This document shows positions 1 through 42,238 of a DNA stretch of 42,238 nt, one piece after another; within the stretch, counting starts at the first letter, position 1, and the number at the start of each line of letters is the position of its first letter. The position numbers and the translations under genes are program-made. Under the pieces are notes generated by a model. It saw only the letters and a list, made by a program, of their open reading frames with translations. It was not told the DNA's origin and made no database searches. The DNA is from Burkholderiaceae bacterium. GTDB taxonomy: Bacteria > Pseudomonadota > Gammaproteobacteria > Burkholderiales > Burkholderiaceae_C. Location: the NCBI GenBank assembly GCA_031253795.1, contig JAIRVR010000057.1, positions 1-42,238 of the forward strand, in the 5' to 3' direction.

Positions 1-780
1 AGCATAGGCACCAAGCTGCTGTACCGCACCAGCCAGGGCGTGACGCTGACGCCGCCGGGCCAGGCCTTCGTCACCCATGCGCGCATGGTGCTGGGCCAGA
101 TCGAGCACCTGCGCGGCGACATGCAGGAGTATGTGCGCGGCATCAAGGGCCATGTGCGGGTGTTTGCCAACACCACCTCGCTGGGCGAGTTCCTGCCGCC
201 CGTGCTGCGCCACTATCTGCGCCGCAATCCCGATGTGAACATCGACCTGCGCGAGCGCCTGTCCCACGACATCGTGCGCGCGGTGACCGAGGGCCAGACC
301 GACATAGGCATCGTGGCGGGCCTGGTGCGCACCGAGAACCTGGAAACCCTGCCCTATCGCCGCGACCGCCTGGTGCTGGTCGTGCCGCGCGGCCATGCGC
401 TGGACGGCGAGATGCAGATGGCCTTCGCCGATACGCTGGAACTGGACCATGTGGGCCTGCACGAGTCCAGCGCCATCCACGCCTTTCTGCGCCAGGCCAG
501 CGACCAGCTGCACCGGCCCATCAAGCAGCGCATCCAGGTGGGCAACTTCGAGACGGCCTGCCGCATGATCGAGTCCGGCGTGGGCGTGGGCGTGCTGCCC
601 GAATCGGCCGCCAGCCGCCACGCCCAGTCCATGGACATCGCCATCGTGCCGCTGTCCGATGCCTGGTCGGTGCGCGAGATGCAGATCTGCGTGCGCAGCC
701 TGGAGGCCCTGCCATCCTTTGCCCAGGAACTGGTCGAGCTGCTGGTGGCCGACGCCCAGGGCCGGCTCAGCCTGGAGTAG
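1..780 (+). CDS. LysR-family transcriptional regulator (5' end missing)
   Basis: The frame is open from the first base, so the first part of the DNA-binding domain lies outside the window. The visible start (about 'SIGTKLLYRTSQGVTLTPPG') matches the end of a LysR winged helix, where 'L+R' and 'LTxxG' are conserved. The remaining roughly 240 residues are the periplasmic-binding-protein-like effector domain, with the usual 'VGLHESSAI' and 'GVGVGVLP' segments. It ends at TAG (778-780) and overlaps the end of the convergent thioesterase gene by 14 bp. It may regulate the adjacent acyl-CoA genes, but its own upstream or divergent target is not visible. The effector is unknown. Confidence 0.9.
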   Translation, partial: SIGTKLLYRTSQGVTLTPPGQAFVTHARMVLGQIEHLRGDMQEYVRGIKGHVRVFANTTSLGEFLPPVLRHYLRRNPDVNIDLRERLSHDIVRAVTEGQTDIGIVAGLVRTENLETLPYRRDRLVLVVPRGHALDGEMQMAFADTLELDHVGLHESSAIHAFLRQASDQLHRPIKQRIQVGNFETACRMIESGVGVGVLPESAASRHAQSMDIAIVPLSDAWSVREMQICVRSLEALPSFAQELVELLVADAQGRLSLE

Positions 781-1228
781 GGCGGTCCGGTGCGCAGGGG
801 CCCCGCGGCTCCAGCGTGGTCGGCGGCAGCCAGTATTTGAAAGTGCCGCTGGCCGTGGCCACCAGGCGGTCCTGCTCGTCGAGCAGCCGGGCCGCGCAAC
901 TGCACAGGCTGCGGCTGGCATGCACCACCCAGCCCTCGGCCCGCAGGGCGCCGCGACCGGGGCGGTGGAAACGGCTGCTCATCTCCACGGTGACGGCGGT
1001 GCGCGAGGGCGCCCCCGGCAGCTCGCCCGCAGCGCGCGACATCACGGAATCCAGCAGGGCCATGAGCACGCCGCCGTGGGCGGCCGGCAGTTGGTTGAGC
1101 AGCTCCTCGCGCAGATGGGGCAGGTGCACATGAACCTGGCCTGGCGGGGCCTGGACCTGGGATGCGCCGATCAGGCGCATGAAGGCGCTGCGGTCCGGTG
1201 TCGCGGTGTCGGTGGCCATGTCGCTCAT
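767..1228 (-). CDS. PaaI-like hot-dog thioesterase
   Basis: The protein of 153 residues starts 'MSDMATDTATP' and has the PaaI/DUF4442-type hot-dog signature around 'NQLPAAHGGVLMALLD', in which the HGG and Asp line the acyl-CoA thioester site. It probably hydrolyses an acyl-CoA intermediate or acts as a proofreading thioesterase for the block. Its ATG (1228-1226) overlaps the TGA of the upstream acyl-CoA dehydrogenase as ATGA, so translation is likely coupled; this overlap decides the start. It is the last gene of the minus-strand block and ends inside the 3' end of the convergent LysR gene. The substrate cannot be read from the sequence. Confidence 0.85.
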   Translation of the reverse strand: MSDMATDTATPDRSAFMRLIGASQVQAPPGQVHVHLPHLREELLNQLPAAHGGVLMALLDSVMSRAAGELPGAPSRTAVTVEMSSRFHRPGRGALRAEGWVVHASRSLCSCAARLLDEQDRLVATASGTFKYWLPPTTLEPRGPCAPDRPTPG

Positions 1229-2382
1229 GCGTTGCGGGCCTCGCGCACCATGTTGCGCGCAATGATGATCTGCTGGATCTGCGTCGTGCCCTCGTACAGG
1301 CGGAACAGGCGCACGTCGCGGTAGAAGCGCTCGATGCCGAACTCCGCCAGATAGCCCGAGCCGCCCAGGATCTGCACGGCGCGGTCGGCCACGCGGCCCA
1401 CCATCTCGGTGGCGAACATCTTGCAGCACGAGGCCTCGGTGGAGACGTTGCGGCCCTCGTCGCGGCGGCGCGCCGCATCGATGACCATGCACTCGGCCGC
1501 GTACAGCTCGGCCTGGCTGTCGGCCAGCATGGCCTGGACCAGCTGGAACTCGCAGATGGGCTGGCCGAACTGCTTGCGGTCCAGGGCATAGGCCAGCGCA
1601 TCGCGCAGGATGCGGCGGGCCACGCCCACGCTGACTGCCGCGATGTGGATGCGGCCCTTGTCCAGCACCTTCATGGCGGTCTTGAAGCCCTGGCCCTCCT
1701 TCAGGCCTATGAGGTGGGCCGCCGGCACGCGCACGTTGTCGAAGAACACATCGCAGGTGTGGGCTCCCTTCTGGCCCATCTTCACATCGTTCTTGCCGAA
1801 GCTGATGCCCGGCGTTTTCGCATCGACGATGAAGGCCGAGACGCCGCCCGCTCCCTTGTTGGCGGGGTCGGTGCGCGCCATCAGCGTGAAGATGCCCGCA
1901 TGCGGCGCATTGGTGATGAAACGCTTGTTGCCGTTGACCACGTAGTGGTCGCCGTCCTTGATGGCGGTCGTGCGCAGGGAGGCCGCGTCCGACCCCGCCT
2001 CGGGCTCGGTCAGCGCGAATGAGGCCATGATCTCGCCCGTGGCCAGCCGGGGCAGCCAGGCCGCCTGCTGCTCGGGCGTGCCGTCGATGAGAATGCCCTG
2101 TGAGCCTATGCCCACGGTCGTGCCTATCACGGAGCGGAAGGCGGGCGCCGTCTGGCACAGCTCGAAGAGCACGCGCACCTCTTCCTCCATGGTCAGCTCC
2201 AGGCCGCCGAATCGTTCGGGGATGGTCATGCCGAACAGGCCCAGGTCGCGCATCTCCTGCACGATGGCCTCGGGGATTTCGTCGGTTTCGGCCACTTCGT
2301 TCTCTGCCGGCACCAGGCGCTCGCGCACGAAGCGGCGCACGCTGTCTTCCAGGGCTTCAAGGGTTTGCGGGTCGCGGATCAT
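1225..2382 (-). CDS. Acyl-CoA dehydrogenase
   Basis: This 385-residue protein has normal family length (about 380). FAD and substrate-loop motifs are present: 'FALTEPEAGSDAAS' near 122-135, 'NGNKRFITNA' near 150-159, and 'QILGGSGYL' near 337-345. The catalytic glutamate is at its usual C-terminal place, E364 in 'RLYEGTTQIQ'. It oxidises an acyl-CoA to the 2-enoyl-CoA and passes electrons to ETF. It lies between the broken thiolase-like gene (23-bp gap) and the thioesterase (ATGA overlap), consistent with a short degradation pathway. Chain length and branching of the substrate are not evident; the sequence resembles short/branched-chain members. Confidence 0.93.
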   Translation of the reverse strand: MIRDPQTLEALEDSVRRFVRERLVPAENEVAETDEIPEAIVQEMRDLGLFGMTIPERFGGLELTMEEEVRVLFELCQTAPAFRSVIGTTVGIGSQGILIDGTPEQQAAWLPRLATGEIMASFALTEPEAGSDAASLRTTAIKDGDHYVVNGNKRFITNAPHAGIFTLMARTDPANKGAGGVSAFIVDAKTPGISFGKNDVKMGQKGAHTCDVFFDNVRVPAAHLIGLKEGQGFKTAMKVLDKGRIHIAAVSVGVARRILRDALAYALDRKQFGQPICEFQLVQAMLADSQAELYAAECMVIDAARRRDEGRNVSTEASCCKMFATEMVGRVADRAVQILGGSGYLAEFGIERFYRDVRLFRLYEGTTQIQQIIIARNMVREARNA

Positions 2383-2404
2383 TGCGGGGTGCTTTCTGTG
2401 CGGT

Positions 2405-3616
2405 TCAGAGGGTTTCAGCGGTTCCCAGCACCGCCGTGGACTGGCTGGACAGCGTGCCGCCGTTGCCGTGGACCACGGCCGTGCGGTGGCGTCCCAGCTG
2501 GCGCTGGCCGGCCTGGCCGCGCAGCTGGCGCACGGCCTCGATCAGCGCGAAGATGCCGTACATGCCCGGATGCACGCAGGACAGTCCGCCGCCATTGGTA
2601 TTGACGGCCAGGCGCCCGCCGGGCGCGATGCCGCCCTTTTCCACGAAAGCGCCGGCCTCGCCCTTGGCGCAAAAGCCCAGGTCTTCGAGGAACAGCAAGG
2701 TGTTGATGGTGAAGGCGTCATACACCTGGGCCATGTCCATGTCGGCCGCCGACAGGCCGGCCATGGCAAAGGCCTGGGCGCCGGACTGGGCTGCGGCCGT
2801 GGTGGTCAGGTCGGGCATGCAGGAGATCTGGCGGTTCCAGATGGCCGTGGCATTGCCCAGCACGTAGACCGGTGGCTGGGGCAGGTCGCGGGCGCGGTCG
2901 GCGCGCACCAGCACGATGGCGCCGCCACCGTCGGTCACCAGGCAGCAGTCGCGCACGCTCAGGGGACTGGCGATGGGGCGGGCCGAGAGCACATCCTCGA
3001 TGGTCAGTGGATCGCGCATGAAGGCTTCGGGATTGAGCTGGGCCCAGGCGCGCGCGGCCACGGCGACCTCGGCCAGCTGCGTGCGCGTGGTGCCGAACTC
3101 GTGCATGTGGCGCGCCGCGGCCAATGCATACGCGGTCACGGGCAGCACGGGGTCGTAGGGGAACTCATAGGGCTGCGGATCCAGGAAGCGCCGTGCCGCC
3201 TGGCCTTCCTTGCGGCCGAAGGTGGCCGAGCGCTGGGCGCTGCCATAGCACACCAGCACGGCCTGGCATTGGCCGGCCTCCAGGGCGCGCATGGCGGGCA
3301 GCAGATGGGCGATGAAGCTGCTGCCCCCGATCATGGTGCCATCCACATAGGTCGGGTTCAGCCCCAGGTGCTCGATCACGGGCATGGTCCACATGCTGGC
3401 GTTGACGCTGCAGGTGGCCAGGCCGTCGATGTCCCGCATGGTCAGGCCTGCATCGGCCACGGCCGCATGGGCGGCGCGCACCAGCAGGGTCATGTCGTCC
3501 ATGCCGGGGGCTTCGCCGCAGCCCTAGGTGGCGGCGCCGGCGATGGCCACGCGCCCGCGCAGCGGGCGGTTGACGCAGGCGGCGTCCAGGGCGGAGGTGG
3601 GGATGCGGGCGTTCAT
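2405..3616 (-). pseudogene. Thiolase-like (SCP2/Ltp type) protein interrupted by an in-frame amber codon
   Basis: The natural start is ATG at 3616, which overlaps the stop of the upstream DUF35 gene as ATGA. The frame reads 30 codons ('MNARIPTSAL...VAIAGAAT'), meets TAG at 3526-3524, then continues in the same frame as a normal thiolase-like protein to 2405. The residues on both sides of the stop ('GAAT*GCGEAPGMDDM') look like the continuous first strand and loop of this family, so a Tyr-to-stop or similar point change is likely. Internal ATG 3502 could restart a 365-residue product but has no clear ribosome binding site and would lack the first strand. The usual nucleophilic Cys is replaced by Ser ('MIGGSSFIAHL'), as in lipid-transfer-type or aldolase-like members; 'NGGGLSCVHPG' is kept. 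A sequencing error is possible. Confidence 0.8.
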
Positions 3617-3999
3617 GCGGCAGCTCCCTGGTCGAGGGCGGGCTGGAACAGCACCAGGCCACGCCCGTCCTTGCGGGCCACATGGCCCTGCACGCGCTGG
3701 CCTATGCGCACCTCCTCGGGGGCCAGGCCTTCCACGCGGCCCATCATGCGCACGCCTTCGTCCAGGTCGATCAGGGCCACGTTGTAGTTGCCGCCGGCCT
3801 CGGGCTTGCGCGCGATGGTGGAGGTGGAATACACCGTGCCCAGGCCGCTGGCGCGCACCCAGCGCAGCGGGCTGGCGCCGCAATGCGGGCACAGCTCGCG
3901 CGGGGTGAAGACATGGCGCGCGCATTGCGGGCACTGCTGCAGGCAGAAGCGGCCGGCGTCGAGTTCGGCCTGGTAGTGGGTCTGGGCGCTCAGATGCAT
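3613..3999 (-). CDS. Zn-ribbon/OB-fold DUF35 protein, partner of a thiolase-like enzyme
   Basis: The protein has 128 residues. The N-terminal rubredoxin-like zinc ribbon has two CxxC pairs (C23/C26 and C37/C40), followed by an OB fold with 'GTVYSTSTIARKP' and 'GVRMMGRVEG'. Proteins of this family bind acyl-CoA and form complexes with lipid-transfer-type thiolases, as in the BbsAB thiolase of toluene degradation and the ChsH2/Ltp2 aldolase of steroid degradation. Here the thiolase-like gene follows directly with an ATGA overlap, so a two-subunit enzyme is likely, although its partner is broken. The start at 3999 ('MHLSAQTHYQ') fits family length; an upstream in-frame ATG at 4032 adds 11 residues without homologous look. 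Confidence 0.85.
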   Translation of the reverse strand: MHLSAQTHYQAELDAGRFCLQQCPQCARHVFTPRELCPHCGASPLRWVRASGLGTVYSTSTIARKPEAGGNYNVALIDLDEGVRMMGRVEGLAPEEVRIGQRVQGHVARKDGRGLVLFQPALDQGAAA

Positions 4000-4268
4000 G
4001 GGCGGTGGTTCCGTTCTCGGTGTGGGGGACATGCGGCCGGCCCCGGGGCAGCCGCCATCGCTGACTGCGAGCATGCCCGCGTTGGGCCGGCGCTTCAATT
4101 CGCCAATCTGGAAGGGAGGCTTCACCGATGCGCTCGCCGAGCTCTACGGGTTTCTCCCGCTTGGGCGCGCTGAAAGCGCATCTTCCGCATTGACGAAACA
4201 CGGCCCGTTGCCCCGTCCACACAATGGGCCGCGCGGCAAGCCGCCGCCTGTTTCCGGAGATATCCGCC
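4000..4268. promoter_or_regulatory. Divergent intergenic region between the DUF35 gene and a Bug receptor gene
   Basis: This 269-bp region separates two divergent genes and must hold promoters for both. I see no convincing -35/-10 pair or clear operator. The only strong local signal is the ribosome binding site CCGGAGAT about 10 bases before ATG 4269. Confidence 0.45.
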
Positions 4269-5273
4269 ATGCCCCCCTCCCTGTCTTCCCGCCGGCGCCG
4301 CCAGCTGCTGTGCGCCGGTGGCGCCCTGGCCGCCAGCGGCCTCCTGCCCGGCCTGCAGGCCGGCGCCCAGGCCGCCGATGCCTGGCCCGCGCGGCCCGTG
4401 CGCTTCATCGTGCCCTTTCCGCCCGGCGGCCCCGTGGACACCACGGCACGCGCCTTCAGCCAGAAGCTGGGCGAGATCTGGCAGCAGCCCAGTCTGGTCG
4501 ACAACCGCGCCGGCGCGGGCGGCATGGTGGGCGCGGCCCTGGCCGCCAAGGAGCCTGCCGACGGATATACGCTGTTCGTGGGCTCCATACACCATGCCGT
4601 CAACCCCGCCTTGCAGCCGCGCATGACCTATGACATCGAGCGCGATTTCGCGCCCGTCAGCTTTGCGGCCATGTTCCCCGTCTTCCTGGTCGCCCACCCC
4701 TCGGTGCCGGCCGGCAATGTGCGCGAGCTCATTGCCCTGGCCAAGAGCGGCAACGGGCTGAGCTTCGGCTCCTCGGGCAACGGCGGCGGCACCCATCTGG
4801 CCGGCGAGCTGTTCAACATGCATGCGGGCATCAAGCTGCAGCACATTCCCTACAAGGGCAGCGCCCCGGCCATGAACGACCTGCTGGGCGGCCAGGTGCA
4901 GCTGATGTTCGCCGATGCGCCCAGCGCCCTGCAGCACATCAGGTCGGGCCGCATCAAGGTGCTGGGCGTGGCCAGCCGCCAGCGCTCGGCCATGCTGCCC
5001 GAGGTGCCCACCATCGCCGAGTCCGGCCTGCCCGAATACGAGGCCTATTCCTGGGCGGCGCTGTTCGCGCCGGCGCGCACGCCGGCCACCGTGCTGGACC
5101 GCATCAATGCCGACTTCAATACGGCGCTGCGCGATGCGGGCGTGCGCCAGCGCCTGCTGACGGCCGGTGCCGAGGCCGACCCCGGTACCCAGCAGCAAAT
5201 GCGCGAACGCCTGCGCAGCGAGCTGCGCAAATGGGCCCAGGTGGTCAAGGTGGCCGACATCCGGGCCGATTAG
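4269..5273 (+). CDS. Bug/TctC-type periplasmic solute-binding protein
   Basis: This 334-residue protein is a tripartite tricarboxylate receptor of the Bug family. Its hallmark is 'WPARPVRFIVPFPPGGPVD' just after the signal peptide, followed by 'DNRAGAGG', 'HIPYKGSAPAMNDLLGGQV' and 'GVASRQRSAMLPEVPT'. The N-terminus 'SRRRRQLLCAGGALAASGL' has twin arginines before a hydrophobic stretch, so Tat export is possible. The start at 4269 is chosen because CCGGAGAT precedes it and the signal peptide begins there. No TctA/TctB membrane genes are adjacent. These receptors bind small carboxylates or amides; the ligand is unknown, probably an acid degraded by the flanking CoA enzymes. Confidence 0.92.
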   Translation: MPPSLSSRRRRQLLCAGGALAASGLLPGLQAGAQAADAWPARPVRFIVPFPPGGPVDTTARAFSQKLGEIWQQPSLVDNRAGAGGMVGAALAAKEPADGYTLFVGSIHHAVNPALQPRMTYDIERDFAPVSFAAMFPVFLVAHPSVPAGNVRELIALAKSGNGLSFGSSGNGGGTHLAGELFNMHAGIKLQHIPYKGSAPAMNDLLGGQVQLMFADAPSALQHIRSGRIKVLGVASRQRSAMLPEVPTIAESGLPEYEAYSWAALFAPARTPATVLDRINADFNTALRDAGVRQRLLTAGAEADPGTQQQMRERLRSELRKWAQVVKVADIRAD

Positions 5274-5333
5274 GGTCTGTTCACACTTGCGTGGGGCAAG
5301 GCGATCCTCACATCAGTGTGCACAGGCCCCAGG

Positions 5334-5348
5334 CCGGCCGCTGGCCGG
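5334..5348. terminator. GC hairpin between convergent genes, possible terminator
   Basis: A perfect 6-bp stem CCGGCC/GGCCGG with a 3-base loop lies in the 118-bp gap between the convergent Bug (end 5273) and ligase (end 5392) genes. There is no T-tract, so it is only a weak terminator candidate. Confidence 0.3.
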
Positions 5349-5391
5349 GTCCGCGCCCCATGGGCCGGGCGGACCTGGCTCGCGGCTGCGT

Positions 5392-6903
5392 TCAGGCCAG
5401 GGTCTGGGCGCGCTCCTGCAGCAGGCGCTTGAGCACCTTGCCGTTGGGGCTGGTGGGCAGCTCGGCCAGGGCCACGATATGGGCGGGCAGCTTGTAGGGC
5501 GCCAGCCGCTGGCGCAGGTGGGCGCGCGCGGCGGCCGAGTCCAGGGTGGCGCCGGGCCGCAGCTCCACGAAGGCCACGACCTCTTCGTTGCCGTCGCGCT
5601 CGGGCCGGCCGACCACGGCGCTGCGCTGTATGCCCGGCAGCTCGTTGAGGGCCAGTTCCACCTCGGCCGGGTAGACGTTGAAGCCCGAGCGGATGATCAT
5701 CTCCTTGAGCCGGCCGACCACGAACAGCGCGCCGTCGGCATGCAGCTCGCCCAGGTCGCCGCTGGCATACCAGCCGCCTTCGCGCATCACGGCCGCCGTG
5801 GCCTCGGCGTCGCGGAAGTAGCCGGCCATCAGGCCGCGGCCGCGTATCCACAGCTCGCCGCGCTGGCCCGTGGGCAGGGCCTGGCCCGTGGCAGGGTCCA
5901 CGGCGCGCACCTCGGCGCCTTCCACCACATAGCCTGCGCTGGTGTCGTCGCGCTGCTCGCCCTGGCGTGTCAAATGCACGGACCCTGCGTATTCCGACAG
6001 GCCGTAGCCGTGGTGCAGGGTCTGGCCCAGGGCCTGTTCCACGCGCCTTTTGAGCGTCAGGTCCAGCGGGCCGGCGCCCGTGTAGACATAGCGCAGCGCC
6101 GGTGCGTCGACGCGCGCGATGCCCTGCTCCTGCAGATGGGCCAGCAGGCGCGCATACAGGGCGGGCGGGCCCTGCAGCTGCGAGACGCCATGGCGGGCCA
6201 GCGCATCCAGCAGGTCGGCGGGATCGAATTGCGGGCGCATCACCATCTGCGCACCGGCGTGCAGGCAGGCCAGCAGCACCGTGCCCAGGCCGAAGATATG
6301 GGTCATGGGCACGAAGGCGTAGCTGCGGTCGCCGGGCGCCAGCGCGCGCGACGCCGCCGACACCCGCGCGAAATGGGCGAGCGCATCATGGCCCACCATC
6401 ACGCCCTTGGGCGTGCCCGTGGTACCCGATGTGAAGATCAGGGCCGCCACCTCATCGCGCAGCGGGCCGCTCTCGGCCACGGCGTCGGCGCGCACGGGGC
6501 TGCGCTGCAGCCCGGCCAGGTCGGAGTCCACGGCCAGGAAGCGCCGCGCGTGGTCCGCCGCGGCCCGGGATCCCTCGGTGGTGAAGTACACCAGGCGCGC
6601 GTCGGCCTTGGCCGCGAAGGCGTCGATCTCGCCAGGCGCCATGCGCGCATTCACGCCGCAGGACCAGGCGCCCACGCGGCTGCAGGCCAGGATCAGGGCC
6701 GCATGCGCGGGGCAGTTCTCCGCCACCACCAGAACGCGGTCGCCGGGCCGCACGCCCTGTGCGCGCAGCTCGGCCTCGGCCGTATCGGTCAGCGTGCCGA
6801 TGTCGGCAAAGCTCAGGCTGCTGCCGTCCGGCAGATGGATGAAGGGGCGCTGCGGCGACTCGGCCAGCCAGCGGTCCAGAAGATGGTGTATTCGTTGATT
6901 CAT
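5392..6903 (-). CDS. AMP-forming acyl-CoA ligase
   Basis: The 503-residue protein belongs to the ANL superfamily: P-loop 'FTSGTTGTPKG' (about 157-167), the adenylate motif 'YGLSEYAGS', the hinge 'YASGDLGELHADGALFVVGR', 'KEMIIRSGFNVYP' and the C-terminal catalytic lysine near K489 in 'NGKVLKR'. It activates a carboxylic acid with ATP to the acyl-adenylate and then the CoA thioester. It is the last gene of the minus-strand block of beta-oxidation-like genes and lies behind a structured repeat (6937-7070), so its expression may depend on read-through. Substrate unknown; medium-chain or aromatic acids are possible. Confidence 0.9.
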   Translation of the reverse strand: MNQRIHHLLDRWLAESPQRPFIHLPDGSSLSFADIGTLTDTAEAELRAQGVRPGDRVLVVAENCPAHAALILACSRVGAWSCGVNARMAPGEIDAFAAKADARLVYFTTEGSRAAADHARRFLAVDSDLAGLQRSPVRADAVAESGPLRDEVAALIFTSGTTGTPKGVMVGHDALAHFARVSAASRALAPGDRSYAFVPMTHIFGLGTVLLACLHAGAQMVMRPQFDPADLLDALARHGVSQLQGPPALYARLLAHLQEQGIARVDAPALRYVYTGAGPLDLTLKRRVEQALGQTLHHGYGLSEYAGSVHLTRQGEQRDDTSAGYVVEGAEVRAVDPATGQALPTGQRGELWIRGRGLMAGYFRDAEATAAVMREGGWYASGDLGELHADGALFVVGRLKEMIIRSGFNVYPAEVELALNELPGIQRSAVVGRPERDGNEEVVAFVELRPGATLDSAAARAHLRQRLAPYKLPAHIVALAELPTSPNGKVLKRLLQERAQTLA

Positions 6904-6936
6904 TTCGATGATCCATGGGGGCCCGCTTCGCCAAAG

Positions 6937-7070
6937 GCCCTCAAAAGCCGGCGCGGCCCAATGCGGGAGGGCCTATGCCGGCCGCGCCGCCCCGCGGCGG
7001 GGGTGTCGCCGGCTGCCCGTACGCCCCCGCCGAAGGGAGGGGGAAGGCGCGAAGCGCCTCGGGGGGTGCT
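6937..7070 (-). repeat. Structured intergenic repeat, copy A
   Basis: Read on the minus strand it starts a few bases after the Bug stop codon (TGA 7076-7074): CACCCCCCGAG, then stem AGGCGC-TTC-GCGCCT, then TTCCCCCTCCC with a facing G-rich arm, CGTACGGGCAGCCGGCG, and a tail ending in GCGCCGGCTTTTGAGGGCC. The same module order recurs in four other places of the window. The tail is shared with copy B (GCCGGCTTTTG) and part of the distal module with copy C (GGGCGGCGCGGCCGG). Confidence 0.85.
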
Positions 7071-7073
7071 CCA

Positions 7074-8051
7074 TCAATCCACCACGATGCCCTGTGTCAC
7101 CGTGGCCCACATGGCGCGCTCGCGGCTGCCGCGCTCGGCCAGCTTCTGGGGCGTTCCCGTCCATTCCTCATAGCCCAGCTCTTTCAGCCGCTTGCGCATC
7201 TCGGGCTGGGCCAGGGCGGCATTGATGGCCTTGTTCAGCCGGGCCACCTGCTCGGGCGCCATGCCCTTGGGGCCGTAGACGCCGTACCAGCCGCCCACGT
7301 CGAAGCCCTTGAGGCCTTCCAGGCCCGATTCGGCGAAGGTGGGCACGTCGGGCAGGGAGCTGTTGCGCTGGGGCGAGGTGACGGCGATGGCGCGCACCTT
7401 GCCGCTCTGGATGTAGGTGCTGGCCGTGCTGATGATGTCCAGCATCATGCTCAGCTGGCCGCCGATCACGTCGGTCATGGCCGGGGCGTTGCCCTTGTAG
7501 GGGATGTGGTTCATCTCGATGCCGCTGCGCCGCGCGAACAGCAGGGCGCCCAGGTGGTTGGAGCCGCCCACGCCGGCCGAGCCGTAGTTGAGCTTTTGCG
7601 GATGGGCCTTGGCATAGGCCACCAGCTCCTGGGTGTTCCTGTAGGGCTCGCCGTTGTTGACCACCAGCACGTTGTAGTAGCTGAGCACGGGCGCCACGGG
7701 CGTCAGGTCGCGCGCCGGGTCGAAGGACATCTTGCTCATCACGTTGGGGCTGATGGTGATGGTGGGGCTGGCCGCGAACCACAGGGTCAGGCCGTCGGTC
7801 TTGGCGCGCACGACCTCGCTGCCGGCCATGGTGGCGTTGGCGCCGGGCTTGTTTTCCACCACCACCGGGGCGCCCAGCTCCTTGGTCAGGGCCACGCTGA
7901 GCAGGCGCGCGCCCTGGTCCACGGGCCCGCCCGCGGAATAGCCCACGATAAGGCGTACGGGTTGGGATTCCTGGGCGGTGGCCGGCACAGCGGCCAGCAG
8001 CGGTGAAAGGGCCAGGGCGGCCAGTGCCTTGCGGCGTGCTTGGGCGGTCAT
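7074..8051 (-). CDS. Bug/TctC-type periplasmic solute-binding protein
   Basis: The 325-residue protein has a signal peptide 'MTAQARRKALAALALSPLLAAVPATA' followed by the Bug hallmark 'QPVRLIVGYSAGGPVDQGA', then 'VVENKPGANATMAG', 'HIPYKGNAPAMTDVIGGQLS' and 'SSLPDVPTFAESG'. The start at 8051 is set by AGGAGACA eight or so bases upstream and by the signal peptide. It sits between the thiolase and the acyl-CoA ligase of the minus-strand block, so the captured ligand is probably the acid degraded by that block. No TctAB genes are nearby. Its stop codon lies directly before repeat copy A. Confidence 0.92.
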   Translation of the reverse strand: MTAQARRKALAALALSPLLAAVPATAQESQPVRLIVGYSAGGPVDQGARLLSVALTKELGAPVVVENKPGANATMAGSEVVRAKTDGLTLWFAASPTITISPNVMSKMSFDPARDLTPVAPVLSYYNVLVVNNGEPYRNTQELVAYAKAHPQKLNYGSAGVGGSNHLGALLFARRSGIEMNHIPYKGNAPAMTDVIGGQLSMMLDIISTASTYIQSGKVRAIAVTSPQRNSSLPDVPTFAESGLEGLKGFDVGGWYGVYGPKGMAPEQVARLNKAINAALAQPEMRKRLKELGYEEWTGTPQKLAERGSRERAMWATVTQGIVVD

Positions 8052-8306
8052 TGCATGTCTCCTGCAAAAGGTGGTTCCAGCGAAGCCCTGCATGCCCTGC
8101 ACGGCCGCGCGCCCGGTCTGCGCCGGACTGCAGTCAATGGTGCGCATGGGGGCGCGGCTTGGGAATCTGCTTTTGCCAAAGCCGGGGTTTGCCGGCTGTT
8201 AGGGCCAGGCGAACGCCCGCGGATGGCGTGCGCCGCATCCGGGCCGTAGCCTGCGGATGGGCGCGGATCGCGAAGACCTCGGGGGCTTGGTCGGTTGAAG
8301 GGCGGA

Positions 8307-9515
8307 TCACACCCGCTCGAACACCGCCGCGATCCCCTGGCCGCCGCCAATGCACATGGTTTCCAGGCCGTAGCGGCCCTTGCGGCGCTGCAGCTCGTGC
8401 AGCAGGGTGGCCAGGATGCGCACGCCCGTGGCGCCTATGGGGTGGCCCAGGGAGATGCCCGAGCCGTTGACGTTGAGCTTGTGCGCGATGGCATCGTGGT
8501 CGTGCCACTCCCAGCCCTTGAGCACGGACAGGACCTGGCAGGCAAAGGCCTCGTTGAGCTCGACCAGGTCCATCTGGTCCAGCGTGAGGTTCAGGCGTGA
8601 CAGCAGCTTCCTGACGGCGGGCACGGGGCCTATGCCCATGTGCGACGGTTCGCAGCCGGCCGCGGCCCAGCCCACCAGGGTGGCCATGGGGGTCAGCCCC
8701 AGCTCCGCCAGCCTGTCCTCGGCCACGACCAGGCAGGCGGCGCTGGCGTCGTTCTGCTGGCTGGCGTTGCCGGCCGTGACCGTGCCGCCCGGCATCAGCA
8801 CGCGCAGCCTGCCCATGCTGTCCAGGGTGGCATCCGCGCGAAAGCCTTCGTCGCGCGAGAACAGCAGGGGATCGCCCTTGCGCTGGGGCACGGAGACGGG
8901 AACGATCTCGTCGGCGAAGCGGCCCGCCTCCCAGGCGGCGGCAGCGCGCTGGTGGCTGCGCACGGCATAGGCGTCGGCTTCCTCGCGGCTGATGCCATGG
9001 TCGCGCGCCAGGTTCTCGGCGGTCTCGATCATTCCCGAGATCTTTCCGAAGCGCTCCACGGGCTGGGAGCGCTCGCGGCCGCGGTCCAGGCGGTCATAGA
9101 AGCGCACATTTCCCGAGCGCGCGCCCCAGCGCATGTCGGTGCTGTAGTACTCGATATTGCTCATGCTTTCGACGCCACCGGCGATGACCACGTCGGCCGC
9201 GCCGCTTTGCACCATCATGGCGGCCGTGGCCACGGCCTGCAGGCCGCCGCCGCAGCGCCGGTCCAGCTGCATGCCAGGCACTTCCACGGGCAGTCCGGCC
9301 TGCAGGGCCGCCCAGCGGCCCACGCAAGGCGTTTCGCTGCTGGCATAGGACTGGGCGAAGACGACGTCGTCGATGCGTGCGGGGTCGATGCCGCTGCGCT
9401 CGACCACGGCGCGCACCGTGGTGGCGGCCAGCTCCTCGACCGGTACCGGCCGCAGGCTGCCGCCGAAGGTGCCGACGGGGGTGCGAAGGGGGGTGACGAT
9501 GGCGGCTCTGCGCAT
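8307..9515 (-). CDS. Acetyl-CoA C-acyltransferase (thiolase)
   Basis: This 402-residue protein is a full-length catalytic thiolase. The nucleophile is C88 in 'QLDRRCGGGLQA', 'ELNEAFACQ' is present, the His site is 'NGSGISLGHPIGATG', and the second cysteine is C388 in 'METMCIGGGQG'-like context ('LETMCIGGGQG'). It cleaves a 3-ketoacyl-CoA with CoA to acetyl-CoA and a shortened acyl-CoA, the last step of beta-oxidation. It follows the CoA-transferase gene by 26 bp in the minus-strand block. Compared with the thiolase-like gene at 2405-3616, it keeps all catalytic residues, so it is the functional thiolase of the window. Confidence 0.94.
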   Translation of the reverse strand: MRRAAIVTPLRTPVGTFGGSLRPVPVEELAATTVRAVVERSGIDPARIDDVVFAQSYASSETPCVGRWAALQAGLPVEVPGMQLDRRCGGGLQAVATAAMMVQSGAADVVIAGGVESMSNIEYYSTDMRWGARSGNVRFYDRLDRGRERSQPVERFGKISGMIETAENLARDHGISREEADAYAVRSHQRAAAAWEAGRFADEIVPVSVPQRKGDPLLFSRDEGFRADATLDSMGRLRVLMPGGTVTAGNASQQNDASAACLVVAEDRLAELGLTPMATLVGWAAAGCEPSHMGIGPVPAVRKLLSRLNLTLDQMDLVELNEAFACQVLSVLKGWEWHDHDAIAHKLNVNGSGISLGHPIGATGVRILATLLHELQRRKGRYGLETMCIGGGQGIAAVFERV

Positions 9516-9541
9516 GGTGTTGTCTCCTTGAAAGCGGAAAA

Positions 9542-10825
9542 TCAGTGGAAAGCCGCGCCTTGCTGGCGCAGCAGTTCATGGGCCTGGCGCTCCAGGTCCT
9601 CGCGGTGTTCGGGCGCAGCGATATCGATCAGCCGCTTCACGCGCCGCGATAGCGTCTGGCCGCGCAGGTCGGCCACGCCGTGTTCGGTGACGATCAGGCC
9701 CGCATCCGAGCGTGGCGTGCTGACGGGGCCGGACAGCCGGGCCACGATGCGCGAGACGCCCCTGGCCGTGGCCGGCAGCGCCACGACGGGCAGGCCGCCA
9801 CGGCTGCGCGCGGCGCCGCGCAGGAAATCCACGGCCCCGCCCACGGCGCCCACATAGACGCCACCCGCGACCTCGGCATTGACCTGGCCCGTGAGATCGA
9901 CCTCGACGGCCGAGTTGATGGCGGCCAGGCGGTGGCAGGCCGCCAGCACCTCGGGATGGTGGGTGTAGGCGGTTTCGCGCAGCTGCAGCGAAGGATTGCG
10001 GTGGGCCCAGCGCCTGAGCCGTTCGCTGCCCATGAGGATGCCGCCGATGCCCACGCCGGTGTCCAGGCTCTTGCGCGCATGGGTGAGCACACCGGCCTCG
10101 GCCAGGGCCGCGATCCCGTCGCCCACGGCGCCGCTGTGCAGGCCCAGGTCGCGGTGGCCGTGCAGTGCCGCCAGGACGGCCTCGGGCAGGTTGCCCACGC
10201 CCACCTGCAAGGTGGCACCGTCCTCGATCCATCCGGCCACATGGCTGGCGATGGCCTGCTCGGCCGGGCCGGGGGCGCTGCGCGCCTGGTCCAGCGGGGG
10301 GTGCCGCGCATCGATGAGCAAGGCGAAGTCGCCGGCCTGCAGGCTCATGCCGCCATGGGTCCAGGGCACATCGGCATGGACTTCGCCGATCACCACGCGC
10401 GCGCGGCGCACGGCGGCGGGCAGGTATTCCTGGGCCAGGCCCAGGCTGTGGCGGCCCTGGGCGTCGGGGGGGGAGACCTGCAGCAGCACCACGTCGGCGG
10501 GCAGGCTGCCGTCCTCGATCAGGCCCGGCAGTTGCGAGTAGTGGCAGGGCAGGATGTCGAGCAGGCCGGCCTGGGCCAGCGCGCGGTGGGGTCCGCCCGC
10601 CGCATAGCCGAAGAAATCGAAGGTGTCGCCATGGGCGGGCTGCAGCGTGTCCGATGCGCCCATGCCCACGAATGCGCGCAGCCGGCCGCCACGGGCCAGT
10701 GCCTGGCGCTGCGTGGCCACGGCGCGCGTCAGAGTCAGCGGCTCGGCCGTGGCCTGGCCCCACCACAGCGTATCGCCGGGGCGCACCAGGGCCTGGAGCT
10801 GGCGGCCCAGCGCGTCCTGGCTCAT
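9542..10825 (-). CDS. Acetyl-CoA hydrolase/4-hydroxybutyrate CoA-transferase family protein
   Basis: The 427-residue protein starts 'MSQDALGRQLQALVRPGDT'. The C-terminal half has the family motifs 'LQVGVGNLPEAVLAALHGH', 'INSAVEVDLTGQVNAE', 'GGAVDFLRGA' and 'IVTEHGVADLRG'. Family members transfer CoA between carboxylates through a glutamyl-CoA intermediate, or hydrolyse acyl-CoA. Its ATG (10825) overlaps the TGA of the enoyl-CoA hydratase gene as ATGA, implying coupled translation. In this block it could activate the substrate acid at the expense of acetyl-CoA or recycle CoA, in parallel with the ligase at 5392-6903. Exact donor and acceptor are unknown. Confidence 0.9.
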   Translation of the reverse strand: MSQDALGRQLQALVRPGDTLWWGQATAEPLTLTRAVATQRQALARGGRLRAFVGMGASDTLQPAHGDTFDFFGYAAGGPHRALAQAGLLDILPCHYSQLPGLIEDGSLPADVVLLQVSPPDAQGRHSLGLAQEYLPAAVRRARVVIGEVHADVPWTHGGMSLQAGDFALLIDARHPPLDQARSAPGPAEQAIASHVAGWIEDGATLQVGVGNLPEAVLAALHGHRDLGLHSGAVGDGIAALAEAGVLTHARKSLDTGVGIGGILMGSERLRRWAHRNPSLQLRETAYTHHPEVLAACHRLAAINSAVEVDLTGQVNAEVAGGVYVGAVGGAVDFLRGAARSRGGLPVVALPATARGVSRIVARLSGPVSTPRSDAGLIVTEHGVADLRGQTLSRRVKRLIDIAAPEHREDLERQAHELLRQQGAAFH

Positions 10826-11619
10826 GGCTGGCGGTCCCAGTCGAAGCGCAGCGGCTGCTTGTCCTTGAAGCGCTGCACGGCGTCCTGGTGGTAGTCCGAG
10901 CCGCGGCACATGGTCTGGGCATAGGCCTCCAGCTCGGCCATGGCGTGCGCGTCCAGCTCGAAGGCCTGGTTCATGATGGTCTTGGCCATGCCGATGGCGG
11001 CCGTCGAGGCCTGGCCGAAGCGCTGCGCCAGGGCCAGGGCGGCCTGCTGCAGCGCCGCGCCGTCCTCCACGATGTCGTAGACCAGGCCCAGGGCCTTGGC
11101 CTCCTCGGCCTCCACCGTGCGCGCGGTGAAGACCAGTTCCTTGGCCTTTTGCTGGCCCACGATGCGCGGCAGCAGCTGCATGGCGCCCAGGTCGGGGACC
11201 AGGCCGATGCGGCCGAACACGGCGCAGAACCTGGCGCGGCGCGTGCACAGCACGAAGTCGGCGGCCAGGGCCAGGCTCAGGCCCGCGCCGAAGGCCGGGC
11301 CGTCCACGGCGGCGATCACGGGCTTTTCGAGGTTGACCAGCTCGGGGAACCACTGGTGCAGGCTGCGTATGCGTTCGCGCCAGGGCAGGCCCGCCTGGCC
11401 GGCATCCAGCATCTGGCCGATATCGCCGCCCGAGCAGAAGGCGCCGCCCGCGCCGGTGAGGATGACGGTGTGGACCTGCGGGTCGTCGCGCATCTGCGCC
11501 ACGGCGGCGGCCAGGGCCGGGCGCATGGCCTGGTTGAGCGCGTTGCGGGCTTCGGGGCGGTTCAGCGTGATCGTGCCTATGCCGTCCTGGATGGAGGTCA
11601 ATACGGGGGAGGTGTTCAT
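10822..11619 (-). CDS. Enoyl-CoA hydratase/isomerase family protein
   Basis: The 265-residue crotonase-fold protein has normal length. Visible motifs are 'TLNRPEARNALNQAM' near 18-32, the oxyanion-hole segment 'AFCSGGDIGQML', and 'VDGPAFGAGLSLALAADFVLCT', the conserved 'AxGGG' region in the variant form AFGAG. It hydrates or isomerises an enoyl-CoA. It is the third gene of the block after the SDR and MaoC genes, and it overlaps the CoA-transferase start. Having both a crotonase and a MaoC hydratase in one block suggests a substrate with two hydration or isomerisation steps, or an aromatic/cyclic acid; this is inference. Confidence 0.92.
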   Translation of the reverse strand: MNTSPVLTSIQDGIGTITLNRPEARNALNQAMRPALAAAVAQMRDDPQVHTVILTGAGGAFCSGGDIGQMLDAGQAGLPWRERIRSLHQWFPELVNLEKPVIAAVDGPAFGAGLSLALAADFVLCTRRARFCAVFGRIGLVPDLGAMQLLPRIVGQQKAKELVFTARTVEAEEAKALGLVYDIVEDGAALQQAALALAQRFGQASTAAIGMAKTIMNQAFELDAHAMAELEAYAQTMCRGSDYHQDAVQRFKDKQPLRFDWDRQP

Positions 11620-11670
11620 GGGAACTCCGGGGCAGAGTGAAGGAGCGGCCTCTTGCGAGGCCTCCGTGCA

Positions 11671-12564
11671 TCAAGCGAGTTCAGCGTAGCCGTGGCTCAG
11701 CACGGTCTTGTCGCGCTCCAGCACGCGAGCGCGCAGCTGCAGCTGGGAGGGCTGGCCAGGCACGCGCCAGATCTCGGTGACCAGGGTCTCGCCCGGGTAG
11801 ACGGGCGCGGCGAAGCGGATGTCCAGGGCCTTCAGGCGCGCGGGATTGCCGTCGCCGCACTGGCGCAGCACGGCATGGGCCACCAGCCCGTAGCTGGCCA
11901 GGCCGTGCAGGATGGGCCGCTCGAAGCCGGCCCTGCGCGCCACGGCGGGGTCGGCATGCAAGGGGTTGTAGTCGCCCATGAGGCGGTACAGCAGGGCTGC
12001 CTCGGGCCGTATGGCCTGGGTATCGCTGTGGTCGGGTGCGCGGTCCTCGGGCACGGCACGCAGCGGTGCCAGGGGCGCATCGCTGGGCTGGCCGCCGTCC
12101 AGCAGGCTGTAGCCGCCGTCGCCGCGCAGAAAGCTGACCTGCTGCACGGTGGCCAGCAGCTCGCCCTGCGCGGTCTCCAGGCGGCGCTCGGTGACCATGA
12201 TGGCCCCCTTGCCCTCGCCCTTGTCCGTCAGATGGGTGATGCGGTTGTGGCCCACGACCTCGGCACTGGCGGGCAGCGGCCGGTGCAGGCGCATGCGCTG
12301 CTCGCCGTGCAGCAGCCGCACCCAGTCGATGCCGGTATCGGCCTCGCGCGCCCAGAAGCCCGGATAGCCCAGGACCACGGCCTGCGAAGGCAGGGCGCGC
12401 AGACCGCCCGGCGCGCCTTCATAGAAAAACGGCAGGCCGGCATCCGACAGCGGGTCATTGCCCAGGCCCAGGCTCAGCGCATAGAGCATGGTGTCGCGCT
12501 CGCCATAGTGCTGGCGCACAGGCGCGAACGCGCGCTGCTTCAGGTGGTCGTAGCGAATGGTCAT
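11671..12564 (-). CDS. MaoC-like (hydratase 2) double hot-dog protein
   Basis: The 297-residue protein resembles the hydratase 2 part of peroxisomal multifunctional enzyme. The N-terminal hot-dog is degenerate; the C-terminal one carries the hydratase 2 signature 'GDYNPLHADPAVARRAGF' with catalytic D198 and H203 and then 'ILHGLASYG'. It is expected to hydrate trans-2-enoyl-CoA to (R)-3-hydroxyacyl-CoA. It follows the SDR dehydrogenase gene, the natural partner for oxidising that product, with repeat copy B between them. ATG 12564 is chosen because GAGATGACC lies upstream; ATG 12576, four codons earlier, is an alternative. Confidence 0.88.
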   Translation of the reverse strand: MTIRYDHLKQRAFAPVRQHYGERDTMLYALSLGLGNDPLSDAGLPFFYEGAPGGLRALPSQAVVLGYPGFWAREADTGIDWVRLLHGEQRMRLHRPLPASAEVVGHNRITHLTDKGEGKGAIMVTERRLETAQGELLATVQQVSFLRGDGGYSLLDGGQPSDAPLAPLRAVPEDRAPDHSDTQAIRPEAALLYRLMGDYNPLHADPAVARRAGFERPILHGLASYGLVAHAVLRQCGDGNPARLKALDIRFAAPVYPGETLVTEIWRVPGQPSQLQLRARVLERDKTVLSHGYAELA

Positions 12565-12596
12565 GGAACGGGTCATCTCGGTGATTGATTGCGCTG

Positions 12597-12733
12597 GCCC
12601 AATACCCGCAGCCCCCAAAAGCCGGCGCACCCCAACCCAGGGGCGCCGAGCAAGAGCCGCCTCGCGGCGAGGGCGCCGTCCCCCTCCCGCGAAGCGAGAG
12701 AGGGGGAAGCGGCGCAGCCGCTCAGGGGGTGTC
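12597..12733 (-). repeat. Structured intergenic repeat, copy B
   Basis: On the minus strand it begins 5 bases after the SDR stop (TGA 12738-12736): CACCCCCTGAG, stem AGCGGC-TGC-GCCGCT, then CCCCCTC/GAGGGGG hairpin with a CTCGCTTCGCGG apex, then CGCCGCGAGGCGGCTC and TTGCTCGGCG (shared with copy D), and a tail GCGCCGGCTTTTG shared with copy A. It lies between two codirectional genes of one block. Confidence 0.85.
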
Positions 12734-12735
12734 GT

Positions 12736-13653
12736 TCAAACAGGATCCCAGCTGAACACGTCCGCCGAACGGTCCATGGGCACGAAGGAGGCCTTGAGCG
12801 CGGGCATGCCGTGCTCGGCGATGAACTGGGGCGACCAGCCCTCGCTGCGATGCACCGAGCGCAGCGGCCGGGGCTGGCTCATGACGAAGATCTCGTTGTT
12901 GCGCACGGCGAAGACCTGGGCGTTCACCTCGCGGGCCGCGTCCGACAGCAGGTAGACGGCCAGCGGCGCGATCTTGTTGGGCGTCATCTGCTGGATCTTG
13001 GCCACGCGCGCCTGCTGTTCTGGCGTATCCGTGGGGATGGAGCCGATCATGCGGCTCCAGGCGAAGGGAGCGATGCAGTTGGAGCGCACGCCGAACTTCT
13101 GCATGTCCAGCGCAATGGACTTGGACAGGGCGGTCAGGCCCAGCTTGGCGGCGCTGTAGTTGGCCTGGCCCAGGTTGCCGATCAGGCCCGAGGTCGATGT
13201 CATGTGCACGAAGGCGCCGCTTTCCTGCTCCTTGAAGTGGTTGGCCGCCGCGCGGGCCATGTAGTAGCTGCCATACAGGTGGACCTTGATGACGGCATCC
13301 CATTCATCCAGGCTCATCTTGTGGAAGAAGCGGTCGCGTAGGATGCCGGCGTTGTTGACCACGCCGTCGATGCGGCCGAAGTGGTCCACGGCGCACTGCA
13401 CGATGCGGCCCGCCGCGGCGGCATCGGCCACGCTGTCGGTGCTGGCCACGGCCTGGCCGCCGGCGGCCACGATTTCGTCGACCACCTTCTGGGCGGGACC
13501 GGCGTCCGTGCCTTCGCCCGTGGTGGAGGTGCCGATGTCGTTGACCACGACCTTCGCGCCCTCGGCCGCCATGGCCAGGGCGATGTCGCGCCCAATGCCG
13601 CCGCCGGCCCCCGTCACCACCACCACCTTGTCCTGCATCATCTTGTGCGCCAT
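12736..13653 (-). CDS. SDR-family 3-hydroxyacyl-CoA dehydrogenase
   Basis: The 305-residue short-chain dehydrogenase shows the NAD(P)-binding 'VVTGAGGGIGRDIA' (12-25), 'VVNNAGILRD' near 98-107, and the catalytic triad S153 with 'YSAAK' (Y166, K170). Length and start 'MAHKMMQDKVVVVTGAGGGI' resemble the dehydrogenase domain of multifunctional enzyme type 2, which oxidises (R)-3-hydroxyacyl-CoA; the next gene is the matching MaoC hydratase. ATG 13653 is supported by AGGAAGACAAGG upstream. It is the first gene of the minus-strand block, divergent from the itaconate-like block. About 45 residues beyond a minimal SDR core at the C-terminus ('RSADVFSWDPV' end) are also seen in this subfamily. Confidence 0.9.
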   Translation of the reverse strand: MAHKMMQDKVVVVTGAGGGIGRDIALAMAAEGAKVVVNDIGTSTTGEGTDAGPAQKVVDEIVAAGGQAVASTDSVADAAAAGRIVQCAVDHFGRIDGVVNNAGILRDRFFHKMSLDEWDAVIKVHLYGSYYMARAAANHFKEQESGAFVHMTSTSGLIGNLGQANYSAAKLGLTALSKSIALDMQKFGVRSNCIAPFAWSRMIGSIPTDTPEQQARVAKIQQMTPNKIAPLAVYLLSDAAREVNAQVFAVRNNEIFVMSQPRPLRSVHRSEGWSPQFIAEHGMPALKASFVPMDRSADVFSWDPV

Positions 13654-13858
13654 GGCCTTGTCTTCCTGATTGCGTTGTTGTGCGAAAAGCTGGCAGCCAG
13701 CATGCCGGCAAATGCGAGCAGGCGCCATTCGGCAATCGCAAGGACGGGCTTCGCGGGAATGAAAGCAGGGCCCGGCGGGCCAGTCTTTAGCGCGGCCGAA
13801 GGCTCGCTTAAAAAAACGCGGATTGCCTGGGCGCGCGCTTGCCACGACGATGGCGACC
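13654..13858. promoter_or_regulatory. Divergent promoter region between the two main catabolic blocks
   Basis: These 205 bp separate the SDR gene (minus) and the hydratase gene (plus), so both blocks must start here. Two direct copies of CGGCAA at 13706 and 13730, 24 bases apart (about two helical turns), could be contacts for a regulator. A run of seven A's occurs near 13810. No firm -35/-10 pair is seen. Confidence 0.4.
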
Positions 13859-14752
13859 ATGACAGATACGCAACACGCAAGCATCGATGCGGCCACCCTG
13901 GCCCATCTGAAATCCTGGCAGGGCCGCAGCGAGGTACTGGGTGACGGCATCACGGCCGCGCCCGTGGCGGCGCTGTCGGCCACGCTGGACCGGGAAGACC
14001 CCGAGCCCGCGCAAGGCACGGCCCTGCCGCCGCTGTGGCACTGGATGTACTTTCTGCCCCATGCGCGCCAAAGCGAAATCGGCCCCGACGGCCACCCGCG
14101 CCGCGGCGGCTTTCTGCCGCCCGTCCCGCTGCCGCGCCGCATGTGGGCCGGCGGCCGCCTGCGCTGGGAGGCGGGCAATCCGCTGCGTGTGGGCCAGGCG
14201 GTCGAGCGCCGCTCCACCATTCTGTCCGTGAACCACAAGAGCGGCCGTTCGGGCGAGCTGCTCTTCGTGCAGGTGGAGCATGCGTTCGGCAACGCCGAAG
14301 GCCTGGCGTTGACCGAGGAGCACGACATCGTCTACCGCGCGGCGGCCCAACCGGGCGACCCCGCGCCCACGCCCCAGAAGCCGCCACTCGATGGCCAGCA
14401 GTCCTGGTCCCGGGCCATCGTCCCCGACGACGTGCTGCTGTTTCGCTACTCGGCCCTGACCTTCAACGGCCATCGCATCCATTACGACCGCCGCTATGTG
14501 ACCGAGGTCGAGGGCTACCCGGGCCTGATCGTGCACGGTCCGCTGATCGCCACCCTGCTGCTGGACCTGCTGCGCCGCGAACTGCCCCAGGCGCAGCTGC
14601 TGTCATTCGACTTCAAGGCCGTGCGGCCCACCTTCGACCTGCATGCCTTCAGCGTGCACGGCAAGCCTTCTGCCGATGGCAAGACCGTGGAGCTGTGGGC
14701 CCGGGACCATGAAGGCTGGCTGACCATGCAGGCGACCGCCGCGCTGGCCTGA
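13859..14752 (+). CDS. FAS1-like/MaoC dehydratase, probable itaconyl-CoA (mesaconyl-C4-CoA) hydratase
   Basis: The 297-residue protein is a two-hot-dog hydratase of the HTD2 type. The N-terminal FAS1-like dehydratase domain has 'PLPRRMWAGGRLRW' (about 90-103). The C-terminal domain has 'SALTFNGHRIHYDRRYV' (199-215) and 'YPGLIVHGPLIATLL' (220-234), the hydratase site in this subfamily. Related enzymes hydrate mesaconyl-C4-CoA or itaconyl-CoA to citramalyl-CoA. That role fits the block, which also encodes a class III CoA-transferase and a CitE-like lyase; assignment rests on this context. ATG 13859 is preferred; ATG 13850 adds three residues. It is followed by a strong hairpin and then an acyl-CoA dehydrogenase. 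Confidence 0.8.
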   Translation: MTDTQHASIDAATLAHLKSWQGRSEVLGDGITAAPVAALSATLDREDPEPAQGTALPPLWHWMYFLPHARQSEIGPDGHPRRGGFLPPVPLPRRMWAGGRLRWEAGNPLRVGQAVERRSTILSVNHKSGRSGELLFVQVEHAFGNAEGLALTEEHDIVYRAAAQPGDPAPTPQKPPLDGQQSWSRAIVPDDVLLFRYSALTFNGHRIHYDRRYVTEVEGYPGLIVHGPLIATLLLDLLRRELPQAQLLSFDFKAVRPTFDLHAFSVHGKPSADGKTVELWARDHEGWLTMQATAALA

Positions 14753-14774
14753 ATCTTCCCTTGGAAAAACTGCA

Positions 14775-14799
14775 GGCCGGTGCCGCGAGGGCGCCGGCC
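14775..14799 (+). terminator. Intercistronic hairpin after the hydratase gene
   Basis: A 10-bp stem GGCCGGTGCC/GGCGCCGGCC with one G-U pair and a 5-base loop lies 22 bases after the hydratase stop. No T-tract follows, and the next gene starts at 14818 on the same strand, so it may be an attenuator or an mRNA-stabilising structure rather than a terminator. Confidence 0.45.
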
Positions 14800-14817
14800 G
14801 CAAAGGCTTGAGACACC

Positions 14818-15984
14818 ATGATCGACAACACGCTTTCGAACAATTTCCCCGAGATCCGCGACGCCATCCGAGCCCTGTGCGCCGAGTTTCCCGACGAGTA
14901 CTTCCGCAAGATCGACGAGCAGCGCGCCTACCCCGAGGCCTTCGTCAACGCGCTGACCCAGGCCGGCTGGCTGGCCGCGCTGATACCGCAGGAGTACGGA
15001 GGCTCGGGCCTGGGCCTGACCGAGGCCAGCGTCATCATGGAGGAGATCAACCGCTGCGGCGGCAACTCCGGCGCCTGCCACGGCCAGATGTACAACATGG
15101 GCACGCTGCTGCGCCACGGCTCCGCGGCCCAGAAGGAAAAGTACCTGCCGCGCATCGCCAGCGGCGAATGGCGCCTGCAGTCCATGGGCGTGACCGAGCC
15201 GACCACGGGCACGGACACCACCAAGATCAAGACCAGCGCCGTGAAGAAGGATGGGCGCTATGTGGTCAATGGCCAGAAGGTCTGGATCAGCCGCGTGCAG
15301 CACAGCGACTGGATGATCCTGCTGGCGCGCACCACGCCCCTGGCCGAGGTGACGAAAAAGAGCGAGGGCATGTCCATCTTCATGGTGGACCTGGCCGAGG
15401 CCCAGAAGAAGGGCCTGACCGTGCGTCCCATTCCCAATATGGTCAACCACGAGACCAACGAGCTGTTCTTCGAGGACCTGGAAATCCCCGAGGACAACCT
15501 GATCGGCGAGGAAGGCAAGGGCTTCAAGTACATCCTCGACGGCCTGAACGCCGAGCGCACGCTGATCGCGGCCGAGTGCATTGGCGACGGCTACTGGTTC
15601 CTGGACCGCGTGACCAGCTATGTCAAGGACCGGCAGGTCTTCGGCCGTCCCATCGGCCAGAACCAGGGTGTGCAGTTCCCCATCGCCGACGCCTTCATCG
15701 AGGTCGAGGCCGCCAACCTCATGCGCTGGAAGGCCTGCGAGCTGTTCGACGCCCACCAGGCCATGGGTGCCCAGGCCAATATGGCCAAGTACCTGGCGGC
15801 CAAGGCCAGCTGGGAAGCCGCCAATGCATGCATCCAGTTCCACGGGGGCTTCGGCTTCGCCTGCGAATACGACGTGGAACGCAAGTTCCGCGAGACGCGC
15901 CTGTACCAGGTGGCGCCCATCTCCACGAACCTCATTTATTCGTACGTGGCCGAGCACATTCTCGGCCTCCCCCGTTCTTTCTGA
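14818..15984 (+). CDS. Acyl-CoA dehydrogenase with relocated catalytic base
   Basis: The 388-residue flavoenzyme has 'MGVTEPTTGTDTTKIKTS' (123-140), 'NGQKVWISRV' (151-160) and 'IQFHGGFGF' (339-347). At the usual C-terminal catalytic site it reads 'RLYQVAPIST', with Q364 where most members have Glu (YEGT). Instead E246 in 'DGLNAERTLIAAE' sits where isovaleryl-CoA and long-chain acyl-CoA dehydrogenases keep their catalytic base. It is therefore probably active but of a different subtype from the enzyme at 1225-2382. It lies second in the itaconate-like block; a C5-dicarboxylyl-CoA such as methylsuccinyl-CoA is a possible substrate. Whether it is needed for itaconate itself is unclear. Confidence 0.9.
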   Translation: MIDNTLSNNFPEIRDAIRALCAEFPDEYFRKIDEQRAYPEAFVNALTQAGWLAALIPQEYGGSGLGLTEASVIMEEINRCGGNSGACHGQMYNMGTLLRHGSAAQKEKYLPRIASGEWRLQSMGVTEPTTGTDTTKIKTSAVKKDGRYVVNGQKVWISRVQHSDWMILLARTTPLAEVTKKSEGMSIFMVDLAEAQKKGLTVRPIPNMVNHETNELFFEDLEIPEDNLIGEEGKGFKYILDGLNAERTLIAAECIGDGYWFLDRVTSYVKDRQVFGRPIGQNQGVQFPIADAFIEVEAANLMRWKACELFDAHQAMGAQANMAKYLAAKASWEAANACIQFHGGFGFACEYDVERKFRETRLYQVAPISTNLIYSYVAEHILGLPRSF

Positions 15985-15995
15985 AGGCGCGGCGC

Positions 15996-17198
15996 ATGAC
16001 ACAGCAACGCCTGAGGCCCCTGGACGGCACCACCGTCGTCTCGCTCGAACATGCGGTGGCCGCGCCCTTTTGCACGCGCCAGCTCGCCGACCTGGGCGCG
16101 CGCGTGATCAAGGTGGAACGGCCCGGCGGCGGCGACTTCGCGCGCGGCTATGACCAGAGGGTCCAGGGCCAGTCCTCGCACTTCACCTGGATCAACCGCA
16201 GCAAGCAAAGCCTGGCGCTGGACCTCAAGCAGCCACAGGCACTCGAAGCCCTGATGCAGTTGCTGGAGGGCGCCGACGTACTGGTGCAGAACCTGGCGCC
16301 CGGCGCTGCCGCGCGCATGGGCCTGTCCTGGGAGGCGCTGCGCGCGCGGTTTCCGCGCCTCATCGTCTGCGACATCAGCGGCTACGGCGCCGATGGCCCG
16401 TACCGTGACAAAAAGGCCTACGACCTGCTGATCCAGAGCGAGGCCGGCTTTCTCTCGGTCACGGGCACGCCCGAGGTGCCGTCCAAGGCCGGCATCTCCG
16501 TGGCCGACATCGCGGCCGGCATGTACGCCTACACCAACATCCTGTCGGCCCTGCTGCTGCGTGGCCGCACAGGCGAGGGCAGTCACATCGACGTGTCCAT
16601 GCTCGAAGCCCTGGGCGAGTGGATGGGCTACCCCATGTACTACGCCTTCGAAGGCGCGCCGCCGCCGCCGCGCACCGGTGCCTCGCATGCCAGCATCTAT
16701 CCCTACGGCCCCTTTGTGGCCGGCGACGGCGGCACGGTCATGCTGGGCCTGCAGAACGAGCGCGAATGGAAGGCCTTCTGCGACCAGGTGCTGCTGCAGC
16801 CCGCGCTGGCCACCGATCCGCGCTTCGACAGCAACGCGCGGCGCAATGCGCACCGCGAAGAGCTGCAGGCCCTGATCCTGTCCGTATTCGCCACGCTGGA
16901 CGCGGCCCGGGTCGTGCAGCGGCTGGAGACGGCCGGCATTGCCAACGCACGCGTCAACGACATGGCCGGCCTGTGGGCCCATCCGCAGCTGGCTGCGCGA
17001 CAGCGCTGGCGCAGCGTGGGCACACCGGCCGGACCGGTGCAGGCCCTGCTGCCGCCGGGCGCCAACAGCGCCTTCGACTACCGCATGGACGACGTGCCCG
17101 CCGTGGGCCAGCACAACGAGGCCATCCTGGCCGAACTGGGCTGGAGTGCCGAGCGCATCGGTGCCTTGTCCCAACAGCCTGGAAAACCCACTCCCTGA
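15996..17198 (+). CDS. Class III (CaiB/BaiF) CoA-transferase, candidate itaconate CoA-transferase
   Basis: The 400-residue protein starts 'MTQQRLRPLDGTTVVSLEHA'. Family motifs are 'LADLGARVIKVERPGGGD' (30-47), 'INRSKQSLALDLK' (66-78) and the catalytic Asp in 'KKAYDLLIQSEAG' (D143). Such enzymes move CoA from succinyl-CoA or another donor to a carboxylate through an aspartyl-CoA anhydride. The start is 12 bases after the previous stop, with AAGGCGCGGCGC between. With a hydratase and a CitE-like lyase in the same block, it is a good candidate for the activating step of itaconate degradation (Ict role). The substrate is inferred from context only. Confidence 0.9.
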   Translation: MTQQRLRPLDGTTVVSLEHAVAAPFCTRQLADLGARVIKVERPGGGDFARGYDQRVQGQSSHFTWINRSKQSLALDLKQPQALEALMQLLEGADVLVQNLAPGAAARMGLSWEALRARFPRLIVCDISGYGADGPYRDKKAYDLLIQSEAGFLSVTGTPEVPSKAGISVADIAAGMYAYTNILSALLLRGRTGEGSHIDVSMLEALGEWMGYPMYYAFEGAPPPPRTGASHASIYPYGPFVAGDGGTVMLGLQNEREWKAFCDQVLLQPALATDPRFDSNARRNAHREELQALILSVFATLDAARVVQRLETAGIANARVNDMAGLWAHPQLAARQRWRSVGTPAGPVQALLPPGANSAFDYRMDDVPAVGQHNEAILAELGWSAERIGALSQQPGKPTP

Positions 17199-17240
17199 AA
17201 CCTGGGCACATGCGCAGAATGCGCCGGAGACCTCCAACCC

Positions 17241-18611
17241 ATGAAAAATGACACCCAAGTGAGCATCCATCCGCTGGCCCGGTTTGCCGCCACGCTGCGC
17301 TGGGACGACGTTCCGGCCGCCGTGCAGCGGCGTGCCGAAGACCTGTGGGTGGACTGGTTCGGTTCCGTGCTGGCGGGCCAGGCGGCGCGTCCCGTGCAAA
17401 GCCTGGCGCGCTTTGCCCTGTCCCAGGGGCCGGCCCAGGGGCCCAGCGAAATCCTGGGCCGCGCACAGACCAGCTCGCCCATGATGGCGGCCCTGGCCAA
17501 TGCCGCGGCCTCGCATGTGGCCGAGCAGGACGATGTGCACAACGGATCGGTCTTCCACCCCGCGGCCGTGGTCTTTCCGCCGGCCCTGGCCGTGGCCCAG
17601 AGCCTGGGCGTCAGCGGCATCCAGCTCATGCAGGCCTGCGTGGCCGGCTACGAGGTCGGCATCCGCGTGGGTGAGTTCCTGGGCCGCAGCCACTATCGCA
17701 TCTTCCACACCACGGCCACGGCCGGCACCCTGGCCGCGGCCGCTGCCGTGGGGCGGCTGCTGGAGCTCACGCCAGCCCAGATGCAGCATGCCTTCGGCTC
17801 GGCCGGCACCCAGTCGGCCGGCCTGTGGGAATTTCTGCGCAGCGGTGCCGACAGCAAGCAGCTGCACACGGCCCATGCGGCGGCTGCGGGACTGATGTCG
17901 GCCTTCCTGGCACAGGACGGTTTCACGGGCGCGCAGGACATTTTCACGGGACCTCAGGGCCTGGCGGCCGGCATGTCCACCGATGCCGATCCCGGCCGGC
18001 TGACCGATGGCCTGGGCACACGCTGGGCCACGGCCGAGACCTCGTTCAAATGGCATGCCTCATGCCGCCACACCCACCCGGCCGCCGATGCCCTGCTGCA
18101 GGTGATGGAACAGCACGGCCTGGTGCCGGCCGACCTGGCCCAGGTGACCTGCCATGTGCACCAGGGCGCCATCGACGTGCTGGGTCCCGTGGTCCACCCC
18201 GGTACCGTGCACCAGAGCAAGTTCTCCATGGGCACGGTGCTGGCCCTGGCCGCGCGCCATGGCCACGCGGGCCTGGGCGAGTTCGACAGCGAATACCTGG
18301 CCGCCACCACCGTGGCCCTGCGCGAGAAAGTGTCCATGGTGCTGGACCCCGAGGTCGATGCCGCCTACCCGCGCCGCTGGATCGGCAAGGTCACCGTGGC
18401 GACCACCGATGGCCGCACGCTGCACGGCCGCGTGGACGAGCCCAAGGGCGACCCCGGCAACACGCTGTCGCGCGAGGAAATCACGGCCAAGGCCCTGCGT
18501 CTCATCGCCTATGGCGCGGCCCTTTCCGAAAGCGAGGCCCAGTCCACGGTCCAGCGGCTGTGGCAGGTCGCGCAGTGGCCGCGTGTCCAGCACCTGCTGG
18601 GCCAGGGCTGA
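17241..18611 (+). CDS. MmgE/PrpD family protein
   Basis: The 456-residue protein has the normal length of the MmgE/PrpD family, which includes 2-methylcitrate dehydratase and cis-aconitate decarboxylase (the itaconate-forming enzyme of macrophages). Typical segments are 'VDWFGSVLAGQ' near 30-40, 'HVAEQDDVHNGSVFHPAAVVFPPALAVA' region near 91-118, 'HTTATAGTLAAAAAVGRLL' and 'FKWHASCRHTHPAADALL' near 270. A PrpD-family gene is also present in Pseudomonas itaconate-degradation clusters, where its role is not settled. Here it could act on a tricarboxylate or citramalate-like acid. It starts 42 bases after the CoA-transferase gene and is followed by a strong hairpin. Confidence 0.9.
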   Translation: MKNDTQVSIHPLARFAATLRWDDVPAAVQRRAEDLWVDWFGSVLAGQAARPVQSLARFALSQGPAQGPSEILGRAQTSSPMMAALANAAASHVAEQDDVHNGSVFHPAAVVFPPALAVAQSLGVSGIQLMQACVAGYEVGIRVGEFLGRSHYRIFHTTATAGTLAAAAAVGRLLELTPAQMQHAFGSAGTQSAGLWEFLRSGADSKQLHTAHAAAAGLMSAFLAQDGFTGAQDIFTGPQGLAAGMSTDADPGRLTDGLGTRWATAETSFKWHASCRHTHPAADALLQVMEQHGLVPADLAQVTCHVHQGAIDVLGPVVHPGTVHQSKFSMGTVLALAARHGHAGLGEFDSEYLAATTVALREKVSMVLDPEVDAAYPRRWIGKVTVATTDGRTLHGRVDEPKGDPGNTLSREEITAKALRLIAYGAALSESEAQSTVQRLWQVAQWPRVQHLLGQG

Positions 18612-18624
18612 TACCTGTTTCTTG

Positions 18625-18649
18625 TGCCGGTGCCACGGGGGCACCGGCA
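18625..18649 (+). terminator. Strong intercistronic hairpin after the prpD-like gene
   Basis: A perfect 10-bp stem TGCCGGTGCC/GGCACCGGCA with a 5-base loop lies 13 bases after the stop codon. It is followed only by TCTT, so termination may be partial. The next gene (Bug receptor) is on the same strand, 62 bases further on. Confidence 0.55.
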
Positions 18650-18710
18650 TCTTCCCGGGCAAGGCGCCACAGAGCGCGTCCCGATCCACCACCGTGCAGA
18701 GGAGACAACC

Positions 18711-19706
18711 ATGCAACGTTCCAACCACCGCCGCCGGCTCGTCCATGCGCTGGCCGCCGCCTGTGCCCTGGCGGCCGGCGGCCTCGCCCAGGCCAGCGCC
18801 TGGCCCGAAAAGCCCGTCGTCCTCGTCGTGCCCTACAGCGCGGGCGGCCCCACCGATGTGGTGGCCCGCCTGCTGGCCGTTCCCATGGGCCAGGTGCTGG
18901 GCCAGAGCGTGCTGGTCGAAAACACCGTGGGTGCGGGCGGCACCATCGCCCCCGCCCGCGTGGCCAAGGCCAAGGCCGATGGCTACACCATCCTCATCCA
19001 CCACATGGGCATGGCCACGGCGCCCGCGCTGTACAAGAAGCTGCCCTATGACCCGCTCAAGGATTTCGAATACATCGGCCAGGTGCTGGACGTGCCCATG
19101 ACCCTGCTGTCGCGCAAGGACTTCCCGGCGCGCAACTTCGCCGAGCTGCTGGACTACGTCAAAAAGAACCAGGACAAGGTCTCGCTGGCCAATGCCGGCA
19201 TCGGCGCCGTGTCCCAGCTGTGCGGCATGCTGTTCATGCACCAGGCGGGCGTGAAGCTGACGACCGTGCCCTACAAGGGCGCCGGCCCGGCCATGAACGA
19301 CCTCATGGGCGGCCAGGTGGACCTGCTGTGCGACCAGACCACGCAGACCGTGCCCGTCATCAAGGACGGCCAGCGCGCCAAGGTCTTCGGCGTGACCACG
19401 CCCCAGCGCCTGTCTTCCCTGCCCGACATCCCCACCCTGGACGAGCAGGGCCTCAAGGGATTCGACGTCAAGGTCTGGCATGGCATGTACGCGCCCAAGG
19501 GCACGCCCAGGGACGTGGTCATGGCCATCAACAAGGCGCTGAACGTGGCGATCAAGGACGAGAACGTCAAGAAGCGCATTGCCGAACTCAGCTCCGACCT
19601 GGTCACGCCCGACAAGGCCACGCCCGAAGGCCTGCGCACCCACCTGCAGGCCGAGGTGGCGCGCTGGGACAAGGTGATCAAGGCTGCCGGGGTCTCGGCG
19701 GAATAA
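18711..19706 (+). CDS. Bug/TctC-type periplasmic solute-binding protein
   Basis: The 331-residue protein has an N-terminus 'MQRSNHRRRLVHALAAACAL' with signal peptide, then the Bug hallmark 'WPEKPVVLVVPYSAGGPTDV', 'LVENTVGAGGTIAPARVAKA', 'TVPYKGAGPAMNDLMGGQVD' and 'SLPDIPTLDEQGLKGFDV'. GGAGACAACC lies directly before ATG 18711. It lies inside the itaconate-like block, at the place where Pseudomonas clusters carry a TRAP receptor, so it may bind itaconate or a related C5 dicarboxylate. No membrane subunits are nearby, so import must use a permease encoded elsewhere. Confidence 0.92.
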   Translation: MQRSNHRRRLVHALAAACALAAGGLAQASAWPEKPVVLVVPYSAGGPTDVVARLLAVPMGQVLGQSVLVENTVGAGGTIAPARVAKAKADGYTILIHHMGMATAPALYKKLPYDPLKDFEYIGQVLDVPMTLLSRKDFPARNFAELLDYVKKNQDKVSLANAGIGAVSQLCGMLFMHQAGVKLTTVPYKGAGPAMNDLMGGQVDLLCDQTTQTVPVIKDGQRAKVFGVTTPQRLSSLPDIPTLDEQGLKGFDVKVWHGMYAPKGTPRDVVMAINKALNVAIKDENVKKRIAELSSDLVTPDKATPEGLRTHLQAEVARWDKVIKAAGVSAE

Positions 19707-19722
19707 GCCCACAGGAACCTCC

Positions 19723-20592
19723 ATGCACGATCTGGCGCGACAGGCCACCTCCTTTCTCTTCGTTCCCGCCACGCGGCCCGAGCGCCTGGCCAAGGCCCTG
19801 GACAGCGGGGCCGACATGGTCATCGCCGACTGGGAGGATGCCGTCGCCCCGGCCGACAAGGACAGTGCACGCATCGCCCTGGCCCAGGCCGTGGCCGGGC
19901 TGCCGGCCGCGGCGCGCGCACGGGTCCTGGTGCGTATCAATGCCGAAGGCTCGCCCTGGCATGGCGATGACCTGCAGGCCCTGGCCATCCTGGCGGGCCA
20001 GGGCGTGGCGGGCGCCGTGGTGGCCAAGGCCGAAGGCGCGGGCACACTGCAGGCCGTGGCCCGGGCCGCCGGGCCGGACGCCGTGCTGCTGCCCCTGGTG
20101 GAGAGCGTGGCCGGGCTCGATGCTGCCGATGCGCTGGCCGCCGCGCCCCAGGTTGCACGCCTGGCCTTTGGCCACCTGGACTTCCAGGTCGATGCGGGCA
20201 TGGCCTGCGATGCCGGCGAGGAGGAATTGCTGCCCATGCGCATGGCCCTGGTCCTGGCTTCGCGCCGGGCCCGGCGGGCCGCGCCCGTGGACGGTGTGAC
20301 CGTGGACACGCGGGATCCCCAGCGCCTGGCCTCGGACGCGCGCCGTGCGTTGCGCATGGGCTTTGGCGGCAAGCTGTGCATTCATCCGGCCCAGGTCCAG
20401 CCCCTGCATGCCGTCTTCGACCCCGATGCGCAGGCCGTGGACCAGGCGCGGCGCGTGCGTCAGGCACTGCAGGACGCGGGAGGCGGTGTCTGCGTGCTGG
20501 ACGGGCGCATGGTCGATGCCCCCGTGCTGCAGCAGGCCGGCCAGGTGCTGGCGCGCCATGCCTGGGCGCAGCAGCGCCTGGCACGCGACTGA
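19723..20592 (+). CDS. CitE-like lyase, candidate citramalyl-CoA lyase
   Basis: This 289-residue HpcH/HpaI-aldolase/citrate-lyase beta family protein shows 'SFLFVPATRPERLAKALDSG' (10-29), the Mg-site region 'ADWEDAVAPADKD', 'VLVRINAEG' with the substrate arginine, 'LLPLVESVAGLDAA', and 'GFGGKLCIHPAQV' (214-226). Stand-alone CitE-like enzymes cleave malyl-, citramalyl- or methylmalyl-CoA. As the last gene of a block with a CoA-transferase and a citramalyl-forming hydratase, (S)-citramalyl-CoA cleavage to acetyl-CoA and pyruvate is the best guess (Ccl role). It begins 17 bases after the Bug stop with AGGAACC as ribosome binding site. Confidence 0.86.
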   Translation: MHDLARQATSFLFVPATRPERLAKALDSGADMVIADWEDAVAPADKDSARIALAQAVAGLPAAARARVLVRINAEGSPWHGDDLQALAILAGQGVAGAVVAKAEGAGTLQAVARAAGPDAVLLPLVESVAGLDAADALAAAPQVARLAFGHLDFQVDAGMACDAGEEELLPMRMALVLASRRARRAAPVDGVTVDTRDPQRLASDARRALRMGFGGKLCIHPAQVQPLHAVFDPDAQAVDQARRVRQALQDAGGGVCVLDGRMVDAPVLQQAGQVLARHAWAQQRLARD

Positions 20593-20601
20593 GCCAGGGC
20601 A

Positions 20602-20623
20602 TGCCGGCCCGCGCAGGCCGGCA
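20602..20623 (+). terminator. Hairpin terminator candidate after the lyase gene
   Basis: A perfect 8-bp stem TGCCGGCC/GGCCGGCA with a 6-base loop starts 10 bases after the lyase stop. It has no T-run, but it stands at the end of the plus-strand catabolic block, so it is a fair terminator candidate. Confidence 0.5.
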
Positions 20624-20731
20624 CCATCGTGGTGCACTGTGCTGTAATCGCGGCACTTCGTGCAGCGCCCGGTGCAAGGCCGGGGTACGGGGCTGCCGAG
20701 GTTTCTACAACATTGAAAAGGGAGTATTGCC

Positions 20732-21280
20732 GTGAGCGCATTGGTCATCAAGGCCTGGAAAGTCAGCGAGGAACAGCCCGTCGATGCACAGGGAAACCAC
20801 ATCGCCATCACCGGACGCGAGGGCGGCCTGGTCGCCTGGATCCTGTCCAAGGTGAACATCGATCCCACCACCACCATCCGGGTAGGCAGCGAGCGCCTGG
20901 AGTTCTCCAGCGCCTCGCTTTCGGGCACGCAGTCGCGCCTGATCCCGCTGCAGGGCGTGTGCTCCACCTACTACGGCTACCACAAGCCCTGGAAGACGGC
21001 TGCGGCCATCAGCTTCCTGTCGCTGTTCCTGGGCATTTCGGTGATGTCCTCGAGCTTTTTCGGCGGCCTGGTGCTGATGCTGGCTGGTTTCGGCATCGCC
21101 GCCCTGATCTACTTCCTGAACCGAACCCTGACCCTGGGCTTCATCGAGAACAGCGGCGTGGTCAACGGCATCCAGTTCAAGCGCTCGGTGATCGAGAACA
21201 TCGACATCACGCAGGAGCAGGCCCGCCAGGTGTGCGAGCTCATGCAAAAGCTGATCGAGGCCAAGGAAAAGCGGCTCTGA
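20732..21280 (+). CDS. Uncharacterised membrane protein with two transmembrane segments
   Basis: I do not recognise this 182-residue protein. It starts with GTG at 20732, supported by AAAGGGAG nine bases upstream. Residues 1-85 are soluble-looking, with 'AITGREGGLVAWILSK' and a beta-rich stretch. A hydrophobic hairpin follows at about 89-106 and 109-129. The C-terminal half again looks soluble and ends in a charged helix ('QEQARQVCELMQKLIEAKEKRL'). Soluble parts on both sides of a helical hairpin suggest a cytoplasmic N- and C-terminus. It is not linked in sequence to the catabolic genes and has its own 139-bp upstream region. It ends before a hairpin shared with the convergent thioesterase gene. 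Confidence 0.75.
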   Translation: MSALVIKAWKVSEEQPVDAQGNHIAITGREGGLVAWILSKVNIDPTTTIRVGSERLEFSSASLSGTQSRLIPLQGVCSTYYGYHKPWKTAAAISFLSLFLGISVMSSSFFGGLVLMLAGFGIAALIYFLNRTLTLGFIENSGVVNGIQFKRSVIENIDITQEQARQVCELMQKLIEAKEKRL

Positions 21281-21292
21281 CAGCCGCCCTCG

Positions 21293-21314
21293 GACCGCGC
21301 CTGCCGGCGCGGTC
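21293..21314. terminator. Bidirectional hairpin between convergent genes
   Basis: A perfect 9-bp stem GACCGCGCC/GGCGCGGTC with a 4-base loop lies in the 61-bp gap between the membrane protein gene and the convergent thioesterase gene. No T-tract is present on either side, but the position fits a shared terminator. Confidence 0.5.
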
Positions 21315-21341
21315 GGCGCCGACCCCTGGCGGTGCAAACGC

Positions 21342-21791
21342 TCAGGCCGCCGCGCCGCGCGCCATGAGCTTGAAGGTTCCCGTGGCCAGGGCCACCAGGG
21401 TGCCGTCCTCGGAGCGCACTTCGCCGCGCGCGAAACTGATGGAGCGGCCCCGGCGCTCGCAATGCGCCGTGGCCACCAGATCGCCGCTGCCGGCCGACAC
21501 ATAGTGCAGGGTCAGGTCGATGGTGGCCACGCCGAAGGCCGTGGGGTCGTGCGAGCGGCAGGCCGAGGCCAGTGCGCAGTCCAGCAGCGAGGCGATGGCG
21601 CCACCGTGCACGTCGCCGCGGCTGTTGGCCTGATCGGCCTGGAAGCCCATGCGGATCTGGGCGCGGTCCTCGCCGATGCGTTCGCCGCTGAGCTTCATGG
21701 CACGTGCCATGGGCATGGGCAGGCCGAAGAGAATGCCGGGCGCCTCGCCCGCGAAGGGGTTGCTGGCGTGTTCTTTGAGCGGTGTGTTCAT
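21342..21791 (-). CDS. PaaI-like hot-dog thioesterase
   Basis: The 149-residue protein has the PaaI/YbgC-like hot-dog core 'SRGDVHGGAIASLLDCALASAC' region near 55-76 and 'TIDLTLHYVSAGSGDLVATA'. It hydrolyses acyl-CoA thioesters; substrate unknown. The start is uncertain: ATG codons occur at 21791, 21797, 21800 and 21803 and none has a good ribosome binding site, so up to four residues may be added. It is last in the minus-strand block with two Bug receptors and an acyl-CoA ligase, and is separated from them by repeat copy C. Confidence 0.82.
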   Translation of the reverse strand: MNTPLKEHASNPFAGEAPGILFGLPMPMARAMKLSGERIGEDRAQIRMGFQADQANSRGDVHGGAIASLLDCALASACRSHDPTAFGVATIDLTLHYVSAGSGDLVATAHCERRGRSISFARGEVRSEDGTLVALATGTFKLMARGAAA

Positions 21792-21833
21792 GGACATCAT
21801 CATCGCATTGGGAGTGGTGCTTGAGACTGGCGT

Positions 21834-21981
21834 GCCCCACTCAGGGGACAGCGAGGAAGGGCCTGGACCGGCCGCGCCGCCCCGCACCGAGGCTGCCGCC
21901 GGCTGCCCGTACGCCCCCTCCCGCGAAGCGGGAGAGGGGGGTGCCGTGCAACGGGAAGCGGCGCAGCCGCTCAGGGGGTGA
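21834..21981 (-). repeat. Structured intergenic repeat, copy C
   Basis: On the minus strand it starts 3 bases after the Bug stop (TGA 21987-21985): CACCCCCTGAG, stem AGCGGC-TGC-GCCGCT, then a 12- to 14-base insertion (GTTGCACGGCAC) not seen in other copies, then CCCCCTCTCCCGC/GCGGGAGGGGG hairpin, CGTACGGGCAGCCGGCG and a distal part shared with copy A (GGGCGGCGCGGCCGG). Confidence 0.85.
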
Positions 21982-21984
21982 TTT

Positions 21985-22989
21985 TCAATCCACGCGGGCC
22001 CCGGTCGATTTGACGACGGCAGACCAGCGCGTGATCTCGCGTTCGATATGGGCCTGCAGCGCCTCGGGTGTGGAACCCACGGGCTCGTAGCCACCCGCGG
22101 CCAGCTGGGCCTGCAGCGCGGGCTGGCGCAGGGCGGTGGCGATCTCGCGGCTCAGGCGCTGGGTGACGTCCTGCGGCGTGCCGGCCGGCGCGATCAGCGC
22201 ATACCAGCCCGTCACGTCAAAGCCTGCCAGGCCCTGCTCCTGGATGGTGGCCACCTCGGGCGCCAGCGCCGAGCGCCTGGGGCTGGTCACGGCCAGGGCC
22301 TGCATGCGGCCGCTGCGGATGTGGGGCATGGAGGTGGAGATGCTGTCGAAGGTCAGGTCGATGTCGCCGGCCAGCATGGCATTGACCACGCCTGCACTGC
22401 CCTTGTAGGGCACGTGGGTCATGCGCACGCCGGCCATGCTGGCGAAGTACTCGGCCGCCAGGTGGCCGGTATTGCCATTGCCCGCCGAGCCGAAGGTCAG
22501 CTGGCCGGGGCTGGCCTTGGCGGCCTGGATCAGCTCCTGGATGTTCCTGGCGGACAGCTTGCTGCTGGCCGCGACCACCATGGGCAGGTTGGCCACCAGG
22601 GAGACGGGGGCGAAGTCCTTGCGCGTGTCGTAGGGCAGCTTGGGATAGAGGCTGTCGTTGATGGCATGGGCGGCCAGCACCATGAGCACGGTGTAGCCGT
22701 CGGGCCTGGCGCGCGCCACGTATTGCGAGGCCAGCGTCCCGCCCGCGCCGCTCTTGTACTCCAGCACCACGGGCTGGCCCAGCTGCTGCTGCAATTGCAC
22801 GGCCAGCGGGCGACCCAGCAGGTCGGCGCTGCCACCGGGCGGATAGGGGATGACCAGCTGGATGGGCTTGGCCGGCCAGGCCTCGGCGGCCCGGGCTGTG
22901 GGCAGGGCTGCGGTGCAAAGGGCACTGGCGGCCAGGGCCAGGCAGGTCAGCATGCGGCGGCGTGTGGGCATGGTGTGCTCGCGGTTCAT
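21985..22989 (-). CDS. Bug/TctC-type periplasmic solute-binding protein
   Basis: The protein has 334 residues from ATG 22989, which overlaps the ligase stop as ATGA. ATG 22971 ('MPTRRRMLTCLALAASALCT') is an alternative start, with GCGAGCAC before it, and gives a cleaner signal peptide. Bug motifs are 'WPAKPIQLVIPYPPGGSADLL', 'VVLEYKSGAGGTLASQYVA', 'THVPYKGSAGVVNAMLAGDID' and 'SALAPEVATIQEQGLAGFDV'. The residue after 'YKG' is S-A-G rather than the usual A-P/G-P-A, so the ligand may differ. It lies between the acyl-CoA ligase and repeat copy C. Confidence 0.9.
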   Translation of the reverse strand: MNREHTMPTRRRMLTCLALAASALCTAALPTARAAEAWPAKPIQLVIPYPPGGSADLLGRPLAVQLQQQLGQPVVLEYKSGAGGTLASQYVARARPDGYTVLMVLAAHAINDSLYPKLPYDTRKDFAPVSLVANLPMVVAASSKLSARNIQELIQAAKASPGQLTFGSAGNGNTGHLAAEYFASMAGVRMTHVPYKGSAGVVNAMLAGDIDLTFDSISTSMPHIRSGRMQALAVTSPRRSALAPEVATIQEQGLAGFDVTGWYALIAPAGTPQDVTQRLSREIATALRQPALQAQLAAGGYEPVGSTPEALQAHIEREITRWSAVVKSTGARVD

Positions 22990-24551
22990 GAAGAGGAAAG
23001 GGCGTCGGGCTGGTACTGCTCGCGCAGCGCGCGCTTGAGCACCTTGCCGATCTCGCTGCGTGGCAGGCTGGCGGCCAGCCGCAGTTCGGCCACGCGCTGG
23101 GTCTTGCCCACACGGGCGTTGAGCCAGTCGCGCAGGTGCGCAGCCGATGGCTCGGTGCCGGGCCGTGCCACGGCATAGGCCACGGGGGTCTCGCCCCATT
23201 GCGCGGAGGGAACGCCGATGACAGCGCATTCGGCCACCTGCGGGTGCTGCAGCAGCACGGACTCGATGTCGCTGGGGTAGACGTTGAAGCCGCCCGTGAT
23301 GATCATGTCCTTCTTGCGGTCGCCCAGCACGATGAAGCCGTCCGCGTCGAGCCGGCCCACATCGCCGCTGCGGATGAAGCGCCGGCCCTGGGCATCGAAC
23401 CACTCGGCCTCGCGCGTCTTGTCGGGCAGGCGGTGGTAGCCGCTCATCATGCCGGCCGAGCGGCCCACGATCTCGCCCTGCTCGCCGGTCGGCAGTTCGC
23501 TGCCCTGCTCATCGATGAAGCGGATGTCGGCCCCGGGGCCGGGCCGGCCCACGGTGTGCAGCTTGTCCGGATGCTCATGGCAGTGCAGTTCGCAGCGCAC
23601 GCCGCCCTCGGTCATGCCGTAGTACTCGATGAGCCGGCCCGGCCAGCGCTGCAGCACCTCGGCCTTGAGCGCGGGGTGGAAAGGTGCGCTGGTGCAGAAC
23701 TTGTGCTGCAGGCTGGAGAGGTCGGCGCCGTCGAAGGCCGGGCACTGCATCAGGCGCTGGTACTGCACGGGCACCAGCATGGTGTGCGTGGCGCGGTGGC
23801 GCTCGGCCAGTTGCAGGTAGCGGGCCGCGTCGAACTTGCGCATCAGCACCAGGGTTCCACCCAGGCCCAGCGTGGGCAGGGCCGCGACCAGGGTGGTGTT
23901 GGAGTACAGCGGCGTGGCGCACAGCGAGACGGCATCGGCTCCGTAGCCGTTGCCGATGGCGCGGTGCACATGGGCCCAGCGCATGGCCCAGGACTGGACG
24001 ATGCCCTTGGGCACCCCGGTCGTGCCCGAGGAATAGATGACGTTGAACGCCCAGTCCGGCCGGGGATCGATGGCGGCGGGCGTGGCTTGCTCCGCCAGCC
24101 ATTGCGACCAGGGTGCCCCGGCCTCGGGCGCATCGTCCAGCGCCACGCATTGCAGGTCGCTGCCTGCCTGCAGCGGCCATTGCAAGGCCGTTTCGCGGTC
24201 ACGCAGCACCAGGCGCGCGCCGCAGTTGGCCAGCATGGCGCTCAGGTGCCCGGCCGTGGCCGAAGGCGCCAGCGGCGCCACGGCCACACCCGCGCGCAGT
24301 GCGCCCAGAAAGGCCAGCACGTACTCGGGCGAACTGCCTGCGCAGATGGCCACGACGTCGCCGGGGCCCAGGCCCTGGCGCTGCAGGCTCAGGGCGGCAC
24401 GGTCCATGCCGTCCTGCAGCGCGGCATAGTCCAGAGTCCGGTCGCCGAGCACCAGAGCGGCGTGGCGGGGGCGCTGCGCCGCCTGCAGCGCGATCAGCTC
24501 CGGCAGCGAGCCGAAGCTCCGGCTCAAGAGAAGGGCAATATCTTCTGGCAT
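22986..24551 (-). CDS. AMP-forming acyl-CoA ligase
   Basis: The 521-residue ANL-superfamily enzyme has 'IYSSGTTGVPKG' (172-183), 'YYGMTEGGVRCELH', 'RSGDVGRLDADGFIVLGDR', 'KKDMIITGGFNVYPSDIE', and C-terminal catalytic K503 in 'SEIGKVLKRALR'. It forms an acyl-CoA from a carboxylic acid, ATP and CoA. It lies between two Bug receptor genes on the minus strand: 24 bp after one and overlapping the start of the other. That arrangement suggests the captured acids are activated by this enzyme. It differs clearly from the ligase at 5392-6903, so a different substrate is likely. Confidence 0.91.
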   Translation of the reverse strand: MPEDIALLLSRSFGSLPELIALQAAQRPRHAALVLGDRTLDYAALQDGMDRAALSLQRQGLGPGDVVAICAGSSPEYVLAFLGALRAGVAVAPLAPSATAGHLSAMLANCGARLVLRDRETALQWPLQAGSDLQCVALDDAPEAGAPWSQWLAEQATPAAIDPRPDWAFNVIYSSGTTGVPKGIVQSWAMRWAHVHRAIGNGYGADAVSLCATPLYSNTTLVAALPTLGLGGTLVLMRKFDAARYLQLAERHRATHTMLVPVQYQRLMQCPAFDGADLSSLQHKFCTSAPFHPALKAEVLQRWPGRLIEYYGMTEGGVRCELHCHEHPDKLHTVGRPGPGADIRFIDEQGSELPTGEQGEIVGRSAGMMSGYHRLPDKTREAEWFDAQGRRFIRSGDVGRLDADGFIVLGDRKKDMIITGGFNVYPSDIESVLLQHPQVAECAVIGVPSAQWGETPVAYAVARPGTEPSAAHLRDWLNARVGKTQRVAELRLAASLPRSEIGKVLKRALREQYQPDALSSS

Positions 24552-24575
24552 GGGAGGGATGCGTTATGGGGAAAG

Positions 24576-25544
24576 CTATTCGAGCGACAGGCCGGCGGCC
24601 TTCACGATCTGAGCCCAGCTCTTGCGCTCCTGGGCGATGAAGGCGTCGTACTCGGCCGGCGTCTCGCCTCCGGGCACGCCGCCGAGGTCGGCGAAGCGCT
24701 GGCGCACCTCGACCGTCTGCATGGCGCGGCGGGTGGACTGCTGGATGCGTTCGACCACGGCATCGGGCGTGCCTGCCGGCGCCAGCAGCCCGAACCAGGC
24801 CGTGACCTGCATGGGCACGCCGGCCTCGGCCATGGTGGGCACCTCGGGCAACTGGGCCGAGCGTGCGGCGCTGGTGATGGCCAGGGCGCGGAATTTCCCG
24901 GCCTTGATATGGGGCATGGAGCTGGGCAGGTTGTCGATCATGTAGTCCACCTGCTGACCCAGCAGCGCCGTCACGGCAGGCGCGGCGCCGGGAAAAGGCA
25001 CCAGGGTGACCTCGATGCCGGCCTTCTGGCGGAACATCTCCGAGGACATGTGGGGCGACTGGCCCACGCCCGAGGTGGAGACATTCAGGCGCCGCGTCTT
25101 CGCCAGCGCCACCAGCTCGCCCACGCTGCGCACGGGCGAGTCCGCATGGACCACGAGGATGTTGGGCACGGAGATCACGTTGGTGATGCCGCGCAGATCG
25201 CTTTCCCTGTAGCTCAGCTGCCTGTAGAGGCTGAAATTGATGGCCACCGGGCCGATGTTGCCCATCAGCAGCGTGTAGCCATCGGGCCTGGCGCGCGCCA
25301 CCTGGGCCGTGCCGATGGAGCCGCCGCCCCCGCCCTTGTTCTCCACCACGACCGACGTGCCCAGGTCCTTGCCCATCCTCTCGGCCAGCACGCGCGCGGC
25401 AATGTCGGTCGTGCCGCCTGCGGCGGCCGGCACGACGATGGTGATGGGACGTTCAGGCCAGGCGGCTGCCAGCGCGGCGGCAGGAGCCAGGGAGGAAAAA
25501 GGCAGGGCGGCCAGCAAGGCCAGCAGGCTGCGGCGGACGGTCAT
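24576..25544 (-). CDS. Bug/TctC-type periplasmic solute-binding protein
   Basis: The 322-residue protein has signal peptide 'MTVRRSLLALLAALPFSSLA', then 'WPERPITIVVPAAAGGTTDIA', 'VVENKGGGGGSIGTAQVARA', 'LVPFPGAAPAVTALLGQQVD' and 'SAQLPEVPTMAEAGVPM'. The usual 'PYKG' is replaced by 'PFPG', an unusual loop for ligand contact. ATG 25544 is supported by CCGGAGACTG upstream. It is the first gene of the last minus-strand catabolic block, and its promoter should lie in 25545-25678. Confidence 0.92.
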   Translation of the reverse strand: MTVRRSLLALLAALPFSSLAPAAALAAAWPERPITIVVPAAAGGTTDIAARVLAERMGKDLGTSVVVENKGGGGGSIGTAQVARARPDGYTLLMGNIGPVAINFSLYRQLSYRESDLRGITNVISVPNILVVHADSPVRSVGELVALAKTRRLNVSTSGVGQSPHMSSEMFRQKAGIEVTLVPFPGAAPAVTALLGQQVDYMIDNLPSSMPHIKAGKFRALAITSAARSAQLPEVPTMAEAGVPMQVTAWFGLLAPAGTPDAVVERIQQSTRRAMQTVEVRQRFADLGGVPGGETPAEYDAFIAQERKSWAQIVKAAGLSLE

Positions 25545-25678
25545 GGGCAGTCTCCGGTTCACTGCCCGCAACGATAGGAAACCCCGCGCCCCAGGGCACC
25601 AGGGTTTGACTGGAGATCCGCTTCGCCATTCGGAAACCCGCGCTTAGCCCCCCTGGAACGCGTGCTAACCCGTTGAGC
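25545..25678 (-). promoter_or_regulatory. Upstream region of the last Bug-ligase block
   Basis: This is part of a 338-base gene-free stretch (25545-25882). This portion must contain the promoter of the Bug-ligase-Bug-thioesterase block. I see no convincing -35/-10 pair. The rest of the stretch holds a terminator (25679-25710) and repeat copy D (25769-25881). Confidence 0.35.
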
Positions 25679-25710
25679 AAAAAAAAAGGTGGTCCACCGA
25701 CCACCTTTTT
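25679..25710 (-). terminator. Rho-independent terminator of the glutamate dehydrogenase gene
   Basis: A perfect 11-bp stem (AAAAAGGTGGT at 25683-25693, ACCACCTTTTT at 25700-25710) with a 6-base loop. Read leftward it ends in nine T's, a textbook intrinsic terminator for gdhA; read rightward it has five T's. It stands about 170 bases after the gdhA stop, beyond repeat copy D, so the repeat is probably transcribed. Confidence 0.85.
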
Positions 25711-25768
25711 GTTCTTCCATGTTCTGGTTGCTAGCCCCATGGCAGGGCCTTCGGTACTGCCACGACAC

Positions 25769-25881
25769 AACTCAGGGACGCCGAGCAAGAGCCGCCTCGC
25801 GGCGATGGCGTCGCCGGCTGCCCGTACGCCCCCTCCCGCGAAGCGAGAGAGGGGGAAGGCGCGTCAGCGCCTCAGGGGGTG
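25769..25881 (-). repeat. Structured intergenic repeat, copy D
   Basis: On the minus strand it starts right after the gdhA stop (TGA 25885-25883): CACCCCCTGAG, stem AGGCGC-TGAC-GCGCCT, hairpin CCCCCTCTCTCGC/GCGGGAGGGGG, CGTACGGGCAGCCGGCG, then CGCCGCGAGGCGGCTC and TTGCTCGGCG as in copy B. Confidence 0.85.
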
Positions 25882-25882
25882 A

Positions 25883-27187
25883 TCAAGGATACAGGCCCCG
25901 CATTTCGCGGGCGTGCAGTATGCGCTGGCAGGCCACGATGAAGGTGGCGGTGCGCAGGGTCACGCCGTGCTGCTGGGCCACCTGCCAGATGGCCGCGAAG
26001 GCGTCCTGCATGATGCGCACCAGGCGGGCATTGATCTCGTCCTCGCTCCAGAAGAAGCTGGAGAAATCCTGCACCCATTCGAAGTAGCTCACGGTCACGC
26101 CACCGGCGTTGGCCAGCACGTCGGGCAGGACCAGCACGCCCTTTTCGGTGAGGATGTCGTCGGCTTCGGTGGTGGTCGGGCCGTTGGCGCCTTCGATGAC
26201 CATCTTGGCCTTGATCTTGCCGGCGTTGTCCTTGGTGATCTGGCCTTCCAGGGCCGCGGGGATGAGGATGTCGCAGTCCACGCCCCAGAAATCGGCCGCG
26301 TCCATGGCCTCGGCACCCGCGAAGCCACCCACGCCACCCTTGGCGGCCACATGGGCCAGCAGGGCCGCCACGTCCAGACCGTTGGCGTTGCGGATGGTGC
26401 CGGTGTGGTCCTGCACGGCCACGACCTTGGCGCCCGCGTCGGCGAACAGCTTGCCGGCCGTGCCGCCCACGTTGCCGAAGCCCTGGACGGCGATGCGCGC
26501 GCCCTCGACGGCCAGGCCGGTCAGCTTGGCCGCTTCCACGCCCACGGTGAACACGCCGCGGCCCGTGGCCTCGACACGGCCCAGCGAGCCGCCCAGGTCC
26601 ACAGGCTTGCCCGTGACCACGCCGGTGGCCGTGGCGCCGGTGTTCATGGAGTAGGTGTCCATCATCCAGGACATGATCTGGCCGTTCGTGTTCACGTCGG
26701 GCGCGGGGATGTCCTTGGAGGGGCCGATCAGCAGGCCGATCTCACTGGTGTAGCGGCGTGTCAGGCGCTCCAGTTCGCCGCGCGACAGCTTCTTGGGGTC
26801 CACGCGGATGCCGCCCTTGGCGCCGCCGTAGGGCACGTTCACGGCCGCGTTCTTGACCGACATCCAGGCCGACAGGGCCATGACTTCGGACAGGGTCACG
26901 TCCTGGTGGAAGCGCACGCCGCCCTTGCCGGGACCGCGGCTGAGGTTGTGCTGCACGCGGTAGCCTTCGAAGTGGGCGATGGTGCCGTTGTCCAGCTCGA
27001 TGGGCACGTCCACGATCAGGATGCGCTTGGGGCGCTTGAGGGTTTCGACCCAGCGTGCCAGGTGGCCCAGATAGGGCGTGACGCGGTCGACCTGCTGCAG
27101 GTAATTGCCCCAGGGGCCGAGATGGTCGGCCTGCAGATAGGAGGGGATGGCGTGGTTGGGAAGTCCGGCCGAAGCGGGTTGCTGCAT
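25883..27187 (-). CDS. gdhA: Glutamate dehydrogenase
   Basis: The 434-residue hexameric-type glutamate dehydrogenase interconverts glutamate and 2-oxoglutarate plus ammonia. The dimer/substrate part has '[14 protein letters not shown]' (85-98), '[17 protein letters not shown]' (111-127, catalytic K124) and 'PAPDVNTN' (161-168, Asp 164). The Rossmann domain has '[14 protein letters not shown]' (235-248) and 'VVAVQD' ending strand 2; the acidic end suggests NAD rather than NADP, weakly. '[10 protein letters not shown]' is near the end. ATG 27187 gives family length. A short upstream region with inverted repeats (27255-27303) is shared with the divergent hydratase gene. Repeat copy D and a strong terminator follow. 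Confidence 0.94.
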
Positions 27188-27355
27188 GGTGAATCCATAC
27201 AAAGTTGATCTGAGGGTTTCAGCTTATTCCTGCGGTATTTCCCTGTCCAACGCCTTATGCGCGAGGGTCTTATGCGTTTCATGCATAACCATGGAATCCA
27301 TGGCCCCAGCGCACAATCGGGGGCCATTTCCCTTCCGCATTGCCGAGAAAATTCC
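27188..27355. promoter_or_regulatory. Divergent promoter region with repeated TTATGCG and palindromes
   Basis: Between gdhA and the FAH-fold hydratase gene. TTATGCG occurs at 27255 and 27270, 15 bases apart; TTATGC (27270-27275) also pairs with GCATAA (27283-27288) as a perfect inverted repeat. Next to it is CCATGG-AAT-CCATGG (27289-27303). These are candidate operators for a regulator of one or both genes. Confidence 0.5.
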
Positions 27356-28162
27356 ATGAATCCTGAGTCCCCCACCCCCATGGCCCTGGCCCATGCGCTG
27401 CTCGAGGCGCGCCACAGCGGCGAACGGCTCGATGCCGATACCTGGGCGGACGCGGTGCGCACTGCGGCCGATGCCGCGGCCGTGCAGGCCGCCATGGCGC
27501 CCGCCTTCGGCTGGCGCGTGGCCGGATCGTCCTCCGGGCCGGGCCGCATCCCCGGCTACTGGAAATCGGGCGCGCCGCGCCGCGATGCGGCCCTGGGCCA
27601 TGCGCCCCTGCCCGAGGACGGTGTCTGGGCCAGCCCCTCGGTGGCCGGCGGCGCACCGCTGCAGCTGCGTGGCATCGAGGCCGAGGTTGCGCTGCGCCTG
27701 GGCCGCGACGTGACGGCGGCGATGGCGCAGGCCCTGCAACCCGGCGATGGCCTGGATCTGGTCGATGGCGTCACGGCCACCATCGAGGTGGTGGACACGC
27801 GCTGGCGCCAGCACCTGAAGGCAGCACCCCTGCTGCTGGCGGCCGATGGCCTGTGCCATGGAGCCCTGGTCCTGGGGCCCTGGCAGGACGCGCGCAGGCT
27901 GTTGCCGCGTGACTGGTCGGCCCAGGTCTGCCGGCTGCGCGTGGGTGCGGGGCCCGAGCAGGTCTTCACGGGCACCCACCCGCTGGGCGATCCGCTGTGG
28001 CTGCTGGCCGGCTGGCTGCAGGAGCTGGTGCGCCGCTATGGCAGCGTGCCCGCGGGCACGGTGGTGACCACGGGCACCTGGAATGGACTGGCCTTCGCCC
28101 AGGCGGGAGACCTGGTGGTGGCGCAGCTGGAGGGCATTGCCGAGGCCAGTCTCCAGCTGTGA
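27356..28162 (+). CDS. 2-keto-4-pentenoate hydratase / fumarylacetoacetate-hydrolase-fold protein
   Basis: The 268-residue protein has features of the HpcG/MhpD hydratase group: 'GWRVAGSSSGPGRIPGYWKS' in the N-terminal part, 'LRGIEAEVALRLGRDVT' near 100-116 with the acidic metal ligands, 'GVTATIEVVDTRW' near 139-151, and 'VVTTGTWNGLAFAQAGD' near 238-254. In that group the metal enzyme hydrates 2-hydroxypenta-2,4-dienoate from aromatic meta-cleavage. Here there are no other meta-pathway genes nearby, so the substrate is open. ATG 27356 is preferred (GAGAAAATTCC upstream). It is divergent from gdhA and convergent with the polyphosphate kinase gene, with only 4 bases between them. Confidence 0.82.
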   Translation: MNPESPTPMALAHALLEARHSGERLDADTWADAVRTAADAAAVQAAMAPAFGWRVAGSSSGPGRIPGYWKSGAPRRDAALGHAPLPEDGVWASPSVAGGAPLQLRGIEAEVALRLGRDVTAAMAQALQPGDGLDLVDGVTATIEVVDTRWRQHLKAAPLLLAADGLCHGALVLGPWQDARRLLPRDWSAQVCRLRVGAGPEQVFTGTHPLGDPLWLLAGWLQELVRRYGSVPAGTVVTTGTWNGLAFAQAGDLVVAQLEGIAEASLQL

Positions 28163-28166
28163 GGCA

Positions 28167-29036
28167 TCAGGTGATCCTGTAATCCTTGAGCGCCGGATCG
28201 CCGGCCGGAAAGCGCAGCGGCAGGTTGCGCAGCACCTCGCGCAGCAGGGTGGCGATCATCAGGTTGCGGTGGGTCTTGGAGTCGGCCGGCACGATGGTCC
28301 AGGGCGCCCAGGGCGTGTGCGTGGCGCCCAGCAGCTGGCCATAGGCCTGCTGGTACTGCTTCCACTGCGTGCGCACCTTCATGTCGTTCTCGTCGAACTT
28401 CCAGTGCTTGGCCGGGTCGTCCAGGCGCTCCTGCAGGCGTGTGCGCTGCTCATCCGAGCTGATGTGCAGCAGGAACTTGACGACCACGGTGCCGGTTTCG
28501 CTGAGCATGCGCTCGAAGTCGTTGATCTGGGCGAAGCGCTGGCGCTGCTGCTCGGGCGTGATCCATTCATTGACCACGGGCACCAGCACATCCTCGTAAT
28601 GGCTGCGGTTGAAGACCGTGATCTCGCCCGCGCCCGGCACCTGCTGGTGGATGCGCCACAGGTAGTCGTGGGCGCGCTCGGCGTCCGTGGGCGCCTTCCA
28701 GCCCACGGCATGCACGCCCAGGGCGCTCATGCGACCGAAGACGCCACGGATGGTGCCGTCCTTGCCCGCCGTGTCCGTGCCCTGGAGCACGACCAGCAGC
28801 TTGAAGCGGCGGTCGGCGTACAGCAGGTTCTGCAGGGCGTCGAGCTCTTCGGCCAGGGCCTCGACGGCGGCCTTGTCCTCGGCCTTGCCGTTGCCCTTGG
28901 AAAAGGGCTTGGCCGCGGGGTCGAAGCTGGCCACATCGATGGGCTTGCCGGACTTGCCGGGCTGGGGCTGCCACTGCTGCCACAGGGCTTGCAGGGAGTC
29001 GTCGGAACTGGAAAAAGGCGTGGCTGCGGTATCCAT
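28167..29036 (-). CDS. PPK2-family polyphosphate kinase
   Basis: The 289-residue protein has the PPK2 P-loop 'VLQGTDTAGKDGTIRGVFGRM' region (GTDTAGKD at 86-93), the lid-region 'FNRSHYEDVLVPVVN' (142-156) and 'TVVVKFLLHISSDEQRTRLQ'. It transfers phosphate between polyphosphate and nucleotides (ADP/GDP or AMP), working as a nucleotide-regenerating enzyme in the cytoplasm. Length is typical of single-domain PPK2. CCGGAGACTCC before ATG 29036 sets the start. It stands alone, not in an obvious operon. Class (I, II or III) cannot be settled by eye. Confidence 0.9.
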   Translation of the reverse strand: MDTAATPFSSSDDSLQALWQQWQPQPGKSGKPIDVASFDPAAKPFSKGNGKAEDKAAVEALAEELDALQNLLYADRRFKLLVVLQGTDTAGKDGTIRGVFGRMSALGVHAVGWKAPTDAERAHDYLWRIHQQVPGAGEITVFNRSHYEDVLVPVVNEWITPEQQRQRFAQINDFERMLSETGTVVVKFLLHISSDEQRTRLQERLDDPAKHWKFDENDMKVRTQWKQYQQAYGQLLGATHTPWAPWTIVPADSKTHRNLMIATLLREVLRNLPLRFPAGDPALKDYRIT

Positions 29037-29124
29037 GGAGTCTCCGGAAAGAAAGCGGCATGCGGTACACGAGGGTGCGGGTGCGCCCACGCCGCATTGT
29101 CCGGGACCGCGGCCTGGCCGCCTG

Positions 29125-29532
29125 TCAGGGCATGCCGCGTATGGCCTGCACGCGCAGCCGCAGCGGGTGCGGCATGGCGCCGGCTCCGGCGGGCATGCGG
29201 GGTGCGGCCTCGCCCTGCACCTCGACGGTCTGGCGCTGCCATTGGTCGATCTGCGCCTCGCTGATACCGTCGAGACGCCAGATCTCGCCCGAGGCCGTCT
29301 GCAGCACGGGCTCGGCATGGGGGGCATTGCCGCGCAGCAGCAGCACGCCCTGCAGCGTCACCGCTCCGGTGGCAGGCAGGGCCGCTGCCGGCGGGGCGGG
29401 TGTGGCCGCGCCGGCGGGTACGGCGGGGGCCGAGCAGGCCGACAGGACGGACAGGCCGCAGGCGGCCAGCCAGGGCAGGGCGCGGCGGCGGCCCGAGGGG
29501 CGTTGGAAAGCCGTGGTGTTCATGGTCTTCAT
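29125..29532 (-). CDS. Small lipoprotein coupled to the metalloprotease gene
   Basis: The 135-residue protein starts at ATG 29532, which overlaps the protease stop as ATGA; ATG 29523 is an alternative. The signal peptide contains 'GRRRALPWLAACGLSVL' and a lipobox 'LSAC' (C33). After a Pro/Ala linker (35-55) there is a small beta-rich domain with 'VTLQGVLLLRGNAPHAEPVL' and 'GEIWRLDGISEAQIDQWQRQ', ending 'LRLRVQAIRGMP'. It looks like a small OB-like or beta-barrel domain similar to the DUF-type 'lipoprotein with WRL..' group, but I cannot name a family. The tight coupling suggests it helps or partners the protease at the membrane. Confidence 0.8.
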   Translation of the reverse strand: MKTMNTTAFQRPSGRRRALPWLAACGLSVLSACSAPAVPAGAATPAPPAAALPATGAVTLQGVLLLRGNAPHAEPVLQTASGEIWRLDGISEAQIDQWQRQTVEVQGEAAPRMPAGAGAMPHPLRLRVQAIRGMP

Positions 29533-31193
29533 TGCACGATGGCGGTGAGCGTGGTGCCAGGGGGGATGCGCAGCTGCTCCTGGTACACGCCCTGGGCGTT
29601 GGGCTGGCGCACGAAGGGGAAATGCGCACGTGCCGCCAACTGGGCCGGCACGGTGGCAGGCAGCTTGCGGACCTGGGCATAGAGCTGGCCGTCGATGGCG
29701 GGCAGCGAATAGCCGAGTTCGCTGCGCGCCGGCCAGCCAAAGCCCGAGGGTGCCGTGGGCGGCAGCAGGGCGATGTTGGCGCCCCAGCGCTGCAGCGTCA
29801 CGGGCAGGCTGGGCCCGCCGGCCTGGGCGATGGCATTGCCCAGCACCTGCAGCGAGTCGGTGGACGAGGTGTTTTGCAGCAGCTGCCGGTAAAAGCCGAT
29901 GCCATGCTGGCGCAGCAGGTAGGCGCCCAGGCTGCCCACGATGCTGTAGCCAAAGCAGGGGGAGGTGGTGCTGGCCTGCCAGCTGGCCAGGTCGCAGTTG
30001 AAGCCGGGCTGGGCCATCCACTGGCGGATGCGCGTATCGCGCATGGGGTTGGTGCCGGGCGTCAGGCGATCGGCGAGGATGTCCTCGGACATCAGGGCCG
30101 TCATCTCCTCCAGGAAGGTGTCGAACATGTAGTCCGTGCCCTTGAGCGCACCGCGCTGGTAGAAGTTGACCATGTGCAGGAATTCATGGGCCAGGGTGCT
30201 GGTCTGGGTGGTGACACCGGCATCGCCGGCCAGGTAAAGGGTTTCCGTGTCCATGTAGAAGGACAGCGAGGCATTGCTGTACCGGTACTGGGCATCGTTG
30301 GGCTGGACCTTGTAGTTGTTCAGCGACCAGAAGTAGCCCAGCAGGCCATAGGGCCGGCTGTCGGGCACGAAGTTCACCAGCACGATGTCCAGCGGCTGAT
30401 CGGCGTCGATGAGGTTGCTGTAGGGCTGCGGACCCCAGGGCTGGCCGGCCAGGCCCGTGACCAGGCTGTATGCCGAATTCGGCCCGCTGGCAAAGCGCGC
30501 CAGGAAGTTGTCCATGAGGGCATCGCTGACCTTGGCAGCGCCGTATTCACCATCCTCCAGCCAGAGGTTGACGGTGCGTGTGCCCGTGGGCGTGGTCACC
30601 GTGGTCTGGCGGCGCAGCGTGGCGCTGCGCGTCTGAATGCTGGCGCTGCCCGCGTCGATGAACCAGTTGCGCTGGTCACCCACGGCGGAAGCGCTCGCCT
30701 GTATGGCCCGGGCCGGCGCCGTGGCTTGCTGCATGTCCGCCGGCGACAGCCGGGGCTTGAAATCGCGCACGCGTTCGGGGATCTGGTTGGCCTCGGGCGT
30801 GGGCTGGTCGGCGGGCTGGACACTCTGGCTGGGCGCGGTGCCCGACGCCGCCGTCAGCGTCAGGCCCGGCAGGGTCACGGCGCTGCTGGAGGTGTTGGTA
30901 TAGACGAGGGTCACGGGCTTGCTGCCCAGGCCGCTCAGGCCCACGTTGATGGTCTGTTCGGCGGGCGAGCCGTTGGCATAGCTCCATACGCCTATGCCCT
31001 GTCCCGCATAGGTGGAGGCACTGGCCGCGCCGCAGTTGGTGCCTGTGCAGGCGGGTGTCAGCTGAGTGGCGACGCTGTCGCCAGGGCTGGTGCCTCCGCC
31101 GCCGCTGCCTCCTCCACAGCCAGCGAGGCCAAGGGCAAGAGCCAGGGTGCCCAGTGCGCCCAGCGCCTGGTAGTGGTGGTGATTCAAAGCCAT
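29529..31193 (-). CDS. Secreted M30 (hyicolysin-like) metalloprotease, lipoprotein
   Basis: The 554-residue protein has a lipoprotein signal peptide with lipobox 'LAGC' (C26), then a Gly/Ser linker, a beta domain about 60-130 ('TINVGLSGLGSKPVTLVYTN'), and the protease domain. The zinc motif HEFLH lies at 336-340 in 'TSTLAHEFLHMVNFYQRG', with 'FLEEMTALMSED' (360-371) giving the third ligand, the arrangement in family M30. It is expected to be anchored in the outer membrane or the periplasm and to degrade proteins there. ATG 31193 is chosen by the signal peptide. It overlaps the following lipoprotein gene; the LysR gene 31308-32213 lies upstream on the same strand, 114 bp away. Confidence 0.87.
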   Translation of the reverse strand: MALNHHHYQALGALGTLALALGLAGCGGGSGGGGTSPGDSVATQLTPACTGTNCGAASASTYAGQGIGVWSYANGSPAEQTINVGLSGLGSKPVTLVYTNTSSSAVTLPGLTLTAASGTAPSQSVQPADQPTPEANQIPERVRDFKPRLSPADMQQATAPARAIQASASAVGDQRNWFIDAGSASIQTRSATLRRQTTVTTPTGTRTVNLWLEDGEYGAAKVSDALMDNFLARFASGPNSAYSLVTGLAGQPWGPQPYSNLIDADQPLDIVLVNFVPDSRPYGLLGYFWSLNNYKVQPNDAQYRYSNASLSFYMDTETLYLAGDAGVTTQTSTLAHEFLHMVNFYQRGALKGTDYMFDTFLEEMTALMSEDILADRLTPGTNPMRDTRIRQWMAQPGFNCDLASWQASTTSPCFGYSIVGSLGAYLLRQHGIGFYRQLLQNTSSTDSLQVLGNAIAQAGGPSLPVTLQRWGANIALLPPTAPSGFGWPARSELGYSLPAIDGQLYAQVRKLPATVPAQLAARAHFPFVRQPNAQGVYQEQLRIPPGTTLTAIVQ

Positions 31194-31307
31194 GGGTGGT
31201 CGGTTCCTGCTCGGGGCCAATGGGGGATGCCGGTGCCACTATCTCAGGCCTGCATGACGGCGGCAAGCCATGACCGCGTGAGGGTGTCTGGCTTGGCCAG
31301 CCACGGC

Positions 31308-32213
31308 TCAGCGGGGTGCGGGCGGTGCCATTAGCTGATCGACGAAGCGGCGCGCGGCCACGCCCAGAGGCCTTTCCTTGGACCAGACCCAGTCCACCCA
31401 GCGCAACGTGCCATTGCTGAGGTTGGCCAGGGGAATGCGCAGCAGCGCGCCCGTCTGCAGCAGGGGCTCGACCAGGCTGTGGGGCAGCCAGCCCCAGCCC
31501 AGGCCGGCTGAAATCAGGGACAGGGCGGCCAGGTGGCTGTCGGTGCGCCACAGCTGGTGCGAGAAGACGAAGCGCTCGTCCGTGTGCGTGAGGTCGCGGC
31601 TGGCCAGAAGGATCTGGCGGGTGCGCGCCAACTGGCCCAGGTCGATGCGCGCCGCTTCGTTGCCCTGCTGCGCCACGGCGAGCGGGTGTTGTGTGGACAT
31701 GACAGCCACCATGGTTTCCTGGCCCATTTCACGGAACTCCTCGCGCCCGTCCATGGCCGGGCGTTCGAACACCAGGGCCAGCTGGGCGCGGCCCGAGTGC
31801 AGCTCCTTGAGCGCGTCCACCTGGGCGGCGACCAGCACCTCCACTTCCAGGCCCGGAAACTCCTGCACCAGGGGGGCCAAGGCCGTGGCCCAGGGGGTGG
31901 ACAGCAGCTCGGGCGCGATCACCAGGGTCAGCCGCTCTTCCAGCCCCTGGTGCAAGGCCATGGCCTGGCGGTTGAGCTGCTGCAGTTGCTCGGCCAGCAG
32001 CCGCGCCTGGGGCTCCAGCGCGCGCGCCGCCGCCGTGGGGCGGGGTTCGCGGCCGCTGCGGTCGAACAGCTGCAGGTCCAGCTCGGCCTCCAGCTGGGCG
32101 ATGGCCATGCTCACGGCCGATGGCACGCGCCCGAGCCGGCGCGCGGCCGCGGAAAACGAGCCCGTGTCCAGCACGGCGAGAAACAGGGGCACTTGTTCGG
32201 CGGGAAAGGGCAT
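31308..32213 (-). CDS. LysR-family transcriptional regulator
   Basis: The 301-residue protein has an N-terminal winged helix with 'LFLAVLDTGSFSAAARRLGR' (10-29), 'PSAVSMAIAQLEAELDLQLF' and 'RSGREPRPTAAARAL', followed by an effector domain. It is divergent from the PACE efflux gene with 76 bp between them, the classic layout for a LysR regulator of its neighbour; AceR controls AceI in Acinetobacter in a comparable way. The ligand may be a biocide or polyamine-like cation. It could also regulate the protease downstream. Confidence 0.93.
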   Translation of the reverse strand: MPFPAEQVPLFLAVLDTGSFSAAARRLGRVPSAVSMAIAQLEAELDLQLFDRSGREPRPTAAARALEPQARLLAEQLQQLNRQAMALHQGLEERLTLVIAPELLSTPWATALAPLVQEFPGLEVEVLVAAQVDALKELHSGRAQLALVFERPAMDGREEFREMGQETMVAVMSTQHPLAVAQQGNEAARIDLGQLARTRQILLASRDLTHTDERFVFSHQLWRTDSHLAALSLISAGLGWGWLPHSLVEPLLQTGALLRIPLANLSNGTLRWVDWVWSKERPLGVAARRFVDQLMAPPAPR

Positions 32214-32289
32214 GGCGGGCTTGATTTATCAGTTTTACTGAAAGAATCTGACTTCAACATTCAATTATCAACACATAAACTGCGGCCCC
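32214..32289. promoter_or_regulatory. AT-rich divergent operator region between lysR and the PACE efflux gene
   Basis: These 76 bases are much more AT-rich than the surroundings. They contain the perfect palindrome TCAGT-TTT-ACTGA (32229-32241) and a wider pair TTGAT (32221) / ATCAA (32267-32271). Both fit LysR-type operators (short dyad, T-N-A form) between divergent promoters. Confidence 0.55.
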
Positions 32290-32766
32290 ATGACTTTGCA
32301 AACCACAAAAAAGGGCCTGCAGGGCCCCCAGCGCAGAGTGGTCTTCGTGACCTTGTATGAGCTGATCGCCATCGTGGCCTCCAGCCTGCTGTTCATGGCC
32401 CTGGGGCAGAACGCCGGGCATTCGGGCGGCATGGCCGTGGCCGCGTCCACGCTGGCCATCGTCTGGAACCTGAGCTTCAACTGGCTGTTCGAGCAGTGGG
32501 AGGCGCGCCAGAGCGTCAAGGGCCGCTCGGTTCTGCGCCGCGTGGTCCACGCGCTGTGCTTCGAGGGCGGCCTGGCCCTGGTGCTGATCCCGCTGATGGC
32601 CTGGTGGTTCGGCGTGTCCCTGTGGGAGGCCACCGTGATGGAGGCCGGCCTGCTGGTGTTCTTCCTGGTCTACACCTATGTCTTCAACTGGTGCTTCGAC
32701 CATGTGTTCGGCCTGCCGGCATCGGCCTCGACCGCCGCGGTCCGTGTTCAGGGCGAGCCGGCCTGA
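32290..32766 (+). CDS. PACE-family multidrug/biguanide efflux protein
   Basis: The 158-residue membrane protein has four transmembrane helices arranged as two BTP domains: 'RRVVFVTLYELIAIVASSL' (helix 1, with the Glu in 'YELIAI' that is essential in AceI), 'MAVAASTLAIVWNLSFNWLF', 'RVVHALCFEGGLALVLIPLM' (second domain, again with a Glu), and 'VMEAGLLVFFLVYTYVFNW'. PACE proteins export chlorhexidine, acriflavine and polyamines with protons. Length is typical. It is divergent from a LysR gene and overlaps the convergent response regulator end by 19 bp. Confidence 0.9.
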   Translation: MTLQTTKKGLQGPQRRVVFVTLYELIAIVASSLLFMALGQNAGHSGGMAVAASTLAIVWNLSFNWLFEQWEARQSVKGRSVLRRVVHALCFEGGLALVLIPLMAWWFGVSLWEATVMEAGLLVFFLVYTYVFNWCFDHVFGLPASASTAAVRVQGEPA

Positions 32767-33635
32767 AGCAGCTGGCCCGCCACGGCCGCCGCGGCCGTGC
32801 GCGTCTCCACCCCGAGCTTCTCGAAAATGTGCTCCAGGTGCTTGTTCACCGTGCGCGGGCTCATGCCCAGGATGTCGGCGATGTCCCGGTTGGTCTTGCC
32901 CTTGCTCAGCCAGGACAGCACCTCGGTTTCGCGCGGTGTCAGCGCCACCTCTTCCAGCCGCCGCGAGGCCGCTGCCTGGGGTGCCGCATGGCTGAGCAGC
33001 AGCATGGATTCGCCCAGGCCGCTGGCGCCCATGTGGCGTGCCAGCAGCTGGCGGCCATCGGTCAGCAGCAAGGCCTGCTGACCGTCCTGGCGCGCCTGGG
33101 CCAGCCAGCCACCTGCCGAGGCCTGGGGAAAGGCCTCCTCCAGCCAGCGTGAGGCCTGGGGCGAGCGCCAGGCCACGCGGTCCTGGCCGTCGAGCACCAC
33201 CACGCCCAGTCCCGCCACGTCCACCGCTTCCTGGGCCTGGCGCGTGGCCCGCGCGTTGCGCACATGGGTGGCCAGGCGGGCCAGGACCTCGGGAATGCGC
33301 AGCGGCTTGACCACGTAGTCCACGCCGCCGCTGGCAAATCCCTGGATGATTTGCTCGGTGTCGGAAAGCCCCGTCATGAAGACCACGGGCACATGGGCCC
33401 AGGCCGGCGTGGCCTTGATGCGCCGGCACAGCGCAAAGCCGTCCATGCCGGGCATGACGGCGTCCAGCAGCACGCCGTCGGGCACGGTCAGTCCGAAGCG
33501 CTGCAAGGCCTCCTCGGCGTCGCGGGCGGCCAGCACCACATAGCCTTCGGCGGCCAGGGCCTCGCACAGCATGCGCAGGCTGTCCAGCGCGTCGTCCACC
33601 ACGAGGATCACGTGGGCATCGTTTGCGGTCGTCAT
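32748..33635 (-). CDS. LuxR/FixJ-type response regulator with central PAS-like region
   Basis: The protein has 295 residues. Receiver domain 1-120: acid pair D14/D15, phospho-acceptor D58 in 'GVLLDAVMPGMDG', T89 and K110 in 'DYVVKPLR'. Region 132-225 looks PAS-like ('AGLGVVVLDGQDRVAWRSPQ'). The LuxR-type helix-turn-helix spans 232-283 ('LTPRETEVLSWLSKGKTNRD', 'MSPRTVNKHLEHIF'). AGGAAGACAAGCC before ATG 33635 sets the start; ATG 33662 is an in-frame alternative overlapping the kinase end. It is the cognate partner of the adjacent hybrid kinase. A likely target is the divergent region 37108-37314 with its 16-bp palindrome. CrbR/ErdR, the regulators paired with transporter-kinases, have a comparable FixJ-like form without the long middle part. 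Confidence 0.92.
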   Translation of the reverse strand: MTTANDAHVILVVDDALDSLRMLCEALAAEGYVVLAARDAEEALQRFGLTVPDGVLLDAVMPGMDGFALCRRIKATPAWAHVPVVFMTGLSDTEQIIQGFASGGVDYVVKPLRIPEVLARLATHVRNARATRQAQEAVDVAGLGVVVLDGQDRVAWRSPQASRWLEEAFPQASAGGWLAQARQDGQQALLLTDGRQLLARHMGASGLGESMLLLSHAAPQAAASRRLEEVALTPRETEVLSWLSKGKTNRDIADILGMSPRTVNKHLEHIFEKLGVETRTAAAAVAGQLLQAGSP

Positions 33636-33654
33636 GGCTTGTCTTCCTGGTTGC

Positions 33655-36600
33655 TCATTCATCGGCGCCGGCATCGGCGTCTTCCTCGTCGTGCTGCGGC
33701 AGCAGGCGCACCAGCGCATCGAAGTCGAAGCGGTCGGCGCAGGCCTGCAGGCGGTCTATCAGGCCTTCGTGGCCCGGCGCCTGCTGTCGGGCCTGGCGCA
33801 GCCGCTCGCGCAAGGCCGTGGCCTGGCCCGAGCGTGCCAGCCGCACCAGGTCTTCGCGCAGCCCGGACGGCAGTGCCGCGGCGGCGGCCTGGGGTGCGGC
33901 CGGGGCGGGCGCCGGCAGGGCGGCCGGGCGGTTGTCGCGCACCCATTCGAGCTGCAGCACGCGCTCCAGGGTCTGCAGCAGCTCGGATTCGATCACGGGC
34001 TTGGCCACAAAGCCCTGGCACCGGGCGTCCGCCAGGCGCGGCGGCTCGTTGTCGAACAGATTGGCCGAGACGAAGACGATGGGCAGCTGGGCGGCACTCC
34101 AGCGCGCGCGCAGCAGGGCCGCGGTCTGCCAGCCGTCGAGATCGTCCATGCTGATGTCCAGCAGCACCAGGTCGGGCGGGCTTTGTCCGACGATCTCCAG
34201 GCATTCGCGGCCGCTGGCGGCCTCGCGGATCTCGAATCCCAGCGGCAGCAGCAGGCCGGCCAGGAGCTGGCGCTGCAGCGGCTGGTCGTCGACCACCAGC
34301 AGGCGCCGGCGCGGCGCCAGATAGCCGATGACGCTGTGCAGCGATGCGGCCGCGTCGGGCACCGTCCAGGCGGGGTCGGGCACCATGTCGGGCAGGTACA
34401 GGCGCACGGTGAAGCAGCTGCCCTGGCCCGGCGTGCTGCTGAGCGTGAGCTGGCCGCCCATGAGCTCGGTCAGCAAATGGGTGATGGTCAGGCCCAGGCC
34501 GGTGCCGGTTTCGCTGACGCGCCGCCCGGCGGCGCCGCGCTCGAAGGGCACGAAGATGCGCTCCATGTCCTGGGGCTCGATGCCTATGCCCGTGTCCACC
34601 ACCTCGATGCGCGAGACATGGGGCCGGAAATCCATGCGCAGTCTCACCTCGCCCTGCTGGGTGAAGCGCACGGCATTGGACAGCAGGTTGATGAGGATCT
34701 GCCGCAGCCGCTTGGCGTCGGCGCGCACCCAGCGCGGCATGGTGCCCAGCGTCTCGACCGAGAACTGCAGGCCCTTGGCCTGGGCCTGGGGCCTCATCAT
34801 GGCCTCGATGCTCTCGATGAGCGCAGGCAGGGGCAGGGGAGCGAGGTCCAGCCGCAGCCGGCCGGCCTCGATGCTGGCCAGCTCCAGCGAGTCGTCGATG
34901 AGGGCGCGCAGGTGCTGGCCGCTGTGCTGCATGGTGGACAGGGTTTCGCGCACGGCGCCATCCACGCCGGGGTGCTTGAGCAGGATCTGGGTGTAGCCGA
35001 GGATGCTGTTGAGCGGCGAGCGCAGCTCGTGCGTCATGCCGGCCACGTAGCGCGTCTTGGCCTGGCTGGCCTGTTCGGCCTGGTCCTTGGCGGCCTGCAG
35101 CTCGGCGTCGGTGCGCTTGTGGGCCGCGATTTCCTGCAGCAGCAGCTGGGTCTGGCGCTCGGATTCGTCCTGGGCCATGCGGCGGCTGTCCGTGCTCAGC
35201 ACCACCCACCAGGCGGCCACGGCGCACAGCAGGGCCAGCAGGGCGAAGACCTTGAGAAAGGGCAGGCGCAGGGCCGCGCCCTGGCCGGCATGCAGGCTCT
35301 CCTGCATGTAGACCACGCCCACCATGAAGGCCATCACGGCGCACAGGGACAGCATGACCACCAGGTACTGGCCGATGCGGAAATTGACCTTGGTGGCCCA
35401 GCGTGGGGGCAGCATGGCCGAGGCCAGGGCGCGCAGCTGGTCGCCGGCGCGCGATCCCGTCTTGCAGCGGTCGTGGCAGCGCGATTCCAGCGTGCAGCAC
35501 AGCGAGCAGATGGGTGCGCCATAGGCCGGGCAGCGCGCCATGTCCTCGGACTCGAAGCGGTTCTGGCACACGGTGCACTGCACCATCTCGCCGGGCCGCC
35601 AGTGGGCCTGGGCGGGGCGGGCGATGTAGTAGCGTCCCCGGGTCAGCCAGGCCAGCAGCGGGGCCAGTGCCATGGACAGGCCCAGGGCGATGAAGGGCGA
35701 GAAGGCGGCTGCCACCTCGCCCAGCAGGCCAGCGTAGGCGCAGCAGGCCACGATGGCTGCCATCAGCATGGAGCCCAGGCCCACGGGGTTGAGGTCGTAG
35801 AGGTGGGCGCGGCGAAACTCGATGCCGGGCGGGCTCAGTCCCAGGGGCTTGTTGATGACCAGGTCGGCCACCAGGGCGCCCACCCAGGCGATGGCCACAT
35901 TGCTGTAGACCGTGAGCACCTTCTCGAGCGCGCCGAACACGCCCAGGCTCATCAGCAGGGTGGCGATGACCACGTTGAACACCAGCCAGACCACGCGGCC
36001 CGGGTGGCTGCGCGTGATGCGCGCGAAGAAGTTCGACCAGGCCAGGGAGCCCGCATAGGCATTGGTCAGGTTGATCTTGATCTGCGAGACCACCACGAAG
36101 ACCACGGTCACGGCCACGGCCAGGCCCGGCAGGCCCAGGGCCTGCAGCACCTGGCGAAAGCCCGCCAGGAACATCTGGGTGGGTTCGGCCGCGCGCGTGG
36201 CGTCCACGGCCTCCAGCTGCATGGCGGCGAATGCCAGGAAGGCGCCGCCGGCCATCTTGAGCATGCCCATGACTATCCAGCCCGGCCCGGCCACCAGCAC
36301 GGCGCCCCACCAGCGCAGGCGGTTGGCCCGCGTGCGCGGCGGCAGAAAGCGCAGAAAGTCCACCTGCTCGCCGATCTGCACGGCCAGGGCGAAGATCACG
36401 GCCGCGGCCGCGCCGAACATCAGCGGATCGAAGCCGTTGCTGCCCGAGCGCAGGCCCGACAGCCCCGCGAAATCGCGGTACAGCTGGGGCTGGGCCAGGG
36501 CGATGAAGACAAAGGGCAGCACCAGCAGGAACAGCCACAGCGGCTGGGTCCATGCCTGCAGGCGCGAGATCAGGGTGATGCCGCGCATGGCCAGCGGAAT

Positions 36601-37107
36601 GATGATCAGCGAGGACAGCACGTAACACCACTCCAGCGGCCAGTCCACCACCAGCTGCAGGGCCAGGGCCATGATGGCCGCCTCCAGCGCGAAGAGGATG
36701 AAGGTGAACACCGCGTAGATCAGCGACGTGATGGTCGAGCCCAGGTAGCCGAAGCCCGCTCCGCGCGTGAGCAGGTCCATGTCCAGTCCGTAGCGCGCCG
36801 CGCAGACGGCGATGGGCAGGCCGGTCAGAAAGATCACCAGGCCCACGGCCAGGATGGCCCACATGGCGTTGGCAAAGCCGTAGTTCAGCGCAATCGCCCC
36901 GCCGATGGCCTCCAGCGCCAGGAAGGACAGGGAGCCGAAGGCCGTGTTGGCCACGCGCAGCTCGCTCCAGCGGCGAAAGCCGCGCGGCGTGTAGCGCAGG
37001 GCGTAGTCCTCCATGGATTCGTCGGCCACCCAGGCGTTGTATTCGCGCCGGAACCGGAAGATGGTCTGCGGCGCGGGCTGGGCATGGGGTGGGCTGGAGG
37101 AGGGCAT
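33655..37107 (-). CDS. NCS1 permease-histidine kinase-receiver fusion protein (transporter-type sensor)
   Basis: Domains of this 1150-residue protein: 18-490, an NCS1-type (nucleobase/allantoin/hydantoin) transporter with about 12 helices ('YNAWVADESMEDYALRYTP', 'MDLLTRGAGFGYLGSTIT', 'QIGEQVDFLRFLPPRTR', 'NLTNAYAGSLAWSNFF'); 511-548, an eight-cysteine cluster (C511, C514, C526, C534, C537, C538, C544, C548); two more helices (about 580-600, 615-637); a coiled coil (645-685); HisKA with H693 in 'THELRSPLN'; HATPase with N807/N811, 'DTGIGI', 'GTGLGL'; and a receiver (935-1050) with D940/D941, D984 and K1036. The tail 1080-1138 is helical with no Hpt histidine. It probably senses transported or bound nucleobase-like or urea-related compounds. 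Start ATG 37107; it is divergent from the urt operon. Confidence 0.85.
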   Translation of the reverse strand: MPSSSPPHAQPAPQTIFRFRREYNAWVADESMEDYALRYTPRGFRRWSELRVANTAFGSLSFLALEAIGGAIALNYGFANAMWAILAVGLVIFLTGLPIAVCAARYGLDMDLLTRGAGFGYLGSTITSLIYAVFTFILFALEAAIMALALQLVVDWPLEWCYVLSSLIIIPLAMRGITLISRLQAWTQPLWLFLLVLPFVFIALAQPQLYRDFAGLSGLRSGSNGFDPLMFGAAAAVIFALAVQIGEQVDFLRFLPPRTRANRLRWWGAVLVAGPGWIVMGMLKMAGGAFLAFAAMQLEAVDATRAAEPTQMFLAGFRQVLQALGLPGLAVAVTVVFVVVSQIKINLTNAYAGSLAWSNFFARITRSHPGRVVWLVFNVVIATLLMSLGVFGALEKVLTVYSNVAIAWVGALVADLVINKPLGLSPPGIEFRRAHLYDLNPVGLGSMLMAAIVACCAYAGLLGEVAAAFSPFIALGLSMALAPLLAWLTRGRYYIARPAQAHWRPGEMVQCTVCQNRFESEDMARCPAYGAPICSLCCTLESRCHDRCKTGSRAGDQLRALASAMLPPRWATKVNFRIGQYLVVMLSLCAVMAFMVGVVYMQESLHAGQGAALRLPFLKVFALLALLCAVAAWWVVLSTDSRRMAQDESERQTQLLLQEIAAHKRTDAELQAAKDQAEQASQAKTRYVAGMTHELRSPLNSILGYTQILLKHPGVDGAVRETLSTMQHSGQHLRALIDDSLELASIEAGRLRLDLAPLPLPALIESIEAMMRPQAQAKGLQFSVETLGTMPRWVRADAKRLRQILINLLSNAVRFTQQGEVRLRMDFRPHVSRIEVVDTGIGIEPQDMERIFVPFERGAAGRRVSETGTGLGLTITHLLTELMGGQLTLSSTPGQGSCFTVRLYLPDMVPDPAWTVPDAAASLHSVIGYLAPRRRLLVVDDQPLQRQLLAGLLLPLGFEIREAASGRECLEIVGQSPPDLVLLDISMDDLDGWQTAALLRARWSAAQLPIVFVSANLFDNEPPRLADARCQGFVAKPVIESELLQTLERVLQLEWVRDNRPAALPAPAPAAPQAAAAALPSGLREDLVRLARSGQATALRERLRQARQQAPGHEGLIDRLQACADRFDFDALVRLLPQHDEEDADAGADE

Positions 37108-37314
37108 GACCGGATATAGCAAGAAACGTGCTGGGCCAATGCCGGCGCGGATCGCGCGGGACCGGTGGCGGGCAAGGATGGCGCGCAGGCCGGGCTACGT
37201 CAATTGACGTATGGGCGGTTTCAAGGGTTGTTCCTAATCTTGGAACCAGGGCGGAAACAAGCCGTAACCGTTGTCCCCCAGACCATCCAACCCGATCCTG
37301 ACAGGAGAGTCACC
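37108..37314. promoter_or_regulatory. Divergent promoter region of the permease-kinase and the urt operon
   Basis: This 207-bp region contains the perfect 16-bp palindrome TACGTCAATTGACGTA (37196-37211) and an imperfect dyad TTGTTCC/GGAACCA (37228-37234, 37242-37248). A possible -10 TAATCT lies at 37235-37240. If transcription starts near 37247, the palindrome centre lies about 43 bases upstream, which is where many activators touch RNA polymerase. Positions are my inference, not measured. Confidence 0.6.
37196..37211. promoter_or_regulatory. Perfect 16-bp palindrome, candidate operator
   Basis: TACGTCAATTGACGTA is identical to its own reverse complement. It lies between the divergent permease-kinase and urtA genes. 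Its half-site TACGTCAA resembles LuxR/FixJ-type recognition half-sites, so the response regulator at 32748-33635 is the first candidate to bind it. Confidence 0.65.
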
Positions 37315-38580
37315 ATGAGCCACCCCTCCGAACCCCGCGCGCCCGGTTCCGTTCCCGCCGAGCTGGGCCGCCGCCGTGTCCTGCAGGCGCTAGGCGCCGC
37401 TTCCATGGCCGGCCTGCCGGCCTGGTCCTTCGCCCAGTCCACGGCCCAGGTCAACACCACCAAGCTGGCCGTGACCGACACCGAGGTCGTGGTGGGTCAG
37501 CTGCACTCGGCCACGGGCACCATGGCGATTTCCGAGACGGGTTCCATCCAGGCCGAACAGCTGGCCATCGACCAGATCAACGCCGCGGGCGGCGTGCTGG
37601 GCCGCAAGATCCGCGTGATCAAGGAAGACGGCGCCTCCGACTGGCCCACCTTCGCCGAGAAGTCCAAGAAGCTGCTGATCAACGACCGCTGCGCCGCCGT
37701 TTTCGGCTGCTGGACCAGTGCCTCGCGCAAGGCCGTGCTGCCGGTCTTCGAAAAGGAAAACGGCCTGCTGTACTACCCCACCTTCTACGAAGGCCTGGAG
37801 CAGTCCAAGAACGTGATCTACACAGGCCAGGAAGCCACGCAGCAGATCCTCTACAGCCTGGACTGGGCCAAGGCCGAGAAAAAGGCCAAGACCTTCTTCC
37901 TGATCGGCTCGGACTACATCTGGCCGCGCACGTCGATGAAGATCGCGCGCAAGCACATCGAGAACTTCCAGAAGGGCAAGGTCGTCGGCGAGGAGTACTA
38001 CCCGCTGGGCAGCACCAACTTCGGCTCCCTGGTAAACAAGATCAAGCTGCAAAAGCCCGACTGCATCTTCGTGGCCGTGGTGGGCGGCTCCAACGTGGCC
38101 TTCTACAAGGCCCTCAAGGCGGCCGGCATCACGGGTGACACGCAATTGCTGGTCACGCTGTCGGTCACCGAGGACGAAATGACGGGTGTGGGCGGAGAGA
38201 ACTTCACGGGCTTTTACTCCTCGATGAAGTATTTCCAGACGCTGGACAACGAGAACAACAAGAAATTCGTGGCCGCCTTCAAGGCCAAGTACGGTCCCAA
38301 CGCCGTCATCGGCGATGTGACCCAGGCCGGCTACCTGGGCCCCTGGCTGTGGAAGGCCGCCGTGGAAAAGGCCAAGAGCTTCGATGTGGACAAGGTGGTG
38401 GCCGCATCGCCGGGCCTGGAGCTCAAGACCGCACCCGAAGGTTATGTGAAGGTGGACGCCAACCACCACCTCTGGAGCAAGTCGCGCATTGCCGTCGGCC
38501 AGCCCGACGGCACCTTCAAGGTCGTCTCGGAGTCGCCTGAACTGATCAAGCCCGATCCGTTTCCCAAGGGTTACCAGTAA
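37315..38580 (+). CDS. urtA: Urea-type ABC transporter substrate-binding protein
   Basis: The 421-residue periplasmic protein has an N-terminus 'GRRRVLQALGAASMAGLPAW' with twin arginines, so Tat export is likely. The mature part has features of the UrtA/FmdD family: 'VGQLHSATGTMAISETGSI', 'DGASDWPTFAEKSKKLL', 'VFGCWTSASRKAVLPVFEK' and 'NNKKFVAAFKAKYG'. It captures urea or short amides (formamide-type receptors are close relatives, so this cannot be excluded). ACAGGAGAGTCACC before ATG 37315 fixes the start. It is first of the urt operon. Its stop at 38578-38580 is followed directly by repeat copy E, before urtB, which may set the surplus of receptor over membrane subunits. Confidence 0.9.
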   Translation: MSHPSEPRAPGSVPAELGRRRVLQALGAASMAGLPAWSFAQSTAQVNTTKLAVTDTEVVVGQLHSATGTMAISETGSIQAEQLAIDQINAAGGVLGRKIRVIKEDGASDWPTFAEKSKKLLINDRCAAVFGCWTSASRKAVLPVFEKENGLLYYPTFYEGLEQSKNVIYTGQEATQQILYSLDWAKAEKKAKTFFLIGSDYIWPRTSMKIARKHIENFQKGKVVGEEYYPLGSTNFGSLVNKIKLQKPDCIFVAVVGGSNVAFYKALKAAGITGDTQLLVTLSVTEDEMTGVGGENFTGFYSSMKYFQTLDNENNKKFVAAFKAKYGPNAVIGDVTQAGYLGPWLWKAAVEKAKSFDVDKVVAASPGLELKTAPEGYVKVDANHHLWSKSRIAVGQPDGTFKVVSESPELIKPDPFPKGYQ

Positions 38581-38582
38581 GG

Positions 38583-38655
38583 CACCCCCTGAGCGGCTGA
38601 CGCCGCTTCCCCCTCTCTTCTCGCTTCGCGAGGGAGGGGGACGACATCCTCGGTG
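38583..38655 (+). repeat. Structured intergenic repeat, copy E
   Basis: On the plus strand it starts two bases after the urtA stop: CACCCCCTGAG, stem GCGGC-TGAC-GCCGC, CCCCCTC hairpin (facing arm GAGGGAGGGGG with an apex TTCTCGCTTCGCG). The distal modules of the other copies are missing or degenerate. It lies between urtA and urtB within one operon. Confidence 0.8.
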
Positions 38656-38745
38656 TCTCCCGCGTCGGGCTCTGCCGGTTTCAGGCAGGGCCGGTTCGTT
38701 GCATCGATGGTTTTCCCCGATTGGCTTGCGCGCAGGAGCTGCACC

Positions 38746-39660
38746 ATGAGTTTTTCCGACATGATGAATATCGGCCTGATGCAGGGCTTCGCGGGGCTGA
38801 GCCTGTTCGCCGTGCTGCTGCTCATGGGCCTGGGCCTGGCCATCATTTTTGGCCAGATGGGCGTGATCAACATGGCGCATGGCGAGTTCATGACCATCGG
38901 CGCCTACACCATCTACCTGGGCTCGACGCTCACGGCGCAGCACGCGCCTGACTTCATGCCCTATTACTTTCCGCTGGCCATCCTGGCGGCCTTCATGTTC
39001 GCCTTTGCCGCGGGCTGGCTGGTGGAGTGGGGGCTGATACGCCATCTGTACAAGCGCCCGCTGGACACCCTGCTGGCCACCTGGGGCGTGAGCCTGGCGC
39101 TGCAGCAGTGCTTTCGCACCTTCATCGGCCCCAAGGAAGTCAGCCCCACGCTGCCGGACTGGCTGATGGGTTCCTGGGCGCCGGCCGAGGGCCTGGACAT
39201 TCCCATCAACGGCCTGTTCGTGCTGGCGCTGACCCTCATCGTCACGGCCGGCGTGCTGATCGCCCTGCACAAGAGCCGCTGGGGCCTGCGCGTGCGTGCC
39301 ACGGTGAGCAACCGCGTCATGGCCAACGCCATCGGCATCGACACCAAGAAGACGGACCGCCTGACCTTTGCCATCGGCTGCGGCATTGCCGGCGTGGCCG
39401 GCGCGGCCTTCACCACCATCGGCTCGACGGGGCCGACCTCGGGCTCCCTGTACATCGTGGATGCCTTCCTGGTCGTCACCTTCGGTGGCGCGGCCAGCCT
39501 GCTGGGCACCGTGGTCTCGGCCTTCGGCATCGCCCAGACGCAGTCCATCACCGAGTTCTTCATGGCCGGCTCCATGGCCAAGGTGATCACGCTGTCGCTC
39601 ATCGTCTTCATCCTGATGCTGCGCCCCCAGGGCCTGTTCGCCTCCAAGGTCCGGCGCTGA
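38746..39660 (+). CDS. urtB: Urea-type ABC transporter permease (LivH-like)
   Basis: The 304-residue inner-membrane protein has many hydrophobic helices typical of branched-chain amino acid/urea permeases: 'FAVLLLMGLGLAIIFGQMGV', 'INMAHGEFMTIGAYTIYLG' (the conserved 'NMAHGEF' loop), 'ATVSNRVMANAIGIDTKK' (coupling loop) and 'YIVDAFLVVTFGGAASLLGT'. It lacks the long N-terminal extension of some UrtB proteins. GCAGGAGCTGCACC before ATG 38746 fixes the start. It forms the heterodimeric pore with UrtC. Confidence 0.92.
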   Translation: MSFSDMMNIGLMQGFAGLSLFAVLLLMGLGLAIIFGQMGVINMAHGEFMTIGAYTIYLGSTLTAQHAPDFMPYYFPLAILAAFMFAFAAGWLVEWGLIRHLYKRPLDTLLATWGVSLALQQCFRTFIGPKEVSPTLPDWLMGSWAPAEGLDIPINGLFVLALTLIVTAGVLIALHKSRWGLRVRATVSNRVMANAIGIDTKKTDRLTFAIGCGIAGVAGAAFTTIGSTGPTSGSLYIVDAFLVVTFGGAASLLGTVVSAFGIAQTQSITEFFMAGSMAKVITLSLIVFILMLRPQGLFASKVRR

Positions 39661-39703
39661 TCCCGTTGCGCCCGAGAGTTTCCCAGTTCACCGGAGTTTT
39701 CCC

Positions 39704-40921
39704 ATGCAAGCCCTCAAAGCCTGGATACAGCGATACCAGCTCGCCAGCCTGGTGCTGCTCACCGTCCTGCTGGCGGTGGTGCTGCCCCTGGCGCTGGACA
39801 TCTTCCGCCTCAACCTGGTCGGCAAGTACCTGACCTATGCCTTCGTGGCCATCGGCCTGGTCATGGTCTGGGGCTACGGCGGCGTGCTCAGCCTGGGCCA
39901 GGGCGTGTTCTTCGGCCTGGGCGGCTATGCCATGGCCATGTTCCTCAAGCTGGAAGCCTCCGATCCCATCAGCACCAAGATCCAGTCCACGCCCGGCATT
40001 CCCGACTTCATGGACTGGAACCAGCTGACCGAACTGCCCTCTTTCTGGATCCCGTTCAAGAGCCTGCCGTTCTCGCTGGCCGCCGTCATCGCCGTGCCCA
40101 CGCTGCTGGCCTGGGTGGTGAGCTACGCCATGTTCAAGCGCCGCGTGGGCGGGGTGTACTTCGCCATCATCACGCAGGCCGTGGCGCTGATCCTCACCGT
40201 GCTCATCATCGGCCAGCAGGGCTATACGGGCGGCGTCAACGGCATGACCGACCTCAAGACCCTGTGGGGCTGGGACACGCGTACCGACAGTGCCAAGTAC
40301 ATCCTCTACTACGTGTGCGTGGCCCTGCTGATCGGCGCCATCGTGCTGTGCCGCTGGATACAGACGGGCAAGGTGGGCACCCTGCTGCTGGCCATGCGCG
40401 ACAAGGAGGACCGCGTGCGCTTTTCGGGCTATGACGTGGCCAACTTCAAGGTCTTCGTGTTCTGCCTGGCGGCCGCGCTGTCGGGCATAGGCGGCGCCCT
40501 GTTCACGCTGCAGGTGGGCTTCATGTCGCCCAGCTTCGTGGGCATCGTGCCCTCCATCGAAATGGTCATCTACGCCGCCGTGGGCGGACGCATGAGCCTG
40601 GTGGGCGCCGTCTACGGCACCTTGCTGGTCAATGCCGGCAAGACCTATTTCTCGGAGAGCTTTCCCGACCTGTGGCTGTTCCTCATGGCCGGCCTGTTCA
40701 TCGGCGTGACCATGGCCTTCCCCATGGGGCTGGCCGGCCTGTGGGAAAGCCGCATCGTGCCGTGGTGGAAAAGCCGCCGCAAGGGCGCCCAGCCCGCCGT
40801 GACGGCCGGGGCCCCCGCTGCCGCAGCATCGGCTGCCGCAGCTCCGGCTGCCGCAGCATCCTCCGCCGCCACCAAGCCCTCGTCCACCCTGTCCGAAGGC
40901 ATGGGCCGCCAGGGCGCCTGA
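39704..40921 (+). CDS. urtC: Urea-type ABC transporter permease (LivM-like) with Ala-rich tail
   Basis: The 405-residue protein is the second permease. Typical segments are 'YGGVLSLGQGVFFGLGGYAM' near 64-83, 'GYTGGVNGMTDLKTLWGW', 'LLAMRDKEDRVRFSGYDVAN' and 'VGGRMSLVGAVYGTLLVNAG'. After the last helix the tail from about 365 is Ala/Ser/Pro-rich and encoded by three 15-bp tandem units (40817-40861), an extension not needed for the core fold. CACCGGAGTTTTCCC before ATG 39704 gives the start. It pairs with UrtB and the two ATPases. Confidence 0.92.
   Translation: MQALKAWIQRYQLASLVLLTVLLAVVLPLALDIFRLNLVGKYLTYAFVAIGLVMVWGYGGVLSLGQGVFFGLGGYAMAMFLKLEASDPISTKIQSTPGIPDFMDWNQLTELPSFWIPFKSLPFSLAAVIAVPTLLAWVVSYAMFKRRVGGVYFAIITQAVALILTVLIIGQQGYTGGVNGMTDLKTLWGWDTRTDSAKYILYYVCVALLIGAIVLCRWIQTGKVGTLLLAMRDKEDRVRFSGYDVANFKVFVFCLAAALSGIGGALFTLQVGFMSPSFVGIVPSIEMVIYAAVGGRMSLVGAVYGTLLVNAGKTYFSESFPDLWLFLMAGLFIGVTMAFPMGLAGLWESRIVPWWKSRRKGAQPAVTAGAPAAAASAAAAPAAAASSAATKPSSTLSEGMGRQGA
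40817..40861 (+). repeat. Three 15-bp tandem repeats in the urtC tail
   Basis: Three units of form GCTGCCGCAGC(A/T)(T/C)C(G/C) stand head to tail and encode Ala-Ala-Ala-(Ala/Ser)-(Ser/Pro) pieces of the UrtC C-terminal tail. Units differ at two or three positions. Confidence 0.85.
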
Positions 40922-40941
40922 ATCCACCGCTGGAGCACATC

Positions 40942-41685
40942 ATGAGCAATACCGACTTCACGCTGGCCGTGGAAGACCTCACGGTCTCGTTCGACGGATT
41001 CAAGGCCATCGACGCGCTGAACCTGTACATCGACCGCGACGAGCTGCGCGTCATCATCGGCCCCAACGGCGCGGGCAAGACCACGCTGCTGGACCTGATC
41101 TGCGGCAAGACGCGCGCCACGGGCGGCAGCATCAAGTTCAAGAACGAGGAGCTGACGCGCATGGCCGAGTACCAGCGCGTGCGCCTGGGCATAGGCCGCA
41201 AGTTCCAGACCCCGTCCATCTACGAGAACCTCTCGGTGTTCCAGAACCTCGAGGTCTCCTACCCCGAGGGACGCTCGGTCTTCGGCGCCCTGGCCTTCAA
41301 GTGCACGGATGCGGTGCGCGATCGCGTGCAGGCCGTGGCCACCGACATCGGCCTGGGCGACCGGCTGGACACCGAGGCCGGCCTGCTCAGCCATGGCCAG
41401 AAGCAGTGGCTGGAGATCGGCATGCTGCTCATGCAGGAGCCGGAGCTGCTGATGCTCGACGAGCCCATCGCCGGCATGAGCGCGCGCGAGCGCGAACTGA
41501 CGGCCGAGCTGCTGCAGCGCATCTGCAAGAACCGCTCGGTGATCGTGATCGAGCACGACATGGAATTCGTCGCACGCATCGCCCACAAGGTCACCGTCAT
41601 GCACCAGGGAAAAATCCTCGCCGAGGGGCCCATGGACAAGGTGCAGGCCGATCCCAAGGTCATCGACGTCTACCTCGGCCATTGA
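40942..41685 (+). CDS. urtD: Urea-type ABC transporter ATP-binding protein (LivG-like)
   Basis: The 247-residue ATPase has Walker A 'GPNGAGKTT' (40-48), the UrtD form of the signature motif 'LSHGQKQWLEIGM' (H in place of the second G of LSGGQ), Walker B 'LLMLDEPIAGM' and switch His in 'VIVIEHDMEFV'. The LSHGQ form is the norm for UrtD, not a defect. It starts 20 bases after urtC with TGGAGCACATC as ribosome binding site. It powers import together with UrtE. Confidence 0.94.
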   Translation: MSNTDFTLAVEDLTVSFDGFKAIDALNLYIDRDELRVIIGPNGAGKTTLLDLICGKTRATGGSIKFKNEELTRMAEYQRVRLGIGRKFQTPSIYENLSVFQNLEVSYPEGRSVFGALAFKCTDAVRDRVQAVATDIGLGDRLDTEAGLLSHGQKQWLEIGMLLMQEPELLMLDEPIAGMSARERELTAELLQRICKNRSVIVIEHDMEFVARIAHKVTVMHQGKILAEGPMDKVQADPKVIDVYLGH

Positions 41686-41705
41686 GGCACGCACAAGGAA
41701 TTCAC

Positions 41706-42238
41706 ATGCTGCAAGTCAAGGATCTGTACGTGGCCTATGGCCAGAGCGAGGCGCTGCACGGCATCTCCTTCGAAGGCCGCGAAAACGAAACCGTGGCCAT
41801 CATGGGGCGCAACGGAATGGGCAAGACCACGCTGTTCAAGAGCCTGATGGGCGTGATGCCCGCCAAGAGCGGCCAGATCACCGTGGCCGGCCAGGACGTG
41901 ACCCGCGACGAGAGCTTCCGGCGCGTGGCCAAGGGCATCGCCTACGTGCCCCAGGGCCGCATGATCTTTCCCACGCTGACCGTGGAGGAAAACATCCAGA
42001 CCGGCCTGGAGAACGCGAAGACGCGCCAGGTGCCCGACGATATCTACGCCCTGTTTCCCGTGCTCTGGGACATGCGCCGGCGCAAGGGCGGCAACCTCTC
42101 GGGCGGGCAGCAGCAGCAGCTGGCCATTGCGCGCGCCCTGGTCACCGACCCCAAGGTGCTGCTGCTGGACGAGCCCACCGAGGGCATACAGCCTTCCATC
42201 ATCAAGGACATCGCCAAGGCGCTCAACGAGATCCGCAA
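41706..42238 (+). CDS. urtE: Urea-type ABC transporter ATP-binding protein (LivF-like), 3' end missing
   Basis: The frame starts at ATG 41706 ('MLQVKDLYVAYGQSEALHGI') and runs to the window end, 177 codons, so about 50-60 residues are missing. It has Walker A 'GRNGMGKTT' (34-42), 'GIAYVPQGRMIFPTLTVEEN', signature 'NLSGGQQQQLAIARAL' and Walker B 'VLLLDEPTEGIQPS'. It is the last transporter gene; urease or amidase genes often follow such operons, but the continuation is not visible. Confidence 0.93.
   Translation, partial: MLQVKDLYVAYGQSEALHGISFEGRENETVAIMGRNGMGKTTLFKSLMGVMPAKSGQITVAGQDVTRDESFRRVAKGIAYVPQGRMIFPTLTVEENIQTGLENAKTRQVPDDIYALFPVLWDMRRRKGGNLSGGQQQQLAIARALVTDPKVLLLDEPTEGIQPSIIKDIAKALNEIR

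Follow-up and report, generated by a model that had tools for sequence, protein, structure and literature searches.

The stretch of DNA analysed here (the window; 42,238 nucleotides from a Burkholderiaceae bacterium) encodes a hybrid sensor histidine kinase whose input domain appears to descend from the NCS1 transporters. Probably, this kinase reads short-chain amides, and urea in some clades, as its predicted ligands and controls the genes for their uptake and hydrolysis.

Domain layout of the sensor kinase

The minus-strand open reading frame 33655-37122 is uninterrupted and, counted from ATG 37107, encodes the single chain of 1150 residues that an earlier note on this DNA had described. The following parts were assigned:

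33655..37107, minus strand: hybrid sensor kinase with NCS1-derived membrane domain, 1150 aa (open reading frame and Pfam)
35608..37065, minus strand: putative NCS1-like membrane domain, about 12 helices, residues 20-505 (hhalign and CodB residue mapping)
35443..35595, minus strand: eight-cysteine module, residues 510-560 (8 Cys in 96/96 rows)
35188..35382, minus strand: two extra transmembrane helices, residues ~581-645 (family-mean hydropathy)
34861..35061, minus strand: HisKA with phospho-acceptor H698 (PF00512, 2.9e-16)
34393..34719, minus strand: HATPase_c (PF02518, 9.6e-28)
33967..34299, minus strand: receiver domain with D989 (PF00072, 5.7e-21)

The membrane domain, the cysteine module, the two helices and the HisKA, HATPase_c and receiver domains are thus confirmed to reside in one protein. 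Pfam (HisKA, HATPase_c, Response_reg) bears out the histidine kinase and receiver read earlier from the letters alone, and the cysteine cluster and two extra helices correspond to eight invariant cysteines and to two hydrophobic segments (588-602 and 622-638) in the family-mean hydropathy. In the same profile, with neighbouring peaks merged by hand, the first 487 residues contain 12 hydrophobic segments. The Pfam scan of the window protein yielded no match for the part that links the membrane domain to HisKA.

Kinase residue numbers used here are those of the earlier note plus 5, since the frame start is taken five codons further upstream; the catalytic residues listed there as H693, N807/N811 and D984 are present as H698, N812/N816 and D989. 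Judged by Pfam and the alignment, the protein is a hybrid histidine kinase with its catalytic residues in place. Hereby, H698, N812 and N816 are kept in 96/96 aligned relatives and D989 in 94/96, the receiver Asp column being a gap in the remaining two (L090, L091). The 96 rows comprise the window, 46 loci of the genome collection and 49 other rows; frames shorter than 850 aa or with at most 430 aligned residues were left out (including L032, L039, L042, L049 and L050). At L049 and L050 the homologue is broken over several frames, and L053 is a kinase-only match.

Relationship of the membrane domain to NCS1 transporters

The membrane half of the window protein shows no significant Pfam match. 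PF02133 (NCS1) is unmatched at its curated cut-off in this protein and in five relatives, and the sole PF02133 match of the bacterium's own genome sits elsewhere. The earlier wording of a complete NCS1-type permease is therefore overstated. Profile comparison with hhalign nevertheless favours NCS1 (probability 92.9 over 361 columns) over SSS (4.6 over 81 columns), with 27.6 for an NCS1-SSS control. Thus, of the HMM check proposed earlier, the PF02133 match failed while the preference for NCS1 over SSS held, and the view of an NCS1-like rather than SSS domain in a kinase fusion stands. Described sensor kinases of the same layout are SSS proteins (accessible part of PMC7918813), which would suit an SSS/SLC5 sensor kinase mistaken for NCS1; the hhalign values, however, contradict this identity and leave the misreading hardly any probability. 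Neither observation named in advance as speaking against the earlier reading was made: the domain does not score best as SSS, and relatives show linkage of the gene to nitrogen genes.

Further searches are consistent with a distant relationship. The best NCBIfam match of the membrane domain is cytosine permease (E 0.0034). With the stand-alone protein L085, hhalign gives a probability of 97.2 over 424 columns; L085 itself matches TIGR00800 below the cut-off, and its top PDB match is the cytosine permease 7qoa (E 0.0077). Another relative, L084 (27% identical), scores over the PF02133 cut-off. PDB profile searches with the membrane domain or L084 returned no transporter. Taken together, profile similarity suggests that the membrane domain is related to NCS1, if distantly. 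Pfam finds no ammonium transporter domain in the window protein, which sets it apart from Amt-type sensor kinases.

Substrate and sodium positions

Substrate and sodium site residues of CodB were taken from the accessible part of PMC9379551 and mapped onto the family. CodB D213, R216, N280 and Y285 are retained across the 96 aligned members (N280 is present in 3/5 and Y285 in 1/5 of the other NCS1 controls), and T140, E147, Q249, E252 and Q253 are invariant in the family. At the Na2 site, Thr278 is replaced by Lys (Lys349) in 96/96 and Thr279 by Ile in 95/96; this Thr pair is a weak NCS1 criterion, because only 1/5 controls has Thr at both positions. The stacking position Trp108 is Phe, still aromatic, in 88/96 and Leu in 8/96, and Phe204 is Leu in 96/96, compared to Trp at 108 in 5/5 and an aromatic residue at 204 in 3/5 of the other NCS1 controls. 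With Lys in place of the Na2 Thr278 and a changed base-stacking pair, the domain is best read as NCS1-derived but not a standard nucleobase permease. Given these changes and the missing PF02133 match, the complete nucleobase/allantoin permease proposed earlier is unsupported.

A sensor of nucleobases, hydantoin or allantoin, as in the earlier purine reading, could draw on the NCS1 ancestry of the membrane domain, on the TM8 Asn kept in 96/96 and on position 108, which is mostly still aromatic. We consider it improbable in view of the second stacking residue, which is Leu throughout, and of the urt, amidase or urease genes found at every long-flank locus.

The lysine bears on another alternative, namely a transceptor whose membrane domain still carries a small amide or urea, coupled to protons, while signalling, as CbrA does with histidine. 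According to the accessible part of PMC13022988, CbrA transports histidine and its Na2 site is filled by Lys; Lys349 of the present family is matched by Lys or Arg in the three stand-alone relatives. Yet an ABC importer is already encoded next door in the window, and Ks-Amt5 illustrates that transport can be lost in a transporter-kinase fusion (accessible part of PMC5764959). Such a transceptor is possible, though less likely than the sensor of amides or urea proposed here.

The eight-cysteine module

The eight cysteines follow the membrane domain and precede the two extra helices. In 150 genomes (at most 41 candidates per genome), the module is confined to these kinases, apart from four weak matches in short frames. 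Prok-RING_1 (PF14446) scores 15.7 bits against the window module, below its cut-off of 29.1, and weak sub-cut-off matches occur in 6/29 members, so that a RING/treble-clef-like metal site is possible. The tail of a stand-alone Arthrobacter protein was considered as a homologue of the module and rejected (best domain 2.0 bits). A redox or metal sensor, in which the membrane domain is a mere anchor for the module, would fit the cysteine conservation and the weak RING-like similarity; the membrane domain is, however, strongly conserved, with a mean column identity of 85% among 39 close rows and of 63% in a 19-row alignment, and the neighbours among the genes tested are metabolic. We therefore hold such a sensor to be rather improbable.

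Gene context and distribution of the family

In the window, the kinase is accompanied by a response regulator and a divergent operon:

32748..33662, minus strand: response regulator, REC + GerE (LuxR type; Pfam), start ATG 33662 or ATG 33635
37315..38580, plus strand: urtA, substrate-binding protein of the amide-type group (TIGR03407; grouping by identity)
38653..39660, plus strand: urtB (TIGR03409)
39704..40921, plus strand: urtC (TIGR03408)
40960..41685, plus strand: urtD, matched part (TIGR03411)
41709..42238, plus strand: urtE, cut by the contig end (TIGR03410, partial)

NCBIfam, Pfam and the coordinates agree with the arrangement first noted, in which urtABCDE diverges from the kinase and the response regulator lies beside it. 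If started at ATG 33662, the regulator overlaps the kinase stop by 8 nt. The genes urtA-D score above the NCBIfam cut-offs (UrtA 510.0 bits vs 492.75) and the partial urtE reaches 276.9 bits vs a cut-off of 285.8; UrtA copies elsewhere in the survey score up to 604 (four candidates per genome scored).

The genome survey for the same fusion and its link to urt or ure genes, suggested earlier, revealed a widespread family. At least 57 strong kinase matches occur in at least 52/398 proteobacterial genomes, every frame being at least 894 aa long; since three candidates per genome were scored, these counts are lower bounds. As the identical fusion recurs across Proteobacteria, it is not a chance product. 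The neighbourhood set holds 106 loci, four of them hand-picked plasmid loci (L166, L167, L169, L170); 14, the window included, have less than 8 kb upstream and stand outside the 92 long-flank loci. Amide or urea genes are present at 92/92 of the latter, and an amide-type UrtA together with an amidase at 71/92. The regulator adjoins the kinase in 94/101 loci, an approximate count (the frame taken as the L050 kinase is wrong, and L049 enters with a fragment). Because of kinship among the loci and among the genomes, these counts are not independent.

FmdA (formamidase) exceeds its cut-off in 40/398 genomes, 39 of which also carry the kinase (lower bounds), the exception being G114. Conversely, at least 13 of the 358 genomes without FmdA over the cut-off have the kinase; the 12 with a fetched neighbourhood are all urea-transport or urease loci, and the thirteenth (G224) is a short contig. 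Among the neighbours tested, short-chain amide genes (formamidase, aliphatic amidase, amide-type Urt) are found, with urea genes in four clades; on one tree, the urea context appears to have arisen four times. Glu 313 is mostly Asp in all four urea-context clades, a link that is only suggestive because the residue was chosen from all columns after the fact. Of the sensing of purine-degradation products or urea supposed earlier, the urea part is thus supported by the gene context of four clades, and the purine part finds no evidence among the amide and urea genes tested.

In 77/99 loci whose upstream flank spans 2 kb or more, a divergent urtA lies within 3.5 kb of the kinase. This proximity could also indicate that the signal read by the kinase comes from the Urt ABC importer or from loaded UrtA rather than from its own pocket. 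But the pocket positions are highly conserved, and UrtA, B and C were unseen in the fetched stretch of 6/92 long-flank loci (L088-L091, L115, L119), where they may lie elsewhere in the genome. We regard this flux sensor as unlikely.

A palindrome between the divergent operons

Near the mid-point of the 207-bp divergent intergenic region lies a candidate operator:

37196..37211, no strand assigned: perfect 16-bp palindrome, proposed operator TACGY-N6-RCGTA

At least 12/16 positions recur in 59/96 upstream regions, compared to about 0.75 expected from shuffles, with the reference palindrome having been selected after the window was seen. Across 96 loci (1.98 Mb), 82/90 sites are located where a kinase, urtA, fmdA or amidase gene starts. 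In 34/96 loci there is no palindrome within 400 nt of the kinase and in 24/96 none at any tested gene start, and the loose form is also found elsewhere in the genomes. Sigma-54 promoters in the intergenic region were considered separately and dropped (strict pattern 0/81 loci, looser pattern 5/81).

Proposed mechanism

We infer the ligand, the direction of control, the phosphotransfer and the binding of the palindrome by the regulator as follows. The ligand would reach the membrane domain, which would shift its shape in the manner of NCS1 transporters. The cysteine module and the pair of helices after it would relay this change to the dimerising helices, leading to phosphorylation of H698 and transfer of the phosphate to the adjacent LuxR-type regulator. 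The regulator would then bind the palindrome between the divergent operons and turn on urtABCDE, the formamidase or amidase genes and its own kinase-regulator pair. Because the ligand class, the target genes and the DNA site are all predicted, every step is testable.

Comparison with known systems

Among the matches listed in a search of titles and abstracts of the open-licence literature, no account of an NCS1-like/kinase fusion appeared. Within the family, the Klebsiella plasmid locus L166 carries AmiF, ABC genes and UrtA divergent from the kinase and regulator. By gene content it resembles the plasmid "urea transport system" of Klebsiella ST307/CG307, consisting of UrtABC and AmiF (PMC5506382, PMC13060141); pKPN-307 is likened by description only. 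The terms "histidine kinase" and "sensor" are absent from the main text of both papers, which treat the cluster only as a urea transporter. The family provides a likely regulator for a cluster of this kind, as well as for formamide and amide use in many Proteobacteria.

CodB and Mhp1, both NCS1 permeases, share CodB D213, R216, N280 and Y285 with the family, which differs from them in the Na2 Thr pair, the stacking pair and the kinase fusion. MetT, a metformin transporter, is an NCS1 protein that recognises a non-ring N-C-N compound (accessible part of PMC13390362); it is a plain transporter, set beside the window kinase by description only. GrtK is an ammonia sensor with a different membrane domain (accessible part of PMC12918730).

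Going by the accessible parts of PMC13022988 and PMC7918813, CbrA and CrbS/MxtR (SLC5/STAC) likewise join a LeuT-fold transporter domain to a kinase; CrbS is likewise a hybrid and CbrA likewise has Lys in the Na2 site. In contrast to their SSS domains, the window kinase is NCS1-like, without an SSS domain in Pfam, apparently has the cysteine module and two helices at the point at which STAC and PAS lie in those kinases, and sits in an amide/urea gene context. Ks-Amt5 is also a kinase fusion in which a transporter of a nitrogen compound serves as the sensor, but it draws on another transporter family, and its kinase part, attached directly to the Amt domain, consists solely of DHp and CA (accessible part of PMC5764959).

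In the source portions considered, known transporter-kinase fusions thus have an SSS fold or, in one case, an ammonium transporter, and the NCS1-like family adds a separate case that draws on a different transporter family, bearing on whether such fusions transport, sense or both. Tentatively, and with somewhat less than even confidence, we propose a third class of transporter-derived kinase, in which an NCS1 fold with Lys in the sodium site and an altered stacking pair would form a receptor for formamide-like amides, coupled by a new, perhaps metal-binding cysteine module, and which would travel with amide import and amidase genes as a portable, self-regulated cassette that, on one tree, gained its urea context four times.

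Results and Discussion

Architecture and ancestry of the kinase

The reading frame, domain order and catalytic residues that the earlier note had assigned to the hybrid sensor kinase were all borne out in the window, in which the following features were located:

33655-37107, minus strand: kinase, 1150 amino acids
37196-37211: perfect palindrome, between kinase and urtA
28167-29327, minus strand: PPK2 polyphosphate kinase domain; ordinary gene
25883-27202, minus strand: Glu/Leu/Phe/Val dehydrogenase domain; ordinary gene

The regulator gene lies 3' of the kinase on the same strand, with a possible overlap with the kinase stop. The genes urtA, urtB, urtC and urtD were all found; urtE is truncated where the contig (42,238 bases) stops. 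No amidase is present on this contig before its end; a gene for the formamidase FmdA is located at the start of another contig of the same genome.

Pfam yielded zero matches for the membrane half of the window kinase and nothing significant for that of five relatives (two DUF matches only, E = 0.47 and 0.9), and NCBIfam gave a hint of cytosine permease over residues 55-456 of the window protein (E = 0.0034). A profile of 19 relatives aligned to five ordinary NCS1 proteins with a probability of 92.9 over 361 columns, compared to 4.6 over 81 columns for twelve SSS proteins (control, NCS1 versus SSS profiles: 27.6). On this comparison the SSS identity was rejected and the earlier preference for NCS1 upheld. 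Two stand-alone proteins bridge the kinase membrane domain and NCS1: L084, with 27% identity over the domain, scores above the PF02133 cut-off (35.9 versus 23.5 bits), and L085, whose TIGR00800 match is far under cut-off, aligns to the family profile at 97.2. Profile match and bridge proteins together argue for a membrane domain that is NCS1-derived, yet by curated model stands outside NCS1; of the permease assignment, the ancestry thus held and the membership did not. L084 is encoded at 5783-7438, and the next frame resembles a carbon-nitrogen hydrolase by eye. An Arthrobacter plasmid (L168, 8929-10608) encodes a 560-residue stand-alone relative with 45% identity, a single actinobacterial example, with no kinase in frame and no Pfam or NCBIfam match.

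The eight cysteines of the module following the membrane domain are unchanged in all 96 aligned family members, and we would guess that they bind metal. Prok-RING_1 gave weak matches to 6 of 29 members (best E = 0.0052; window module 15.7 bits, under the cut-off of 29.1). A search of 150 genomes with the module profile gave 15 matches inside frames of such kinases, spread over 14 genomes; a further four genomes each gave one weak match (E about 0.005-0.007) in a short frame.

Substrate and sodium sites

Contact residues of CodB, taken from parts of PMC9379551, were placed on the family through an alignment that included E. coli CodB itself and, as controls, five further NCS1 proteins, and all position assignments carry the risk of aligning such distant proteins. 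D213, R216, N280 and Y285 are retained in 96/96 kinase rows, and in 4, 5, 3 and 1 of the five controls, respectively. The distribution of Y285 thus points to a tie with CodB-like proteins rather than NCS1 at large. Thr278 is replaced by Lys in all 96 rows (Lys or Arg in three stand-alone relatives too), Thr279 by Ile in 95, and Phe204 by Leu in all 96, while Trp108 is Phe in 88 rows and Leu in eight, including the window. The controls show Trp at 108 in 5/5, an aromatic residue at 204 in 3/5 and Thr at both sodium positions in 1/5. As position 108 is mostly still Phe, the base-stacking pair appears altered rather than lost. T140, E147, Q249, E252 and Q253 are family-invariant polar residues.

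Distribution and gene context

Among 398 proteobacterial genomes, 52 gave 57 strong matches (at least 508.9 bits), all in frames of at least 894 residues; the genome count leaves out G236 (a 94-residue fragment) and G194 (a weak stand-alone protein), and is 54 with both. Fifty-two genome-collection loci were fetched, with one kinase-only match and two with broken frames. One genome (G193) holds a kinase plus the stand-alone L084. The homologue is fragmented into several frames in L049 and L050, through either sequencing error or decay. Two shorter kinases (L090 and L091; 894 and 899 residues) show an alignment gap where the receiver Asp would be, and a Pfam scan of L091 found no receiver; both lie near FmdA, and their fetched stretches contain no UrtA, UrtB or UrtC.

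Of the 106 loci, 101 have a flank of 900 nt or longer, and in 94 of these the regulator adjoins the kinase downstream, an approximate figure, given that L049 is a piece and the wrong frame was taken as kinase in L050. The expected linkage to nitrogen genes is present in related genomes: each of the 92 loci whose upstream flank reaches 8 kb or more carries amide or urea genes within the sequence fetched. UrtA groups were divided at 55% identity to window UrtA (urea-type all 37-47%, amide-type at least 65%); formamidase, aliphatic amidase and urease identities are NCBIfam matches of representatives.

Gene context of the 92 loci with a long upstream flank (8 kb or more)
Amide-type UrtA and amidase: 70
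Amide-type UrtA, amidase and urease: 1
Amidase only: 2
Urea-type UrtA: 8
Urea-type UrtA and urease: 4
Urease only: 7

In four Delftia loci FmdA lies beyond urt (protein confirmed in L002). Second kinase copies (L087 in G246, L088 in G379, L089 in G225) stand beside urease, with the other copy in amide context. Fitch reconstruction on a single FastTree tree built from the membrane domain gave four changes from amide to urea context; 200 shuffles averaged 16.8 changes and never gave fewer than 13. Residue 313, picked post hoc, is mostly Asp in each of the four urea clades, and 91% of amide-type rows carry Glu there.

FmdA exceeded its cut-off in 40/398 genomes, 39 of which have the kinase, compared to 13 of the 358 other genomes (Fisher value 1.4e-41, kinship ignored). 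At genus level, the kinase occurs in 27 of 28 FmdA genera, and 9 of 36 kinase genera are without FmdA.

A palindrome at putative target promoters

The window palindrome is matched at 12 or more of 16 positions in 59/96 upstream regions, versus an expectation of about 0.75 when two-base blocks are shuffled. In 62 of the 96 loci, TACGY-N6-RCGTA lies no more than 400 nt from the kinase; in 34 it is absent there. Over 1.98 Mb, 82 of the 90 sites fall between 450 nt before and 60 nt into the start of a kinase, UrtA, FmdA or amidase gene; such sites are present in 72 of the loci and lacking in 24. Of the remaining eight, four lie about 66-79 nt inside extrapolated UrtA starts (L087, L103, L130, L132), two are close to contig ends, at 0.9 and 2.2 kb upstream of their kinase (L010, L012), and two are elsewhere (L023, L129). 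In whole genomes, the close form (at most one mismatch) was found once in each of four genomes and nowhere in the other two of the six; in G246 its distance to the kinase is about 10 kb. Ten genomes contain 44 copies of the loose form, 15 at kinase, UrtA or FmdA promoters and 29 elsewhere or unplaced; a backward control pattern is more frequent (8 to 98 places per genome). In each of G225 and G246, one of these 15 sites stands 175-190 nt ahead of the matched portion of an additional UrtA that scores higher. The layout is reminiscent of the 7-2-7 sites of NarL-type regulators.

Comparison with known systems

Architecture and gene linkage suggest a chain in which an amide would act through the kinase on the promoter. 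Matches occur in 530 plasmid records, 342 of them Klebsiella, and five were examined at locus level. Klebsiella plasmid pTHO-017-1 (L166, 2888-13243) carries kinase, regulator and the formamidase AmiF, and its UrtA is 70% identical to window UrtA, i.e. amide type; the cluster may thus serve formamide-like amides rather than urea alone. A Klebsiella plasmid cluster of this kind has been published as a system for urea transport that includes AmiF (PMC5506382, PMC13060141), in reports whose main text contains neither "histidine kinase" nor "sensor". The word NCS1 is absent from the main text of both reviews examined for it, one of them PMC7918813. According to part of PMC13390362, MetT is an NCS1 protein able to take a non-ring compound. 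By design, the window kinase is a relative of CbrA and CrbS/MxtR, as portrayed in parts of PMC13022988 and PMC7918813, and of Ks-Amt5, as portrayed in part of PMC5764959.
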